NCBI RefSeq assembly: GCF_004138295.1
Contig: NZ_SCFM01000013.1
Location: 62,001 to 126,000 of the forward strand
Reading direction: 5' to 3'
Length of the DNA: 64,000 bases
From: Ectobacillus funiculus
GTDB taxonomy: Bacteria; Bacillota; Bacilli; Bacillales; Bacillaceae_G
In this document: positions 1-64,000 of the stretch, one piece after another
Position numbering within the stretch: the first letter of the stretch is position 1
How the letters are laid out: each line of letters begins with the position of its first letter
Notes under the pieces: generated by a model
Databases searched by the model: none
Told to the model about the DNA's origin: nothing
Seen by the model: only the letters and a program-made list of their open reading frames with translations
Translations under genes and position numbers: made by a program

Positions 1-1
1 T

Positions 2-1441
2 ATTCCATTATACGGTGATTGTGGCGCCTTCAGCTACATTAACAAGGACAAACCGCCTTACCAAACAGAAGAAATACTCCAGTATTATAGCGATTTCCAG
101 TTTGATATCGGTGTATCAATTGACCACCTTGTAATTGGACATATTGCTCAAGATGTAGCTAAAAGAAATTATCGGTTCGACTTAACACTAGAGAATGCAA
201 AAGACTTTCTCGTTAAACATCAGTCAGGAGGGTACCAGTTCAAACCATCTGGCATCGCTCAAGGATGGGATCCATCCTCTTATCATGAAGCTGTCAAACA
301 GTTGGTTGAGATGGGATATCGACATATTTCTCTCGGAGGACTCGCCTATGCAAAATCTGAACAGATTCTTGATGTATTAATAGAAGTTGCGCCTCTATTG
401 CCAGAATATATGGAAGTACACTTATTTGGAGCGGCACGACTGGAATTACTCCAAACGTATTATCAACTAGGTGTTACTTCATTTGATTCTACAGCTTTCC
501 TTAAGAAGGCATGGGGGGGGGCTTCTGGTGGAAATTATTTTACTAAGGATCAAGAAAAATACGCTGCTGTCCGGATTCCACAAGCTAATACAAGTAAAAA
601 TCCAAAGTTGAAGGAACTAGTGGCTAGAGACATCGGTGAGATATCTTACTTTGAAGACATGGAAAAAAAGGCTCTTAACTATCTGCGAAGCTATGCTGAC
701 GGAAATGTTAGCATGGAAGAAACAATTGAAGCTGTTATAAGATACGATTCCCATTATGAAACCTTGAAGGAGTACAAAAAGCTTTATAAGGGGCAAGTAG
801 AAAAAAGAAATAAACATATTGTTGCTAACCTTAAGGTTACATCACAAGAGCTAGAAAACATTGCATGGAAAATTGCTAAAGGTACGACAAGTAAAGCGGC
901 AGTTAACACTGCCGAAACAATTTTAGCTAAATCTGCAACTTGGACACCCTCCAAAATATTGGGATGGGTAGAGGAACAAATTGAGAAACAAATGCGTACT
1001 ATTCATAAAAAAGAAGAATTATCACAATTTGAAGAATATTCCTGGGGAGATGTAAGTTTTCATAAATTCCTTTTTGAAAATATTGCTGTTGTCGAAAAGT
1101 ATATAGAAGATCCATTTCTACGGATTATGAAGGACATAGCAGCACTAGAAGTAGAAGTAATTGAGAAGGAAGCCCTGACACTTCTTTCATCTACACTAAA
1201 GGAATACTTTACAGAAAATTACGAAACAGTATGTGCTAATAATAAACTTAGACCTCACTATTTACGAGTACTAGCGGATCAGCCTTGGAAGAAATGTAAT
1301 TGTGAGATTTGTAGGGGTATTGGAGTAGAGGTTATCATTTTCCGTGGTAATAATCGTAATCGGAGACGGGGCTTTCATAATACTCATGTTTTTTATGAAC
1401 AGTTTAAAGAAATTATGCAAAACACTAAAGTTACGCAATAG
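2..1441 (+). CDS. dpdA: DpdA, TGT-like DNA 7-deazaguanine transglycosylase (5' end outside window)
   Basis: The frame is open from base 2, so the start codon lies upstream; 479 residues are visible. DpdA exchanges a guanine in DNA for preQ0, the first step of 7-deazaguanine DNA modification. TGT landmarks are visible: GDCGAFSY near the start corresponds to the TGT DSGGFQ active-site strand, SIDHLVI to the following Asp strand, LGGLAY to the substrate loop, and FDSTAFLKKAW (about 495-527) supplies the predicted nucleophilic Asp. A helical insert of about 250 residues separates this from the C-terminal zinc site, CNCEIC with a following His (bases about 1296-1395). This long architecture matches DpdA rather than tRNA TGT, which has no such insert. 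A run of nine G lies just after the nucleophile motif. A terminator follows, so it is transcribed separately from the next TGT-like gene. Family assignment is firm; its activity is inferred. Confidence 0.88.
   Translation: MPLYGDCGAFSYINKDKPPYQTEEILQYYSDFQFDIGVSIDHLVIGHIAQDVAKRNYRFDLTLENAKDFLVKHQSGGYQFKPSGIAQGWDPSSYHEAVKQLVEMGYRHISLGGLAYAKSEQILDVLIEVAPLLPEYMEVHLFGAARLELLQTYYQLGVTSFDSTAFLKKAWGGASGGNYFTKDQEKYAAVRIPQANTSKNPKLKELVARDIGEISYFEDMEKKALNYLRSYADGNVSMEETIEAVIRYDSHYETLKEYKKLYKGQVEKRNKHIVANLKVTSQELENIAWKIAKGTTSKAAVNTAETILAKSATWTPSKILGWVEEQIEKQMRTIHKKEELSQFEEYSWGDVSFHKFLFENIAVVEKYIEDPFLRIMKDIAALEVEVIEKEALTLLSSTLKEYFTENYETVCANNKLRPHYLRVLADQPWKKCNCEICRGIGVEVIIFRGNNRNRRRGFHNTHVFYEQFKEIMQNTKVTQ
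513..521 (+). repeat. G9 homopolymer inside dpdA
   Basis: Nine consecutive G residues encode part of Trp-Gly-Gly-Ala directly after the predicted catalytic Asp segment. A tract of this length is unexpected in AT-rich coding sequence. Slippage by one base would truncate the protein before its zinc site. The frame is intact in this copy. Confidence 0.9.
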
Positions 1442-1450
1442 TCTTCCATC

Positions 1451-1489
1451 AAAAGGGTTGTTGAAATCTACTTTCAACAACCCTTTTTC
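1451..1489 (+). terminator. Rho-independent terminator after dpdA
   Basis: A perfect 16-bp stem (1451-1466 with 1472-1487) encloses a 5-nt loop and ends in a T run. It begins 10 nt after the dpdA stop codon. It separates dpdA from the second TGT operon. Confidence 0.9.
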
Positions 1490-1527
1490 TATGCAATAGA
1501 AACTATATTAAGGAAAAGACAACTTTC

Positions 1528-1653
1528 ATGAAAATAAGAACTCCCGCTTTAATTGTACTAACGGATAAAAAGAATTATTCAATCGAACTCGCCAGAGAAA
1601 AAAAGGGATTTTTGTTTGGTGAATTGAAAATAATGGAATACTGGTTATGTTAA
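1528..1653 (+). CDS. possible 41-residue small protein
   Basis: An ATG-initiated frame between the dpdA terminator and the next operon encodes 41 residues ending in WLC. Its composition looks protein-like, with a hydrophobic N-terminal stretch and a charged middle. Only a weak AAGGA lies about 13 nt upstream, and the frame overlaps the proposed promoter of the next gene. No family is recognised; it may be a remnant or chance. Confidence 0.2.
   Translation: MKIRTPALIVLTDKKNYSIELAREKKGFLFGELKIMEYWLC
1624..1651 (+). promoter_or_regulatory. candidate sigma-A promoter for the second TGT operon
   Basis: TTGAAA (1624-1629) and TATGTT (1646-1651) are separated by 16 bp, followed by a strong GGAAGGAGG ribosome binding site before the ATG at 1677. 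The -10 box is imperfect. Position after a terminator supports an independent promoter. Confidence 0.4.
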
Positions 1654-1676
1654 CTTAGTTTGGAAGGAGGTTAGGG

Positions 1677-2603
1677 ATGGACTTTTATGTTAGTTGGTCG
1701 CATAGTGATGCTCTATACTGTGAATACTTTACTGATTGTCCAATTCTTATATCTGCGGTCCCTGATAATAAGAATTCCTTGCGAAAGTTTAAAAAACTAC
1801 CGTCTAGATTAATGGTAGATTCAGGGGCTGTTTACTATGTACGAAAAAGAATTCCCTATACAGTAGAAGAGATTTTTGAAAGACAACTTCTTACTGCAAT
1901 GCCAGTTTTACATCAATGCCCAGTTACCTTTGTACATGTAGACGAACCTTTGTTAAATAAAGTAACACTAGTAGAAAAATATGGAGCAATTGAGAGAACA
2001 CTTATTAATGCTTATGAGTACATGAACTTGGTGAGGGCACAAAATATAGGTAAGGATTCTAATGTGTCTATTTTGGGTGTGATTCAAGGTTATGACTTCC
2101 CGAGTATTCAATATAGTATCTTTGAACTTAAGAGGTTAGGATACCATAAATTTGGTATTGGATCATTGTTGGGAAGAAGTATGTCCGAACAGATACAATT
2201 TATTAGTTGGGCAGCGGAAATTGTTGGCGCAAAAAACCTCCATGTGTTTGGCGTAACTGGGGTTCCTCAAATTCAAGCAATGAGTCGTATGGGGATTTCT
2301 TCATTTGATTCTAGCAGACCAACAAAAATGGCGATATACCATCAAGTATTTTATAGTAAGCCCCTTCGTACCTATGTTATTGAGGGATCAAGGATAGATA
2401 AAAGGTACCAGAAAATTTCAGCTCCCCTTTACTGCAATTGCCCAGTGTGCCAAGAGAATCCAATGGACCTCATGAACCTTACTCACCGAAAGTATACTAA
2501 GGTACGTTCTATTCATAATTATTATCATTTCCTGAAGACAGTACAACCGTTCTTACGAAAGGAGGATGACGTAAATGCTATTTCAAATGTGTTACGGTCC
2601 TGA
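1677..2603 (+). CDS. second, short TGT-like (DpdA-related) protein
   Basis: The 308-residue protein has the full set of TGT landmarks in order: VDSGAVYY with Asp48 (TGT DSGGFQ strand), HVDE with Asp89, GVIQGYD at about 134, FGIGSLLGR at about 159, the predicted nucleophile in FDSSRPTKMA (Asp211), and a zinc site CNCPVC (Cys253, 255, 258) with His280. It lacks the long helical insert of the upstream DpdA and is shorter than bacterial tRNA TGT (about 370-380). It starts an operon with a G-like and an H-like gene, which points to DNA rather than tRNA as substrate. It could modify a second base or site, or pair with DpdA as a heterodimer; the sequence does not decide. A strong ribosome binding site fixes the start. 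Confidence 0.8.
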   Translation: MDFYVSWSHSDALYCEYFTDCPILISAVPDNKNSLRKFKKLPSRLMVDSGAVYYVRKRIPYTVEEIFERQLLTAMPVLHQCPVTFVHVDEPLLNKVTLVEKYGAIERTLINAYEYMNLVRAQNIGKDSNVSILGVIQGYDFPSIQYSIFELKRLGYHKFGIGSLLGRSMSEQIQFISWAAEIVGAKNLHVFGVTGVPQIQAMSRMGISSFDSSRPTKMAIYHQVFYSKPLRTYVIEGSRIDKRYQKISAPLYCNCPVCQENPMDLMNLTHRKYTKVRSIHNYYHFLKTVQPFLRKEDDVNAISNVLRS

Positions 2604-3309
2604 GTTAGAAAGTATTCATACGATTGTTTGCCGACAACCAGGTATAACAATACTGGAACTGACCGATCTGTTCCAGTATAAACGAGAGGGAGACATTACC
2701 TCTCTCATAGAGGGGGCTATCACCTTTTTAAAAGAGGTAAACTTTTTGAGGGTAGAAGAGAAACGAATTTATCCTCAGCAGAATCGTTGGGATGTTATTA
2801 CCCTGCTAAAACAACTGAATAACATCATGCAAAACGAAAAAGAGACTTCCTTCAATTATCTATTTTCAACTATGTATTATGAATTGTTTGTAAAGCCAGA
2901 TCGGATGTATGTACAAGATGTATACTATGAAACTAATGCAATGTTTGCAAGTCAACCAGTTGGACAAGAAAAGGTAAATGCATGGAAGAGAGTAATGGAG
3001 TTTTTAGGATTGGGGTACAGAGCGTACGGAGGTTTTTATGCACTCCCGCATCCAGCATTACTTTTAAAAATTATAGAAAGTAAAAAGGGTTGGGAAGGAC
3101 CAGTACAGGTATTTTGTCAGGAACATCTCTCCTCTATTATTCCTTGTGAATATCAAGGGAAAGTTTACCGAGGAGTGTTATATGGACTACAAGGTCTATA
3201 CCGTCAGGGAGTAGTCGATTTACAATATAGACAAGACTTGCCATATGCACACTATGAAGGAACAAATGGAAGATGGAATTGGCTTCAAGTTAAGGAGGAA
3301 GTTTCATGA
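2575..3309 (+). CDS. DpdG-like winged-helix protein
   Basis: The 244-residue protein starts inside the end of the TGT-like gene (29-bp overlap), with AAAGGAGG upstream of its ATG. Its layout resembles the DpdG encoded at 13,543: an N-terminal helical or winged-helix segment, then a central Trp followed by FLGLGYR (compare YFGMGH in the other copy), then a hydrophobic P-containing strand. Similarity is at pattern level and needs a profile search. No catalytic motif is visible. It precedes an ATPase gene just as dpdG precedes dpdH, so a role as DNA-binding or adaptor partner of that ATPase is inferred. It would be the second copy of this family in the window. Confidence 0.5.
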   Translation: MLFQMCYGPELESIHTIVCRQPGITILELTDLFQYKREGDITSLIEGAITFLKEVNFLRVEEKRIYPQQNRWDVITLLKQLNNIMQNEKETSFNYLFSTMYYELFVKPDRMYVQDVYYETNAMFASQPVGQEKVNAWKRVMEFLGLGYRAYGGFYALPHPALLLKIIESKKGWEGPVQVFCQEHLSSIIPCEYQGKVYRGVLYGLQGLYRQGVVDLQYRQDLPYAHYEGTNGRWNWLQVKEEVS

Positions 3310-6047
3310 TACCTTGTTTAGATGTGAAGACGTTGAAGATGTTGAAGGGAACAGCAGATGAACGGTATGAATTTTCTAGGGAACTGTTTCGAGAGACTCA
3401 CTATCCACAAGTGATGAGTGAATTTTACAAGCAAAAACTTTTAAGGCAGTGGAAAGAGAAGGAATTACTTGCTGAATTACAGGATGCCCCGGAATCAACA
3501 GGAAATAGAGTATACATTATATTTGGTTCTACAGGCTCAGGGAAGTCTGAACTACTTTGCTGGTTAAGAGACCAATGGATTATGCACAAGGTTACCAGAC
3601 CGGTTATTCGTATCTCAAGGAGTGAACTGAATCCACAATTATTAATCAAAAAATGTTATAATGCGCTGAATATTCAGGCAGAGGACCTACAGTTGGATGA
3701 ACAAAAATGGGATATCCTGCTGAAAAAACCTATCACTATTGTCAATCAAATAATTTGGACGGCTTTATCTGAGGTGATGGAATGCGATGAGGAGATTGTG
3801 CCAGTTGCTCTACTCTTAAGACCAGTTGTGGAGCGCAATATCATGGATTTTGCCAAACAGGTGCGGAAAAAGAAAATTAGTAAACCTCTTCAAATCATTA
3901 CGGAAGGGGAGTTTAAAAAGGTTCAACAATGTACCACAATCCCAGTAGAGATTAAGTTTAAAACATTGCAGGATGCCCTTGCAAAAAAGCTAGAACATTT
4001 CTTGTTTCAAGGTCATAGCCTTTCACAACTTCTAAAACAATTATCTCATTATCTAAAACAACAAGGAATTAGACCCCTTTTATTGATTGATGACTTAGTG
4101 CAGTCTGTAAATTTATATGCTGCGGAAATTTTGGACCATTTTATTACACTCGAAGAGGGAAATTGGGACGTTGTTGTTGGACTAACTCCCGGTGTAGTTA
4201 ATGCAACAGATTACAATAAAGAGTTCAATCAGAGGGTACAGCATTTGGATACCATAGATGATAGGGTAAAAAAGCTTTGGCTTTCCGATGAAGCGGGGGA
4301 AACGTTCTTCTCCTTATCTAAAGAACAAGCACACGAATATACTGAAAAGTATCTGAATGCACTAAAAAAAGCCAATGGTTATACTTGTTCAGTAGAATGT
4401 CCTTACTATCAAGGATGTAAAGAACTTCTTATAGGAGAATCTAATACTAAAATCTTGCCGTTTAATAGAGCTCTCATTAGTAGGATATATGATGGTATCC
4501 CGGCAGGTAAAGGTGTTTTACGCTACATGGTTTTACATATGCGAGAGATCTTGAAGAGCTTATCTTCTAAAAAAATCAAGGATGTACAAAGAATTCAAGG
4601 CTATATTCAGCGTGACAGTTTTGTAAAATATGATTCCCCTGTTATAAAGCTACTAGGGGAAATGTTTGCAGATTCGAATGATGATTTTGTGACTCTTCCC
4701 GGCCAGATGCTACAATCCTTCGGTTTAGATGCTCTAGATGTTACACTACCTCTTATGAAGTTTACGGAAGAGGTCGTTCCTATAGAGGAACAAGTGGCTA
4801 TAAAAAAGGAGGTTATTCCAGCTCATTTTCTCGATTGGGTAGAGGGGCGACAAGTCAACGAAAATGTGCTTGATCCCTTGAAAAAGAGTACAGCTCAGAT
4901 TGTTCATGAAGTGACAAAAGGAACAAACATATCTAGACCTTACACACCTAGATATGTAAGAGCAGGATCTACTTTACAAAGAACAGAGGTACAGCAGCGA
5001 TATAAGTATCCTATTGTTTTAGGGGAATCTAGAGAGCCTACTATAGTAATTCAAAAAGATTTAAGCAATAAGTATTTACTAAATTTTCATGAACAAAAAC
5101 CACAGCGGAAGGCAGATCTATTTTCCCGAAGTACCCAAGATTCTTTTATTGCAGATTGGATTTATACCACAGAGTTTTTGAAGGAGGATTGGAGATGTGA
5201 GATAGAGCAACTATTGCAGTTAAGTTTACCCAAGTTTGCACATGGCTTAAAAACATATATGGATATTTGGTGGACTGTAGGTCAAGCAGACTGGGGAAAA
5301 GATTTTCAACCTCTGATATCCGATGAGATATACGAATTGATTGAACACTTGTATCTCGACTGGTTCTCTCTAAGAGATAATATGATCGACTATGCGAGTA
5401 TTGAACTCATGCCAGATGTAAATGAATTCGAAATATGGTTAAAGACTTTTAAACCTCAACCTGCATTAAGTAAGTACAGTATCGGAGAATATAACCTAGA
5501 TAAGTTCCTTTACTTATTGCATGAGACTGTATTAGAGATGAAGAAAAAAGCAGTTGCCTTCATTACTGAGAGAATGAAACTATACAGAGAATTAGTACCT
5601 TTTATTCATAGCGTTAATATGGAGTACGGTAAAAGGGTAGAAGATTTCCTAGATACCTGGGTTGTACAGCCGGAAAACATTCAACATATTCTGGAGTTCC
5701 ATGATATTGAAAATTGGTTCAATCAGTGCGATCAAGGTAGTGGTTTAGTACAAAACTGGTATGAAAAAAAAGAATTTCTAACTAATACAAAACAATTTGC
5801 ACAGTACCTTTCACAAGAAGAAGTACTATTACAAGATAAAGAAGACTTAGAAAGATTGCTAAGAGAAACATTGCAAGTAAGACCACAAGTTCAAAGACAG
5901 CTTACAAAACTTTTGGTAAATGGGGAGACGATTTTACCGCGTCATCAATGGAAAGGAATCGTTAGAGATTTGGAGCAAATCCATCCAGATATATTAAAAG
6001 ATCTTATTACCGTAACATTAAAGTTAAAGCCGAAAATTGTCTCGTGA
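3306..6047 (+). CDS. DpdH-like P-loop ATPase
   Basis: The 913-residue protein begins with an ATGA overlap on the preceding gene and has AAGGAGG upstream. Walker A is GSTGSGKS (residues 74-81) and Walker B is LLLIDD (about 258-263). After the ATPase core comes a Cys group (C-x3-C-x5-C, about residues 360-370) and the segment ILPFNRALISRIYDG. That segment matches in position and pattern IFPFTKAALWNFYKN of the DpdH encoded at 14,362, so the two look like diverged paralogues. Long helical C-terminal regions follow. In Salmonella, DpdA needs the ATPase DpdB to insert preQ0; this ATPase sits in the TGT operon and could play that role, or it could be a second restriction ATPase. Both readings are inference. 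Confidence 0.6.
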   Translation: MIPCLDVKTLKMLKGTADERYEFSRELFRETHYPQVMSEFYKQKLLRQWKEKELLAELQDAPESTGNRVYIIFGSTGSGKSELLCWLRDQWIMHKVTRPVIRISRSELNPQLLIKKCYNALNIQAEDLQLDEQKWDILLKKPITIVNQIIWTALSEVMECDEEIVPVALLLRPVVERNIMDFAKQVRKKKISKPLQIITEGEFKKVQQCTTIPVEIKFKTLQDALAKKLEHFLFQGHSLSQLLKQLSHYLKQQGIRPLLLIDDLVQSVNLYAAEILDHFITLEEGNWDVVVGLTPGVVNATDYNKEFNQRVQHLDTIDDRVKKLWLSDEAGETFFSLSKEQAHEYTEKYLNALKKANGYTCSVECPYYQGCKELLIGESNTKILPFNRALISRIYDGIPAGKGVLRYMVLHMREILKSLSSKKIKDVQRIQGYIQRDSFVKYDSPVIKLLGEMFADSNDDFVTLPGQMLQSFGLDALDVTLPLMKFTEEVVPIEEQVAIKKEVIPAHFLDWVEGRQVNENVLDPLKKSTAQIVHEVTKGTNISRPYTPRYVRAGSTLQRTEVQQRYKYPIVLGESREPTIVIQKDLSNKYLLNFHEQKPQRKADLFSRSTQDSFIADWIYTTEFLKEDWRCEIEQLLQLSLPKFAHGLKTYMDIWWTVGQADWGKDFQPLISDEIYELIEHLYLDWFSLRDNMIDYASIELMPDVNEFEIWLKTFKPQPALSKYSIGEYNLDKFLYLLHETVLEMKKKAVAFITERMKLYRELVPFIHSVNMEYGKRVEDFLDTWVVQPENIQHILEFHDIENWFNQCDQGSGLVQNWYEKKEFLTNTKQFAQYLSQEEVLLQDKEDLERLLRETLQVRPQVQRQLTKLLVNGETILPRHQWKGIVRDLEQIHPDILKDLITVTLKLKPKIVS

Positions 6048-6518
6048 AAATTAGACATTATAAAAAAGATAATGTATTGGCCTCGAAGTGAACAGTTAAA
6101 GCGATTTTCAATTCGATGATTACGACAGACGAAGAATATCAAATACTATTCTAAATCAAAGCTTTTATCTTTAATTAATCTTTAAAGATGAAAGCTTGAT
6201 CAATCTAAAGAGGTAGATATTTCGGGTGAGATTAATCATATGAGAGAATTGGGAAGCAACAAGTATATATAAGTGAATTGCAATATATCCTTGATCGATT
6301 AGAAGTTTCACTGTACTCAATAGGTCCATGAGAGATATCGATTGCCGAGGACTTTTTTAACTAAGGGAGATCTCCAGAATGTCTCTTAGATAATCAAGTG
6401 CTCGAGAAAAAATACAATTAGATATTGGAAATATAATTCAGTTAGAGTTTTGTTGAAAGTAAACCAGCAATCTTATAAAGTAGAAGTTGCCATTAAAATA
6501 GGAGAATGGAGGATTCGG
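6048..6518. other. intergenic region with AT-rich hairpin, no supported gene
   Basis: A near-perfect 14-bp inverted repeat (6161-6174 with 6182-6195, one mismatch, 7-nt loop) lies about 110 nt after the ATPase stop. It has no downstream T run, so it is a weak terminator candidate at best. The rest contains short broken frames that may be gene remnants. I saw no preQ1 riboswitch upstream of the transporter gene. Confidence 0.5.
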
Positions 6519-7055
6519 ATGAGAATTATTTTTTACCTTACCGTGATTGTGCTAGCTAACTTTGTAACAGCTGCATTTTCACCTTTACATTTAGGAGCAT
6601 TCATTGTTCCGATGGGAACGTTATTCATTGGTATAACCTTTATCTTACGCGATTTAGTACAAAATCAGCACGGGCGAGTTAAGACATATATGATAATTGG
6701 TATTGCCTTAATTTTGTCAGCAGTTGTTTCATATTTGCATGGAGACACTTTATTAATTGTACTTGCTTCCGCATTGTCCTTTGCAATCTCGGAGACAACT
6801 GATACAGAGATATATTCACGACTAAAATTACCTATGAGTTGGCGTGTTTTCTACAGTGGTCTTGTGGGAGGATGTTTAGATTCCGCAATCTTTGTAGTTA
6901 TTGGGTTAAGTCCTCTTGGAGCGAACTTCTTACCATGGGCTGCAGTACCTGCTGCAATAGTTGGACAAGTAATAGTTAAAACTATTATCCAGGGAATTGG
7001 AGCAATTGTTCTAAGTCGTATTCCGAAGTTACAGAAAGAAGAGGCATTAGGATAA
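6519..7055 (+). CDS. VUT/YhhQ-family queuosine precursor transporter
   Basis: The 178-residue protein is almost entirely hydrophobic, with about six membrane segments. It has VUT (DUF165, YhhQ-type) features: an N-terminal TM starting RIIFYLT, the polar segment ITFILRDLVQN, a central acidic SETTDTEIYSRL, and a C-terminal TM ending in a basic tail. YhhQ-family proteins import preQ0 and preQ1. The start at 6519 follows GGAGAATGGAGG; an upstream in-frame ATG at 6450 lacks such a site and would add a soluble extension. It sits between the two TGT genes and the dpdE-D block, so it probably supplies preQ0 to the DNA modification enzymes by uptake. This fits the absence of preQ0 synthesis genes here. 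Confidence 0.85.
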   Translation: MRIIFYLTVIVLANFVTAAFSPLHLGAFIVPMGTLFIGITFILRDLVQNQHGRVKTYMIIGIALILSAVVSYLHGDTLLIVLASALSFAISETTDTEIYSRLKLPMSWRVFYSGLVGGCLDSAIFVVIGLSPLGANFLPWAAVPAAIVGQVIVKTIIQGIGAIVLSRIPKLQKEEALG

Positions 7056-7060
7056 CAGTT

Positions 7061-7088
7061 GGAGGAGGGAAACACTCCTCTTTTTTTT
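7061..7088 (+). terminator. Rho-independent terminator after the VUT transporter
   Basis: GAGGAG and CTCCTC arms enclose a short loop and are followed by eight T. It begins six bases after the transporter stop and separates it from dpdE. Confidence 0.85.
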
Positions 7089-7563
7089 GGTTTATAGCAG
7101 TAACTTTATAAATCCTTGGATTATTGAGTACTCTGTATTATAGAAAGCTAGTCTTTACTACCTTTTGCACTACTATATTAAAGTGGATTCCATCACCAAG
7201 ACACGATTTATTATCTATAATGACACAGGCACATACAACCCAGTGCAGCGCTCAATTCTACCCCATGATAAGCACTCCCGCTTCCTAACATTAAAGACAA
7301 CGATTGAATTTGAATATTAGGCATTTTTTCGTCCATAGTTATCCCTCCGTCAAGAAAAAGGGCTAAACACTAAATTCACCTAAACAGTTTGATTATTTGT
7401 TTTTCATTGTTCTATTCGTACTCTTTTGTGAAATATAAATATATTCGTAATAAATATAATGTTTATAGGGGTATTCAAGAATTTTACATATGACGAGAAT
7501 ATTGAAATATTATATAATTAATATAAATGATGTCAGAAATTGTAATAAGGTGCTGATCAGATA
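7089..7563. other. intergenic region with gene remnants, dpdE leader
   Basis: Between 7144 and 7320 the plus strand has a stop-free, protein-like frame without a start codon, which looks like the C-terminal remnant of a lost gene. On the opposite strand, 7336 down to 7211 encodes a 41-residue frame behind GGAGGG. The two overlap, so at most one is real. The last 180 bases before dpdE are very AT-rich and presumably carry its promoter. Confidence 0.4.
7211..7336 (-). CDS. possible 41-residue small protein
   Basis: An ATG at 7336 (minus strand) sits 6 nt after GGAGGG, a better ribosome binding site than expected by chance. The product starts MDEKMPNIQIQ and ends with a Cys-rich tail. It overlaps a protein-like frame on the other strand, so it may be part of a decayed gene. 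I recognise no family. Confidence 0.25.
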   Translation of the reverse strand: MDEKMPNIQIQSLSLMLGSGSAYHGVELSAALGCMCLCHYR

Positions 7564-10500
7564 ATGGAAAAATACCACCTAGGTATGTATGTCAGATGTA
7601 ATATAGATAAAGAATACCCAGATATACCCAGAAGGTTTGCGATGGGTCAGATTGATCAGGTTTATTCTCAAAGTGAAGAAATTATGGTTAATTTTTATAG
7701 TTTGGATAAGCAGTTTGATTACTTTTCACTTTACAAAGTTCCTAAGCGAGAACTGTTTCATATTACTCAGGTAGAGCGTATTAAAATTCTTCCTAAGACA
7801 AAAGTTAAAGTGAAAATTTATAATTATGAAGGGCAAGTTGTTGACTTTTCCCATGAAGACAACAAAGGAGAATACTGGTATCATATTGAGTTAACTGTTG
7901 GTAAAGAGAAGACAGTTAGTGTGTTTTCAGAATCACAACTTACGGTTTCTTTTAATCGGGCAGATGTTAATCCTAAGAAACAACTTTTAAATTATGAGCT
8001 AAATAATCCAACATGGTACTTAAAGCGTGAAGTTGTAACTAATTCCTTACATACGTTAAAGAATGCAACATTTGGATTTGATACATTAGTTGGTTCTCGT
8101 GTTTATTTATTAAAACACCAAGTAGATACGATTATTCGAGCAATCTCTGAGAGACCATGCCGCTTTATGTTAGCTGATGAAGTAGGACTTGGAAAAACTA
8201 TTGAAGCGATTGTTATTATGAAAGGCCTACAAAAACGATCAGGAGATATGCGGATTCTGATTGTTACACCAGAATCATTACTATATCAATGGAAAAACGA
8301 GTTATCCTATAAATTCTGGACGGATTTTCAAGTGCATAACGAAGAATCGATTAGTAACAATAATCCATTTGTGCTATTCCCGCTAGAAAAGGTAAATACA
8401 TTGGTTGGTGATAGTATTATGGAAGCCAATTGGGATTTAGTCATCATTGATGAGACTCACCGCTTGCTGTTCTTAGATGATGACTACAAGAAGATTCTTC
8501 GGGTAAGCCAACGAGTTGAAAACCTTTTGCTATTAAGCGCGACTCCTATTCAATCTCGTCCAAACGAATTCTTAAAATTGGTTCGTTTACTAGAACCTAC
8601 TAAATATTTAGAGATGTCTGAGGACCATTTTGATGAATTGTTGGAAAAGCAATCTTACATTCGTCGTAGAGTTTATAAAATGATGCAAAATCTTCCTGAA
8701 TATATTGAAGAGGAACATGCGGAAGACTACATTGATAATTTTGAGAAGATTTCTAGAAAATTGAAAGACGATAATTTTGATGGAATAATCGACAATATTG
8801 ATCCTAATTCAGACGATCAAGGATTAGACCAAGTAAAATTTGCTCTTGCCTATTTGGCAGAAAATTATCAAATTGAACGAAAGGTTATCCGTCATCGGCG
8901 TAAAGAATTAGAACAACGACAGCAGTTACCGAAACGATTAAAAGAAGTAATGTATTATCAAATGCAAGGCTCAGATATGCTTTATTATGAGTCTGAGGTA
9001 AACGATACACTTATGACCTATTTAGACTTTATTAATAGAGAAGGGTATGAAAGTGGTCTAACGGGGGCTTATCATCGCTTATTCCTCTCAAGTATGTATA
9101 GTTCACCTTGGGCTCTTGAGTCTATGATTTTAAAACGACTTGATGTCTTAAAAAAACGTGGCCTAACTGATAAACATGAACATTTTAAAGCATTAATAAA
9201 CCTTCCTACTTCTGAGAATGAGGAGACCTTTCTAAATGATTTATTAGAAATGAATAAAAGGTGGAAGAAGGCTGCAGAATCAGAGTTTGAAAATATGGAG
9301 GCCCTCTACAACGACCCGGATTTAATTAATGGAAGGTTAATGCACGCTTTAGATTATATAATCGAAAACACGAAAAATGAAAAGGTCGTTATCTTTTCCC
9401 AATGGAAAGAAACGATTGTTCAATTTGAGAGCTTACTTGTTTCTCGCTTCGGTGAAGACACTGTAAGAAGTTTCTATTATGGTAAAAGTGATGAGGAACT
9501 ACAGCAGGCAGTAGATGATTTCCAAAGTAATTCTTCATGTCGCTTCATGGTTTGTGATCCACTTGGTGGGGAAGGTCGCAACTTTCAAATGGCTGATTTT
9601 TTAGTACACCTTGACTTACCATGGTCTCCTACGGACTTAGAACAAAGAATTGGGCGTCTTGATCGTTTAAATCGTGAAAAAGATGTTCTATCTGTAGTGT
9701 TCTGTTCGGAAGAAACAGTTGAAGAAGATTTATATCGATTATGGGACGAAGGATTACATGTATTTAATGAGTCCTTAAGTGGTATTGAAATCGCTTTATA
9801 TGAAATTCAAAACTTAATTTCAGATGCAATTACTACCAATCTACAAACTGGTCTAAGAAACAAATTAGAGGAAATTAATTTGAGTCTTCACAAGATGCGA
9901 GAAAAAGTTGAAGAAGAACGTTTCTTCGATGTTGCAAGACAACTAGATCAATCTGTAGAACAACAATTGTTACATTTGATAGATAAGTTTGATGAAAATG
10001 ATGGCGGGGTCTTAGCTTCAACAATGATGGCGTGGGCTTCCATGTGTGGTTTACATGGAATAACTGTTGAGCAAGGTACAGCCATTATGTATTCCAGAAA
10101 ATCATTGAACTTTAAGTCAATGAATAATTCTCAATATTTTGTACCAGATTTGGAAGAGGCGCGCAAAAGATCTTTAAGATCAAATGAATTACGTGGGACA
10201 TTTATTCGAAAAAATGCCATTACACGCGAAGATTTAATGTTCTTTGCCCCTGGAGATTTATTATTTGATTCGATTGTTAATAATGCTTATGAACTTTCAG
10301 CAGGACGTTCGACAGCACTTGAAATTAGGATAGATGGTGTTGATTGGGAAGGAATTGTTTTTACGTGGTCGATTTCATTGAACCCAAGACCACTTATTGA
10401 AATGGGAGAATCATTGGATCATCTTTATCATGCTCAAGGTTACCTTCCACTTCAACATTTTAAGACAATTGAAAAAGTTAACGGAGATGATATTGATGAA

Positions 10501-10884
10501 AGGAAAATCTCATCTTTACTCTCTAGAGATCTTCCTGGCAAATATTTAAGACATTTAGGCAAGAGAAGTGGAGGATCATCTAAGCAATTCATAGAAGAAT
10601 ATCCTAGAGATATTTGGGAAAATATAATTGAAATTAGTTATGAAAATAGTAGAGGTAAAGTAAAAGAGTTTTTCCAATCTGAAGTTCAAGTGGACCAAGC
10701 ACGCGAAGATTTTAAGCGAAAAATAAATTCATTAAAAGCCTCAAACCTTTATTATGGACACAACGATGATGAACAAATTAACTATTTATCGTCCATATTT
10801 GATGCTGTACAAAAGGGAATTGAAAACCCAGTTTTCCGACTAGAATCTATAGCATTTATAAGGTTGGTGAATGTGAGTGGATAA
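7564..10884 (+). CDS. dpdE: DpdE, SNF2-family helicase of the Dpd restriction system
   Basis: The 1106-residue SF2 protein has an N-terminal beta-rich region (about 1-150) followed by a SNF2-type core: motif I ADEVGLGKT (204-212), motif II DETH (296-299), motif III SAT (325-327) and motif VI QRIGRLDR (about 694-701). The insert between the two RecA lobes is unusually large. A C-terminal region of about 350 residues follows. DpdD-K are needed for restriction of unmodified DNA in Salmonella Montevideo, and DpdE is the SNF2-like member. It heads the dpdE-F-G-H-I-J-K-D block and overlaps dpdF by 8 bp. AAGGTG lies upstream of the ATG. It presumably translocates on or remodels DNA; the exact role is not known to me. 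Confidence 0.92.
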   Translation: MEKYHLGMYVRCNIDKEYPDIPRRFAMGQIDQVYSQSEEIMVNFYSLDKQFDYFSLYKVPKRELFHITQVERIKILPKTKVKVKIYNYEGQVVDFSHEDNKGEYWYHIELTVGKEKTVSVFSESQLTVSFNRADVNPKKQLLNYELNNPTWYLKREVVTNSLHTLKNATFGFDTLVGSRVYLLKHQVDTIIRAISERPCRFMLADEVGLGKTIEAIVIMKGLQKRSGDMRILIVTPESLLYQWKNELSYKFWTDFQVHNEESISNNNPFVLFPLEKVNTLVGDSIMEANWDLVIIDETHRLLFLDDDYKKILRVSQRVENLLLLSATPIQSRPNEFLKLVRLLEPTKYLEMSEDHFDELLEKQSYIRRRVYKMMQNLPEYIEEEHAEDYIDNFEKISRKLKDDNFDGIIDNIDPNSDDQGLDQVKFALAYLAENYQIERKVIRHRRKELEQRQQLPKRLKEVMYYQMQGSDMLYYESEVNDTLMTYLDFINREGYESGLTGAYHRLFLSSMYSSPWALESMILKRLDVLKKRGLTDKHEHFKALINLPTSENEETFLNDLLEMNKRWKKAAESEFENMEALYNDPDLINGRLMHALDYIIENTKNEKVVIFSQWKETIVQFESLLVSRFGEDTVRSFYYGKSDEELQQAVDDFQSNSSCRFMVCDPLGGEGRNFQMADFLVHLDLPWSPTDLEQRIGRLDRLNREKDVLSVVFCSEETVEEDLYRLWDEGLHVFNESLSGIEIALYEIQNLISDAITTNLQTGLRNKLEEINLSLHKMREKVEEERFFDVARQLDQSVEQQLLHLIDKFDENDGGVLASTMMAWASMCGLHGITVEQGTAIMYSRKSLNFKSMNNSQYFVPDLEEARKRSLRSNELRGTFIRKNAITREDLMFFAPGDLLFDSIVNNAYELSAGRSTALEIRIDGVDWEGIVFTWSISLNPRPLIEMGESLDHLYHAQGYLPLQHFKTIEKVNGDDIDERKISSLLSRDLPGKYLRHLGKRSGGSSKQFIEEYPRDIWENIIEISYENSRGKVKEFFQSEVQVDQAREDFKRKINSLKASNLYYGHNDDEQINYLSSIFDAVQKGIENPVFRLESIAFIRLVNVSG

Positions 10885-13465
10885 AGTGTATGACTTAACT
10901 CAGAAGGTCTTACTTGAAGAAATAGATGTAGTAGATGGAATTGAAACACTAAACGATCTCTTAAAAGAGGTTAACATTAGATTTCGCTCTAAATCGAGTT
11001 GTGTAAAACGTTTATTTCGTTGTGTCAAAGGCATTAAAGCCTATCCTATTCAATCATCTATTTTAGACCTAGCAGGGCATTTACGCCAGTTTATCCTGAT
11101 GTTTCAATCGAAGGTTCGTGTTTCTGAAAACTTACGTGAGCAATTAATGAGCATTAGTGAAGAGGCCGGTTTGTATGTTAGGTTAAACGGAGAAGTAGAT
11201 ATCCATTCAGACTTTCCTGTTAAAATTCCTCACCTTTTGAAAATGCAGGAGATTTATCAGTTACCTGAAAGAAGAATGGTGACCCCACCAATTGGAGATG
11301 GAATCCTGTATAATATGGCAAAGTTTCCGAATTACCGCTCTGCAGCTCAAAAGATCATGGTCAAGTCATGTATGGACATGGAAGAGGGAGAAACGTTGCT
11401 CTCTTGTTTACCAACAGGCGGGGGGAAAAGTTTGGTTTTCTTACTACCATCCTTCTTTGAAACAGAAGGTGGTTCACTTTTAGGATCAATAAGAGAAACA
11501 GTAGGAACTACTATTGTAGTTGTTCCTACTGTTTCTCTAGCAATCGATCAAAAAATGTCTGCAAGGAAATTATTTAAAAATGCACTTGAAGAAAAATATC
11601 AACCACAAGCTTATTACGGTGACTTAGCATCTGAGGAAAAGAAAATTATTTTTGAAGGATTACAAGATGGTTCGCTTCCAATCCTTTTTACTTCTCCAGA
11701 GTCAATTGTAAATGGAGCATTAGCTAAAGCGTTAATAAATGCCGCTCACAAGGGAAATATTACGAGATTTGTAATAGATGAGGCTCATATTGTCCTAGAT
11801 TGGGGTAGCAACTTTAGAACTGATTTTCAATTATTGACTGTTTTTCAAAAGAAATTGATCAAAGCAACAAAAGGAAAGTTAAAAACAATCTTATTATCCG
11901 CTACTCTATCGGATGCAGCTACTAGCTTGTTAAAACAACTATTTTGTCATAATGACAGATATACTGAAATACGTGGCGATGAACTCCGTCTTGAACCAAC
12001 CTATTTTATTGATGAAAGTGAATCAGTAGATGAACGATTTAACAAAATAACAAAGATGTTACCATTTATGCCACGGCCGATTATCATTTATGTGTCAAAG
12101 AAGGAAGACACAAAAATGTGGAGAGAAAAGTTAGTTGAAAAGGGCTATCAGAGTGTAGCTGTTTTTAATGGAGATACGGTTGATTCTGAAAGAGAGCGTA
12201 TTATTCGTGAATGGAATAATGATGAACTTGATATCATTGTTGCTACGTCAGCATTTGGAATGGGAGTGGATAAAGGCGATATTCGAACCGTGATCCACTG
12301 TTGTCTTCCTGAAAGTGTGAATCGTTTTTATCAAGAAGTTGGAAGAGGTGGACGAGACGGATTTGCTTCTATTAGTCTATTAAGTTATGTATATGATAAG
12401 GACGTAGCTGTTCAGGATAATTTAACATCGAAAGCTGTTTTAACAACTGAAATGGTATGGAAACGTTGGGAAGCGATGTATGTACGGAGAGAGTCTACTG
12501 CCGTTGCGGATGAATTTTGGCTTCATATGAATTCCCAACATGATGGATTAACCGGTCCTTCTGGGAAAAGTAATGGAGCTTGGAATGAAGCAGTTTGTTT
12601 GATGCTTGCTAGACATGGTGTCATTGAAATTGTTGATACTTTGCTTGAAAGTGGAGAAATCACTAGAAAATTACTTGTAAAAATCGTAAACTTTTCAGTT
12701 GTAAATGATGAGGAGAGGTTAAAGACTACACTCGAACCAGATCGGGAAAAGGAAAGAGAAAGAGTAAACAAAGATCAACGTCAAATGAGAAAACTTGTTA
12801 GAAAAAGTAATGTTGAGTGCTTCTCTGAGTTTTTTGTTGATATGTATCCATATGCAGTAGTAGCATGCGGGGGGTGTCCAGCTTGCTTTGAAACTAGAAA
12901 TGACATTTCGTACTACCCTCCCAAATTACGAATCCCAGATAGTCATCACGACGTTCCAGTAAAAGCAGATTTTACTGGAAGTCTAGAAACTCAGTCAGCT
13001 GGATTTCAAGAACTGATATTAAAAACGAATCAAAACGAATGGAACCAGGTTAGTCTTTTAGAGCTGGTTGAACAGTTGATCCTTAGTAACATTTCTACAA
13101 TTGTACTACCTGAAGGACAAAGGATCAATTTAATAGATTTGGTGAAGGAATCCCCTTCAGGATTTGGTTCTGCTAATTATACATTCTTAACGAGTAAGGA
13201 GTTAACGAACTATCCAATAGAATTTTTAAAGGTCCCAATAGCCATTTTTTATCAAGAGGATGAGCAGTTAAATGATCAACTCTACCAATGGTCAAGAAGA
13301 TTCTTGGAAATACATCCGTTTGGAAAAATCGTTCATGTAACAATCCCAGATATTTATATACTGTCAGAAGGGAAAACTCTAGACAGTTTAATTGATTATA
13401 TGACAATTGAACTAACTGATTTCCTTGAAAGACAAGGTGATATGTTTACACTCGAAATGTTTTAA
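10877..13465 (+). CDS. dpdF: DpdF, RecQ-like helicase of the Dpd restriction system
   Basis: The 862-residue protein starts at a GTG that overlaps the end of dpdE. RecQ-like motifs are clear: motif I PTGGGKS (179-185), motif II DEAH (301-304), LSATL (III), ATSAFGMGVDKGD (V) and QEVGRGGRDG (VI, from 486). The RecQ-type link between motif II and an aromatic-rich loop (VLDWGSNFRTDF) is present. A Cys cluster CGGCPAC (about 664-670) may bind zinc. It is larger than housekeeping RecQ, with a distinct N-terminal domain of about 150 residues and a C-terminal domain of about 190. It likely unwinds DNA during restriction of DNA lacking 7-deazaguanine. Confidence 0.92.
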   Translation: MDKVYDLTQKVLLEEIDVVDGIETLNDLLKEVNIRFRSKSSCVKRLFRCVKGIKAYPIQSSILDLAGHLRQFILMFQSKVRVSENLREQLMSISEEAGLYVRLNGEVDIHSDFPVKIPHLLKMQEIYQLPERRMVTPPIGDGILYNMAKFPNYRSAAQKIMVKSCMDMEEGETLLSCLPTGGGKSLVFLLPSFFETEGGSLLGSIRETVGTTIVVVPTVSLAIDQKMSARKLFKNALEEKYQPQAYYGDLASEEKKIIFEGLQDGSLPILFTSPESIVNGALAKALINAAHKGNITRFVIDEAHIVLDWGSNFRTDFQLLTVFQKKLIKATKGKLKTILLSATLSDAATSLLKQLFCHNDRYTEIRGDELRLEPTYFIDESESVDERFNKITKMLPFMPRPIIIYVSKKEDTKMWREKLVEKGYQSVAVFNGDTVDSERERIIREWNNDELDIIVATSAFGMGVDKGDIRTVIHCCLPESVNRFYQEVGRGGRDGFASISLLSYVYDKDVAVQDNLTSKAVLTTEMVWKRWEAMYVRRESTAVADEFWLHMNSQHDGLTGPSGKSNGAWNEAVCLMLARHGVIEIVDTLLESGEITRKLLVKIVNFSVVNDEERLKTTLEPDREKERERVNKDQRQMRKLVRKSNVECFSEFFVDMYPYAVVACGGCPACFETRNDISYYPPKLRIPDSHHDVPVKADFTGSLETQSAGFQELILKTNQNEWNQVSLLELVEQLILSNISTIVLPEGQRINLIDLVKESPSGFGSANYTFLTSKELTNYPIEFLKVPIAIFYQEDEQLNDQLYQWSRRFLEIHPFGKIVHVTIPDIYILSEGKTLDSLIDYMTIELTDFLERQGDMFTLEMF

Positions 13466-13542
13466 ATAATTGTCTTTAGTTTTTTCTTAATAAAGTTCAC
13501 TTAAGGGTATTATAAGTTGTTGAAAATGGGAGGTTGATCTAA

Positions 13543-14358
13543 ATGCCATTTGATAATAGTTTGAAAAATATACAAACTCCAGGCAGAGTTCACGCACTGT
13601 GTAAGCTTTTATTACTAGAATCTTACAGTCAAGAGAAATTGATGGAGTTGCTCCAACCCGACTCAGACAAAACACAAGCAAAAGATGTTTTTAAGTTAGC
13701 ACGAAATGGCGGATTGGTAAGTTTAGATGAGAATAAAAAAGTACATCTACAAGTTCCAAAAAGTGAAGTGCTTGACAGTAAAAGATTTGCACATTATGTA
13801 GCCGGATTAGCATTTGAAAATAAAGATTTTATCTTTGGGCGATTTAGTGCATGGGTCATGACTAGGGGAGAAAAAGTCCTTACTGAGACAAGAGATGAAC
13901 TTGCTGAACGTTTTTTTAATGAGGTATCCAGGAAGTACACATCATCACAAGAATTTAACTCAACTAATATTATAGGTTGGATGACATGGGCGAATTACTT
14001 TGGTATGGGTCATACGTTAAACAGTAAGTTTGTTGTTAATCCTGCTAATAGAATTCGAAATGAACTAGAGTTTGATCAAGAATTACCTAGAGGAGAATTT
14101 ATCCGTGTCCAGGAATTTATGGACTGGATTGTGAAAAGATGTCCAGAATTAGACGGCGGAACAGTAAATCTTGAATTTAATGACCAGTTTAGTAACCAAC
14201 AACTCTCGTTTGCGTTTTCACTAGCACTTAGAACATTACATGACTTACAGATCATTATTTTACAGAATACGAGAGACGTAAAAAATATATGGTATTTGCA
14301 TGAGGTGCAGACTCATGAAATTCCAAATCAAGTAACCGATATTATGGTGAAAGGTTGA
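13543..14358 (+). CDS. dpdG: DpdG, Dpd restriction component
   Basis: The 271-residue protein follows dpdF by 77 bp and starts after GGGAGGTTG. The N-terminal part looks like a helical or winged-helix unit. The middle contains WMTWANYFGMGH followed by VVNPANRI, and the C-terminal third is alpha-helical. No catalytic motif is seen. Assignment rests on its place between dpdF and dpdH, its length and this layout. It lies 3 bp from dpdH and likely acts with that ATPase. A second gene of similar layout lies at 2575-3309. Confidence 0.75.
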   Translation: MPFDNSLKNIQTPGRVHALCKLLLLESYSQEKLMELLQPDSDKTQAKDVFKLARNGGLVSLDENKKVHLQVPKSEVLDSKRFAHYVAGLAFENKDFIFGRFSAWVMTRGEKVLTETRDELAERFFNEVSRKYTSSQEFNSTNIIGWMTWANYFGMGHTLNSKFVVNPANRIRNELEFDQELPRGEFIRVQEFMDWIVKRCPELDGGTVNLEFNDQFSNQQLSFAFSLALRTLHDLQIIILQNTRDVKNIWYLHEVQTHEIPNQVTDIMVKG

Positions 14359-14361
14359 TAG

Positions 14362-17300
14362 ATGATGCATATAACACAATATAAAAGGAAACTATCAGAT
14401 GTTTTTCAAATAAATGCTATAACTGTTGAAAAAGATTATTTCATGTTAACGCATAAGCCTTTTAAAAATATAAAGCTAATTAGTAATAGTTTATTTTTAA
14501 ACGGTGAAAAAAGTCTTCACGAAAATGATCTCTATGACATAATTCTTGCCAATCGAGATGATCACCAATTTCATGTTGTAAAGGGGGACAACGGATCAGG
14601 TAAATCCCATCTTATCCGCTGGATTAAAGAACATTATGAACAAGAGGTCCAGGATGAAGCAGTAATCTTTATTTCGAGAATGCAAAGTACATTGAAAGGT
14701 GCCATTCAACAGATTATAAATGCTGAGGTTATTCGTAATCATGAGACATCGGATAGACTAAAGAAACTAATAGAAGCAAATGAGCATTTAGATAACAAAC
14801 ATTTAAAGAATCTTATCCTTGCGCACTTCATGGTAGCCGTTCGAGAGGATAACGACAAACAAGAAGTAAAGCTACGTCAAAGTAAACGAAATAGCCTGTA
14901 TGACTTCCTGGCTAGCCAAGAAACACAAGAATTGTTACTAAGAGCGAACGGTCCGATTGATCGAATTCAAAAGAAGTTAGCACCAGGAGTTAATAATGAG
15001 GTAATGAATGACGTAAATCCTCATTTTGTTCCAGAAGATTTTCGGATTACTTCGAAACGAGCAGGAGAATTGAAGCTAACTGATTTAAGTAAAAAAGCAT
15101 TAAATTTTATTGCTGAGATACAAGATGCTTCCGATGCAGAAGAGCAACAAGAGGTAGAAGAGTTTCGAGAGCAGATTGCCAAGTATTTAAATCAATTCCT
15201 TGATAAAGTTGTTCAAGAATGTCTTAGCCTACGTGGAACAGACTTAACAGACATTTTCTTATTGCTGCGTCAAGAACTAAAAAAGGAAGGAAAAAACTTA
15301 ACTCTCTTCATTGAAGATATTACATCCTTTACAGGGGTTGACAAAGATTTAGTTGAAGTATTAATTAGTGATGATAAAGAGGATTCCACGCTTTGTAGAT
15401 TAATATCCATTGTAGGAATTACAAATGGTTATTATAATACATCCCTACCAGGTAGTATTACGGATCGTATCACAAGTCATATTGAAATCGATAATGTCGT
15501 TATTCAAAATGAGGATGAAGCAGCAGAACTTGCAGCACGATATATCAATGCAGTTTATGTAGAAGATGATCAAATTCAACAATGGAAGAGTAGCGGATAT
15601 CGCTTAGATGAGTTTCCTGTCGCAACAGTATTTAAACATCATGAATGGGCGAATTGTAAGATTGAAAATAATTTTGAATTATCTATTTTTCCATTTACAA
15701 AAGCTGCCCTTTGGAATTTTTACAAGAATTTAGATACACAAACACCGCGAAACTTCCTTCAAATCGTATTATTACAATATATCCAAAAATACACTATTGA
15801 TGGGCCAAGCGGCAATTTCCCACCACCAATACATAAGGTAATTACTGATTTCAAAAGGGTACCAAACTGGAGGAATTCAAGTACAGACCGTGTGTTGAAA
15901 AATAAAGTTCCAGCTCACTTAAAAGAGCAATATGAGACACTGTTCCGTATTTGGGGAAATGGAACAATGGAAGAGCAAATCTTTAACGGAAAAAATATAG
16001 TTGGCGGGTTAGAGGATGATATATTTCTAGCATTCGGTCTAGAACCTGTTTCGGGAATTAAGAGTAGTTCAACTACATCTGAGGCTCAGACAGGTAGAAC
16101 TTCAGGTGATACATCTTCAGTTACACAAGGACCTACCGCTAGAGGTAAAAAACCTGAGGAACACGGAGGTACTATCAAACCGAAACCAGTTGTATCAACA
16201 AAAGGAAGTCTACCACCTGTAGATCCAACTGTAAATCCAAAACCACCTGTAATTGATGAATCACTCCTAAACCCTGAACTAGAAGAGGCGTTAGGGGAAA
16301 TAGAGAAATGGTCAAAAGGAAGTCCATTGTCTAATACCTGGATGATTTCCGATTTATTGGACATTATTCGTGATTATATCCACTGGGACCTAGAAGGAAT
16401 TTCAACGCTTATTGTGAAAGACTTTTTAACAAATAATTACGTATTAATCGAAGGTCAATCAAAAAGTGTAAAGGTTAAGGAAGAGAATGCACTTGTATTT
16501 AAACGTAGTGATAATCTTCGATATGCATTAGAAGCACTTGCCTCCTATAAATATGAAGGCAAGAAAAGTTGGGACTTTGATAATTCTTACATGGCGCTTT
16601 TATCCTTGCACACATGGATAGAAATGGTAAAGGGGGATGTTATTTACTTCTTGAAAAAACCTTATGATTACGATAGTGATCATTGGCAAATGAAAGAGTA
16701 CTTGGTTTCAGCTGAATTTTATACAACAGCCTTGTTAAATGGGTTTATAGGAGCGGAAGAATTGGCTGAAGATATTTATCTTCAATTAGTCAAAAACAAA
16801 GAAAGTGATAAAACGAAGCAACATAGTCAATACTGGTCTGCGATTACAAATTATTTACACAAAGGTCAGACTGAGTTGTTTAGACATTATTTTAACGTCG
16901 TTCAAGGAGGAGTTAAAACTTTAAGTCGAGCATCGTTTACTCTTTTCTATGACGCATATGAAATCATTACAATGATTAACAAACTAAAATCAGTTGATTT
17001 TAAAATACAAGTAGATAACATTCCAAGTGGTCGAACTAATAGTTGGTACATTTCTGCTAATATTTCAAAAGCGATCAGTGAACGTGTGACTACGACTATT
17101 GAAGAAGAAGTGAAGCAGTCAAGGGCCTTTGTTGAAGCTTTAAGAGAAATTATTGGTAACGAAGTGTCTAATGAAATCATTATCAAGACGGTTGAAGAAA
17201 TGAAAGGTTTTCTTGATTATTTAAAGGAAATAATGGAACCATTTCAACATGATACGTATGAAATCTTGTATAAGGATGTTTTTGATTATCGGGAAATTGC

Positions 17301-17595
17301 TGATAAGATCAAGGTTCTTCAGACTCTTTCAGAAACAGATTCCATGGTAGAGCAACTTATAATGATGTCAAACAATCCTTTACTCCAAGTTCAACCATTC
17401 TATGTTCTCTTAGACAAGTTTAGTAAGCTTGTGGATGAGAAAGATAGGTTGTTATCGCCCAAAATTGAAGGATTACAGGAGGAGATATCTTCGTATTCGA
17501 AAAATGAGATATCGGCTATGCAACATGAATTGATGACCATTAAAGAGGACATTACAAATTTGGATGAAAGGAGTGCTCAGTATGTTGTTAAATAA
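14362..17595 (+). CDS. dpdH: DpdH, P-loop ATPase of the Dpd restriction system
   Basis: The 1077-residue protein has Walker A GDNGSGKS (75-82) and Walker B LTLFIED (about 313-319). A conserved-looking segment, IFPFTKAALWNFYKN, lies near residues 440-455. A low-complexity linker rich in Ser, Thr, Pro and Gly (about residues 565-640) separates the ATPase half from an alpha-helical, coiled-coil-prone C-terminal half. Its end overlaps dpdI by 14 bp. Long helical ATPases of this kind are the presumed motor or switch of Dpd restriction. The H-like gene at 3306-6047 appears to be a diverged paralogue without this linker. Confidence 0.82.
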   Translation: MMHITQYKRKLSDVFQINAITVEKDYFMLTHKPFKNIKLISNSLFLNGEKSLHENDLYDIILANRDDHQFHVVKGDNGSGKSHLIRWIKEHYEQEVQDEAVIFISRMQSTLKGAIQQIINAEVIRNHETSDRLKKLIEANEHLDNKHLKNLILAHFMVAVREDNDKQEVKLRQSKRNSLYDFLASQETQELLLRANGPIDRIQKKLAPGVNNEVMNDVNPHFVPEDFRITSKRAGELKLTDLSKKALNFIAEIQDASDAEEQQEVEEFREQIAKYLNQFLDKVVQECLSLRGTDLTDIFLLLRQELKKEGKNLTLFIEDITSFTGVDKDLVEVLISDDKEDSTLCRLISIVGITNGYYNTSLPGSITDRITSHIEIDNVVIQNEDEAAELAARYINAVYVEDDQIQQWKSSGYRLDEFPVATVFKHHEWANCKIENNFELSIFPFTKAALWNFYKNLDTQTPRNFLQIVLLQYIQKYTIDGPSGNFPPPIHKVITDFKRVPNWRNSSTDRVLKNKVPAHLKEQYETLFRIWGNGTMEEQIFNGKNIVGGLEDDIFLAFGLEPVSGIKSSSTTSEAQTGRTSGDTSSVTQGPTARGKKPEEHGGTIKPKPVVSTKGSLPPVDPTVNPKPPVIDESLLNPELEEALGEIEKWSKGSPLSNTWMISDLLDIIRDYIHWDLEGISTLIVKDFLTNNYVLIEGQSKSVKVKEENALVFKRSDNLRYALEALASYKYEGKKSWDFDNSYMALLSLHTWIEMVKGDVIYFLKKPYDYDSDHWQMKEYLVSAEFYTTALLNGFIGAEELAEDIYLQLVKNKESDKTKQHSQYWSAITNYLHKGQTELFRHYFNVVQGGVKTLSRASFTLFYDAYEIITMINKLKSVDFKIQVDNIPSGRTNSWYISANISKAISERVTTTIEEEVKQSRAFVEALREIIGNEVSNEIIIKTVEEMKGFLDYLKEIMEPFQHDTYEILYKDVFDYREIADKIKVLQTLSETDSMVEQLIMMSNNPLLQVQPFYVLLDKFSKLVDEKDRLLSPKIEGLQEEISSYSKNEISAMQHELMTIKEDITNLDERSAQYVVK

Positions 17596-18238
17596 AATTT
17601 CAAAAGTCCGTAAGACAGTTGGAGAATATAAGCAACTTGATCAAAAACTCCTGGAAGTAAAAAGAGTTAACTCCTTTTTTCAATTTACTAAAGACGAATT
17701 GAATAAATGTAAAACCATCCTTAGAAGTTATTCTGCACTTCATGCGATGGATGAGGATGCTTTCCCTAAAAGGAATATGTCGTTTGTGATTAGGCAGTTA
17801 GAAGCATTAAGTAAGGATAGTTTGGAGAATTACAATAGGGATGAGGTCTTAGCCTTCTCTCGACCACTAAAAAAACTGGATGCAGACTTAAAAATAGGTT
17901 GGATGCACTATGTCCGTAATAAAAATAACGACATCATCGGATTACTAGACCAGATGCAAAGCATTGTAAACAATCCAAATGAAATAAAGCAATTAATTGT
18001 GGACTTGAAACAGTTTGAGAGTAAGTGGCCTGTTACTTCAACTACTGTAAATCGATACCATGATCAACTTGCAAATGCGAAAAAAGTCATTTCAGACATG
18101 CAAGCAAGTAAAGGTATCCAAGAATTTATCGGAAAAGTCGCGACTAATCATGCAACATTAGACGATTTAACAGAAGAAGTAATCTTGTGGCTCCGTAAAC
18201 AGCAATTAATGAACAAACTAGTAATAAAATTCAAGTAA
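17582..18238 (+). CDS. dpdI: DpdI, small helical Dpd component
   Basis: The protein has 218 residues if started at 17,582, where AAAGGAG sits at good spacing; an in-frame ATG at 17,564 has no such site. It is predicted to be almost wholly alpha-helical and shows no enzymatic motif. It overlaps the end of dpdH by 14 bp and is followed by dpdJ after 14 bp, so translation is coupled. Naming is by position between dpdH and dpdJ. A structural or adaptor role is likely. Confidence 0.68.
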   Translation: MLLNKISKVRKTVGEYKQLDQKLLEVKRVNSFFQFTKDELNKCKTILRSYSALHAMDEDAFPKRNMSFVIRQLEALSKDSLENYNRDEVLAFSRPLKKLDADLKIGWMHYVRNKNNDIIGLLDQMQSIVNNPNEIKQLIVDLKQFESKWPVTSTTVNRYHDQLANAKKVISDMQASKGIQEFIGKVATNHATLDDLTEEVILWLRKQQLMNKLVIKFK

Positions 18239-18252
18239 GGAGAAATTCCAGA

Positions 18253-21200
18253 ATGAAGAAGCGAACTGATTTTGATATTCTTGCTGAAGAAATCTTAACG
18301 CAGATTGAAATGAAGGAAAATCAGTTACTTGAATGGGGATTTATTGGAGGTGGAATTGACGCAGAAGAGGAAATACGTTCTCTTCTGCGTCATCCATCTA
18401 CTTCTTTTTTAGAAGACCTAATAAAAAAACTTGAAGTGACTGAAGATGATACAATTGCAATTCTAAATAATCTACTTGATCGAAAATTGTTATTCCGTTT
18501 AAAAGCAAATAATAAGCCATTGTATCGCTCACGATTTGCAGAGACAATTCGAATGTTATATTTATTAAAGCAACGTTTTTCATTTGATGATTGGCAATCA
18601 GGTAAAAACTTAGTAAGTAATATAAAGCCAATGTTGTCTTATCGAAGTTATCCTCGTCGTGATATTCCTTTACATGTTATTAATGAGAAATTAGATGGAA
18701 TGATTGGAATCTCTTCAGTTCATAGAAAAGTAATATCTACCTTGCTTAGAGATGGAAAATTTCAACTTTCCCAATTCCAAATGGACTCTTTATCACGAAT
18801 TCTTACTTCATCTAGAAGTAAATTTGATTCTGGTACTGTTGTTGGGGCTGGTACTGGATCGGGGAAAACAAAATCTTTTTACATACCTGCCTTTGCAGCA
18901 CTTATAGATACGATTACAAAGGATCCATCAAAATGGACAAAAATTATTGGTCTATACCCACGTGTCGAGCTTTTAAAGGATCAATTCCGTGAGGCTATTT
19001 CAGAAATCCTAACCTTGAATCCTCTTTGTGCTAGCTTAGGGATTCGTCCACTTACGATTGGAGGACTCTTTGGTGACACTCCTAAAATAGCTAGTGATGT
19101 TCAATATCACAAAGACCGTAAGTGGAAGAAAGTAGAGGGTGGTTACGAATCACCATTTTTTACTTGTCCAGATCCAGAATGTTCCCAAACTATGGTTTGG
19201 AGAGAAGAGGATGTTATAAATAATATTGAACGCTTAAATTGTTCAAACGAAAAATGTGGCACTGTTATTGGAGAGGAAAACATTGTCCTTACAAGAGATA
19301 GAATGAATGAAACTGCACCAGATATCATTTTTACAACAACAGAAATGATTAATAAAAAGTTACCCAATTCTAAAGAAAATGGTCTATTCGGAATCTATGC
19401 AAATCGCCCACCGATGTTTGTATTATTAGATGAAGTCCATGTGTATGAAGGTATTACAGGTGCACACGTTGCTTATCTTCTAAGAAGAATGAAACACCTG
19501 ATAAAGCAGAAACATCCAAATCGTGGTATTCAATTTATTGGTCTATCTGCAACCTTGTCTAATCCTAGTTCATTTTTCTCGCAACTTACTGGGATAGAAG
19601 AAAAATATATTGAATACATCACACCACTTGAAAAGGATTTAGTATCTGAGGGTATTGAGTATAATCTGGTTGTACGTGGAGACCCTTTCTCAGCAGCTTC
19701 TTTATTATCAACATCTGTTCAAACTGCCATGCTATTAGGCCGAATGTTAGATCCGATTGATAAAAATCTTTCTTTAGGAGCCTATGGCTCTAAGTTGTTT
19801 GGATTTACAGATAAACTAGATGTTATTAACAGATGGTTTCACATTGAAATAGATGCAGAGAGAGAAAAGACGTTAAGTAAGTATCGTGATGCTAGTGAAG
19901 TTAAAAGAAAAAATCCTTCGAAGTTAGCGGAACAATATAAAGCAGGACAAATATGGCTTGCACCTACTGAAATTGATGAGCGAACATTGAAAACACCTAT
20001 GGAAGTTGATCTTACCTCTTCTCAATATAAAGGAGTTAGTGAAAAGGCCAAACTTGTTATTGCAACTAGTACATTAGAGGTTGGTTATAATGATCCAAAA
20101 GTAGGTGGAGTTATCCAGCATAAAGCACCACGTAATTTAGCCTCTTTCTTACAAAGAAAAGGGCGTGCTGGACGTGTAAGAGGAATGAGACCTTGGATGG
20201 TTGTTATATCATCTGCCTACGGACGAGATCGGTTTGTGTATGACTTCCCAGAACTATATTTTCAGCCTAACTTAAATGAAATGTATTTACCAATCCAAAA
20301 TTCAAATGTATTACGTATACAGATGGTATTTACATTTATGGAATGGTTAATGGATCGATTCTATAAACAATCAAAGCGTCTTAATGTACGATATAAATTA
20401 AGTGCTTTAGGTCAAAATGGTAATGACTATAATAGTAACCTTATTTTATCTCTAGTACGAGATGTACTTGAAGGAAATGATCAGGATTTAATGGGGTATT
20501 GGCAAAAATCGCTTCAAGTTGATGAAGATACACTCAAGCGTATTGCGTGGAGTGAGCCACGATCGTTCTTTTTTGATGTCTTACCTACTTTATATGCACA
20601 GTTAAAGGAGAATTTTTCGTTTATTCCAAAAGAGAATCAAACAAATGATCCTTTTGTAGGTTATATTCCAAGAACATTATTCTCATCACTTGATATATCA
20701 GAATTGGCAATTCATGTTCCTAACTCAGATAAAGTTATCCATCAACCACTCGTCCAAGGAATGATGGAGTTTGCACCAGGGAATGTTTCAAAGCGGTATG
20801 TAAAAGCTTATCGAATTAATGAAGCTCATTGGTTGCCAGTCAATGAAGAGGATATGGTTGACGTTAATTCCAAAGTCATGAATTCTCGCCAAGTTGAAAC
20901 AGTTCAACTAAATGCACAGTTAATTCATGTCTTTGAGCCAGTTTCTATTACGTTAACAACTATTCCTTTTGACATTTCAGACCGATCAACAGGAAAGTAT
21001 ATTTGGAATTTAGATATTAAACCAATTCAACATACATCCGAGAACAAAGTTGAATTTCCAGTTCAAAGTTCATTGAACACGCTTTTTGAACAAATTGAGT
21101 ATTTCACTAGTGATGAACACAACTCCGTTAAAATGACAAGGTATGCTCTCTATGGAGAGGGAGTTAAAAAAACTAGTAAAGGACAGGAGATACCTTTTGT

Positions 21201-22719
21201 ATCTAAATTTAGTAACAAAGGTAATCCATGTGCAATTGGATTTCAGCGTTATGTTGATGCGATTCGCTTTGATGTTCAACCTATGGACATGCAACAATTA
21301 TTGGATTCATCTTTGTCTGAACAAATTATCTCAGTTTCCAAACCTGCATTCTACAATTATTTGTTAATGAACGATCAAGAAATCTCTGGAAGATTAAACG
21401 TGTTTTTACGCGAATGGATGGCACAAATTGTTTTATCAGCTGTCACAGCTATCAGTATTAGCCAAGACGTTTCACTCAAAGAGGCGATTGCACGATATAA
21501 GCAAGATCTCGTTGCGATTTCAAAACGAACTCTTGAAGCTATCTTTCATTCTACGATTGTTACAGATGATGAGAACGCTTCAAACGATCCAAAAGTCAAG
21601 AGAAATCTACAAGCTATTATCGAGGACGAATCATTCATGAATTCTTTACTTGTCCACTTAGAAACACTTGAAGGTGACTTACGGAAAAATGAACAATTTC
21701 TTCAATGGATGAGTTTAACTGTTGTTGATTCTATTGCCGCTACAATTAAAGTAGCATTAGAAGAAATGCTCCCTGACGTGAATACAGAGGATACAAATGT
21801 AGATGTAATAGGTAACAGTGTCTGGATTTCGGAGACAGAATCGGGTGGCTTAGGGATTATTACAAAAATTGTTTCATCATTAAAGCATAGTCCTTCTTTA
21901 TTTGAGGAGTTAGTGTCTAGTAATATTAATCACTGTCAAAGAAATACTATAACAACGTCACTGAAATCAGTCTTACAACATATTGAAGAGGATAAGATGT
22001 CAACATTGATAGCAAATATTCGTCAAGAGCAGAGGGTAGAAAAGCAACAAAATTATTTAAGAGAACTTCAAGCTGTTCTTGACCAATTAGGTATCCCTCC
22101 TAAACGAGATTTGATTATGAGTTTGTCAAACAAGCTCTTTAGAAGTAATCGTTCAGTCAAAACAGACAAGTTCATGAAAGAAATACATGAGTTTTGGGAG
22201 CAAGAAGAAGAAAGATTACAATTTCAAATTACTCCAAATGTTTTTTCTGTGGCAAGCTTACGCCGAGAAGAAATAAAAGAGAAATTAAATGCAGTAATGA
22301 AAGATGTCAATCTGAACTTCTCAACCAATACACAAGCATTTCTATTTATGGAGTCGTTTCTATTACATGATTGTCACGATTCTTGTCCAGAGTGCTTAAA
22401 TTTATATAGTCTATTTCAATCGTTTTTAAAACCGTCTAGGCTATTATTACAGGCAATATTTAAGCCAACCCATGAAATTCATCAGTATCCAAGTCCGGAC
22501 TTTTATAAAAAAGCTACAAGATCGCTTGAATCTGCGAAACGTCTAAGAGTTGTTGTGCCTACATCGGAAAAGGCTACATTTCAAGGTGAACTGTTCCGTC
22601 TTTTCCATACGCCAATTGAATTCAAGTTCCAATTATATTATCCGTTTTTAGAAAGAGTCACAAATAATGGAGACAGTTGGTATTATGATGTGAGCATTCG
22701 GGAGGTTTCGTATGTCTAG
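18253..22719 (+). CDS. dpdJ: DpdJ, large DEAD/DEAH helicase with zinc ribbon insert
   Basis: The 1488-residue SF2 helicase carries motif I GAGTGSGKT (198-206), motif II DEVH (393-396), SAT (432-434), STLEVGYNDP (V) and QRKGRAGR (634-641, VI). A four-Cys insert (Cys305, 310, 330, 335) inside the first RecA lobe looks like a zinc ribbon. A second Cys group, C-x3-C-x2-C (1374, 1378, 1381), lies near the C-terminus. About 800 residues follow the helicase core. It overlaps dpdK by 8 bp. The motifs resemble the DpdJ helicase and more loosely DISARM-type DrmA helicases. The Cys sites suggest additional DNA contacts or structural folding. Confidence 0.9.
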   Translation: MKKRTDFDILAEEILTQIEMKENQLLEWGFIGGGIDAEEEIRSLLRHPSTSFLEDLIKKLEVTEDDTIAILNNLLDRKLLFRLKANNKPLYRSRFAETIRMLYLLKQRFSFDDWQSGKNLVSNIKPMLSYRSYPRRDIPLHVINEKLDGMIGISSVHRKVISTLLRDGKFQLSQFQMDSLSRILTSSRSKFDSGTVVGAGTGSGKTKSFYIPAFAALIDTITKDPSKWTKIIGLYPRVELLKDQFREAISEILTLNPLCASLGIRPLTIGGLFGDTPKIASDVQYHKDRKWKKVEGGYESPFFTCPDPECSQTMVWREEDVINNIERLNCSNEKCGTVIGEENIVLTRDRMNETAPDIIFTTTEMINKKLPNSKENGLFGIYANRPPMFVLLDEVHVYEGITGAHVAYLLRRMKHLIKQKHPNRGIQFIGLSATLSNPSSFFSQLTGIEEKYIEYITPLEKDLVSEGIEYNLVVRGDPFSAASLLSTSVQTAMLLGRMLDPIDKNLSLGAYGSKLFGFTDKLDVINRWFHIEIDAEREKTLSKYRDASEVKRKNPSKLAEQYKAGQIWLAPTEIDERTLKTPMEVDLTSSQYKGVSEKAKLVIATSTLEVGYNDPKVGGVIQHKAPRNLASFLQRKGRAGRVRGMRPWMVVISSAYGRDRFVYDFPELYFQPNLNEMYLPIQNSNVLRIQMVFTFMEWLMDRFYKQSKRLNVRYKLSALGQNGNDYNSNLILSLVRDVLEGNDQDLMGYWQKSLQVDEDTLKRIAWSEPRSFFFDVLPTLYAQLKENFSFIPKENQTNDPFVGYIPRTLFSSLDISELAIHVPNSDKVIHQPLVQGMMEFAPGNVSKRYVKAYRINEAHWLPVNEEDMVDVNSKVMNSRQVETVQLNAQLIHVFEPVSITLTTIPFDISDRSTGKYIWNLDIKPIQHTSENKVEFPVQSSLNTLFEQIEYFTSDEHNSVKMTRYALYGEGVKKTSKGQEIPFVSKFSNKGNPCAIGFQRYVDAIRFDVQPMDMQQLLDSSLSEQIISVSKPAFYNYLLMNDQEISGRLNVFLREWMAQIVLSAVTAISISQDVSLKEAIARYKQDLVAISKRTLEAIFHSTIVTDDENASNDPKVKRNLQAIIEDESFMNSLLVHLETLEGDLRKNEQFLQWMSLTVVDSIAATIKVALEEMLPDVNTEDTNVDVIGNSVWISETESGGLGIITKIVSSLKHSPSLFEELVSSNINHCQRNTITTSLKSVLQHIEEDKMSTLIANIRQEQRVEKQQNYLRELQAVLDQLGIPPKRDLIMSLSNKLFRSNRSVKTDKFMKEIHEFWEQEEERLQFQITPNVFSVASLRREEIKEKLNAVMKDVNLNFSTNTQAFLFMESFLLHDCHDSCPECLNLYSLFQSFLKPSRLLLQAIFKPTHEIHQYPSPDFYKKATRSLESAKRLRVVVPTSEKATFQGELFRLFHTPIEFKFQLYYPFLERVTNNGDSWYYDVSIREVSYV

Positions 22720-23218
22720 TAGAATTATTCGTTCATTTGGGGGAAGTCATGCACTAAGAGATTACTTAGTATCACTATTTGTTGCGGAGGCAATGAATCC
22801 GAGTAAAGAGTTGTATTTGATTTCACCATTTTTAAGTAATTCACCACTTATTGAAAATAAACATAACCAATATACAGATGTATTTCCATTGATCAAGTCT
22901 AAAACGATCTATCTCTCAGATATTCTTACAACGTTTGCTTGGAAAGGAATGTCTGTACGAATCATCTGTGACAATGAACGGGAAGAAACAAAACCGTTAA
23001 TTCATGCCCTTCGTGATCACATTGAGTTTCGAAAACTAGAACAAAATCATGATAAAGGGCTTGTTACAAACAATGTATATGTTCATGGTTCAATGAACTT
23101 TACGTATAGTGGTATTTATTTGAACAAAGAGAGTTTAAGGACGACGAGCGTTGGTTCAGACATTAATGAAGCCCTAATAGCATTTCGGCAACGTTGGGAG
23201 GAAGCAGAAGACATATGA
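22712..23218 (+). CDS. dpdK: DpdK, phospholipase D-like nuclease of the Dpd system
   Basis: The 168-residue protein has a single PLD motif: H-D-K (His113, Lys115) followed by GSMN (126-129). PLD-fold nucleases with one motif act as dimers and cleave DNA without divalent metal. The usual Asp of HxKxxxxD is not clearly present (Asn at the expected place). It begins within the end of dpdJ behind GGGAGG and overlaps dpdD by ATGA. It is the only nuclease-type motif I see in the dpdE-D block, so it is the best candidate for DNA cleavage. Confidence 0.86.
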   Translation: MSSRIIRSFGGSHALRDYLVSLFVAEAMNPSKELYLISPFLSNSPLIENKHNQYTDVFPLIKSKTIYLSDILTTFAWKGMSVRIICDNEREETKPLIHALRDHIEFRKLEQNHDKGLVTNNVYVHGSMNFTYSGIYLNKESLRTTSVGSDINEALIAFRQRWEEAEDI

Positions 23219-25458
23219 ATACTTCATTACTTAAGTTCCTTCAAGACTTACTAAAATTGAACGGCCCTAGGTACAGAGTAACCGAGATAAATAATCAGTT
23301 ATTTGTTGATCATTCTGGCTTCCAACAAATGATTGATAGATTTGCAAAAGGGGAAACATCCATACTACCATTCCAAAGTAAGAATGATATCTACTGGATG
23401 TGCCTGCAAAGTGATAAGCAATCATTAACTATTGATTACGCTTCATTGAAAAAATTTATCCTTCCTTATTGCGTAGGTGTATCAGATCCAAAAAAATTTT
23501 TTAAAGACACGTCCGAGTTTGGGAGATTAGGTAGTGAACTATTTGTTAATGGGTATTATGTGTTCAAGTCTGACCTAGACAAAGAGGAAAAGGTTTGGGA
23601 TTCCTTGAACCTCTGGCTTTCTGTCCTGAAACGAAAACCATCGATTCGTTGGGAAGAATCTGTCATCAATGCGTACACATTACGAAGTAAGTTCCGAAGT
23701 TATTTAGAAATGATGGAGTGGGGCCCAGCAGAAAGAACGTTAGATGTCATCCGTGAAGGGCACTACGTATCGGATGAAAATTATTTGTTTCTTTATGTTG
23801 AACTTTTAGTTGCACAAAAGAAATGGAAAGAAATTTGGTACTGGACAGAGTTTGATGCTCTTTCCGGTTTACATCGAATCCCAAAGGATGTAAAAATAGC
23901 ACTTTTATCCGCCTTTTACTTTGTAATATTAGCTGAATCTGATGTATCTGGAGAGTTCCAAACCAGTTATGAAAAATTTAAAACAAATCGTTTCCGACTT
24001 AGTTCACTTCTAGATACTCATCTAGGAATACAAGAAGAACATATATTCAGAGTATTTGCATATGAATCTCTAGTTGAAAATAATTATGAAAAACTTTCAT
24101 TTATAAAAGGTCAGGCTGTTGATGAAACAACACAAGAACTAATAAGTTACCTAGAGTCGAAGTTCATGTGGAAGGAAGATCCTGTTATACCGGCTCCGCC
24201 GGAAAAACAAGCAGCCGATTTCCTTCAGAATGGTCTATTAGATGATGCATATCTATTAATTAGGGAGTGTAGCAACTCAAAAGAAAAAGTAAGAATTATG
24301 AGTGCTATTGGTTTCTTTACTGGATCCAATGAAATTCAAAGAGATGCTTATGAATTGTTACTTGCATTATCAGAGAGTGAGCAAAGTGAGTTAACAGCAG
24401 ATATACAAGCTAATGCTTATCTGACATTTATTAAGATGGCTAATGAAGGTACCCGTAATGAACCTAAGGAAGTTCAGGAAAAAATTGAGTACACCTGGAA
24501 TCATTGGTTTCAACAAATCGTGGAAATAGATGAGAACTCTTTAGATCCATTATTTGAGCTTTTATATGCTCAAGACAAACTCCCGACTTTTATTTGGTCA
24601 CCATCGATGATAAGTGAATTAGGAAACTTAATCATTGAAATTGCCATAACGTCATTTACTCACAAAAAAACGCTTGTCCTTGGTGAAGGAATTACAACAT
24701 ATCTCTCTGAACTTATTAGAGATGAGCAATTTCCACGAACAATGGGTACAGAATTATATAGTTACTCGGTCGAGGTACTATTACTACATTGTAAAAAAAA
24801 TGAAATCAACACTAATTACTTAAACAGGTTACTTGAAGGCTTACTATTAATAGATGTACAACAAGTTTCAAAGTATTGGGATTGGGCAAGACAATGGTAT
24901 GATATGACACCAATGAAGGTAATGCTTCCTAACCTTTTATTTACGCTTGAATTATTTTATGATTATGGACAAACTCTTGATGATTTAAAAGAAATTTGGA
25001 ATCAATGGACGTCTACCCTTTTATCGGGTCTTTCAACGCTAACGGATATTGAAATAAGAGACTGGTTACGAATCGGTGAGGCTCTTAGTGGAGAAGAATA
25101 TCTTATTAATTCTGTAAAAGAATTTGTAACGGAGAATGAGGATGAGGAAGACCCTCTTTCACTTGTTCCAGAAACCACAATTGTTATCTTCTCACTACGG
25201 GAAAGTTCAGCTCGTCGAGCTGTTGAGCAAATAACAAGTCGGAACCAAAATTTAAAGGTTATAGTAAACGCAGATACTAGCTTAACAAAACAAGCAAAAA
25301 GCCTAGCTAGTAATTCAGATGTTGTCGTATTGGTTACGACAGCTATGAAACATGCATTGTTTTACGGAATCACACCATATCTAAAGGATCCACCTCTATA
25401 TCCGAAGTCTTCTGGTACATCCAGTATTATTGCAGAACTTGAGCAACATTTTGCTTAG
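23215..25458 (+). CDS. dpdD: DpdD, Dpd restriction component
   Basis: The protein has 747 residues from the ATG at 23,215, which overlaps the dpdK stop and follows GGGAGGAAG; an upstream in-frame ATG at 23,194 has no site. Most of it is alpha-helical with repeat-like helix pairs (about 150-620). The C-terminal 100 residues look like an alpha/beta domain (TIVIFSLRESSARR, then VVVLVTT). No catalytic motif is evident. It is the last gene of the block, and its length and position fit DpdD. Its function is not known to me beyond being part of the restriction set. Confidence 0.75.
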   Translation: MNTSLLKFLQDLLKLNGPRYRVTEINNQLFVDHSGFQQMIDRFAKGETSILPFQSKNDIYWMCLQSDKQSLTIDYASLKKFILPYCVGVSDPKKFFKDTSEFGRLGSELFVNGYYVFKSDLDKEEKVWDSLNLWLSVLKRKPSIRWEESVINAYTLRSKFRSYLEMMEWGPAERTLDVIREGHYVSDENYLFLYVELLVAQKKWKEIWYWTEFDALSGLHRIPKDVKIALLSAFYFVILAESDVSGEFQTSYEKFKTNRFRLSSLLDTHLGIQEEHIFRVFAYESLVENNYEKLSFIKGQAVDETTQELISYLESKFMWKEDPVIPAPPEKQAADFLQNGLLDDAYLLIRECSNSKEKVRIMSAIGFFTGSNEIQRDAYELLLALSESEQSELTADIQANAYLTFIKMANEGTRNEPKEVQEKIEYTWNHWFQQIVEIDENSLDPLFELLYAQDKLPTFIWSPSMISELGNLIIEIAITSFTHKKTLVLGEGITTYLSELIRDEQFPRTMGTELYSYSVEVLLLHCKKNEINTNYLNRLLEGLLLIDVQQVSKYWDWARQWYDMTPMKVMLPNLLFTLELFYDYGQTLDDLKEIWNQWTSTLLSGLSTLTDIEIRDWLRIGEALSGEEYLINSVKEFVTENEDEEDPLSLVPETTIVIFSLRESSARRAVEQITSRNQNLKVIVNADTSLTKQAKSLASNSDVVVLVTTAMKHALFYGITPYLKDPPLYPKSSGTSSIIAELEQHFA

Positions 25459-26371
25459 ATTCCATTTTAAAATTGGTAAACACTTGTTTCAAAATTTATA
25501 AAATTATAATGAAGTATAAAACCTTATTGTAAATAAGAGAGGACTACAAAACCATATGTATTGGTTTAATACATTGGAATTTAGGGAATAATTGTATGTA
25601 CGCCCAATCTAATACAAAATTGAACACTTCAAGAAAATTTTCTAGTTTAGTATTGACAATCCAGAGTAAATATTAAGATGGTTGAAATGTGAGAAATTAC
25701 TTACCGTTTTCTAATTTGAATCACTTAAAATAACAAGAGAAGTTAATTCCACCGTACTAATTCAAGATATAAAAATAAATAATTTATAATATTACTGTAA
25801 TAACCCAAAAAAAGCACTCAATTTAAGTGTTTTTTTGGGTTATCTTTTATAAGATTTTTGAAATTGAAATATGAGAAATTGGTTCTTCATACTAATACAG
25901 GTTATTATAAAAGAATTTACTTACACAGTTACCAAAAACTTCTTTTTATGATTATATTGTGCTATATAATTATAATAACACCTAAAATTTATTCGTATGA
26001 TTAGTCTATTTAACTAGCCTTTTCTCATATAGGATTACGAATTCCAAATTAGATGGTAAAAAATTATGCTTAAACTGATAATTTTTTCATGGAAGCGTCC
26101 CACTTTACTCCAAATTAAAAAAGAGATTATAAAGGCTAGAGAATATTCCTATCTAGTTGCAACCAAAGACTTAGATAAGGAGCATGGCCTGGAGTCTCTT
26201 CCTCCAGGCTATCAGAAACAATTAAATCCCTCTAATAATAAATATTCGATCGCTGTCTTTCATTAAGAGTATTAAGGGAATGGGTTGGAAAAAAGGTGAA
26301 CATTGCTTCTCGTGGTGAAGAGAAGAGAATAATATAATGAAACTATAAACATTTATGAAGGGGAAATAAAT
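25459..26371. other. AT-rich intergenic region, no convincing gene
   Basis: This 0.9-kb spacer separates the Dpd block from the metallopeptidase gene. It holds one strong bidirectional terminator near 25,801. A 66-codon frame from 26,066 has no ribosome binding site and no recognisable motif. The base composition is more AT-rich than the flanking genes. Confidence 0.6.
25801..25842. terminator. bidirectional terminator after the Dpd block
   Basis: Arms AACCCAAAAAAAGCACT and AGTGTTTTTTTGGGTT form a 16-17-bp stem with a short loop, with T or A runs on both sides. It lies about 340 bp after dpdD. Confidence 0.8.
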
Positions 26372-27016
26372 ATGAGTATAAGTGATTTGAAGAAAGAACT
26401 GAATCAGAGTAAACAGATTGAAGTTATTTATGTGGAAAAATCTAAAGCTAAAGAAAACTGGTTAACAGAAGAGTCTCCAGCCAATGTTAGGGATGGAAAA
26501 ATTTATGTATTAGATGATCTGCCTGATGAAAATAAATTACAAGCAGAAGCACATGAATTAGGACATTTGTATGTAGAACAATTAGGGGTATTAAAATTTG
26601 ATCCAGAATATGGTGAGCCAATTGACTATTTAAAACTAGAGCTAAATAACGCTCTCTCCCATAGATTTATTATAGACATATTAAATGAAAAGTTTAATAT
26701 TTCAAGTGATTATCACTTACATCTTAGACGGAAAGGAATAGACAATACTAAGGAAATATTACAAGATAATGATGAGTATGAAAAAGAAATTCTATTTGGA
26801 TTAGGATTGAAGCTTTTTGACATATCAATAACTATTCCTGATACTGAAGAAGAAATAGAAAAGATTATACATTTTAATAAAGATGTATCTTTAGCGTATG
26901 AAGCAGCTAAAACTTATTTAATGCAAATGAAACTAGATATGCCTAGTGAAGAACAGAGACAAATCATAGGTAATTTTTTAGAAAAATTAGGATTATCTTT
27001 GGAACATCTTTCTTAA
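26372..27016 (+). CDS. ImmA/IrrE-type metallopeptidase
   Basis: The 214-residue protein has the zinc protease motif HELGH (61-65) and a downstream Glu-containing helix (LELNNALSH, about 89-97) that may provide the third ligand. ImmA/IrrE proteases usually cleave or inactivate a partner repressor of phages, integrative elements or toxin systems. No XRE-type repressor gene is adjacent, which is unusual. GAAGGGGAAA precedes the start. It lies between the Dpd block and the minus-strand UDG-like gene as a single-gene unit. Protease family is likely; target unknown. Confidence 0.75.
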   Translation: MSISDLKKELNQSKQIEVIYVEKSKAKENWLTEESPANVRDGKIYVLDDLPDENKLQAEAHELGHLYVEQLGVLKFDPEYGEPIDYLKLELNNALSHRFIIDILNEKFNISSDYHLHLRRKGIDNTKEILQDNDEYEKEILFGLGLKLFDISITIPDTEEEIEKIIHFNKDVSLAYEAAKTYLMQMKLDMPSEEQRQIIGNFLEKLGLSLEHLS

Positions 27017-27131
27017 CAACTATTTTAAAAATTAGCCAGAACAAAATTAAATGAAAGAGATTATTCCAGGGACTTAAGTCAATATTTTTGACACAAAAAT
27101 GTAAGGGTCATGCTGATTTTTAAGCTTAATC

Positions 27132-27171
27132 CATGGAAGAATCGGGGAGTTATACCCTAAATTCTTCCATG
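27132..27171 (-). terminator. hairpin at the end of the UDG-like gene
   Basis: Eleven-bp perfect arms (27132-27142 and 27161-27171) flank the minus-strand stop codon at 27150. No strong T run follows, so it may protect the transcript end or terminate weakly. Confidence 0.45.
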
Positions 27172-27905
27172 TATTCTTTTCCTGTTACACCATCCCTTGA
27201 TAGAGGGCAATAAGGTATTTTAGCTTTTTCTTTTAAAAAAGGAACCAATGCATGTAAGAATGGTTGGAATGAATCTCCTTCATGACCAAAGTATTGCAAG
27301 TGCCGACAAGCAAACACTTTCGCTTTCTTTCCGCTTGGATATGTAAACGTGAAATGTGGAAATTGAGTTTCACGATGTTTAATGGTGGTTTTCTTTAACA
27401 CATGGCGCGGGTGAATCCATTTGTATTTCACGAGGATATCGATAAACTCCCTAGTTGTATGCTGACTATGTAAAATGATAAGAGAAGGTTCATGAGTAGT
27501 TAAGATTCTTATAAAACGGTGCTGGCCCTCTATTACAGCCTCCTTCACGGAATATTCCTCTAAACCAATTGCCCTCGAAGTGGGAAATGCATTGATGTTT
27601 GTTTCCAGCAGCGAATAGGGATAGTACGTCTTTACATAGCGAAGCAATCCCTGGATTCCTAGTCTTGTTGGACCATTTGACGAATGTCTGGTACTATAAA
27701 GGCCTGGGTCCATTAACGTTTCTACCCACGTATCGATGTCGACTCCATCTTCAGGGGAAACGGCCGTTGCAGGATTAATCCCGACCAAAAATAGATCAAT
27801 TTGTTCAGGTCTGCCGTGCAAGATGAATGGTCTATAGTAGGGAAGTTCCTCTGAAAACGGCTTCACTAGAGAAATTAGATTTTCATGTGAAAAAAATGGA
27901 TGCAT
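27150..27905 (-). CDS. uracil-DNA glycosylase-fold protein
   Basis: The protein has 251 residues from the ATG at 27,905, which follows AAGGAGGGGG; an upstream in-frame ATG would add 18 residues without a better site. FLVGINPATAV (39-49) matches the GxNP motif 1 of the UDG superfamily. LIILHSQHTT matches the central strand, and CRHLQYFG near the C-terminus may correspond to the His-containing motif 2 region. The usual catalytic Asp/Asn after GxNP is not obvious: P-A-T is present instead. UDG-fold proteins excise or recognise unusual bases, and some stand-alone members are anti-phage. In a 7-deazaguanine island it might act on modified bases, which is inference. It is a single-gene unit transcribed against its neighbours. 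Confidence 0.6.
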   Translation of the reverse strand: MHPFFSHENLISLVKPFSEELPYYRPFILHGRPEQIDLFLVGINPATAVSPEDGVDIDTWVETLMDPGLYSTRHSSNGPTRLGIQGLLRYVKTYYPYSLLETNINAFPTSRAIGLEEYSVKEAVIEGQHRFIRILTTHEPSLIILHSQHTTREFIDILVKYKWIHPRHVLKKTTIKHRETQFPHFTFTYPSGKKAKVFACRHLQYFGHEGDSFQPFLHALVPFLKEKAKIPYCPLSRDGVTGKEYMEEFRV

Positions 27906-28556
27906 GACCAATATCCCCCTCCTTATACATGTTGTATGATAAATACCATTGTATACCACATTTGTATAATTAGCATGTCATTGAGTAACTTCCTAGTTAG
28001 TACGTAAAATAAATATTATTCAATGTTGAAAATTACACGGAATAAGGATCGTTGGAAAACTTGAACGGTTCTTTTTTATTAATCAGATCAAAGGGGTTTT
28101 CATGCAACCAACAAAACTTCAATTTATCAGTTGACATCATATTGATGATAACAAAATATCTTATCTGTTGAATGAGAAGGCAATCAAGGACGGTAGACAA
28201 CCACAAGTTACAGCGTTTGCGCAAGCATTAAACTGTTTAAACGGAATAGAGAAGGACGAAAATGAAGAAGGGGAAGCGTTTTTTTGTCGTATCATTATGG
28301 GATAGCTTGTATAAAGAAATGAAATATAACGAACAAGAATGGCAAATACTCATTACTAAAATCAGCACTATGGCTTCATTGTTTGTAATAAGTAAAACAT
28401 AAACTTCATGCGTGTTCTTTTCCGTTTAGGAGTAGAGCAGTTGCATTAAAGAGATGAAGGTATGACGCAGGAAAGGTTTGAGGAACAGTATTACTATAGA
28501 TTCCTGATCACTTCAAAAGAAAATTCAGTGGGGTATTTTTAAAAAAGCTTCTGCTA

Positions 28557-28573
28557 TAAATCTCCGAGATTTA
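28557..28573. promoter_or_regulatory. 17-bp palindromic operator, upstream copy
   Basis: TAAATCTCCGAGATTTA is a perfect 8-1-8 palindrome. An identical copy occurs at 28688-28704. This copy ends 36 bp upstream of the -35 box. Identity and symmetry indicate binding of a dimeric regulator at both sites. Confidence 0.8.
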
Positions 28574-28609
28574 ACAAAGAAATAAGAGATATGAAACTAG
28601 TAAAAAGAG

Positions 28610-28638
28610 TTGACAATAAAAATGGAAAACGTTACTAT
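28610..28638 (+). promoter_or_regulatory. sigma-A promoter of the AddB-like/UvrD-like cassette
   Basis: Consensus TTGACA (28610-28615), a 17-bp spacer and TACTAT (28633-28638). It is bracketed by the two identical palindromes and followed by a separate inverted repeat at the expected transcript start. Confidence 0.85.
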
Positions 28639-28647
28639 ATGAGTGCG

Positions 28648-28668
28648 AAGGTTGCGAGACGCAACCTT
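28648..28668. promoter_or_regulatory. inverted repeat at transcript start
   Basis: AAGGTTGCG and CGCAACCTT form perfect 9-bp arms around AGA, beginning 10 bp after the -10 box. It may be an operator or a 5' stabilising hairpin. Confidence 0.65.
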
Positions 28669-28676
28669 ATTTATTG

Positions 28677-28704
28677 GAGATTTACCATAAATCTCCGAGA
28701 TTTA
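28677..28704. promoter_or_regulatory. downstream operator with three half-sites
   Basis: The second copy of the 17-bp palindrome (28688-28704) is preceded by one more half-site GAGATTTA (28677-28684), giving three alternating half-sites. The centre is 131 bp from the upstream copy, and the site lies in the leader just before the first gene. Repression by looping or roadblock is plausible. Confidence 0.75.
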
Positions 28705-28741
28705 ATTCATGAAAGATTGGAAAGGGGGTTCTATTATTACT

Positions 28742-31636
28742 ATGATTACTTTGTATCAGTATCAAAATAAAAGGCCGAGAAATGAGAAAGTGAAGGAAGA
28801 ATTGGGTCTTGACACATCAAAACATTCATACGTGTACCTGACAGCGACGAAGAAGATGGCGAAAGAACGCGAGAAGTTAATCCCCTCTACCCATCAGGAG
28901 TTTGTAACGAGGAAAGGGCAGAAGGAGTCAAAGGAAAAGTTAGCACTCTTTGGTGATTTACTCAAAGGATGGGTGAAGCAATCTTATCCCGGCAAGGCTG
29001 CGACTGGTCTTGAAGAACAGACCTTGTTAATCCGAGCCATTGAAAAAGTTGTCACTACAGATCAAGAACTTCAGGATATTCTGAAAAAAGATAGAGGATC
29101 GCTTCTGAAGACCCTAAAGGACCTTGCAGCAAAAAATATCGATCTTGCAAATGGATTCCCGCCCAACCTGCAAGATCAACTTTTAGAACCAACTTTTGAA
29201 GTCCTTCTTCCAGATATTCAACGGCAATTTTATCACGAGTTGCGTTCAAAAGGCAAGGTTTTGTATGAGAAGTTGGCTTATGACTACATAAAACAGGACT
29301 TTGTTCCCAAATTTTTGGAGTTGTTTGGATCTTACTTTACGATTGTAATGGAAGGGTTCACGTACTTTACTCCACAACAAAGGCATCTCATTGATGTCTG
29401 TATAAATAATGACATTCGAATTTGCTTCCTCGTTCCGAATAACCCCATGCAAAGGAAGGGATTCGAGATTATAGAAAGGACGTATGCGAGTATTCCGGGG
29501 GTAGAACGGAAGAACATAGATACAGAGTCAATCTCTGAATATCCAGATCTACAGCACTTACAATCGCAATTTTTTACGAAAGCACCAGTGCCGTATGAGG
29601 ATAAAGCTACTCACATACTTGTCCAACAGTACTCTAATCGCGATCAAGAGTTGGCTGCTATATTGCAGCAAATAAAACAATTACTGACGAATGGGTACTT
29701 GCCGTCTGAAATTGCAATCGTGATGCGTAACAAAAAAGAGTTTCTGTATCGATTAGCTGACCTGTTACAGATGCGTCCAATTATCTATGAAGAACACTTA
29801 GATAATGGACAAACAGAGCAGCATCAAGTGAAGCTACCTATATCACCACGAAAGTTGCTTCTTACGCCTGTTGGGCGCTTTATATTGACTCTATATGAAA
29901 TTTGGGAAGACAATGAACTGTCTCTTAGTGCCGATCAATTGGAAATTCTTCTTGGATCTGGTTGGCTTGGTGCAAAAGCACAAGATCTAACCCAAAAATT
30001 TCGCGCAGTGAAACACCAGTCTTTTGCTCAATGCACGAAGAAAAATGAGTGGCTAAATGTTCTCGATTCCCTACTACCTCTTTGCCGTACAAGAAGACCA
30101 CAGGAACGGATGCCTATAAATATTCTTGATCAGCGTGCAATTAGGGCTTGGAAAGATGTCATCGAGTTACTAGAAAGGGTTTGTAGAAAGCTGTTCAGTA
30201 CTGGTGAAAGTGCAATCGGTCAACATATCCGAGTACTGCAAGAACAGTTGAAAGGAATACTCCCAGATGACATACGTCAAACCGAGAAGCGTGTCCTGGA
30301 AAAAGTGATGGAGGTTTTTGAAGAACTTGTGCAAGAGCATACAATCGACTTAAGCACCAATGAATTTAGTCGTACACTCCATGCCTTAATCTCTGATCAG
30401 GTCAACGATGATGATGAAACAAATGATGAAGGCGACCCAGGGGAATTGAAAGTCTACAGTCCGGAGACGATTGACGGTATTCATGTAAGGGCCGTACTTT
30501 ATATCGGGGTGGACAACCAGCATGTTCCCGCGATGTACACAGACTCTTGGCCATTTTTTGAAGACGTTCGAGACGAGCATTTAGAAAAAGAACGATATAT
30601 GTTCCTGACCGTACTACGAGCGGCTATGGAAAAATTAGTGCTCAGTTACTCCTTGCAGGATGCAGAACGTTCCTATCAACCTAGTGCCTATGCAGGGACT
30701 GTACTGCAGTTAGCAAATGCTGAATTAGATAAGTTTACAGTACTTGATGCCTTAGATATGAGTAATGTGCCAGAGATTCCGCTAATGCCGACAGCGATTC
30801 CAGCAATCCGTAGGAACTACGAACTTAATGAATTAGCACACTATGGCCTTTGTCCGGCACGATATCGGCTGGAACTGTTACACTCTGAGGCACGTTCGTA
30901 CCGTATGGATTGGCAATTGCCGTTTGTTGCGCAAGGGAAGTGGTTGGATGAGATTTTGCAAAGGCTTCAGCAAGAGAACGATCATTTACCGTATGGAGAT
31001 CCTGAAAAGTTAAAAATCTACTTCATCCGTACGATGAATGCAGTTGAGCCACATATACGCCAGTGGTTTTCAGGCTTTAACCAAATCACTTGGCACGGTA
31101 TAAAAAATAAGGTATTCCATCAATTGATCAATATTCATTGGGAACATCGATTTAAGTATCTAAAAGGGGTACGTGGAGCTTCTTTGGAGGTCTTTTCCGT
31201 TATGAATGAGGAAGAAGATACCATAGATATTGAGTACGAAGTTCCATACTATTGGAAGACAACAAAATTCGATGTTCCAGTATTTGATATGATACTCCAC
31301 AGAGAATGGCTTTTACCCGCTGACTCTGAGGGTTCAGATGAAGAATTTGTGTCAAAGAATGGAATTCGACTGTTCTCAACACTAGGACATGCTGTAGGCT
31401 GGTGGCGAAATATCATCAACGGACATCACTATAAGGAGAGTGGTGCTCCCATTAGTCAAAATCATATTCGGAAAGCATTGAGGGTATTTCATGAGGCACC
31501 TGACCTTATTATTGAATGGATATCAGGGATTGAGGGTGACAAGTTCCCCAAAAATGAGGGAACGCACTGTAACAAATGTCCAGTGCGCATGGAATGTCTT
31601 GGAATTGCGCTTGATGAGGAGGGAACGGAAGAATGA
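28742..31636 (+). CDS. AddB/RexB-like protein with Fe-S nuclease-family cysteines
   Basis: The 964-residue protein shows the fold pattern of AddB-type helicase-nuclease subunits: FTYFTPQQRHLI (UvrD-like lobe) and NRDQELAAILQQIK in the middle. The C-terminal domain has CPARY (about residue 705) and the C-x2-C-x5-C cluster CNKCPVRMEC (about 944-953), as in Fe-S PD-(D/E)XK nucleases. No Walker A is seen near the N-terminus and no clear GxxDRID or DYK nuclease motif is seen, so catalytic competence is uncertain. The start at 28,742 follows AAAGGGGG; an upstream in-frame ATG at 28,709 sits next to the operator without a site. It overlaps the UvrD-like gene by ATGA. Divergent sequence and placement argue against the housekeeping addB. 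Confidence 0.7.
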   Translation: MITLYQYQNKRPRNEKVKEELGLDTSKHSYVYLTATKKMAKEREKLIPSTHQEFVTRKGQKESKEKLALFGDLLKGWVKQSYPGKAATGLEEQTLLIRAIEKVVTTDQELQDILKKDRGSLLKTLKDLAAKNIDLANGFPPNLQDQLLEPTFEVLLPDIQRQFYHELRSKGKVLYEKLAYDYIKQDFVPKFLELFGSYFTIVMEGFTYFTPQQRHLIDVCINNDIRICFLVPNNPMQRKGFEIIERTYASIPGVERKNIDTESISEYPDLQHLQSQFFTKAPVPYEDKATHILVQQYSNRDQELAAILQQIKQLLTNGYLPSEIAIVMRNKKEFLYRLADLLQMRPIIYEEHLDNGQTEQHQVKLPISPRKLLLTPVGRFILTLYEIWEDNELSLSADQLEILLGSGWLGAKAQDLTQKFRAVKHQSFAQCTKKNEWLNVLDSLLPLCRTRRPQERMPINILDQRAIRAWKDVIELLERVCRKLFSTGESAIGQHIRVLQEQLKGILPDDIRQTEKRVLEKVMEVFEELVQEHTIDLSTNEFSRTLHALISDQVNDDDETNDEGDPGELKVYSPETIDGIHVRAVLYIGVDNQHVPAMYTDSWPFFEDVRDEHLEKERYMFLTVLRAAMEKLVLSYSLQDAERSYQPSAYAGTVLQLANAELDKFTVLDALDMSNVPEIPLMPTAIPAIRRNYELNELAHYGLCPARYRLELLHSEARSYRMDWQLPFVAQGKWLDEILQRLQQENDHLPYGDPEKLKIYFIRTMNAVEPHIRQWFSGFNQITWHGIKNKVFHQLINIHWEHRFKYLKGVRGASLEVFSVMNEEEDTIDIEYEVPYYWKTTKFDVPVFDMILHREWLLPADSEGSDEEFVSKNGIRLFSTLGHAVGWWRNIINGHHYKESGAPISQNHIRKALRVFHEAPDLIIEWISGIEGDKFPKNEGTHCNKCPVRMECLGIALDEEGTEE

Positions 31637-33882
31637 TAGAACGAGGTGGAATTACATTATCTCAAGAGCAGGCTAATATCGTAGATCATGTTATGACAAC
31701 TGGACCCGTAGCTCCGACAGTGGTTTCTGCAGGAGCCGGGTCCGGCAAGACTCGTGTTATGATAGCGACTGACCTGCACTTAATTAAATCGAGGGAAGAT
31801 GTTAGAGTTGATGATTTTGCGTTGATAACCTTTACTAACAAGGCAACCGATGAGATGCGCAAACGACTAGAAGAAGAATTAGATAACCGGATTAAAGAGG
31901 CTGAAAGTCAGGCAGAAGCAGATATGTGGTTTGAACAAAAAGAACGGCTTGCCAATGCATTCATTGGAACAATTCACCGGTTCTGTTCTATGCTCCTACG
32001 TCAGTATGGGTATGAGGAGCACGTCCCGCATGAAACAGAAATCCTAATTGCTAAGCGTTATTTCCAGCAATCATTAAAGGATGCACTAAATGAAGGATTA
32101 ACCGACCCTGATACACAACTGTTGTTTAATGAAGCAAATATTCCATGGGAACCTTTTCGATGGGAAAAATATTTGACAAATCTTTACGAACACATACGCA
32201 ACAACGGACGTTCTATTGATCATGTGGCGAAGCGAACGTATGCTCAACCTGTTGATGGGGAGTCTGGATATCGGAATGCGGTAGCCAAAATGCTGCAGAA
32301 AATTGACCGTAACTACAAAAGAGTTAAGCAGGAACATGGAGGTCAGGACTCACATGATTTATTGTACAAATGCGCGCAACTAATTGAGAAGCACCAAGCA
32401 CGAATTGGCAGAACGATACAAAAAAGGTATAAATTTCTGTTCGTTGATGAGTTTCAGGATACAGATCGTACTCAGAAGCGGATCATTAAAATACTGCTTC
32501 CTTACATGGAACATGTGTTAGTCGTAGGGGATCGTAAACAAGCCATCTATGGATGGCGTGGTGCAGACTATTCAGTTCTAGAAGAACTAGCGAACGAATA
32601 CAACATGAATCCAATACCATTACTAGCATCCCGGCGCCCAACCCGCCACTTATTTGAGGTGCAAAGGGTTTTGTTTGCAGGAATGAGGAGACGTTATTCT
32701 TTCTTGCAGGAACAACTCACAGTTCCGGAAGATGCGCATGTGCCGCAAGATCAAATTACACCTTTAGAGTATCTCCATGTAATGGGAAACGACCGTGAAG
32801 CGTACATTATGAGAACTATTGATAAGGTTCGGTCTTACCTTAGTCAACAAATTCACCGCCCTAAAGAGGGGTCTCGTTCCGTGAACTATAAGGATATCTG
32901 TATTCTATTTCGAACCAACCGACATATGGCACAATACGAAGTTCTATTTAAAGAAGCAGGTATCCCTGTAGTTACGGATGTTGGTGGAGGGTTCTTTCAG
33001 AAACCTGAGATTCTTTATTGTTATTACATGCTACATGCAATCTTGAGTTATCCGAACGATACGACGCTTAGCCAGATTATGGGGACGCCTTTCTTTCCAA
33101 TAAAAGCACCAATCACTATCCATCGTACTGATTTCTCCAGTACGCAGTTTTCAACCTGGTTGAAGCAAGAACCCTCCGTAGAGCGGTGGTATAAAGGAAT
33201 GATGGAAGTAAGACAAGATATAAAAGTGGACCTTGTTCCGCAACTTTTAACTAAAATCTATGAGTTTACGGGTGTTCGAGAGTGGTATGCACAACAGGGA
33301 GATTTACAGGCAATTGCTAACCTTGAAAAATTGGTGGCATGGTCTAGAACCATGTTTGACAATGCGGAAGCTCTCACAATGCAGAGTTTCTTCCAAAGAT
33401 TCCAGAATGCTATATTTACTGGTGAAAAAATGGATGAGGCGGATCTTGGTGAAATGGCTGGACGCCCGAATGCAGTTGTTTTCTCGACAGTACACTCATC
33501 CAAAGGTTTAGAGTATCCCATTGTCATAATTCCCGAGGTGCAAAGACCACTACTTAACGATTTCCAGTTACCGAGTTTTTTTGATATAGCTAGACCTGAC
33601 TGTGACTGGGGGCTTGACTTAAACCTTTCAAATGAACATGGTCGCTCACTGCGTTTTAACGAGTGGATGGAACAATATCGGAGAGATTTCTTTCAGGAAG
33701 AGGCACGGGTTTTCTACGTTGCTGTTACGCGTGCGCAACATGCTGTTTGCTTCATTGGGGGTGGAAATCCACGTTTAGCTCCAATTCATTCCAATAAATG
33801 GTCTTGGAAAGATGAAATTTTGTCTGAATCCAGTTCCTTGCAAGCACTAGGAGATGAATTTGTTAGAATTCAGCTTCCTTGA
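31633..33882 (+). CDS. UvrD/AddA-like SF1 helicase
   Basis: The 749-residue protein has all main SF1A motifs: I SAGAGSGKT (32-40), Ia FTNKATDEM, GTIHRF, II VDEFQD (about 271-276), III VVGDRKQAIYGWRGA, V STVHSSKGLEYP and VI RVFYVAVTRAQH. It ends soon after motif VI, so it lacks the C-terminal nuclease domain of housekeeping AddA. Overlap with the AddB-like gene indicates that the two proteins form a complex, AddB-like supplying Fe-S domain and this one the motor. With the following DGQHR gene it forms a candidate defence cassette. Confidence 0.85.
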   Translation: MIERGGITLSQEQANIVDHVMTTGPVAPTVVSAGAGSGKTRVMIATDLHLIKSREDVRVDDFALITFTNKATDEMRKRLEEELDNRIKEAESQAEADMWFEQKERLANAFIGTIHRFCSMLLRQYGYEEHVPHETEILIAKRYFQQSLKDALNEGLTDPDTQLLFNEANIPWEPFRWEKYLTNLYEHIRNNGRSIDHVAKRTYAQPVDGESGYRNAVAKMLQKIDRNYKRVKQEHGGQDSHDLLYKCAQLIEKHQARIGRTIQKRYKFLFVDEFQDTDRTQKRIIKILLPYMEHVLVVGDRKQAIYGWRGADYSVLEELANEYNMNPIPLLASRRPTRHLFEVQRVLFAGMRRRYSFLQEQLTVPEDAHVPQDQITPLEYLHVMGNDREAYIMRTIDKVRSYLSQQIHRPKEGSRSVNYKDICILFRTNRHMAQYEVLFKEAGIPVVTDVGGGFFQKPEILYCYYMLHAILSYPNDTTLSQIMGTPFFPIKAPITIHRTDFSSTQFSTWLKQEPSVERWYKGMMEVRQDIKVDLVPQLLTKIYEFTGVREWYAQQGDLQAIANLEKLVAWSRTMFDNAEALTMQSFFQRFQNAIFTGEKMDEADLGEMAGRPNAVVFSTVHSSKGLEYPIVIIPEVQRPLLNDFQLPSFFDIARPDCDWGLDLNLSNEHGRSLRFNEWMEQYRRDFFQEEARVFYVAVTRAQHAVCFIGGGNPRLAPIHSNKWSWKDEILSESSSLQALGDEFVRIQLP

Positions 33883-33891
33883 AAGATATAA

Positions 33892-33929
33892 TTCAAAAGA
33901 AGAGACATTCTTCTGTCTCTTCTTTTGAA
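33892..33929 (+). terminator. perfect hairpin between helicase and DGQHR genes
   Basis: Sixteen-bp perfect arms TTCAAAAGAAGAGACA and its complement (33914-33929) enclose a 6-nt loop. No T run follows outside the stem. It may partially terminate, or protect the upstream transcript and so set the ratio of the downstream protein. Confidence 0.55.
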
Positions 33930-33980
33930 AGGAGTTATTCGAGTAAGAATCGTATGAAGTAAGAAACTGAGGTGATTTAT

Positions 33981-35474
33981 ATGTTAATACCAAATCAATC
34001 AAAAATAACAAATGATCAAATCCAACAAGATCCTAACTATAAAAATCTTCGAATTGTTCGTTATGCTAGCAATGAGCAAGATCGAAGTAATTATACTAAC
34101 AGGACCTATAAGTTTCAGCATGACCATGCGGACTATACAGTGATAAAGGCAACATTGTGCCGTAAGGGGGCTGAAAAGATTTATCGACTTGTTGCAATCG
34201 TTCATCCTACAATGAAACAATTCGTCGATATCATTAAGTATGATCCATCCAACCCACCAACTGATGATTATCTTGCCCACGGCATGATTGAAGCCCATGA
34301 ACAAACACAAAGTGATTTTCAGGGACAAAAGAAACAAAATGCCCTAGATTTCCGAAATTATATTCTAGAAGGGATCGCCGGTCATCGTACGCTGTATTTG
34401 CCTACCGTAACTGGCTGGCAGTCCACACTTAGCTTTGAGAAGACAATTTTTGTTACTTTTGATGAAGAAAATCCAAATGCAATGTATGGAGAATTATATT
34501 TGCCTAAAGATCCTGTTATGCAGGCTGATGGACAAACACAAACGGCTGCTATTTTTCAAGCTTCAAAAACCATCGAAGCAATTACTTCTGGAGCTTTGGA
34601 CTCTTTATCACTTACGCTAGAAATTGAGTTGAATGTCTCGACGCATGAAGCAGGGCAAAGTTTTGCTGATCGCAATGGTCGAGGTTCGAAGAAGAATAAG
34701 AATCTTGTGATTAAAATGGATAGATCTTCACCATTAAGTCAGCTTCGCGTTTTTGCAATAGAAGGGACCGTATTTGAAAATCGAATTGCAGATGGACGTA
34801 CTACAGGAACGTCCGAGACAGCAACTGGCAATATCGTCGATTTATCCACAATGGAGCAAATGTTAATTAATGTGGTTGCGAATGGTCGAATAAAACCTGA
34901 AAAATTCCAACATTATTATATTGACGCTTTTAAACCATATGTCCGTGAATTTATTCGATTATTAGATCAGTTGTTTGCAAAATATTGGCCCGCGGAAACC
35001 CCGGAAAATATGGATCCATACCGACGTCTATACGTTCATGGTTGGCCTTTTGCTTTAAAAGCCCTGGCTAAAGCTTATCACCAAGTTCGGATTGAGGAGA
35101 TTGGCCCGTTAGCGGCAGCCATCGGGACCGAAAAAGAAGTACAGGATGCTTCAAAGAATTTGGAAGAGAAATTTCTAATTCAGGCTGAAAAGAGGAAGGA
35201 ACAGTTTAAGGGTAAAGCTCCAATGGCACTCGAGGAGTTTGTGGCAAGATTAAAAGAAATTGATTGGCATCGCTATCGTACACATTGGATTGCCATCACT
35301 GGACATTCTGTAAAGGATGGTAAGAAGAAGGTATTCAAACTAAAATCTACGGGCGAGGAGAAAGTTGTTGCTTATGCACCAAATACAGCAGCTGTTATTG
35401 ATGTTGTAGCAGATAAGTTGTTATCTAATAAATGGATCGAGTTGTGTCGAAAAGAAGATGAACCAGTAAATTGA
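33981..35474 (+). CDS. DGQHR/DndB-like protein
   Basis: The 497-residue protein starts at the ATG at 33,981 after GAGGTG; a GTG at 33,972 is less likely. It carries DGQTQ at 183-187, at the position of the DGQHR signature, and later FADRNGRGSKKNK, matching the F-x-D-x-N segment of this fold. The His-Arg of DGQHR is replaced by Thr-Gln. DndB-like proteins regulate DNA phosphorothioation, and the Dpd component DpdB is also an ATPase from the DGQHR/ParB-like realm as I recall. So this could be the partner of the helicase cassette or a distant DpdB substitute. Co-direction and the 98-bp gap favour the cassette. Confidence 0.6.
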   Translation: MLIPNQSKITNDQIQQDPNYKNLRIVRYASNEQDRSNYTNRTYKFQHDHADYTVIKATLCRKGAEKIYRLVAIVHPTMKQFVDIIKYDPSNPPTDDYLAHGMIEAHEQTQSDFQGQKKQNALDFRNYILEGIAGHRTLYLPTVTGWQSTLSFEKTIFVTFDEENPNAMYGELYLPKDPVMQADGQTQTAAIFQASKTIEAITSGALDSLSLTLEIELNVSTHEAGQSFADRNGRGSKKNKNLVIKMDRSSPLSQLRVFAIEGTVFENRIADGRTTGTSETATGNIVDLSTMEQMLINVVANGRIKPEKFQHYYIDAFKPYVREFIRLLDQLFAKYWPAETPENMDPYRRLYVHGWPFALKALAKAYHQVRIEEIGPLAAAIGTEKEVQDASKNLEEKFLIQAEKRKEQFKGKAPMALEEFVARLKEIDWHRYRTHWIAITGHSVKDGKKKVFKLKSTGEEKVVAYAPNTAAVIDVVADKLLSNKWIELCRKEDEPVN

Positions 35475-35701
35475 CTTTACAAATAATTGAGATAAACGAT
35501 TATGAATAACTTATCTTCAGATCTATAGCACATAGGAATTTACACATAACCAATATATTTTTTAAATTATTATTAATGGGGCGTCATTCAATGTTGGAAT
35601 CAATGAGGATACATGGGATTGAAGGGAAGGTTGTTAAGCCAGCCATTCAATATCTTGAGGATGGAGACAATGCATACACTGATATTACCTTTACCGACAG
35701 A

Positions 35702-35731
35702 AAAATGAGGGAATGGATGCCCTCATTTTTA
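35702..35731. terminator. terminator shared by converging transcripts
   Basis: ATGAGGG and CCCTCAT arms are flanked by A and T runs, giving a bidirectional hairpin at the 3' end of the zinc-ribbon gene. Confidence 0.75.
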
Positions 35732-35848
35732 TTTTTGTTTTATTTTCATTTCATGTACTTTAATCTTTTCTGATTTGCAAAACGGGCACTTACCAGGCTC
35801 GAATTGCCTTCCAAATGTTCGATTACAATTTAAACATTTTTTTATCAT
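35729..35848 (-). CDS. 39-residue zinc-ribbon protein
   Basis: A minus-strand ATG at 35,848 follows AAGGAG at 8-nt spacing. The product has two CxxC knuckles, CLNC (5-8) and CPFC (21-24), separated by 12 residues, and a basic tail; this is a minimal zinc ribbon. It ends at a hairpin terminator. The combination of a good start site, paired knuckles and terminator makes it a real gene despite its size. Function is unknown; such micro-proteins may bind nucleic acid or act as regulators. Confidence 0.6.
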   Translation of the reverse strand: MIKKCLNCNRTFGRQFEPGKCPFCKSEKIKVHEMKIKQK

Positions 35849-36573
35849 GGTTTGTTCTCCTTATAACTATTCTCTGATTTTTTTTCCTAACGTGGCCCTA
35901 TTGTAAACTTTATAGCAGGAGTGATTCTTGTCAAATATCCACGAAGTGGTTACCAAGAACTTTAAAAGCGGAGGGAATGTCTTCCTCTTTCTCGTTAGAA
36001 ACCAAATTATAGCTATGTTAACTACCCCTACTTTTGAATACCTAATTGACTTAGATAAACTACTTATAGAATAGAAAAAACTTTGCTATAACTTGTTATT
36101 CTACTCAATAGGTTCATTTTCCTTCCAATATAGATTCAGCCATCTATCTGAAAAATATCTTATTTGCTATAGCACAAAGGCGGCATTATTTTAGGCTAAT
36201 GCTACGACCTGTTTTTCACCTATACTTTTCACAATGAAGTTTTTTGGTACCATCTTTTCAACGAAATATTCCATTAGAGTTCATACAATATGTTTGAATC
36301 TTAAAATGGAAATATTTGATATAATTTTAGTGTTAAGATATCAAAGAAGGTGGTGAATAGGGTGAATGACTATATTAAACAATAACACGATTTAATATTA
36401 CATTGTAGCTTTGATAACACGTGAAGTTCACCCATCAATTATTTGAAGGCGCCCGCTTAAGACCGGAGCCCCTGGGAATCTATATACCTCTTTGAAACAA
36501 ATACAATCGTTGCACCAGAACAAATTCGATCGAAGATGCAGATTTCCCGATATACATGGAAGGAAGGAAAATG

Positions 36574-38769
36574 ATGAAAGAAAATGAACTTCAAAAGGAA
36601 TTATTTGAAATTATAGAAAACGGGAATTTATATAATTATATAAGTAATATTGAATCTATTGAACAACCACTAAAGCAGGATGAGGCAGAAAATTATATAC
36701 CTAATTTTTCTATCGATTACTTATTAAAATATCGCTACTGCTATTCCGCAAATGAAGTTATTAAAATGTTATCTGGTGATTTAGAGATAATTAATGGTAA
36801 AAAAATAAGAAGTATATCTCTCAAGAAAAATGAACGATTATACCCTGATTTTGTTTTGATAAATAATGAAACAGAACAGATTATTATTATTGAATTAAAA
36901 AGAGATTCTGGTGCCGAGAGGGAGGCGATAACAGAATTAATTGCTTATGCACAGGAGATGAAAAACCATCTTCCCTTTCTTTCCAATTATGACTATTCCT
37001 TTATTATAATTTCAACGGAGTTTGAAACACTCTTGAGACATTCAGTGGGCTCGTTGATTTTAGATACAACACTAAATATCCTATGTTTAAAGCCAAATAT
37101 TGAGGAGAGTGAAGTATCTAGCCTAGAAGTGGTTCAACCTAATTCCTGGACGGATCTATATTGCGCATGCTTACCAAGTGAAGCTCTTGTTTCGTACACC
37201 TTGGTTCTTTATGATTATAAAGATTCCTTAAAAAATCTCGGTGATGGGATATATGATTTGTTAGAGATGGCGGGAGATTTAATAACACACTATGGTAACA
37301 GGCACAATTCCCATGGTTTTTATATTATATGGAGAAATATGTTGAATGTAGGGTATTCAGAATATTGTATAACCATATATGTAATTAATCCATACATATT
37401 TCAAAAATATTTAGTTGGTCTTAGTATAAATGAAACTAACCCTCTGTTAAGTAAACTATGGGAAAGAAACGAGTTGTTTGAATATGAGTACTACTCCCCT
37501 CAATCTATTTTTAGGATTACCGACAATGCTAGGAAGTTACTAGAAAAATACTTTGATTCAACCTTTGAAATTCCGTCTACCTGGCATAACGATTTTAATG
37601 ATAGTAATCTTAAGATTCAAAAACTTCCTTTATTGATGGATTCATGGGGGACTGTCGGGGATTTTGTCAGGTACTTTTATCTGCATCCAGGGGTTAAAAA
37701 TACTTATTTCAGACAACCCATCAACGGACAATTATCCTATAAAAATCCAGTGATTGGAATTCAAATAATCAATTATATGACGGGTATGACTGTATTTAAC
37801 AATGGAAATTTTTGTGTGAAAAGTTTCTTTTTATTCGGTAAAAACCTTGCGCTTCTCATCCAAATAAGTGAATTAAGAGAGATCAATTCTAATTATAATT
37901 TATTTGAATCATGGTTATACTGGTTGAATATTTATTTGATTCCTGCAATTAAGGAAATAGGTTTTAGATATGAAGAAAGTGACTCAATAACTGTACCACC
38001 CCCAACTTTCAAAGTGCATATCTATAATGAAACATTAAGGAATATCAAGCTAGTGGAAGACTATGTGCTTTGGATCAATGAGCATCTATTAGATTTTGAT
38101 TCTAATGGTGTATATAAATTATTTTTTAACCTTGGATTCAGTGAAGGCTTAGCCCTAGAAAACCAATATTCTAACATGATTCTAAATTCAGGTAATGAGG
38201 ATTCGATTGAGACAATAAATAGGATGAAAAAAGAAATAATTACACTAGTTAGAGATTGGTTAAACGGTATATTAGAGGATGTCTTTGTAAAAGAAATTCG
38301 ATATCCTCCGGAAGAAACAATGAAAATGATTAAGTTTGAATACTTACATAATATAGATTTTTGTAATATAAAAGACAAGGATATTTCAAATATAGTGGCC
38401 GATATTAGCGATGAATTTATAATTGATACCTTTGAGACATATTTTCTGGAGTTGGTAGATAGTATTACTCCACCTTTATTTCACGAAATTACACCCTTTG
38501 ATACGCATAATTACAATGGACTGGATTTAGACTGGATTAAGGAGCAAATACTCAAAAGGCGTCAAGCAGGAGAAGAATATGTAGCAATTCAAATTGGAGA
38601 GGGAGGGACAATTTCTATAATAGAATTGCCTGAAGAAGAAGTAATACTAGGTTACTCTGAAGAAGACGATAAAAATGATATGATTTATGTTAGGGATTTA
38701 TCTGCAGGATTTGTTACTTTAAAAAAGATTAGTTGGCAAGAAGTTTTGGACGGGAATTTATTTTTGTAG
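36574..38769 (+). CDS. large protein with N-terminal PD-(D/E)XK-like nuclease domain
   Basis: About 731 residues if started at 36,574 (GGAAGG 6 nt upstream); earlier in-frame ATGs are at 36,556 and 36,571. The N-terminal domain has YPDFVLI (Asp92) and IIIELKR (Glu107, Lys109), spaced as a D-x14-E-x-K restriction-type nuclease core. The remaining 600 residues are not recognised. The C-terminal 90 residues include GEEYVAIQIGEGG and acidic stretches. It is a stand-alone gene among defence candidates. A single-protein restriction or abortive-infection role is possible, but the sequence shows only the nuclease core. Confidence 0.55.
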   Translation: MKENELQKELFEIIENGNLYNYISNIESIEQPLKQDEAENYIPNFSIDYLLKYRYCYSANEVIKMLSGDLEIINGKKIRSISLKKNERLYPDFVLINNETEQIIIIELKRDSGAEREAITELIAYAQEMKNHLPFLSNYDYSFIIISTEFETLLRHSVGSLILDTTLNILCLKPNIEESEVSSLEVVQPNSWTDLYCACLPSEALVSYTLVLYDYKDSLKNLGDGIYDLLEMAGDLITHYGNRHNSHGFYIIWRNMLNVGYSEYCITIYVINPYIFQKYLVGLSINETNPLLSKLWERNELFEYEYYSPQSIFRITDNARKLLEKYFDSTFEIPSTWHNDFNDSNLKIQKLPLLMDSWGTVGDFVRYFYLHPGVKNTYFRQPINGQLSYKNPVIGIQIINYMTGMTVFNNGNFCVKSFFLFGKNLALLIQISELREINSNYNLFESWLYWLNIYLIPAIKEIGFRYEESDSITVPPPTFKVHIYNETLRNIKLVEDYVLWINEHLLDFDSNGVYKLFFNLGFSEGLALENQYSNMILNSGNEDSIETINRMKKEIITLVRDWLNGILEDVFVKEIRYPPEETMKMIKFEYLHNIDFCNIKDKDISNIVADISDEFIIDTFETYFLELVDSITPPLFHEITPFDTHNYNGLDLDWIKEQILKRRQAGEEYVAIQIGEGGTISIIELPEEEVILGYSEEDDKNDMIYVRDLSAGFVTLKKISWQEVLDGNLFL

Positions 38770-39002
38770 TTTATTCAGTTTTGGTACAAAAATTATATTG
38801 GTTTACAACAAAAAACTTAAAAGAAGGTATCGGTGTGTGGAAGAGAAAAAACCCTTACTTCAGACAATGGAATTTTAGAGTCTCTGATTTTTAACAGCGA
38901 ATTAAAATTCTTGGAAGAGTAAGGAGTATGTTAATAGATGTATAATAAAGCCTCCTCAAGTGAAGTGACCCCTGTCAAGTAGACAGTGATAAAAAAGCAA
39001 CC

Positions 39003-39876
39003 CTAAGCAGCCTGATTTCTATATTCGTATGGACTCAGGTTGTTTAATTTTTTCTGGAATCGTTGGTGGTTATAAAAGCGAATATATCGTTGAACGGCAG
39101 TTTTCACCTCATCAATTGTATGAAAGGAGTGAAGATGAAAGCACTCCGATTTAAAATGACTAAAGAAGTTTTCCATACTTGCATTGTCCCAACAGTTTCC
39201 TTTTCGGAACATACTCGCTTTCATCTGATACTTTTTGAGTAGGTTGTTATATTGACGGGATGTATAATGAAACTCTTGATCGCTATGTAAAAGAACTCCT
39301 TGTACCTTACGTCTTTTTCGGGCCTTCTTGAGTGTATCCATAACGAGCTTTAAATCATTTCTTCGACTGATCTGATACGCAAAATCTCATTGTTATAGAG
39401 GTCTTTAATGACAGATAGGGACAGTTTTTCTCCGTGAAAGATGAGATAGGTGATGTCTGTAACCCATTTTTCATCCGGTTTTGATGCCTGAAAATCTCTA
39501 TTTAGATGATTTTGTGAAATGACATACACTTCTTTCTTGCCATAGTAGGGGCGTTTCTTCCGGATGACCGCATGAGTCGTTGTACACGCTTATGGTGGTT
39601 TAACTGTAAGCCGTGTCTACGTCTCAGCCAAACCATAACTCTTCGATAGCCATAAATTCCTTTCAACTTTGCGTGGTATTCCTTAATTCTTTCCTTTATT
39701 TTCTGACCCTCTATTTGTTTAGGGGAGAGGTATGTTTGTCGTTGAAGCCACTTATAGTATCCGCTCCGAGAGACTTGCGCTAGGTCACAGAGGAGCTGAA
39801 TTGAGTACTGATGTGCCATCCCCTGAATCACTGCGTATTTCTCCCTTGCCGACATTGCTTCCATTCCCCCTTTCAT
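39003..39876 (-). pseudogene. IS3-family transposase OrfB, frameshifted
   Basis: The N-terminal part (39,876 down to 39,502) contains IYGYRRV typical of IS3 OrfB. The C-terminal part (39,341 down to 39,003) has HSDQEFHY, NCWDNASMENFF and RYIRFYNHQR, including the second Asp and the Glu of DDE. The first Asp (TDITYL) lies between them in a different frame. At least two frameshifts break the gene, so it cannot act on its own. Confidence 0.85.
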
Positions 39877-40170
39877 TTCCCTAACAGCTTTTTTAGTAAT
39901 GCATTTTCTGCTTCCAATCGTTTTATCTTAGCCTCTGGGTCCTCTGGTCGAATTCTAGGTCTCCCCTGACCAAGTCCCTTTTGCCTTTCCTCGTTTTTCC
40001 TCAAGAGCCTTCATTCCTTCGGTTTCAAAGTGCTTCACCCAGCGCCGTACCATTCTAGAATCAACGCCTAATTCCTTGGCAACAGTCTCGTATCCCATTC
40101 CTTCTTGGAAGTATAAGTCTACGGCTTTTTTCTTAAATGCTTGATCATATGTTTTGTTAATTTCCCCTAT
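39873..40170 (-). pseudogene. IS3-family OrfA, frameshifted
   Basis: The minus-strand frame has the helix-turn-helix segment YETVAKELGVDSRMVRRWVK. One frameshift follows, after which the frame continues to the leucine-rich IKRLEAENALLKKLLGK end. The expected start position reads ATA behind GGAGGGG, so the start codon may also be lost. Confidence 0.75.
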
Positions 40171-40340
40171 AAAAAAATCCCCTCCATAGTAGATAGATTA
40201 AGGAGCTTCCTTTTTCCTGTCTACTATAAGGGGATCATATTATATTAAGGAAGGCTTTTTTATTTTTGTGTTGAATTAATTATAAAATTGATATTGGTAG
40301 GGCTATAAAAAAATTCCGTATTAATTAAGGAGTAGAAAAT

Positions 40341-41564
40341 ATGGCTGTTAAATTTGTTCCGGAAGAACTAAAAGAAGAATTGAAACAACTGTTGGATTTC
40401 TTTGAAGAACATGAAATTCAGCATGACTTTGATGGATATTTGTCAAATGATTATAAAGAAGAAGATACTATCATTGATAAAGACACAGCAATTCAAGTTT
40501 GGCTACCACGTACTGATTATGAAGAAAGTTCGACTTTAGGTGATGTAATTGAGATGGTTAGAGAAGCTTTAAAAGCGCGACAAATAGATGAATATAAGTT
40601 TATTGGGAAAAGGTTGGCTCTATTTCGCATTGACAGTTATAGTAGAGAAATGTTAAGCAGAGCGGCATATGAATTGCCTACAACTATTACAGAATCCGCA
40701 CATGACCAGGAATATGAGCTTAATATTGTAGCAGGGTTAACTAGCTATGCTTTTAAGCTAGTCATTGATCAAATGTATAGTAAGTATGTACCACCTGTCG
40801 ATTTTGATGATATTTTTATAGAAATCTCGTGCGAAGATAAGTTAGATGAAGAGGTACTTGAAAGCTTAGTAGAGGCGTATTTGTTTGAATTAAAATCAAC
40901 AATAGGTATAGAAGTTCATCCTTCACCAAGAGTTTTTTATGATCCATGGGAAGAAGAGGATGTTCAATTGGAAGCAGCACTATCAAGATTAAGACCATTG
41001 TTGCGAGGAAAAGGAGTGCCTGAATTACTAAAATTGTATAATTCATCTTTATCCACGCAAAATGCCGAAATTCTTATTTTGACGTATACAAAGGTAATAG
41101 AATATGTTTCTCAAACTGTTATTCAGCAAGACCTTATTCGCACTGTTTCTAAGAAACTATCTAGTCCTAAAGCTCTTAGTCCTGATGCAAATTACATACT
41201 TGAACTAAGTAAGATTTTTGAGGGAAATAGAAATCACAAAAAAGATCATTTAGCAATAAAACTAACTGTTGAGACTTGTTGTGACCTACTTGAGATAGTG
41301 TCTAATGCTCCTCAATTTTTGAAATTTACTAGGAAACTTACGATGGATAGTAAGCCAGAAGATTTACAAAGAGCCCTTGATGAAGTAGCTAATGCAATTA
41401 GTAACACAAGAAACATGCTTGCTCACGCAAAAACTAATTACGAAAAAAAAGGGAAAGAGTGCCCTGAAGACCAATTAGATGATTTCGCTAAATGTTTAGA
41501 TATTCTTGCTCAGCAAATTATTAGATGGTTTGCAAGAGAACATGAAGATAATAGAGTTGTTTGA
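40341..41564 (+). CDS. HEPN-like protein with R-x4-H motif
   Basis: The 407-residue protein is acidic and helical. Near the C-terminus ISNTRNMLAHAK places Arg357 and His362 in the R-x4-H arrangement of HEPN ribonucleases, on a helix inside a four-helix-bundle-like segment (about 300-400). The N-terminal 300 residues are unrecognised. HEPN proteins in defence islands often cleave RNA upon activation. AAGGAGTAGAAA precedes the start. It is followed 104 bp later by a second HEPN-like gene, so the two may act together. Confidence 0.5.
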   Translation: MAVKFVPEELKEELKQLLDFFEEHEIQHDFDGYLSNDYKEEDTIIDKDTAIQVWLPRTDYEESSTLGDVIEMVREALKARQIDEYKFIGKRLALFRIDSYSREMLSRAAYELPTTITESAHDQEYELNIVAGLTSYAFKLVIDQMYSKYVPPVDFDDIFIEISCEDKLDEEVLESLVEAYLFELKSTIGIEVHPSPRVFYDPWEEEDVQLEAALSRLRPLLRGKGVPELLKLYNSSLSTQNAEILILTYTKVIEYVSQTVIQQDLIRTVSKKLSSPKALSPDANYILELSKIFEGNRNHKKDHLAIKLTVETCCDLLEIVSNAPQFLKFTRKLTMDSKPEDLQRALDEVANAISNTRNMLAHAKTNYEKKGKECPEDQLDDFAKCLDILAQQIIRWFAREHEDNRVV

Positions 41565-41668
41565 TTTTAATATAACAAGCAGGAAGCTATAGAAGAAACT
41601 AACAAATAAATGATTCTATGCTAAAGTATTTAAGACTAAAATTATTATAATTTGAAAGGTTGAATTGA

Positions 41669-42655
41669 ATGAGGATAGATAACGTACATCAAATTAAAGC
41701 AGAAATTGAAAGACAAATAATTGTTTCTAAACATGATGTCATATTAGCAAAAGAATTATTATTAACTAACCAGGATAATAAGATAAATGTACTAGAATTA
41801 ATGGAAGCATTCGTACAGAGTCAAAATATAAAAAAGCCCACCAAATTTTTTCTTAAAGAAAATGAAGAGGAAAATATTCAGGTATCTGCTCGTTATATTT
41901 CAATACACCTAGCTTATTGTGAAGCTGTTTGGTCATTGATTGGGTCAAATTCTTTTATTATTGAAAACCCTGATTCAAGATTTTATAGTCCCCTTTCTCT
42001 TAATGTTAAAATAAATTGCTACGACGAGTTTCAAGAGAAGACCCTAGAATTTGAAGAATTAAAAATTCGACTACCATTTTTTATACATAGAGCATTTTCA
42101 ATGAGACAGTCTTCAAAAGAAACATATTTATTTACAGAGCCTGACTTATTAGTATTTAAGGATTTTCCAGGTGTGGATGAAGAGATGAAAGAAGCATTTA
42201 GAGATTCTCTAAAATGTTTTAATAATGATTTATATCGTCCAGCAATAGTAATGGCTGTAACTGCATTGGAAGGAGCCTGGATACAATTAGGACTTGCATT
42301 ATATGAACTAGCAAAAGAAAAATTCGGTTACGATCAAACAAACTATGAAACTAAAATTGATTATTTAAAAGGTGTAACTCCAATTACAAGGAAAGTTGAA
42401 GATATAAATAAATTTTATAGTGATTATACACATTGGTTTAAAGATATAGCTGAAAAAACGGACATAAATCATAAGCACTTGAATAAAGTTAAGGAATGGT
42501 CTAATACTGTTCTAGGAAACAGAAACTCCGTTCATTATGGAGTAGAGCCTATAACGGAATTAAAATATGAAGCAGTATATGCTCAATTATTAAGTTTCAA
42601 AAGGTATATTTTTGATTTAGTCAAGTTATTCCAAAGTGTAAAAGATGAGTTATAA
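41669..42655 (+). CDS. second HEPN-like (DUF4145-type) protein
   Basis: The 328-residue protein has, in its C-terminal half, LYRPAIVMAVTALEGAWIQLG (about 185-205), resembling the first HEPN helix of DUF4145-like proteins. LGNRNSVHYG follows (Arg285, His289), similar to the RNxxH-type motif seen in that group. The spacing is R-x3-H, one shorter than classical HEPN RNases, so activity is doubtful. The N-terminal 150 residues are not recognised. Its position after the first HEPN-like gene suggests a pair. GAAAGGTTG lies before the start. Confidence 0.45.
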   Translation: MRIDNVHQIKAEIERQIIVSKHDVILAKELLLTNQDNKINVLELMEAFVQSQNIKKPTKFFLKENEEENIQVSARYISIHLAYCEAVWSLIGSNSFIIENPDSRFYSPLSLNVKINCYDEFQEKTLEFEELKIRLPFFIHRAFSMRQSSKETYLFTEPDLLVFKDFPGVDEEMKEAFRDSLKCFNNDLYRPAIVMAVTALEGAWIQLGLALYELAKEKFGYDQTNYETKIDYLKGVTPITRKVEDINKFYSDYTHWFKDIAEKTDINHKHLNKVKEWSNTVLGNRNSVHYGVEPITELKYEAVYAQLLSFKRYIFDLVKLFQSVKDEL

Positions 42656-42814
42656 ACTAAAAAATAAGCGATACTTATGAAAAATAAAAGGTGTTCAGCC
42701 AATATACTTATATTTTGGTACATCCCATTTTTTAGTGAACAAATTATTTTAGATTGTAGAAGGTATTTTTGAACATTTCTATTTGAATTATCTGGGGCGT
42801 TAGCTTAAGAAAGA

Positions 42815-42857
42815 AGCCAAAAAAAAGCGGGAGAAACCTCTGGTTTTTTTGGGGGCT
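42815..42857 (+). terminator. terminator-like hairpin after HEPN pair
   Basis: An AGCC-plus-A8 arm pairs with a T7-plus-GG arm around a GC-containing loop, ending in GGGGGCT. It lies 160 bp after the second HEPN-like gene. Confidence 0.5.
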
Positions 42858-42946
42858 AAAAATCAACATTGAAATTTAACAGAGCCAATTATTAATGTCA
42901 CTTTTTTGAGAATTAACAAAGCGGTTAAATTAGTAACAAGTTAGGT

Positions 42947-42973
42947 ACCATCTCATACTGAGGTGGTTTTTTA
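42947..42973 (+). terminator. second terminator before the nuclease-helicase gene
   Basis: ACCATCTCA pairs with TGAGGTGGT (one G-T pair) around TAC, followed by a run of T. Together with the previous hairpin it isolates the next operon. Confidence 0.65.
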
Positions 42974-43134
42974 TTTTGTAGGTGTCATTACTATTTTAAC
43001 CAAACTTACTTCTTATAACTTAGCTTTTAGCTACATGGTGCATTATTTAGTAATGTTTTAGACCATATTTTTTACAATCATTATTTTTTTATAGTAATAT
43101 TATCATATGATTATTTGGCTAAGGGGGAAATTGT

Positions 43135-45057
43135 ATGAGTCGTGGATGGAAATTAAAAATAAGCGCATTCTTAAAAATTCTTGATAAAAAAGACTTTACT
43201 GATAAATTAGGCAGTTTGGGTTTTAGTGTAAGTGAATCGCAACTTAGTGCGTGGGAAGATTGTTTTATATTTTTAAAAGAAGAACTTAATAAGTTGTCTT
43301 CAATGCAAAAGGAAGCAACAATAATATTTGAATATAAGTTAGAAAACGGTATGCGACCAGATGTACTAGTTCTCACAAAATCTACTCTGCTTGTACTAGA
43401 GTTTAAAAGTGGTGAAAATGCAGGTGCTTATATAGATGCACACCGTGGTCAAGTAGAAAATTACAGCATGAGGTTTGAAAACTATCACGAATATACTTAT
43501 AAAAATAAGTTGAAAGTTAAACCATACATTGTTTACACACACCCAAATATAAATATAAATGAAGATGATGCCTTATATAAAGATAATTTTGCTCCAATTA
43601 TTAGTAAAGAAATAAACGATATCCTTTATGATAAAGAAGATTCTGAGTGGTTTAACTCAAATTATGAAGCAATCCCAGATATATTAAACGCAGTGGATGG
43701 GATATTTAACTCTAGTAATTTACCTGACATTATGAGATCTAAATCTAATATTGAAGGGGTTCTTAGTTCAATTAAGGATACTGTAGATCATACTGAAAAT
43801 GAAACATTAAATCTTATTTTAGTTTCTGGTGATCCCGGTGCAGGTAAAACATTGCTTGGCTTAAAAATAGTGCGGGATTATATAAATCAATTTGAAACAA
43901 GTAGTTCAGCACTATACTTATCAGGTAACGGCCCATTAGTAGATGTTTTAAAGTTTCAGATTGATGAGGCATGTAATAAAGGAAAAGAAGAGAGAAAGAC
44001 ATATGGTGAGGCATATGTAAATGCAGTTCCCCATTATTTAGATCCTATTATAAAATATTTACAAAAAACGGAAGAGAAATTAGGCTATGGTGATATAAAA
44101 AAAGAGAAAATACTAGTATTTGATGAGGCACAGAGAGCTTGGGGAAAAGAGCAAATGAAATATAAGTATCAGTTGGAGTTTAGTCAACCGGAAGTTTTAC
44201 TTTATTATTTACTGAGTAGTATAAAGAAACTTAAAAGCTCAAAAACGTTAATATGTTTAGTTGGAGATGGTCAGGAGATTTACCGTGGCGAGGAAGATGG
44301 AATTAATAATTGGGTTTCAGCTATTAAAAGTAAAAGCTTTAAAAAAAGAAAAATAAAAATTTACGCTCCAACAAGATACAGAAAAATTCTTGAGGGAACA
44401 AATGCAATTTTTAATGATAATTTATATTTAAATTCATATTTAAGGGGACATGGAGCAGATAAATTCCCTCAATGGATAAATGCCGTTTTGAATAATGAGA
44501 CGGAAGGTGCAAGAAAATTATTAAAATCCATTTATGATGAGCAAAGATATTTTCCGATTTTTGTAACAAAATCTTTGCTGAAAGGTCAAGAACACATAAG
44601 ACAACATGTTGATGAAAGTTTGGAGACATATGGCCTGGTTACAAGTTCGTTTGCACAATATGAATTGGATAAAAGGGATAAATATCCTTTATCAAGAAAG
44701 GATTTAGGGTCATGGTACAAGGAAAAGTGTAGGGAATTTAAAGCGTATGTAACAGAATTTGATTCCCAAGGTCTTGAAATTGACTATCCAGTCGTTTATT
44801 GGGGACATGATTTAATCAAAATCAGTAAAAAAGACAATTGGAGTAAGGGGCAAACGTTTTATCGAAAAAAACATACGGGAGAACTGTATGATGGATTAAA
44901 GGGCTATAAAGATCCTTTAAAAATATTAAAGAATATCTACCGAGTATTATTAACAAGGGGAAGAAATGGTCTAATTATTTGTATACCAGAGGATCCTCTA
45001 CTTAATAATACATTTAAATATTTTGTTGAAGAACTTGGAGTTAAGGAAATTCGATAA
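43135..45057 (+). CDS. PD-(D/E)XK nuclease fused to DUF2075-type helicase
   Basis: The 640-residue protein has an N-terminal nuclease core: MRPDVLVL (Asp76) and LLVLEFKSG (Glu89, Lys91). A DUF2075-like (Schlafen-like) P-loop domain follows, with Walker A GDPGAGKT (232-239), Walker B VFDEAQRAWG (Asp330, Glu331), VGDGQEIYRGE (motif III-like) and NIYRVLLTRGRNG (motif VI-like). AAGGGGG lies before the start. The next gene is 64 bp downstream and encodes an EVE-like/HNH endonuclease, so the two likely form one system: this enzyme as nuclease-helicase, the partner reading modified DNA. The pairing is inferred from gene order. Confidence 0.75.
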   Translation: MSRGWKLKISAFLKILDKKDFTDKLGSLGFSVSESQLSAWEDCFIFLKEELNKLSSMQKEATIIFEYKLENGMRPDVLVLTKSTLLVLEFKSGENAGAYIDAHRGQVENYSMRFENYHEYTYKNKLKVKPYIVYTHPNININEDDALYKDNFAPIISKEINDILYDKEDSEWFNSNYEAIPDILNAVDGIFNSSNLPDIMRSKSNIEGVLSSIKDTVDHTENETLNLILVSGDPGAGKTLLGLKIVRDYINQFETSSSALYLSGNGPLVDVLKFQIDEACNKGKEERKTYGEAYVNAVPHYLDPIIKYLQKTEEKLGYGDIKKEKILVFDEAQRAWGKEQMKYKYQLEFSQPEVLLYYLLSSIKKLKSSKTLICLVGDGQEIYRGEEDGINNWVSAIKSKSFKKRKIKIYAPTRYRKILEGTNAIFNDNLYLNSYLRGHGADKFPQWINAVLNNETEGARKLLKSIYDEQRYFPIFVTKSLLKGQEHIRQHVDESLETYGLVTSSFAQYELDKRDKYPLSRKDLGSWYKEKCREFKAYVTEFDSQGLEIDYPVVYWGHDLIKISKKDNWSKGQTFYRKKHTGELYDGLKGYKDPLKILKNIYRVLLTRGRNGLIICIPEDPLLNNTFKYFVEELGVKEIR

Positions 45058-45121
45058 GATAAGATGCTTTGTTTTGGTGGTGACATTTCATAGCTAGAAA
45101 ATATAAAATATAGGAGGTTTT

Positions 45122-46105
45122 ATGAATTACTTTTTTGTATTTCAAAATAAAACTTATTTGAAGGAAAAAGCAGGTAGTTACCTATGGGCACCAAAAAGGA
45201 ATAAAAATGGTAATCGTGTTTCCCATTGGGATCGAATGCTGGAGGTCAAAAAAAGTGATCTAATTATACATAGTTATTTAAAGAAAATAGTGGCTATTAG
45301 TATTGCAAGTTCAAATGCCTACTCTGCATATCAGCCTGAGGAACTTCAAAAGGAGAAATTATGGGAAGATGAAGGCTGGAGAGTAGATACAAAATATTAT
45401 GAAATTAAGAAACCTATAATTACTTCAGATCATATGAAAAAAATTCGGGAATTACAGCCATCTCATAATGCTCCTTTCAATTCAATTGGAAGAGGTAATA
45501 CAGGATATTTATTTTCAGCAAACAAAGAGTTAGCAAAATACATCTTAATACAAACTGAACTGAGCCAAGAAGATGAAATTAGTAAGAACGAGATAAATAA
45601 AATAAGAGAACAATTTGGACTGCTGAACTTAAATGAAACCGAATTACTCGACGATTTTGGGTTAGTTGATTTAGTTGAGAAACTTGAAATAGAGGATAAT
45701 GAAGAGGTTTCGTACACTAGGGTTCCAAAAGAGAAGTTATCATTAAAAACAAATGATAAAGGTGTTCCTACATATCCTAGAAATTTAAAAATAGCTATGA
45801 ATGCACTTAAGTTGGCAAGATTCAAGTGCGAATTTGATAACAGTCATAATACTTTCATAAGAAAAAGAGATGGCAAACCTTATACTGAACCACATCATTT
45901 AATACCATTAAGTTTTCATGGTGATTTTCCCTATTCTTTGGATGTGGAACAAAATATTATATCGTTATGTAGCCATTGTCATAATCTTTTACACTACGGT
46001 AGGGATAATTCAGGTGTTTTAGAGAAGTTATATAATGATAGAAAAGATTTACTTAAAGAAGTGGGAATCGAGATAAGGTTCGAACAATTGTTATCTTACT
46101 ACTAA
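45122..46105 (+). CDS. EVE/PUA-like and HNH modification-dependent endonuclease
   Basis: The 327-residue protein begins with a PUA/EVE-like domain: YFFVFQNKTY, YLWAPKRNKNG, HWDRM and KKSDLIIHSYLKKIVAISIA (about 1-110). Such domains flip out and read modified bases. The C-terminal HNH core has a Cys near 232, PHHLIPLSF (His258, His259), Asn278 and CSHCHNLLHYG (Cys283, Cys286, His287, His291). This architecture fits type IV restriction, cutting DNA that carries modified cytosine or another base. AGGAGG precedes the start. In an island that itself modifies DNA, it must tolerate the 7-deazaguanine mark. Confidence 0.75.
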   Translation: MNYFFVFQNKTYLKEKAGSYLWAPKRNKNGNRVSHWDRMLEVKKSDLIIHSYLKKIVAISIASSNAYSAYQPEELQKEKLWEDEGWRVDTKYYEIKKPIITSDHMKKIRELQPSHNAPFNSIGRGNTGYLFSANKELAKYILIQTELSQEDEISKNEINKIREQFGLLNLNETELLDDFGLVDLVEKLEIEDNEEVSYTRVPKEKLSLKTNDKGVPTYPRNLKIAMNALKLARFKCEFDNSHNTFIRKRDGKPYTEPHHLIPLSFHGDFPYSLDVEQNIISLCSHCHNLLHYGRDNSGVLEKLYNDRKDLLKEVGIEIRFEQLLSYY

Positions 46106-46238
46106 TTAATCTAGGTCACTTTTTAATAAAATAAAGTAATTGTTTATATTATGGTAAACAATTTACATCTTATTTAATTTTTTTCCACTCCAACAGTTCA
46201 GATATATTGAACATGTGGATGTTTTATCATATTTATTA

Positions 46239-46269
46239 AGCACCCAACTATTTTAGTCAGGTGCTTTCT
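46239..46269 (+). terminator. terminator after the EVE/HNH gene
   Basis: AGCACC and GGTGCT arms with partly paired inner bases, followed by TTCTG. It lies about 135 bp after the stop codon. Confidence 0.5.
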
Positions 46270-46332
46270 GTCACGAAAAGTTTAGAATGATATTTCTCGA
46301 GAAAAAATATAAGACACTAATATAGTAAGGAT

Positions 46333-46560
46333 TTATAGTCTGATTTCTTCCATATTATACAGTCTACATGTAAGAACAAACGGAAATTCACTCTTTCTTC
46401 GTGTATGGGATATATAATCATTCCCTTTTTGTGGTTGCTGCTGTCGGCTTATGAACCAGCTAAACTCAACAATTGGATCATCAAGGATTAAATAAAATTG
46501 TTTCTTCTTTAGTAATTGAACCAAGGAAGATTCACTCCATCTAGTTTGGCTTTTTGAACA
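46333..46560 (-). pseudogene. possible remnant of a small gene
   Basis: A minus-strand frame of about 75 codons has protein-like composition (EFSWFISRQQQP, FPFVLTCRLYN) but no convincing start codon or ribosome binding site. It probably belongs to a decayed gene at the edge of the integration region. No family is recognised. Confidence 0.25.
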
Positions 46561-46648
46561 TTTATTAGATAATCTTGGGCTGAATATTATAAGGAAATGA
46601 AAACACTCTTAGCCCTTGCTACAAACGGTTTTTGACAGTGAATTTTCA

Positions 46649-46676
46649 TGCCGACTTCGTGCCGATTTCATGCCGA
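46649..46676 (+). repeat. three TGCCGA units with 11-bp period
   Basis: TGCCGA occurs at 46649, 46660 and 46671, each separated by five variable bases. The spacing is about one helical turn, as expected for adjacent protein binding sites. They lie about 170 bp before the partial tRNA-Sec-like gene and may be integrase arm sites or the end of a lost integrase gene. Confidence 0.6.
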
Positions 46677-46849
46677 AATGATTTTATTTTGCATTTAAAT
46701 TTATTATAAGAAAAGGGTTAAACCCTTGATATAAAGCCGTTTTTTATAATTCATTTCAAGCTGTTTTACGTTCGCCTAATCAAGTTCGAAATGGAAGGGT
46801 CTATTGGATAGCAGACTGCCGAGACCCCTTGATATTACTGAAGAAATTG

Positions 46850-46892
46850 AAGCTGAATGGGGTACCGGTGTCCCCGCGGTCTTCAAAACCGA
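46850..46892 (+). other. partial tRNA-Sec (selC)-like sequence
   Basis: The anticodon arm GGTCTTCAAAACC gives a UCA anticodon in a CTTCAAA loop, and upstream GGTACCGGTGTCCCC resembles the extended D arm of selenocysteine tRNA. The sequence is lost after the anticodon stem, so this is only the 5' half. The segment TTCAAAACCG recurs at 52262-52271. It probably marks an integration crossover in the anticodon arm. Confidence 0.6.
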
Positions 46893-46906
46893 AGGATATT
46901 AAATAA

Positions 46907-46945
46907 TAAAAGACAGTGAGTAATGTACATACTTACTGTCTTTTT
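46907..46945 (+). terminator. terminator after the Sec-like fragment
   Basis: AAAGACAGTGAGTA pairs with TACTTACTGTCTTT around a short loop, followed by a T run. A related AAAGACAGTGAG hairpin lies at 52314-52348 after the second TTCAAAACCG copy. Confidence 0.75.
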
Positions 46946-47087
46946 GTGTTAAAAAGTCAAAAAAAATTTTTATTCACAGCATTAATTTTTGGTCAATAAA
47001 ACGATTAGTATTCCATCCTTCTCCTTAACATGTAAAACAACTTATGCAACATAAATCAATTAAGAATTATCCACTGCTGATGGCTAC

Positions 47088-47996
47088 TTAAAATAACTTA
47101 TTTAGCGGGTTAAATTTCTCGTTATTCTCTTTTAGTTCATTAGAAAACATATGCAAATAACGCTCAGTTGTCTTTATGCTAGTATGACGTAAAATCCTTG
47201 CTAAGGACACAATGTCTCCACCAGACTGAATATAAGTCTTGGCATAGTAATGTCGGCAAGAGTGTGCAGAACAGCGTGTCTCAGGAAATTCCATAGCCTG
47301 AGAAAGCCGTTTAAAAAAGCATTTTATGGCATTGTCTGTCAGGGACTGATTAGTCTTGTTAACAAAAACGTTAGAAGAGAGTTTGTTGAATTTCTCTTCA
47401 CAATATACTCTCCATAGGGAAAGTTCTCGGAGTAAGGAACTTGCAATAGGCACATTTGCTTCTTTTCTTGCCTTCCCAAAGACCTTCATTTGTCCTGTTT
47501 CAAAGTTGATGTCTTCCCATCTTAAATTAACCAGTTCTCCTAGGCGTATACCCGTTCCGATAAGAGTAAGGAATGCAGTATAGTTTCGTACCGCATAGAA
47601 TGTATCTTCTCTGCGTTTCTTTCTTCTCAGATAAGAAATGATTTCTTTTACTTCTTCATCAGTAAAGGTATGAATGCGAGCATCCTCCCGAACTTTTTTA
47701 ACTTCTGTAAAAGGATTTTCTTCTATAATTTTTTCTTTTACCGCCCAGTTAAAAAGAGCCTTAATTCGTTTTAGACGTGAGTTTAAGGTAGTTGGTTTAT
47801 CACCGTTCTCCTTGCAGTACATCATATAGCGCTTTGCAACTCGAGGTGTAATATCATTAACTTGTTCAATACCTTGAGCAACAAGAAACCCCTCTAAATG
47901 CTTGTAGTTATACTCAGAAGTTTTAATGCTATGCTCTGTCACGTTCTCATACCGTTTCTCAGCAATAAACTCCTCAATTAAAAATCGTACTAACAT
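47088..47996 (-). CDS. tyrosine recombinase/integrase
   Basis: The 302-residue protein has an N-terminal core-binding (SAM-like) domain (about 1-95) and a complete catalytic domain: Arg151 (GTGIRLGEL), His245-x-x-Arg248 (SAHSCRHYY), His271 and Tyr280 (TTERYLH). It looks intact. It faces the partial tRNA-Sec-like sequence, as expected for an integrase near its attachment site, and ends about 200 bp from it. It most likely inserted an element carrying the DUF262 operon, or an earlier element at the same place. Confidence 0.88.
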   Translation of the reverse strand: MLVRFLIEEFIAEKRYENVTEHSIKTSEYNYKHLEGFLVAQGIEQVNDITPRVAKRYMMYCKENGDKPTTLNSRLKRIKALFNWAVKEKIIEENPFTEVKKVREDARIHTFTDEEVKEIISYLRRKKRREDTFYAVRNYTAFLTLIGTGIRLGELVNLRWEDINFETGQMKVFGKARKEANVPIASSLLRELSLWRVYCEEKFNKLSSNVFVNKTNQSLTDNAIKCFFKRLSQAMEFPETRCSAHSCRHYYAKTYIQSGGDIVSLARILRHTSIKTTERYLHMFSNELKENNEKFNPLNKLF

Positions 47997-48119
47997 AAAA
48001 AAACACTCCTCACAATGTAATGGAGAAGTGGTCAGTCCGTCGCGTTTTAGATGCTATCTCAGACTACTACACAAAATAGTAAGACAAGAATCCTAAAACC
48101 CTTGATAATATTGTTAAAA

Positions 48120-48165
48120 TGGAGCATGGGGGCTCGAACCCCTGACCTCTACGCTGCCAGCGTGG
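48120..48165 (-). other. 3' half of a tRNA-Ala(GGC) gene, left copy
   Basis: Read on the minus strand it runs from the anticodon loop CTGGCAG through a complete T arm (GGGGTTCGAGCCCC) to acceptor ATGCTCC plus A. The acceptor contains U70, half of the alanine G3-U70 identity pair. The 5' half of the tRNA is missing. A near-identical fragment lies at 53598-53642 in the same orientation. Confidence 0.75.
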
Positions 48166-48195
48166 TCTACATCATTTCCTATGATTTACTAAAAG

Positions 48196-48372
48196 TCCGT
48201 GAATGGCTTTGTATCAAGGTTTCTGAGGCCTTTATAAGTCTTTTGGTGAACTGTAATTTCCGATAGTTTTCTAGAGTACGTGACCAAAATGTTACCAGAG
48301 TGTGCCCAATATTTTAGTATTGAAAATGTATTTGTTTTATTAAAAAGTAGGAAGTTGAGATGTGATGGTATG
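48196..48372 (+). repeat. element-end repeat, left copy
   Basis: Matches 52559-52716 in order and spacing: an AATGG..TTTTAT-like start, CTGTAATTTCCG(A/G)TAGTTTTC, GTGACCAA, and finally identical GAGATGTGATGGTATG (48357-48372). The copies have diverged. Each directly follows a tRNA fragment. Confidence 0.7.
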
Positions 48373-48480
48373 ACAAATGTTGAAGAAATGACTGGAATTT
48401 CAAAAAGTACCTTAATATGGGCTAAACGTAAGCTAAAAACTAAAGTGATGCAAGAAGTAGCAAGTAATAAAATGAAATAA
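48289..48480 (+). pseudogene. HTH fragment, probably recombinase remnant
   Basis: About 63 codons within and after the element-end repeat encode VEEMTGISKSTLIWAKRKL, a helix-turn-helix pattern like the C-terminus of serine resolvases. There is no ribosome binding site. The corresponding frame in the right-hand repeat is broken. Confidence 0.4.
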
Positions 48481-48505
48481 ATAAGAGCGGCATGTATATC
48501 CGCCC

Positions 48506-49459
48506 TTATTTGGGATAAGTGACATTAGGTAATTTAAGCCCTATATGACCAATAATCCCTTTGTTATATTCTTCATCTGGAATAAAAAATAATCTCCAGG
48601 GACCAGGAGTCATCCTTGCATGCCATGAAAATACCTTAAATTCACCATTTGGCAATTGAAAAGTATGTTCTATTTCAAAACGAGTTAATGTTTCCTTGCT
48701 CTCTGGAGTAACTTTAGAAGAGAAATAGTCAGGTTCAAAAAGACCGTTCCAAGTTGAAAAGTATGAATTGAACTCCAATAAACGCTTTATTGTTTGGCGA
48801 AAAATTGGATTTCCAAAATGCAAATCCCTAATTTGCCTTTCCACGCGCTCACAGAATACCAAATGTGGGAATATTGATTCCCTTCTGTTCCATAAATCTT
48901 TACCATCTATAATTCTATTAAGCTTTTGAGTATTGAACCATTCAAGGTGTTCTTCCAAATGAGATTGATCACTTGCATGGTTTATTAAAATTTCTTCGGT
49001 AACTATATCTGCTACGTCATCATCCAGGTACTCCATTACCAAGTAAAGCTTTGAGGCAGACCACCGATCTTCACTTTTGAAACTTACAGCAAGACCATCA
49101 AGTAAATATGCTGCTCCCAGACCATTTCCTTGTTTGCCATCAAATTTAAAATCAGAATTTAATTGTCGTTGGTATAATTCATTTTCTACTTCGGAATTTA
49201 TGTATGGTGCCTTATGTGATAAGGAACGAAGATATCTTTGATATTCTTTATCAACATGAGGATCATTAAGCCAATTTCCAATATGATAATCAGGGGCAAT
49301 TAATTCTTTATAAAAGTTTTCCGTTGTTCTTAAAGACCTCTCGGCTCCTTTGTTTATGGCTGTTTTGCATACTAAAATGAAGTTATTCATTAACTCGCGA
49401 CCTAAAAATATATCTTTTGCAGGTATATTAGAGGATAAATCATTTAATATAAGTTCCAT
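48506..49459 (-). CDS. unknown 317-residue protein, third gene of DUF262 operon
   Basis: The last gene of a three-gene minus-strand operon, 19 bp after the ATPase gene, with AAAGGGA upstream of its start. The N-terminal 250 residues are helical and unrecognised. The C-terminal 60 residues (HTFQLPNGEFKVFSWHARMT, then WRLFFIPDE and IIGHIGLKLP) form a strand-rich pattern that recalls RelE/ParE/HigB-type toxin folds, with Trp, His and Arg at strand ends. That resemblance is weak and unverified. As the variable third gene beside a DUF262 protein and an ATPase it is the likely effector. Confidence 0.5.
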   Translation of the reverse strand: MELILNDLSSNIPAKDIFLGRELMNNFILVCKTAINKGAERSLRTTENFYKELIAPDYHIGNWLNDPHVDKEYQRYLRSLSHKAPYINSEVENELYQRQLNSDFKFDGKQGNGLGAAYLLDGLAVSFKSEDRWSASKLYLVMEYLDDDVADIVTEEILINHASDQSHLEEHLEWFNTQKLNRIIDGKDLWNRRESIFPHLVFCERVERQIRDLHFGNPIFRQTIKRLLEFNSYFSTWNGLFEPDYFSSKVTPESKETLTRFEIEHTFQLPNGEFKVFSWHARMTPGPWRLFFIPDEEYNKGIIGHIGLKLPNVTYPK

Positions 49460-49478
49460 TTATATTCATTCCCTTTAG

Positions 49479-50585
49479 CTAGATTAATTGATCTAAACTC
49501 TTATCCCATTCATCAAAGAAACCTTCCGGCCACCTATCTAACCGTCCATTTTTATCTATTTTAGGTGAAATAACTTTGTGGCTTAATTGTTCAGTTATCC
49601 AACTTCTTTCAAAAAAATGAATTTTTATTTTTTTATCGGAGATTTCCTGATTTTTTACTGCTACTCTAATTCCATTAAGTACATGGTCGCTGTGGGTTTC
49701 TAAGATAATCTGCACTCCGGCATTAACAGCCTTCGCTATAAGTCTCCCCATTTCAAATTGTCCTTGAGGGTGTAGATGGGCTTCTGGGTTTTCAATTAGT
49801 AAAATTGAACCTGGAGGAGAGGCTAGAATAGCAGTAATTACTGGTAATACATTGGTTAATCCAAATCCCACATTAGTGGAACGGAATTCGTTTGTAACAT
49901 CTCTTTCCCCTAAGAACTGATACCGAAGACTAACTAGGTCAATATCATCGTGTTCAGTAACTTTTAATCGTGTACCCGGACTAATTGTTCCCATCCAGGC
50001 ATCAATTTGGGTTTTTAGACTGCGGGAAGGTGTTCCAGGATGGATAAGACTTTCATTTGGAATAGGCTCATCTCCAAAAACAGAAATAAAATGAATTGTA
50101 TACTCTCCTCTGATTCCAAGCTGTTTGTGATTCCTTACGCTATACTGAGAAGTTTTAAAAGAGGTTCTCGGTCCAATTCGTTCTGCTGTAAGATATTGAA
50201 AACTGTCTGAAAAAAGGGCTAATCGATAGATGGCGTCATCGTTCTGTTTATTTTTTAGTTTTAAAAACTCTGAGGATTTATCATACTCCCATATCCAAGT
50301 TGCTTTGTAGTTGTCAGAGGTTTCGACCGTAAAAGAAATTTCTTCTTCTTCAGCATTTTGATTCAACGCGTCTTGCCCCGTGCCTATTGATATTAAGTTT
50401 CCATTTAAAACTAACCCACTAGTATTTAAAGTACCCTGTAAATAAGATTGTCTTAAAAGAAGTAAAGATTGAATAATTGTTGATTTCCCGGTACCATTTA
50501 AACCAGATAGTAAAGTTAGAGGTCCAATCGATATTTGTTCCTCTTTAAAACACTTAAAGTTTTTTAAATACAAAGAATTAATCAT
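49479..50585 (-). CDS. RecF/OLD-like AAA ATPase (DUF3696-type)
   Basis: The 368-residue ABC-class ATPase has an N-terminal NFKCFKE segment, Walker A GLNGTGKST (about 29-37), Walker B LLIENPEAHLHP (about 263-274) and ETHSDHVLNGIR (D-loop and His switch), the order seen in RecF/OLD proteins. It lacks a TOPRIM nuclease domain; the C-terminal 50 residues match DUF3696-type endings (GRLDRWPEGFFDE). It overlaps the DUF262 gene by ATGA and has AGGAGG at its start. A sensor or switch that controls the third protein is plausible. Confidence 0.82.
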   Translation of the reverse strand: MINSLYLKNFKCFKEEQISIGPLTLLSGLNGTGKSTIIQSLLLLRQSYLQGTLNTSGLVLNGNLISIGTGQDALNQNAEEEEISFTVETSDNYKATWIWEYDKSSEFLKLKNKQNDDAIYRLALFSDSFQYLTAERIGPRTSFKTSQYSVRNHKQLGIRGEYTIHFISVFGDEPIPNESLIHPGTPSRSLKTQIDAWMGTISPGTRLKVTEHDDIDLVSLRYQFLGERDVTNEFRSTNVGFGLTNVLPVITAILASPPGSILLIENPEAHLHPQGQFEMGRLIAKAVNAGVQIILETHSDHVLNGIRVAVKNQEISDKKIKIHFFERSWITEQLSHKVISPKIDKNGRLDRWPEGFFDEWDKSLDQLI

Positions 50586-51700
50586 TTCAAAACCTCCTGG
50601 ACGATATTTTCAATGCCTTTAAACCTTTTTTGCACAAAAGTGCTTTGGCTAGTTCCTGTGGTTATTGACCTGTCAAAACTTTTATCATTATTTAATAAGT
50701 CAATAAACATAGAAATTAATTTATTCTTTTTTATTCTTAATAAATTTAACTGTTGATTGCTTAAGCCACCCAATATTACTGACCACGCTTCAAACAATGC
50801 TTTATTTATAGGTTTTCTTGAATCATTTTTACCGTATCTTTTCCTGAATGCATCATTATCAAAAATTTTAATAGCTGCATCCATTGCTTTAATGAATTTT
50901 TCTTTTAGTATTTTTCTTTCAGAAAGAGAAGTTTTCCCTAAATTAATCATCGCATTATTCAAGAAGTTTTCGAGATCAGGTGTATAGTTTGTATAAGGGA
51001 CCATTGTAAAAGCTAAAAAACGTAACACCATTTCTCTGTCCTGCATACGATCTGATTTAATAAGGTAACATGTCGCTTCCTTAAAAACATCCAACTCAGC
51101 TAACTCCTCGAGAAAGTCTGCAGCAAAACCTTGATTTAAAGCATGACGAATTTCTTGCGGTTCAAGAGTAAGACCACCTGTATTAATCCTTCTAAAGATA
51201 TTAAATTTTACTTCCGGAGGGGTTCCAGGATTGATAATAAAAACTGTAACCTGCGTTTCTTCTATTCGTCTTTGCATCTGGCGGGGAAGGTCATCAAATT
51301 TAAAGTCATTATACTGAGTAAGGAATTCTAGATTAGTTAGTTGTAAATTTTTATCAACAACAAATTTCTTTAAAGTTGTTAATCTTTGTAAGCCATCAAC
51401 AATTAGCCACTCATTATCATCTGTACCATCAAAGTAAAATGCTGGCAAGGGGATTCTTACCATAAGAGATTCAATCAATCGGCTTTGCTCACTAGTTCTC
51501 CAAAGGTCGCCTTTTCTTTGGAATTTTGTATTTAAGGCAATTTCATTTTCTTTAATTCTTTTGATAAGTAAATCTAATGTCATAGAACGCATAGAAATAT
51601 CTATTTTTGCGGGATCAAAAGGTTCAGTTATAATTTCATTATTATCATCATTATATACCTCCTCCTCTATCTCTTGTTCATCGTTATAAAAGTCTGTCAT
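50582..51700 (-). CDS. DUF262 (GmrSD-N/ParB-like) protein
   Basis: The protein has 372 residues from the ATG at 51,700, which follows GAGGTGG; a GTG at 51,709 is less likely. An acidic N-terminal tail precedes the DUF262 core: FQRKGDLW, VRIPLPAFYFDG and WLIVDGLQRLTTL (Asp105 to Leu113 counting from the GTG), which matches the DGxQR motif of GmrS-type NTP-using nucleases. The typical C-terminal DUF1524 HNH domain is absent. It is the first gene of the operon. By analogy to GmrS it may sense nucleotides or modified DNA and feed the ATPase. Confidence 0.8.
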   Translation of the reverse strand: MTDFYNDEQEIEEEVYNDDNNEIITEPFDPAKIDISMRSMTLDLLIKRIKENEIALNTKFQRKGDLWRTSEQSRLIESLMVRIPLPAFYFDGTDDNEWLIVDGLQRLTTLKKFVVDKNLQLTNLEFLTQYNDFKFDDLPRQMQRRIEETQVTVFIINPGTPPEVKFNIFRRINTGGLTLEPQEIRHALNQGFAADFLEELAELDVFKEATCYLIKSDRMQDREMVLRFLAFTMVPYTNYTPDLENFLNNAMINLGKTSLSERKILKEKFIKAMDAAIKIFDNDAFRKRYGKNDSRKPINKALFEAWSVILGGLSNQQLNLLRIKKNKLISMFIDLLNNDKSFDRSITTGTSQSTFVQKRFKGIENIVQEVLK

Positions 51701-52261
51701 TATTTCCACCTCAGTTCTAATTTAATTAAAATTATCGATTCAATTATCTCATATTCTAACTAATATTTGGTTATATTAGTACACTTATTTCCAAGTGGAG
51801 TAGGGATACCCAACAGTAAGTCTATCTTCCTAGGCTAAATAGCATAAAAACTTTACTAATGATAGGTTATTTTTGTTGAAAATTCTTAGAGAATGCAAAA
51901 TATTATTGGTAAGTCGTTCATCGGCTGTTCGTAATAAACTCTTTAGTGAAATTATGCAGGCGTACCGAAGTTTGAAAGAAGGTACATTTAATCTTCATGT
52001 GATTAGGTTATGAGATAGTACAAACATAGAGAGTGTAATTGAAAGGCGCTTCCACACTCCAATAAATTGATTGCTTTTTAGTATTCTGGGGACAAAAGGT
52101 AATAAAATCATATGGATTTTAACATATTGATTTGTGGTGCCCTGCTTGGTGCCCAAATTTCTTAAATTAGAAATCACAGGAAAACAATAGAAAGCAAAAA
52201 AATTTAATTTATTAATACTTATGGCTACTTCAAGGTATTAGAAAAACAGATGCTAGCAAAT

Positions 52262-52271
52262 TTCAAAACCG
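52262..52271 (+). repeat. second copy of the Sec-like core
   Basis: TTCAAAACCG is identical to 46882-46891 and in the same orientation. In both copies a hairpin starting AAAGACAGTGAG follows (26 bp later on the left, 43 bp later here). The match is short, but the shared downstream hairpin supports an attR-like role. Confidence 0.5.
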
Positions 52272-52494
52272 CTTGTATAGGGGGTAGCATATTTCATTTA
52301 AGCTATTAAAAACAAAGACAGTGAGCAACTTAAAGTTCCTTGTCTTTGTTTGATTAGATATCAAACTGTTTAATTAAAGGAAACCTTTATTCGCAGCCTC
52401 AAGAGTATATTTTTGGTCACAAATTAGTCACGTGACCGTTAGAAAAGATGGCTTAATCATTAGTTATTGATAAACCCAGCAATATAAAGTGTTT

Positions 52495-52530
52495 CAACTG
52501 GGAGAGCGCTACCTTGACAACGCGGTCAGT
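52495..52530 (+). other. partial tRNA-Val(GAC)-like sequence
   Basis: CTGGGAGAGCGCTACCTTGA and the following bases cover the D-loop and an anticodon arm with a GAC anticodon in a TTGACAA loop. It resembles the intact tRNA-Val(GAC) at 53856-53928 over the same parts but lacks acceptor and T arm. It sits just before the right element-end repeat, as the Ala fragment does before the left one. Confidence 0.55.
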
Positions 52531-52558
52531 GTATTATTTTTCTATAATATCCTATTGT

Positions 52559-52716
52559 GCCTGGAAATGGTTTTATATTAAGGCTTATGAGGTGTCTGTC
52601 AACTTTAAAATTGACTGTAATTTCCGGTAGTTTTCGGTAGTGTGTGACCAATATTTTGGTGTGAAAAATGCATTTCTTGCAAGGGAAATAACAAGGTTTT
52701 GAGATGTGATGGTATG
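52559..52716 (+). repeat. element-end repeat, right copy
   Basis: Diverged direct repeat of 48196-48372; it ends with the identical GAGATGTGATGGTATG (52701-52716). The two copies enclose the DUF262 operon. Confidence 0.7.
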
Positions 52717-52856
52717 CCAGCCAACTAAAAACTATAAAATACGATCCCCTTGGTTAAGTGAAAAAGGAAGTATCTCTATAGGAGAAGCAGTTGGATGATT
52801 AACAACTTGAATTAGGAAGGGAGCAACATGCTAGTGTAAAAGCAAATAAAAAAGAA

Positions 52857-53465
52857 ATGACAGTATGGAATGAAGAGCAAATAAATCAGTTTCTCAAGGC
52901 AGCAAAAGAGGATCCTGGATATATCGTCTTTCACTTGGCGTTAACAACGGGAATGCGACAAGGTGAAAGACTCGGGCTACGCTGGAGAGATGTTGATTTG
53001 GAAAAAGGTTTAATCCATATTAGGCAAACGTTAAGCTATGATGGGAAGGAATTTATAAGTGGGGCTAAAACTAAACCTAGTCTACGAACCATCAACTTAT
53101 CTGAGACTACGATAAGGGTGTTGAAGGGGCGTAAATTAATCGTTTCAAAAGAGAAGCTTAGCTTGGGACCTATTTACGAGGACTTCGATTTGGTAGCATG
53201 TACACAGCACGGAATGCCTGTCAATCCGGCAAATGTTAGAAGGACCTTTAATCGATTTATTAAAGTGGCGGATGCTCCTAAAATCCGCTTCCACGATTTA
53301 AGATATACTCATGCAAATTTGTTATTGTCCAAGGGGATAAATGTAAAGATCATATCAGAGCGGTTGGGACACAATAATATAAAAGTTACGCTTGATACGT
53401 ATTCACATGTGCTTCCAACGATGCAAGAAGAAGTGGCTCGTAAACTAGACGAAATTATTAAATGA
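52857..53465 (+). pseudogene. truncated tyrosine recombinase
   Basis: The 202 residues cover only the catalytic domain: Arg34 (TTGMRQGE), HDLRYTHA, HNN and the Tyr in LDTYSHV. The N-terminal DNA-binding domains expected for this Tn916/phage-type family (about 380-400 residues) are missing, and the first ATG lacks a ribosome binding site. It is probably inactive. Its end lies about 130 bp from the right tRNA-Ala fragment, the usual integrase-att arrangement, so it was likely the integrase for that site. Confidence 0.8.
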
Positions 53466-53597
53466 TAACAGGTGTGACCAAGCCGTTACCAAAATGTTAC
53501 CAAAGAGCAATTTAGTAAGATTTCTGCTACCTACAAGTGATAAAGGGAAAAAGAAAAAAACTTGATTTCTCAAGGTTTTACTGCATTTCTAATGGTA

Positions 53598-53642
53598 TGG
53601 AGCATAAGGGCTCGAACCCGTGACCTCTACGCTGCCAGCGTT
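53598..53642 (-). other. 3' half of a tRNA-Ala(GGC) gene, right copy
   Basis: It has the same anticodon loop, T arm and acceptor with U70 as 48120-48165, with a few substitutions. The 5' half is missing here too. The two fragments are direct repeats about 5.5 kb apart. Confidence 0.75.
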
Positions 53643-53823
53643 AGGAACGCCATTTTTTGTTCTTCTATTTTTATACATCCCAGAATTAGAGGATCATGTA
53701 GATCATTAATTAAAACTCACACAAAAAATGGAACTGTTGACCAAAAAGGAGTTATTGACCAAATCTTGACCAAGAAACAAAAAATTTACTCCTCGAAAAA
53801 AGATAAAGCTTCGCTACGTAAAG

Positions 53824-53850
53824 AAAACCCCTTGAGTATCAAGGGGTTTT
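53824..53850. terminator. bidirectional terminator downstream of tRNA-Val
   Basis: AAAACCCCTTGA and TCAAGGGGTTTT are perfect 12-bp arms around GTA. It lies at the 3' end of the minus-strand tRNA gene and closes the accessory region. Confidence 0.85.
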
Positions 53851-53855
53851 AGTAA

Positions 53856-53928
53856 TGATCCCGACTGGGTTCGAACCAGCGACCTCCACCCTGTCAAGGT
53901 GGCGCTCTCCCTGCTGAGCTACAGGATC
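53856..53928 (-). tRNA. tRNA-Val(GAC)
   Basis: A complete 73-nt cloverleaf on the minus strand: acceptor GATCCTG with CGGGATC, D arm AGCTCAGCAGGGAGAGC, anticodon stem CCACC/GGTGG with loop TTGACAG (anticodon GAC) and T arm with GGTTCGAACC. The discriminator is A; CCA is not encoded. It is the first intact host-type gene next to the island and the kind of site at which such islands insert. Confidence 0.88.
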
Positions 53929-54119
53929 GTAATGTAAGTTATGTATTACATAATATATAACGTTTCTAACAACTTGTCAACGTTTTCTTTACAAACATAT
54001 CCAATGTTTATAAACTATGATATAGTAAGAAATGTCTTATAGAAAGATAATATAAGTTTGCTTGTTTAGAAAGCGTTTAATATAGTGAATGATTGAGAAA
54101 AAAGTAGAGGAGAACGGAT

Positions 54120-55340
54120 ATGAAGAGAGCTAAAATATATACGATGCTGCTCACAGCTATTTTGGTGTTTTTGAGCGTTCCATCGAGATATTATGCAAAT
54201 ACGGAGCAGCCGGATGTGGTTGGGAAATATGCGGTGTCGATTGATGCGAAAACCGGAGATGTTTTATATGATAAGAATGCCAACGCTCAGGCATATCCAG
54301 CGAGTATTACAAAGGTGTTAACGGCGATTTTGCTGATGGAGCATGTGGCCCCTGGGGAGCAGATTGGGTTCTCGCAGACAGCGTTAAATCAAGATAAGAG
54401 TAATTATCAAATTGAGTTTCAGCCGGGAGAGACAATTGATCGTGATACAGCTCTTATGATTTTGATGGTGCTTAGCGCGAATGATGTGGCTGTGGCGATT
54501 GCGGAGCATATTGCAGGAAGCACGGAGGCTTTTTCTAAGCTGATGAATGAGAAGGCTGTGGAGCTTGGAGCGAAGAATAGCCATTTTGTGACACCTAATG
54601 GGCTGCATGATCCAGCGCACATTACGACCCCATATGATATGGCGATGATTACGCGCGGGGTGTTGAAGTATCCTGAGATTCTGAAGGCGATGAGTACGAA
54701 GCAAACGACGGTGACAACATCACGGCAAACGGTCTCCATTTTTAATAAGGCAACCTTTTTTGAGCTGCCAAATTTTATCGCGGGAAAGACTGGCTTTACA
54801 GATCAGGCACACCATACGCTCATTTTGATTAACCAAAAGGATAATATGGAGATTATTAATGTTGTCATGTCTTCGCATAGACCGGATATTTATAATGATA
54901 TGAATGTGATAGCGAACTACGCATTTAATAGTTTTGAGAAGCAAACTGTGCTTGATAAGGCGAAGTGGAGTAAACAAGAGAAGCTGTTACATCAGACAGT
55001 TCATATGGAGCTGGAAAGAGGAAGTGAACTGCTGTTAAAGCGCGGAGAAGGTAAGAAGGTACAAGCTAATTTTGAGCCATTACAGTTGAACGATGAGAAG
55101 CTGTACAAGGAAGGCATTCATAAAGGTGAAGTGCTTGGCCAAGTGCGTGTTATGAAAAATGGAAATGTGTTAGATACCGTCAATGTACTTTCCAAGGATG
55201 ATGTAGCGTATGAAAAACCAGAGCCGAAGAAGCCTTTAACGTTTTCAATTGAGGCTGCAGCTCTTGGTTTACTTGCATTGTGCAGTCTTGCTTTTGTTGT
55301 ATGGAAAGTAAGAAGGAGAGTAAAAGAAAGGGCAATGTAG
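54120..55340 (+). CDS. D-alanyl-D-alanine carboxypeptidase (DacF-type)
   Basis: The 406-residue low-molecular-mass penicillin-binding protein has a signal peptide (about 1-27), the active-site SxxK in ASITK (Ser62, Lys65), SAN (119-121) and KTG (223-225). A C-terminal beta domain (about 270-370) and a C-terminal membrane anchor (about 375-400) with basic tail follow. It removes the terminal D-Ala from peptidoglycan pentapeptides on the outer face of the membrane. GAGGAGAACGG precedes the start. Which of the sporulation or vegetative types it is cannot be told. Confidence 0.9.
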   Translation: MKRAKIYTMLLTAILVFLSVPSRYYANTEQPDVVGKYAVSIDAKTGDVLYDKNANAQAYPASITKVLTAILLMEHVAPGEQIGFSQTALNQDKSNYQIEFQPGETIDRDTALMILMVLSANDVAVAIAEHIAGSTEAFSKLMNEKAVELGAKNSHFVTPNGLHDPAHITTPYDMAMITRGVLKYPEILKAMSTKQTTVTTSRQTVSIFNKATFFELPNFIAGKTGFTDQAHHTLILINQKDNMEIINVVMSSHRPDIYNDMNVIANYAFNSFEKQTVLDKAKWSKQEKLLHQTVHMELERGSELLLKRGEGKKVQANFEPLQLNDEKLYKEGIHKGEVLGQVRVMKNGNVLDTVNVLSKDDVAYEKPEPKKPLTFSIEAAALGLLALCSLAFVVWKVRRRVKERAM

Positions 55341-55389
55341 ATTACTAAAGTTTGGGGCTGTATCAATCCGTAGTAGAGATAGTTATACA

Positions 55390-55431
55390 AAACAGAGCGT
55401 ATCCTTTGGAGGAGATGGCTCTGTTTTTTTG
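55390..55431 (+). terminator. terminator after the carboxypeptidase gene
   Basis: AACAGAGC pairs with GCTCTGTT and is followed by a run of T, about 50 bp after the stop codon. Confidence 0.85.
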
Positions 55432-55622
55432 TTTGCTAGATTCTAAGGATTGTCGGGATTGCTTTTTTAGATATATGTATGTTCTGCTGGCGAGGCAAAT
55501 AAGAAATACTACAGTAAGGTAGGTTATCTTTGTATATTTTTCCGTCCTCAGTGTGAAAATTTTGTGGATAGAGACAATGAACAGTAGAATACACTGTATG
55601 TCGTATATAAAGGAGCAGTTTA

Positions 55623-56990
55623 ATGGATGTTGCAGAACTCATCATCAAACAGAAGGAGTATTATAACAGCGGGAAAACAAGGTCTCTTGAAACACGACTA
55701 CATCATTTGCGTGTTCTATATGAAGGGATTCAGCGGCATGAGGCTGCTATTTTGAGCGCCCTTCAAGCGGATTTGAATAAGTCTGAGGTAGAGGCTTATA
55801 TGACTGAGATTGGCTATGCACTGAAGGAGATTTCTTTTTTAATGAAACGGCTTCCCGCCTTGATGAAGCCGCAGAGGGTGAAAACACCGATTACACATGC
55901 AGGGTCAAAAGGTAGAATCATCCCTGAGCCGTACGGTGTGACGCTTATTATTGCTCCGTGGAATTATCCGTTTCAATTGGCGATTGCACCGCTTGTTGGC
56001 GCGATTGCGGCAGGGAATACAGCGGTAATGAAGCCTTCTGAGTTAACACCGAATGTGTCAAAGGTGCTGGCGCGCATCATTGGTGAGCTATTTCATTCAG
56101 ATTATATTGCTGTTGTGGAGGGCGGAGTGAACATGAGTACAGAGCTTTTAAAGCAGCCATTTGATTATATTTTCTTTACAGGAAGCGTAGCGGTGGGGAA
56201 AATTGTGATGGAGGCGGCGGCAAAGCAGCTGATTCCAGTGACGCTTGAACTGGGCGGAAAGAGTCCGTGCATTGTTCATGAGGATGCGAGGCTAGATGTT
56301 ACGGCAAGGCGTATTGCCTGGGGAAAGTTTATTAACGCTGGCCAAACATGCGTGGCGCCAGATTATGTATATGTGCAACAAAGTGTAAAGGAGCAGCTGC
56401 TTAGAGAACTGCAAAAAGCAATTCAGGAGCAGTTTGGGGTGCGCCCGCTTGAGAATAAGGAGTTTGTACGCATTGTGAGCGAGCGACATTTTCAGCGGTT
56501 AGCTTCGTTTTTGCAGGATGGGATAATTGCTATAGGCGGGGAGACTGATGCATCGCGTCTTGCGATAGAACCGACGGTGCTCGATCATATTTCCTGGGAC
56601 GATTCGGTGATGCAGGAGGAGATTTTCGGTCCCATTTTGCCGATGCTGACGTACTCGGATTTAGAAGATGTCGTGCGAACAGTTAACGCACATCCGAAAC
56701 CGCTTGCGCTATATGTGTTTACGGAGAGCGAGCAGGTGCAGCAAAACATTGTGGAGCGCATTTCATACGGCGGCGGTTGTGTAAATGATACGATGTATCA
56801 TTTAGCTAGTCCATATTTGCCGTTTGGCGGCGTGGGAGAAAGCGGGACAGGCAGCTATCATGGTGAGCAGAGCTTCCGGGCCTTTTCTCATTACAAGAGT
56901 GTGCTCTATCAATCGACAAAGTGGGACTTTAAGCTTCGTTACTCGTCATCAAAAAGAGCTTTAAAATATATTCGAAAGTTGTTAAAATAA
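55623..56990 (+). CDS. NAD(P)-dependent aldehyde dehydrogenase (YwdH-like)
   Basis: The 455-residue class 3-type aldehyde dehydrogenase has the APWNYPF segment (111-117), FTGSVAVGK (185-193), catalytic Glu209 in LELGGKSPC and nucleophile Cys243 in [11 protein letters not shown]. It oxidises aliphatic or aromatic aldehydes to acids. Length fits the soluble, short class 3 type that lacks the longer N-terminus of class 1 and 2 enzymes. AAGGAGCAG lies before the start. It is a single gene between two terminators. Confidence 0.92.
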
Positions 56991-57013
56991 GGTTACTATA
57001 CAGCTATGAAATT

Positions 57014-57037
57014 CCCCTTCTGCAAGAAGGGGTTTTT
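57014..57037 (+). terminator. terminator after the aldehyde dehydrogenase gene
   Basis: CCCCTTC and GAAGGGG arms around TGCAA, then five T. Confidence 0.92.
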
Positions 57038-57076
57038 CTGTATATCGGGATAGATAAAAGGGGGCGAGGCGCAGAG

Positions 57077-58051
57077 ATGATCACAATCGAAGCAGTGGAG
57101 AAAGAGTTTGGGGATACCGTTGTGATTCCGCCGTTATCGCTTCAGATTCAGGAAGGAGAGTTTTTAACGATTTTAGGACCGAGCGGCTGCGGTAAAACAA
57201 CGCTGCTGCGCATGATTGCCGGGTTTGAGCAGCCGACAGGGGGAAGTATCTTTTTAGACGGTGAGAATATTGTGGATTTACCGCCTTATAAGCGGGATAT
57301 GAATCTTGTTTTTCAGCATTATGCCTTGTTTCCGCATATGACAGTTGAGCAAAATATTCGCTTCGGGTTAAAAATGAAGAAGATTCCGGCGGTTGGGCAG
57401 AGAAAGAGAGCAGGGGAGGCAATGCGCTTGACGCAGCTGACAGCGCTCTCTAATCGAAAACCGTCCCAGCTTTCTGGAGGGCAGCAGCAGCGTGTTGCCA
57501 TTGCCCGTGCGATTGTGAACAATCCAAAGGTATTGCTGCTTGATGAGCCGCTCGGGGCGCTTGATTTTAAGCTGCGTAAGGATTTGCAGCGGGAGCTGAA
57601 GCAGCTGCAGCGAAATTTAGGGATTACCTTCGTGTATGTTACACACGATCAAGAAGAAGCGATGAGTATGAGCGATCGGATTGCTGTTATGAATGAAGGA
57701 AGAATTGAACAGCTTGGAACGCCGCAAGAGATTTATCACCAGCCTAAGACATTGTTTGTGGCGAGCTTTATCGGTGAGAATAATATTATGGAGGTTCGTT
57801 CGTCACACATTGCCGTCCGGCCGGAGCGGATGCATATTCGCCTGCTGGATGAGTCGACAGTTGTAGAAGGGCGCATTTGTACGATTGAGGACACTGAATT
57901 TGTCGGCAGCATGGAAAAGCTATATGTTCGTGATAAGGAGACTTTGGAGAGCTTCATTGTCTATTGTTATGGGTCAGAGCCGTTTCGGGGACGAAAGGGC
58001 TCTGAGGTAAGGGTGAGCTGGCGTGAGGAAGATGAGGTGAAGCTGCGGTGA
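57077..58051 (+). CDS. potA: PotA, spermidine/putrescine ABC transporter ATPase
   Basis: The 324-residue ATPase has Walker [10 protein letters not shown] (about 34-42), signature [14 protein letters not shown], Walker [13 protein letters not shown] and the His switch THDQEEA. A TOBE-type regulatory domain follows (about 240-320), including IAVRPERM. It drives uptake of polyamines by PotB/C/D. AAGGGGGCG lies upstream; the gene overlaps potB by 4 bp. The potABCD order is the standard operon. Confidence 0.93.
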
Positions 58052-58899
58052 GAAAGGGACGGTTGCTTGCGCTGCCGGCTATTGTATGGCTTGCCGTTTT
58101 CTTTCTTCTTCCAATTGGATTTGTGTTTGTTCTTTCCTTTTGGGAGCGCGGCACATATGGGGAGTTGATTAAGAGCTTTACAATCCAAAATTTTGAACGT
58201 GTGTTTGATCCGCTGTATGGGCGTGTATTATGGGAAACCTTGAAAATAGCGATTTTGACAACGGTTCTTTGTCTGATTATCGGGTATCCGTTTGCTTATA
58301 CAGTAACGATGGTTTCAAAACGACGGCAATCGATTTTGCTGTTGCTCGTTACCATTCCGTTTTGGATTAATTTTCTCGTCCGTTCCTACGCTTGGATTGT
58401 GATTTTACGTTCGCAAGGTGTTGTGAATACATTGCTGCAGAAGCTTGGCTTGATTCATGAACCATTACAGCTATTGTACAATACGCCTGCGGTCGTGCTT
58501 GGGATGGTCTATACATTGCTGCCGTTTATGATTTTACCAGTCTACGTTTCTCTTGAACAATTTGACAAGCAGCGGCTTGAAGCGGCATATGATTTAGGAG
58601 CGACACCATCGCAGGCGTTTTGGAGTATTACGTTGCCGCTTACCATGCCAGGTGTGGCAGCCGGTTCGATTTTAGTATTTGTTTCTTCTATTGGCATGTT
58701 CGTTGTTTCAGATATCATGGGGGGATCGAAGGTTTCGTTAATCGGTAATGTCATTCAAAATCAGTTTCTTGGTGCGCGTGATTGGCCGTTTGGAGCAGCT
58801 TTGTCGTTTATGCTTGTATTGCTTTCTATTCTTCTTATCTATTTGTATTACAAAGTCGTAGGGCGATACAGCGCTGCAGAGGGAGGGAAGGACGGATGA
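58048..58899 (+). CDS. potB: PotB, polyamine ABC transporter permease
   Basis: The 283-residue membrane protein starts at GTG overlapping the potA stop. It has six predicted membrane segments and the ABC coupling-loop EAA motif ([21 protein letters not shown]). It forms the membrane channel with PotC. Confidence 0.92.
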
Positions 58900-59687
58900 A
58901 GAAGGCCCTTCTGACCTATAGTTCATTTATTCTCTTATTCTTGTATATACCGCTTGTGATTCTCGCTTTGTATTCCTTCAATGATTCTCGTATTAACGCA
59001 GCGTGGAAGGGCTTTACGCTTCATTGGTACGTTGATTTATTCCAAAACGAAGCTGTTATCGATGCGTTTTTAAATAGCCTGCTGATCGCCCTTGTGACAA
59101 CAGCAGCGGCTACTGCACTGGGTACGCTTTGCGCACTAGGGCTTCATACATATAAACAGCGGACCCAGACGATGCTGAGCGGCTTTATGTATGTACCTAT
59201 TCTTGTACCGGATATTTTAATGGGATTGTCGATGCTGCTTGTATTTAGCCAGCTGCACTGGGAGCTTGGCAAATTTACACTTATTGTTGCTCATATTACA
59301 TTTAGCATTTCATTTGTCGTCATTCTCCTATCAGCACGGCTTGCCAGTATGGGAAAGACGCTTCAGGAGGCAGCGAGCGATTTAGGGGCAACACCGTGGC
59401 AGACGTTTCGATATGTGACGTTCCCAGCCCTGCTGCCCGGCATCATTTCTGCTTCACTGCTGACGTTTACACTATCTATCGATGATTTTGTCATTAGCTT
59501 TTTTGTATCAGGTCCGGGTTCAACGACGCTCCCCCTTTATATTTACAGCATGGTAAAACGAGGGGTAACGCCGGAAATTAATGCGCTTTCTACTATTTTA
59601 GTCGGTATGATTGTTATATTGATGATTCTTTCGGAAAAGTTTCAGACAAAGGGGACGGACGGAAGGAAAGGACAGCTTCCGTTTTGA
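58896..59687 (+). CDS. potC: PotC, polyamine ABC transporter permease
   Basis: The protein has 263 residues from the ATG at 58,896, which overlaps the potB stop and follows GAGGGAGGGAAGG. It has six predicted membrane segments and the EAA motif (LQEAASDLGATPWQTFRYVTFP). It pairs with PotB. An upstream in-frame start inside potB is unlikely. Confidence 0.92.
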   Translation: MKKALLTYSSFILLFLYIPLVILALYSFNDSRINAAWKGFTLHWYVDLFQNEAVIDAFLNSLLIALVTTAAATALGTLCALGLHTYKQRTQTMLSGFMYVPILVPDILMGLSMLLVFSQLHWELGKFTLIVAHITFSISFVVILLSARLASMGKTLQEAASDLGATPWQTFRYVTFPALLPGIISASLLTFTLSIDDFVISFFVSGPGSTTLPLYIYSMVKRGVTPEINALSTILVGMIVILMILSEKFQTKGTDGRKGQLPF

Positions 59688-59703
59688 GGATAGGAGGAGA
59701 AAA

Positions 59704-60756
59704 ATGAAAGCGATGAAAAAAGTGATAAGTGTTGCCGCAGGCTTGCTTCTTACAGGCAGCTTACTTGCGGGCTGCGGAGAAAAGAAGGAAGAGCTCAATA
59801 TTTACAGCTGGGCGGATAACTTTGATGAAGGTGTACTGCACGACTTTGAAAAAAAGTATAACGTGAAGATTAACTACGATAAGTATGCGAGCAACGAGGA
59901 GATGCTTGCAAAGCTGCAGGCAGGCGGAGCACAGTATGATCTGATTCAGCCTTCCGATTATATGGTATCAACAATGATCGGGCTGCATATGCTGGAGCCG
60001 CTCGATAAAGGGCAGCTTCCGAACCTAAAAAATCTTGTATCAACATTCCAAACGCCGCCGTTTGATCCTGGGAATCAATATTCTCTTGTGTATACATGGG
60101 GCGTTACCGGCATCGCATATAACAAAAAATATGTGAAGGAAGCCCCAACAAGCTGGAGCGATTTGTGGAATGAGAAGTATAAGGGGCATGTTGTGCTGCT
60201 AAATGACTCCCGTGAAGTGCTTGGCATGGGCTTAAAGAAAAACGGCTATTCCAATAGCACGACAAACGAGCAGGAGCTGAAAACTGCTTATGCAGATTTA
60301 CAGAAGCTAACACCTAATCTGCTGGCATTTGATACAGATGATATCAAGCAAAAGTTCATTACTGAGGATGCTTGGATCGGTACGGTTTGGTCCGGAGATG
60401 CTGCGTTTATCGCTGCAGAAAATAAAGATATTGCTTATGTTGTCCCTAAGGAAGGCGGAACGATTTGGGCTGATACACTTGCCATTCCTAAGGGAGCAAA
60501 GCATAAGGACTTAGCAGAGAAGTTTATTAACTATTTGCTTGATCCAAAGGTGAGCGTGAAAAACTACGAGTCGATCGGCTATAGCAACCCAAATGAAAAA
60601 GCATATTCGCTTCATAGTCAGGCATATCGTGATAATACAATGATCTTCTTATCAAAAGAAGAATTAAGCCGTACAGAGTGGCTTGTTGATGTTGGTGAGA
60701 AATTGCGCGTATATGATGAATATTGGACTAGATTGAAAACAGGAACAGACAACTAA
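59704..60756 (+). CDS. potD: PotD, polyamine-binding lipoprotein
   Basis: The 350-residue protein has a lipoprotein signal with lipobox LLAGC (Cys24). The mature part is a class II substrate-binding fold: LNIYSWADNFD, QPSDYMVSTMIG, WGVTGIAYNKK and WSGDAAFIAAE, typical of PotD/PotF. It captures spermidine or putrescine outside the cell and delivers it to PotBC. GGATAGGAGG precedes the start. Confidence 0.93.
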   Translation: MKAMKKVISVAAGLLLTGSLLAGCGEKKEELNIYSWADNFDEGVLHDFEKKYNVKINYDKYASNEEMLAKLQAGGAQYDLIQPSDYMVSTMIGLHMLEPLDKGQLPNLKNLVSTFQTPPFDPGNQYSLVYTWGVTGIAYNKKYVKEAPTSWSDLWNEKYKGHVVLLNDSREVLGMGLKKNGYSNSTTNEQELKTAYADLQKLTPNLLAFDTDDIKQKFITEDAWIGTVWSGDAAFIAAENKDIAYVVPKEGGTIWADTLAIPKGAKHKDLAEKFINYLLDPKVSVKNYESIGYSNPNEKAYSLHSQAYRDNTMIFLSKEELSRTEWLVDVGEKLRVYDEYWTRLKTGTDN

Positions 60757-60796
60757 ACGCGGTTTCTTTTTACACTTTAATTGTAGATTTCCAGGG

Positions 60797-60834
60797 CAGA
60801 GGGCGTAGCGGGAATAGCTGCGCCTCTGTCTTCG
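60797..60834 (+). terminator. terminator after potD
   Basis: CAGAGG with an inner GCGTAGC arm pairs with GCTGCGC and CCTCTG, followed by a T-rich stretch. Confidence 0.75.
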
Positions 60835-60879
60835 TTTTCTTTAGAAGCCGCCGTTTCACAACATGAAGGAGAGTGCACA

Positions 60880-61518
60880 ATGCAACGTTATTTAAACCGT
60901 CATACATATGCAGCAGTTTTTACCGCTCTGCTGCTTAGTTTTTTCAGTATTATTGTACATCGCATTCAGGGAGGAGATACTCTTTTTGTCGATGAGTTTA
61001 TGAAGGGTCGATTGCAGGCCCTGCAAACAAAGGGCAGTCTTGCCTTTTTTACTGTTATGACAGAGATGGGATCAGAAATAGGGATTATTTCCACCCTTAT
61101 CGTCAGTCTGCTTCTGCTTTGGAGAAAGAAGCAATATGCTGCTATGATTATTTTTCCCCTAGCAGTCATTGTGACAGATTTCGTAAATAAATGGGTAAAA
61201 GGAGTTATTGCCCGCGAACGGCCCCTTTTAAATGAAGCTATCGATGCGATTGGCTATAGCTTTCCAAGCGGTCATGCAATGTTAAGCATTGTCACGTATG
61301 GATTTGTTGCCTTTCTGATTGTAAATGGAACATTCGGGAAAGCTACACGTATATTGGCAATTGCCGTGGCCGCTGTTTTGATTTTTACCATCGGTTTGAG
61401 CCGGATTGTCTTATCCGCCCATTATCCATCTGATGTTCTTGGCGGCTATTGTTTAGGCGGCATGCTGCTTGTTGTATTTTTATATGCACACCATTTTCTG
61501 AAAATCCGAATGAAGTAA
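60880..61518 (+). CDS. PAP2-family membrane phosphatase
   Basis: The 212-residue membrane protein has the three acid phosphatase motifs: KWVKGVIARERP (about 104-115), SFPSGHAM (about 127-134) and SRIVLSAHYPSDVLGG (about 170-185). It has about six membrane segments. Members dephosphorylate phosphatidylglycerophosphate or undecaprenyl pyrophosphate; the substrate cannot be chosen here. GAAGGAGAG precedes the start. It lies 9 bp before the MMPL gene, so the two are co-transcribed. Confidence 0.9.
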   Translation: MQRYLNRHTYAAVFTALLLSFFSIIVHRIQGGDTLFVDEFMKGRLQALQTKGSLAFFTVMTEMGSEIGIISTLIVSLLLLWRKKQYAAMIIFPLAVIVTDFVNKWVKGVIARERPLLNEAIDAIGYSFPSGHAMLSIVTYGFVAFLIVNGTFGKATRILAIAVAAVLIFTIGLSRIVLSAHYPSDVLGGYCLGGMLLVVFLYAHHFLKIRMK

Positions 61519-61527
61519 GGAGGGAGA

Positions 61528-63729
61528 ATGTTGCGGACATCGGTCCAGAAGCTCGATAACTGGGGAAATATCGGGCTTTTGATTCACCGTTTTCGTTTTA
61601 CATGTATCATCGCACTCCTCGTACTGGCTGCCGTTCTCGGCTATTTTGCACCGAGTCTGCCGTCGGTTTTAGGAGGCGATGGCTTTGAAACAGAGGGAGA
61701 TTATCAAGAATCTCGCAAGGTGTTAGAGAAGGAGTTTAAACAATCACAGGATACGCTTTTTCTTGTATTTCAAAAAAAGAAAAATGTCTCATCAGACCAG
61801 TTTCATGCGGCAATCAAGCAAATTGTCCAAAAAATCCAGAAGGAAGAAACATATGCCTCCTTTCATCATCCGCTGCAGGATCCAGCTATGATGCATAAGG
61901 ATATCGCGTATGGAACGATTTTACTAAAAGGACAGACAATCGATGAGCTCACGGCCAATACAGTCGCTTTTGCTAAGCGCATCCAAAAGGAAAGCAATCG
62001 TGCGGTGCAAGTATCCCCAACAGGTTTTCCGGTGATTAATCATGAAATTAATGCGCGCAGTCAGAGTGATCTAAAGAAGGCAGAAATGATTGGTCTTCCG
62101 ATTGCATTTCTGGTGCTATTGATGTCATTTGGAAATCTTATGGCATCGATTTTGCCGATTCTTAACGGCGGACTGAGCGTTGCGGCAACGATGGGAATCT
62201 TATATATGATTGGCCAGCAAACGGAGCTGTCCATTTTTGTGCTGAATGTGACCCCGATGGTCGGGTTTGCCTTGTCCATTGATTTTGCTTTGCTGTTTGT
62301 GAATCGTTTTCGCGAAGAGCTGGAGCAGCGCGAGGTAGCAGAAGCCATTGCGGCAACATATCAAACTGCTGGACGAGCCATTTTATTTTCTGGCTTATGC
62401 GTATTTGTCGGCTTGTCAGGTTTATTCTTTTTTCGAATTGAATATATGCAGTCCATTGCGTTAAGCGGCATGATTGTTGTGATTATGAGCATTCTGTTTT
62501 CACTTACGCTGCTTCCGGCTGTACTTTCTCTGATGGGTAAGCGTTTGAAGCAGCTGGGGCAAAAGCGAAAATCGGCTGCATTTTGGCGTGCCTTTGCTCA
62601 TTTTGTGATGAAACGATCCGTGATGATGACGGCTATTGTACTGATTGGGATTGCGCTATGCCTGCTGCCGCTGCGGGGAGCGAAGTTTGAGTTTCCCGGC
62701 ATTGAATCCCTCCCAAAGTATAGCGATACCCGCATTGCTTATGAACGGTACGAAACAGAGTTCAATCCTTTGCTGAAGCATCATGCGGATGTAACGATTC
62801 TTGTTAAAATGAAGCAAAGCATGACAGAGAGAAAGAGCTTGGAGAAACTAGAAGCGATCGTGAAAGAGCTGAGCAAAGATCCAGATGTATACAAAGTAAC
62901 GAGCGCTTATAGCATGCTCGGTAACATGCCAAGCGGCCAACTGTATGCACTGCTACAATCGCAGCAACAGCAGGTGCTTCCTGCGTTGCAGGCATATACA
63001 CACGGTAATCGGGCACTCGTTCAGGTTTTGCTGCAAGCAAAGCCAAAGGGTGAGCAGGCAAAGCAATGGGTGCGAGATTTTAAAGATAGGTATAAGCAGC
63101 CGGATGTTACATATTTGCTTGGCGGCATGACAACGTTTGAGCAGGAGTTGCAGGATGAGGTAATGGCGCGTGTCGCGATCGCGATGACCGTTATTTTCGG
63201 ATCCACATTTCTGATTTTAATGATTGCGTTCCGCTCACTCATTATTCCGCTGAAAGCCATTGTGATGAACGTGCTAAGTCTGAGTGCAACAATTGGGATT
63301 ATCGTATGGCTGTTTCAAGGAGGCCGGTTCGGACTTGAGCAAAGTACCATTATGTTTGTCCTGCCTATTTTCATTTTCGGGCTTGTATTTGGCCTCAGCA
63401 TGGATTATGAAGTCTTTCTTATTTCAAGAATATATGAGCTGTACAAGGAAACGAAAAACAATGATACGGCAACGTTGGAAGGTCTTGTATCTACGGGCCG
63501 TATTATTACGTCCGCAGCGCTTATTATGATTGTAGTTACGGGGGCTTTTGTCTTTACCGATATTTTACCGGTAAAGCAAATGGGGCTAGGGGTTGCGCTC
63601 GCTATTTTTCTTGACGCCACCGTGATTCGGCTATTGCTTGTGCCAAGCTTAATGAAAATGCTCGGAGATTGGAACTGGTGGTTTTTTACGAAGTGGAATC
63701 TTCATAAAGAAGCTAAAGGCGGTGTATAG
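61528..63729 (+). CDS. MMPL/RND-family transporter (YdfJ-like)
   Basis: The 733-residue protein has the twofold MMPL layout: TM1, a large extracytoplasmic loop (about 45-180), five or six TMs (about 190-360), then a second half with loop (about 400-560) and TMs. GFALSIDFALLFVNRFREE and FGLSMDYEVFLISRIYE carry the Asp residues used for proton coupling in the two halves. Members export lipids or drugs. GGAGGGAG precedes the start. The gene ends at a strong terminator. Confidence 0.9.
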   Translation: MLRTSVQKLDNWGNIGLLIHRFRFTCIIALLVLAAVLGYFAPSLPSVLGGDGFETEGDYQESRKVLEKEFKQSQDTLFLVFQKKKNVSSDQFHAAIKQIVQKIQKEETYASFHHPLQDPAMMHKDIAYGTILLKGQTIDELTANTVAFAKRIQKESNRAVQVSPTGFPVINHEINARSQSDLKKAEMIGLPIAFLVLLMSFGNLMASILPILNGGLSVAATMGILYMIGQQTELSIFVLNVTPMVGFALSIDFALLFVNRFREELEQREVAEAIAATYQTAGRAILFSGLCVFVGLSGLFFFRIEYMQSIALSGMIVVIMSILFSLTLLPAVLSLMGKRLKQLGQKRKSAAFWRAFAHFVMKRSVMMTAIVLIGIALCLLPLRGAKFEFPGIESLPKYSDTRIAYERYETEFNPLLKHHADVTILVKMKQSMTERKSLEKLEAIVKELSKDPDVYKVTSAYSMLGNMPSGQLYALLQSQQQQVLPALQAYTHGNRALVQVLLQAKPKGEQAKQWVRDFKDRYKQPDVTYLLGGMTTFEQELQDEVMARVAIAMTVIFGSTFLILMIAFRSLIIPLKAIVMNVLSLSATIGIIVWLFQGGRFGLEQSTIMFVLPIFIFGLVFGLSMDYEVFLISRIYELYKETKNNDTATLEGLVSTGRIITSAALIMIVVTGAFVFTDILPVKQMGLGVALAIFLDATVIRLLLVPSLMKMLGDWNWWFFTKWNLHKEAKGGV

Positions 63730-63761
63730 TCGGTATCCTGTAGAGGATTCCGGCTTTTTTT
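63729..63761 (+). terminator. terminator after the MMPL gene
   Basis: GTCGGTATCCT pairs with AGGATTCCGGC around GTAG, then a run of seven T. The stem begins at the last base of the stop codon. Confidence 0.9.
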
Positions 63762-63854
63762 ATCCTGTAAGAAAGGATAAATTTCCAGTTGGAAGACTAT
63801 TCGACGTCGTCAGAAATTTTAGGAATACAATGTAAGGGCAACTACGCCTCTGTT

Positions 63855-63895
63855 CTCACTCAAGGGCGAGGCTCGCCAATCGGTGAGTTTTCTTT
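63855..63895 (+). terminator. nested hairpin followed by T-rich run
   Basis: Outer arms CTCAC/GTGAG and inner arms GGCGAG/CTCGCC are separated by 5-nt internal loops, followed by TTTTCTTT. It could be an attenuator or the end of a small RNA before the next gene. Confidence 0.5.
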
Positions 63896-63955
63896 ATAGG
63901 CCTTATATCTATTTCCTTGCCATATGCAGTTAGAATGCATAGATTTGTCTATCTT

Positions 63956-64000
63956 TTGACAAAGTATGTCATAAAGAGATTATGATTGAGGTGAGGACAA
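63956..64000 (+). promoter_or_regulatory. promoter and ribosome binding site of a gene beyond the window
   Basis: TTGACA (63956-63961) and TATGAT (63981-63986) are 19 bp apart, a longer spacer than usual. GAGGTGAGG at the end of the window looks like a ribosome binding site, so a plus-strand gene probably starts just outside. Confidence 0.45.

What the first reader, a model, noticed from the sequence alone, without database searches (positions are those of the whole stretch)
2..7055. Second Dpd-like module: two TGT proteins with their own G/H pair
Seen: dpdA, then a short complete TGT-like gene (Asp48, Asp211, CxCx2C..H) translationally coupled to a DpdG-like and a DpdH-like ATPase gene. Known: DpdA acts with the ATPase DpdB to put preQ0 into DNA, while DpdD-K restrict. 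Inference: the TGT2-G'-H' operon is either an alternative modification machine in which the H-like ATPase replaces DpdB, or a second 7-deazaguanine system with a different mark or site. I do not recognise this arrangement as described.
Basis: partly seen in the sequence, partly recalled or inferred. Interest (0 to 1): 0.85.

Follow-up and report, generated by a model that had tools for sequence, protein, structure and literature searches.

The report
Dpd system with two DNA transglycosylases
This bacterium carries a variant of a known DNA-marking defence island in which a second base-swapping enzyme, with its own DNA-binding and ATPase partners, is present and the usual helper protein DpdB is not found; the same set recurs in distant bacteria and, in a parallel form, in salt-loving archaea.

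Summary
Window 1677-6047 encodes a short complete transglycosylase (TGT2), a tandem winged-helix protein (G') and an ORC/Cdc6-like ATPase (H'), overlapping head to tail after dpdA and before a dpdE-D cluster. H' is related to DpdH (profile E 1.6e-17) and G' to DpdG (E 7e-6), but both fail the curated family tests. TGT2's closest solved relative is a DNA-guanine transglycosylase; it keeps catalytic and zinc residues plus a His and a Ser typical of DpdA, not of tRNA enzymes; the genome has a separate tRNA Tgt. 18 bacterial loci (one broken) carry the set beside dpdA, and 7 haloarchaeal plasmid loci carry a parallel TGT2-G-ATPase set. No DpdB-like gene was found in 28 of 28 two-TGT loci. Four TGT2 genomes lack detectable dpdD, dpdF and dpdJ; in three of them a UvrD/AddB-like pair sits beside the set. 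So TGT2-G'-H' follows dpdA, not the canonical restriction operon. Most likely it stands in for DpdB in a two-transglycosylase DNA-modification machine; a second mark or site is not excluded. The DpdB exclusion is confounded with phylogeny and no function was tested. New variant of a known kind.

The parts
2..1441 (+). 3' part of dpdA (whole gene 868 aa, starts about 1165 bases before the window; N-terminal DUF6884 domain fused to a TGT domain)
   Evidence: NF041059 DpdA 444.8 bits on the whole protein, cut-off 200; Pfam DUF6884 E 5.1e-10 and TGT E 9.6e-13
1677..2603 (+). TGT2: second, short DNA-type transglycosylase
   Evidence: Pfam TGT E 5.8e-13; best solved relative DNA-guanine transglycosylase 7ui4 E 4.1e-20; active-site and zinc residues kept
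2575..3309 (+). G': tandem winged-helix protein related to DpdG
   Evidence: hhalign to DpdG E 7.2e-6, probability 84, 203 columns; AlphaFold2 model pLDDT 79; N-terminal winged helix Z about 10
3306..6047 (+). H': ORC/Cdc6-like P-loop ATPase related to DpdH (Walker A 74-81, Walker B about 258-263)
   Evidence: hhalign to DpdH E 1.6e-17, 417 columns; model pLDDT 70.9, pTM 0.48, Z 13.9 to Cdc6/Orc1 2qby_B and 13.4 to BrxC 9zll_D; motifs
6450..7055 (+). queuosine-precursor (YhhQ/VUT) transporter-like gene; start uncertain
   Evidence: Pfam Vut_1 E 1.5e-12
7564..10884 (+). dpdE
   Evidence: NF041062 392 bits, cut-off 500
10877..13465 (+). dpdF
   Evidence: NF041063 582.8 bits, cut-off 550
13543..14358 (+). 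dpdG (canonical copy)
   Evidence: NF041064 52.2 bits, cut-off 80
14362..17595 (+). dpdH (canonical copy)
   Evidence: NF041065 280.2 bits, cut-off 450
17564..18238 (+). dpdI
   Evidence: NF041066 E 9.1e-6, 25.8 bits, cut-off 150
18253..22719 (+). dpdJ
   Evidence: NF041067 1264 bits, cut-off 800
22712..23218 (+). dpdK
   Evidence: NF041068 122 bits, cut-off 100
23194..25458 (+). dpdD
   Evidence: NF041061 512 bits, cut-off 300
28709..31636 (+). AddB-like protein with a weak PD-(D/E)xK match; close relatives sit beside the TGT2 core in three genomes without detectable dpdD/F/J
   Evidence: TIGR02773 E 2.7e-7, far below its cut-off, PDDEXK_1 E 0.008; phmmer E <= 3e-210 to G1075, G1181, G1194
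31633..33882 (+). UvrD-like helicase, neighbour of the AddB-like gene
   Evidence: Pfam UvrD-helicase E 1.5e-54; phmmer E <= 3e-246 to G1075, G1181, G1194

Best explanation
TGT2-G'-H' is the part of a two-transglycosylase DNA-modification machine that does the job DpdB does in the canonical Dpd system. DpdA (with its fused DpdC-like DUF6884 domain) and TGT2 are both complete base-exchange enzymes and work on the same host DNA, probably as a hetero-complex or on the two halves or strands of one site. G' binds DNA through tandem winged helices, and H', an ORC/Cdc6/BrxC-like ATPase, loads or moves the complex on DNA in an ATP-dependent way. preQ0 comes from the Que pathway and the transporter. 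The resulting dPreQ0 (or amido-deazaguanine after the DUF6884 step) marks self. The restriction side is separate and exchangeable: dpdE-D here, perhaps a UvrD/AddB-like pair elsewhere. Shown: sequence relations, fold class of the models, gene association, no DpdB-like gene detected at the loci. Inferred: the substrate, the complex, the ATP step, the mark, the effector role of UvrD/AddB.
For: TGT2 is DNA-type: its profile's best match in the PDB is DNA-guanine transglycosylase 7ui4 (E 4.1e-20), ahead of archaeosine TGT (5.6e-15) and tRNA TGTs (2.2e-10). His189 in 18 of 18 bacterial and 7 of 7 halo TGT2 and 33 of 33 DpdA against Tyr in 12 of 12 tRNA Tgt; Ser212 in 18 of 18 and 7 of 7 (30 of 33 DpdA) against Cys in 12 of 12. 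The genome has its own tRNA Tgt (C24, 618.8 bits). Active site kept in bacterial TGT2: Asp89, Asp211 and four zinc ligands 18 of 18, Asp48 17 of 18. Linkage: dpdA lies 0.04-5.1 kb from the second TGT in 27 of 28 two-TGT loci; in the 28th (G468) a dpdA fragment overlaps it. All 12 genomes over the DpdA cut-off in samples of 400 genomes of the phylum of G407 (3) and 392 of the order of G402 (9) have a second TGT within about 5 kb, 11 of this type and 1 (G939) of another; 5 of the 12 (G402, G404, G405, G407, G1153) were already known through TGT2, so 7 of 7 are fresh. No DpdB: 0 of 28 two-TGT loci against 4 of 8 other DpdA loci fetched, two of these 8 being fragments; of 25 DpdA plasmids, 11 have a second TGT, 12 a DpdB/DGQHR gene, 2 neither, 0 seen with both (Fisher p 2e-5). 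Core without restriction genes: G1075, G1181, G1194 and G730 keep DpdA, TGT2, G', H' but show no DpdD (E <= 1e-5), no DpdJ (E <= 1e-20) and only RecQ-level or no DpdF.
Against: No biochemistry. The DpdB exclusion is confounded with phylogeny: only 2 independent contrasts on supported branches of the DpdA tree, sign test median p 1. Phage DpdA is active in E. coli in a paper whose main text never names DpdB (PMC6884629, passages), and DpdB is said to be dispensable in some clusters (PMC12839542, passages), so lack of DpdB need not call for a substitute. DpdA loci with neither partner exist: Acetobacter within 6 kb, G023 within 20 kb, and Methylorubrum by listings only. G653 has G' and H' relatives and a dpdA fragment but no TGT2 detected (its stretch holds 200 masked bases). 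In G1153 and G1005 a J-K-D set follows H' directly, which could tie H' to restriction. In 6 of 18 loci (G407, G735, G730, G164, Deinococcus, G468) TGT2 is not co-directional with dpdA or with G'-H'. In Deinococcus, G468 and G730 the H' protein scores better against my DpdH profile than against my H' profile.
Confidence: 0.55

Rival explanations
1. TGT2-G'-H' is a second, separate DNA-modification system that shares the preQ0 supply with DpdA but writes a different mark or a different site; G'-H' direct TGT2 as its own specificity module.
For: Both TGTs keep complete active sites, unlike a catalytic/structural pair; TGT2 has its own G/H-type pair; its base pocket differs from DpdA (Gly-Ser in 17 of 18 bacterial TGT2, Gly-Gly in 32 of 33 DpdA); two Paenibacillales genomes carry two J-K-D sets, one behind TGT2-G'-H'.
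Against: TGT2-based searches found no bacterial- or halo-type TGT2 without dpdA near it (Haloarcula by listings 49 and 61 only; a second Natronococcus copy not located); an independent system should sometimes travel alone. Cyanobacterial-type TGTs beside helicases without dpdA in view exist on three Deinococcus plasmids, but they are another group.
Confidence: 0.22
2. TGT2-G'-H' belongs to the restriction or sensing side: a variant DpdG-DpdH pair in which TGT2 acts as a reader of unmodified or phage-modified DNA.
For: G' and H' are relatives of DpdG and DpdH, which are counted to the restriction operon (PMC11888242, passages); the H' model resembles BrxC; a J-K-D set follows H' in G1153 and G1005.
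Against: TGT2-G'-H' persists with no detectable dpdD/F/J in G1075, G1181, G1194, G730, while DpdH, mostly with DpdG, is present beside dpdE-D in the same islands as G'-H'; the TGT2 active site is kept.
Confidence: 0.13
3. TGT2 modifies RNA or a protein rather than DNA, as tRNA Tgt does, or like Cap10 of type IV CBASS, a TGT-family enzyme that binds a protein end conjugated to a 7-deazaguanine.
For: TGT-family enzymes have been reshaped for protein work (PMC11996544, abstract).
Against: Closest solved relative is a DNA enzyme; DpdA-type His/Ser signature; separate tRNA Tgt in the genome; linkage to dpdA. Cap10 itself was not compared.
Confidence: 0.06
4. DpdA alone modifies DNA and TGT2-G'-H' is a passenger or a decaying duplicate.
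For: Phage DpdA is active in E. coli in a paper that does not name DpdB (PMC6884629, passages); one TGT2 locus (G468) looks broken and G653 has lost or never had TGT2.
Against: Active-site residues conserved across bacterial and halo TGT2, overlapping or abutting TGT2, G' and H' genes in all 13 loci measured, and a second TGT in 12 of 12 sampled dpdA genomes counting the other TGT type.
Confidence: 0.04

Closest known systems
Canonical Dpd system (dpdA-C modification, dpdD-K restriction; PMC11888242, passages)
   Same: dpdA, dpdE-K and dpdD all present in the window; DUF6884 domain, which that paper links to DpdC; preQ0-type transporter gene
   Different: No DpdB detected; a second DNA-type TGT with its own winged-helix and ATPase partners; DUF6884 fused to DpdA; four genomes with this core lack detectable dpdD/F/J
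BREX-Related Capture (BRC) systems (PMC12839542, passages)
   Same: TGT with an ATPase proposed to stand in for DpdB; BrxC-like fold of the H' model
   Different: BRC is built on PglZ, DUF6079, HerA/FtsK and DUF4007. My Pfam scans showed no PglZ, DUF6079 or DUF4007 in the 16 proteins given; a HerA-domain match to the H' P-loop (DUF87, E 0.046) is below its cut-off
BRIGADE of halophilic archaea (PMC12458937, passages)
   Same: The haloarchaeal plasmid loci with the parallel TGT2-G-ATPase set resemble these Dpd/ARMADA hybrids (large DEAD/DEAH helicases; queC/D/E in several; a PLD-domain gene in Natronococcus)
   Different: The main text, searched for TGT and transglycosylase, has neither word; the supplement was not seen
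Phage DpdA2 (Vibrio phage nt-1; PMC6884629, passages)
   Same: A second DpdA-like family
   Different: That family is said to lack the conserved His; TGT2 rows all have a His at the column where tRNA Tgt has Tyr (that this is the same His is my inference). The phage sequence was not fetched
Eukaryotic queuine TGT (QTRT1/QTRT2; recalled)
   Same: Two TGT-fold proteins working as one enzyme (recalled)
   Different: There one partner is catalytically dead (recalled); here both keep the active site

Membership tests
DpdA (NF041059) | TGT2 over the curated cut-off of 200 bits | tested here: not met
   70.8 bits, E 9.1e-20
DpdA (NF041059) | TGT active-site Asp residues and CxCxxC...H zinc site in TGT2 | tested here: met
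   17-18 of 18 bacterial rows
DpdA (NF041059) | exchange of guanine for preQ0 in DNA | not testable with these tools
   needs LC-MS
DpdH (NF041065) | H' over the curated cut-off of 450 bits | tested here: not met
   24.6 bits, E 7.9e-6, residues 22-106; the window's own dpdH also misses it (280.2 bits)
DpdH (NF041065) | homology over the ATPase half | tested here: met
   hhalign E 1.6e-17 over 417 columns
DpdG (NF041064) | G' over the curated cut-off of 80 bits | tested here: not met
   no match reported at E <= 1; the window's own dpdG scores 52.2
DpdG (NF041064) | co-linear homology | tested here: met
   hhalign probability 84, E 7.2e-6 over 203 columns; moderate
DpdB (NF041060) | presence in the genome or at the locus | tested here: not met
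   no match in G000 at E <= 0.001; none at the locus with three DpdB/DGQHR queries. The family model also misses the annotated DGQHR gene of Scytonema, so it is narrow; DGQHR genes elsewhere in the genome were not searched
Dpd system | dpdA plus restriction genes | tested here: met
tRNA-guanine transglycosylase (TIGR00430) | TGT2 over cut-off 306.75 bits | tested here: not met
   33.9 bits; the genome's tRNA Tgt is elsewhere with 618.8 bits
BRC system | PglZ, DUF6079, HerA/FtsK, DUF4007 beside TGT | tested here: inconclusive
   not over cut-off in Pfam scans of 16 proteins (DUF87 at E 0.046 on H'); not every ORF of the window was scanned
BRIGADE | ARMADA-like YprA helicase | not tested
   helicase clade of the haloarchaeal loci was not analysed
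Type IV CBASS Cap10 | TGT remodelled for a protein end, beside a CD-NTase | not tested
   Cap10 sequence not fetched

The most novel reading that the evidence does not exclude
DNA 7-deazaguanine modification can be run by a pair of catalytically complete transglycosylases driven by an ORC/BrxC-like ATPase and a winged-helix specificity protein. This DpdB-free engine arose or spread across Bacillota, Chloroflexota, Deinococcota and, in a parallel form, haloarchaea, and it is coupled to different effectors (dpdE-D, or a UvrD/AddB-like nuclease). The two enzymes would write two marks, or the two strands of one asymmetric site.
Probability: 0.35. Interest if true: 0.85.

Novelty: new variant of a known kind. 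Interest (0 to 1): 0.72.

Why it matters
To my knowledge (recalled; the core Dpd papers were not available) it is open how DpdA picks its DNA sites and what DpdB uses ATP for. A natural set in which DpdB is not found while a second transglycosylase plus a BrxC/ORC-type ATPase is present gives a direct way to ask which part sets specificity and which uses ATP. It also suggests that the modification core and the restriction effector of Dpd islands are exchangeable, and that searches which require dpdA plus dpdB (as in PMC11888242, passages) miss this branch. In a small Paenibacillales locus (G1194) the stretch from dpdA to queE is about 10 kb, so it can be cloned and tested.

Tried and rejected
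Housekeeping tRNA enzyme: argued against. Viral origin: no TGT2 match in phage records or IMG/VR at the sensitivity of those tools; the halo TGT2 gives only weak matches (best E 1e-5) to archaeal viruses and large phages. Homology of haloarchaeal G and ATPase with bacterial G'-H': not shown by profile comparison beyond the P-loop; both H types look BrxC/ORC-like by separate routes (Pfam BrxC_BrxD E 6.5e-18 for the one halo protein scanned; fold of the H' model). A W-containing motif shared by G', DpdG and halo G was seen by eye only. Phylogeny-corrected test of DpdB exclusion: too few contrasts. Foldseek matches of G' as a whole were weak (best E 0.004, SelB winged helices; SspB TM 0.42). The rows for H' cover mainly its ATPase half; its C-terminal half remains unassigned and the model is middling (pTM 0.48); the tool warns that helical models can reach such Z values by a common arrangement alone. 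hypX, a 262-272 aa protein between dpdA and TGT2 in 10 loci: no family over cut-off (one member scanned), absent in the window.

Caveats on counts. The plasmid tally of 25 uses listings for Haloarcula and Methylorubrum, which I did not fetch, and for eight of the DpdB-bearing records; one search lists 40 of 45 records and one search lists 60 of 877, so a DGQHR gene or a cyanobacterial-type TGT in an unfetched record could have been missed. The 28 two-TGT loci were searched over 9-78 kb each. That the phylum of G407 is Chloroflexota and that the window's class is Bacilli are inferred from record names (Chloroheliaceae, Paenibacillus). That 7ui4 is DpdA is recalled; the entry's name is DNA-guanine transglycosylase. 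Residue roles in TGT are recalled.

Errors and dropped rows. The tree holds one wrong row (phageDpdA_MT835580 is not the DpdA frame of that phage), and the G468 TGT2 row starts with a non-homologous stretch; branches among the TGT2 types are unresolved, so one origin of all TGT2 is not claimed. G686 was left out of that tree, and the phage and STSV2 rows were left out of the residue counts. The DpdC_halo profile was contaminated by fused DpdA proteins, so haloarchaeal DpdA are labelled DpdC_halo there, and the halo gaps were partly measured from DpdC (remeasured). L068 duplicates L006, and L041-L047 duplicate L071-L077; each is counted once. Papers PMC10164549, PMC6207457, PMC10966956 and PMC4801273 (core Dpd literature) are not held, so whether they describe a second TGT is unknown. 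Novelty rests on searches, on passages of PMC12839542, PMC12458937, PMC11888242 and PMC6884629, and on the abstract of PMC11996544.
Full report
What is there. The window starts inside dpdA. The genome record (G000:C35) supplies the rest: dpdA encodes 868 aa, with an N-terminal DUF6884 domain (E 5.1e-10), which PMC11888242 (passages) links to DpdC, fused to a DpdA-type TGT. Downstream, in one direction, come TGT2 (308 aa), G' (244 aa) and H' (913 aa), overlapping by 29 and 4 nt. Then follow a queuosine-precursor-transporter-like gene and dpdE, F, G, H, I, J, K, D. No DpdB was found at the locus with three DpdB/DGQHR queries or in the genome with NF041060, a narrow model that also misses the annotated DGQHR gene of Scytonema. 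The genome has a tRNA Tgt on another contig and QueC on the same contig 31 kb past the window's end.

What the three proteins are. TGT2 matches Pfam TGT (E 5.8e-13) and DpdA weakly (70.8 bits, cut-off 200). A profile of 13 TGT2 sequences finds the solved DNA-guanine transglycosylase 7ui4 first (E 4.1e-20), before archaeosine TGT (5.6e-15) and tRNA TGT (2.2e-10). In an alignment of TGT2, DpdA and tRNA Tgt rows, the catalytic and base-binding Asp residues, the Gln of the QG motif in bacterial rows (His in halo rows) and the four zinc ligands are kept in the bacterial and halo TGT2; DpdA and TGT2 share His where 12 of 12 tRNA Tgt have Tyr, and mostly Ser where 12 of 12 have Cys. Residue roles are recalled from tRNA TGT. 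G' gives no DpdG match in single-sequence scans; a profile of 15 aligns along its length with DpdG (E 7.2e-6, probability 84); its model (pLDDT 79) is a series of winged-helix-like units, of which only the N-terminal one has clear matches. H' aligns with DpdH over 417 columns (E 1.6e-17), has Walker motifs, and its ATPase half resembles Cdc6/Orc1 (Z 13.9, 250 residues, rmsd 4.1) and BrxC (Z 13.4, 255 residues, rmsd 5.0).

Where else it occurs. In 398 genomes of the class, 3 carry TGT2 (378-491 bits; the next-best matches are 78 bits or less). A genome-contig scan gave 7 loci, two DpdA surveys more, and plasmids the rest. I annotated 18 distinct bacterial loci: DpdA in 18 of 18 (a fragment in G468, whose TGT2 also looks broken), H' or an H'/DpdH-like protein in 18 of 18 (in Deinococcus, G468 and G730 the DpdH profile scores better), G' in 16 of 18 by profile, the other two, Deinococcus and G468, being matched by the G730 G' at E 3e-23 and 2e-31. 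A further locus, G653, has G' and H' relatives and a dpdA fragment but no TGT2 detected. Haloarchaeal plasmids carry the order DpdA - (DpdC) - TGT2 - G-like - BrxC/D-annotated ATPase in 7 fetched loci, in Halobaculum with 5 kb of other genes in between; an eighth record was seen in listing. A third kind of second TGT, lacking the zinc ligands, sits near dpdA in Nostoc, Picosynechococcus and G939, in the first two between DEAD helicases.

DpdB. None of 28 two-TGT loci has a DpdB-like gene by profile search; of 8 other DpdA loci fetched (two only fragments), 4 have one. Among 25 plasmid records with DpdA at E <= 1e-15, 11 have a second TGT, 12 a DpdB or DGQHR gene, 2 neither and none was seen with both (Fisher p 2e-5; several records by listings only). 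The records are related: on the DpdA tree only two independent contrasts lie on supported branches and the sign test has no power. Within cyanobacteria, closely related DpdA go with DGQHR genes (Scytonema, Allocoleopsis) or with a second TGT (Nostoc, Picosynechococcus).

Restriction genes. Of 22 genomes or records searched, DpdD is over the cut-off in 12 and DpdJ in 12. G1075, G1181, G1194 and G730 have TGT2-G'-H' with DpdA and neither gene; DpdF is at RecQ level (188-192 bits, cut-off 550) or absent there, as in control genomes. In G1075, G1181 and G1194 the core is followed by an AddB-like and a UvrD-like gene, close relatives of window 28709-33882. G1153 and G1005 have two J-K-D sets, one directly behind TGT2-G'-H' and one behind E-F-G-H-I.

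Reading. The constant partner of TGT2-G'-H' in these loci is DpdA, often with preQ0 genes or a transporter, not the canonical restriction genes, while a separate DpdH (and mostly DpdG) is present where dpdE-D is. I therefore place TGT2-G'-H' on the modification side and take it as the functional stand-in for DpdB: two transglycosylases, one winged-helix specificity factor and one ATPase. A second mark or site is the main rival; a sensor for restriction comes next. The related idea that an ATPase stands in for DpdB beside a TGT has been published for BRC systems (PMC12839542, passages), but for a different gene set. In the searches listed I found no description of a second TGT in Dpd loci; the core Dpd papers were not available.

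Limits. Everything rests on sequence, gene order, and fold models, that of H' being of middling confidence. TGT2, G' and H' do not meet the curated tests for DpdA, DpdG or DpdH; they are relatives. The window's own dpdE, G, H and I also fall below the curated cut-offs, so these are strict.

Noticed in passing
window 28709-33882; L067:12507-17614; L069:2466-7629; L070:13598-18824: An AddB-like protein with a weak PD-(D/E)xK match and a UvrD helicase lie next to the DpdA-TGT2 core in three genomes without detectable dpdD/F/J, and behind dpdD in the window: a possible alternative effector.
   Followed up: partly
L063:637-4209; L085:19054-20000 with L077:1-2598; L052:3-3354; L060:13111-16202; L055:1778-4869; L010:15428-18672: A UvrD-like helicase beside a smaller 304-564 aa protein (one family by phmmer, E 3e-6 to 3e-145) recurs beside dpdA in six more loci, one of them with DpdB and one with a DGQHR gene.
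   Followed up: partly
L049:7933-13080, L050:3832-8990, L100:8974-11861, L104:9001-11885: Short TGT proteins without the zinc ligands sit directly beside helicase or hypothetical genes, near dpdA in two cyanobacteria and with no dpdA annotated nearby on Deinococcus plasmids.
   Followed up: partly
L068 with L079 (G1153), L080 with L066 (G1005): Two J-K-D restriction sets in one island, one behind TGT2-G'-H', one behind E-F-G-H-I.
   Followed up: partly
L006:11088-11885 and relatives in 9 further loci: A 262-272 aa protein of no assigned family lies between dpdA and TGT2 in Paenibacillus-type loci; absent in the window.
   Followed up: partly
window about 833-1256 (in dpdA): The window's DpdA and that of Bacillus sp. 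165 have an insert of about 140 residues before the zinc domain, absent in the five other DpdA aligned.
   Followed up: no
window 4386-4418 (H' residues 361-371): Three cysteines C-x3-C-P-x4-C in H', invariant in the 15 sequences of A8; possibly a metal site.
   Followed up: no
L052:4883-8392: Rhizobium-type loci carry two DpdB copies flanking dpdA; two DpdB places occur in 9 of 17 plasmid records matched.
   Followed up: no
L004:11406-12566: A tyrosine-recombinase-like integrase ORF (by eye) ends about 270 bases before dpdA, hinting at an integrated island.
   Followed up: no
L008:7949-8608, L056:18192-18848, L054:19021-19671: A csa3 (CRISPR-associated CARF regulator) gene lies beside three haloarchaeal loci.
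   Followed up: no
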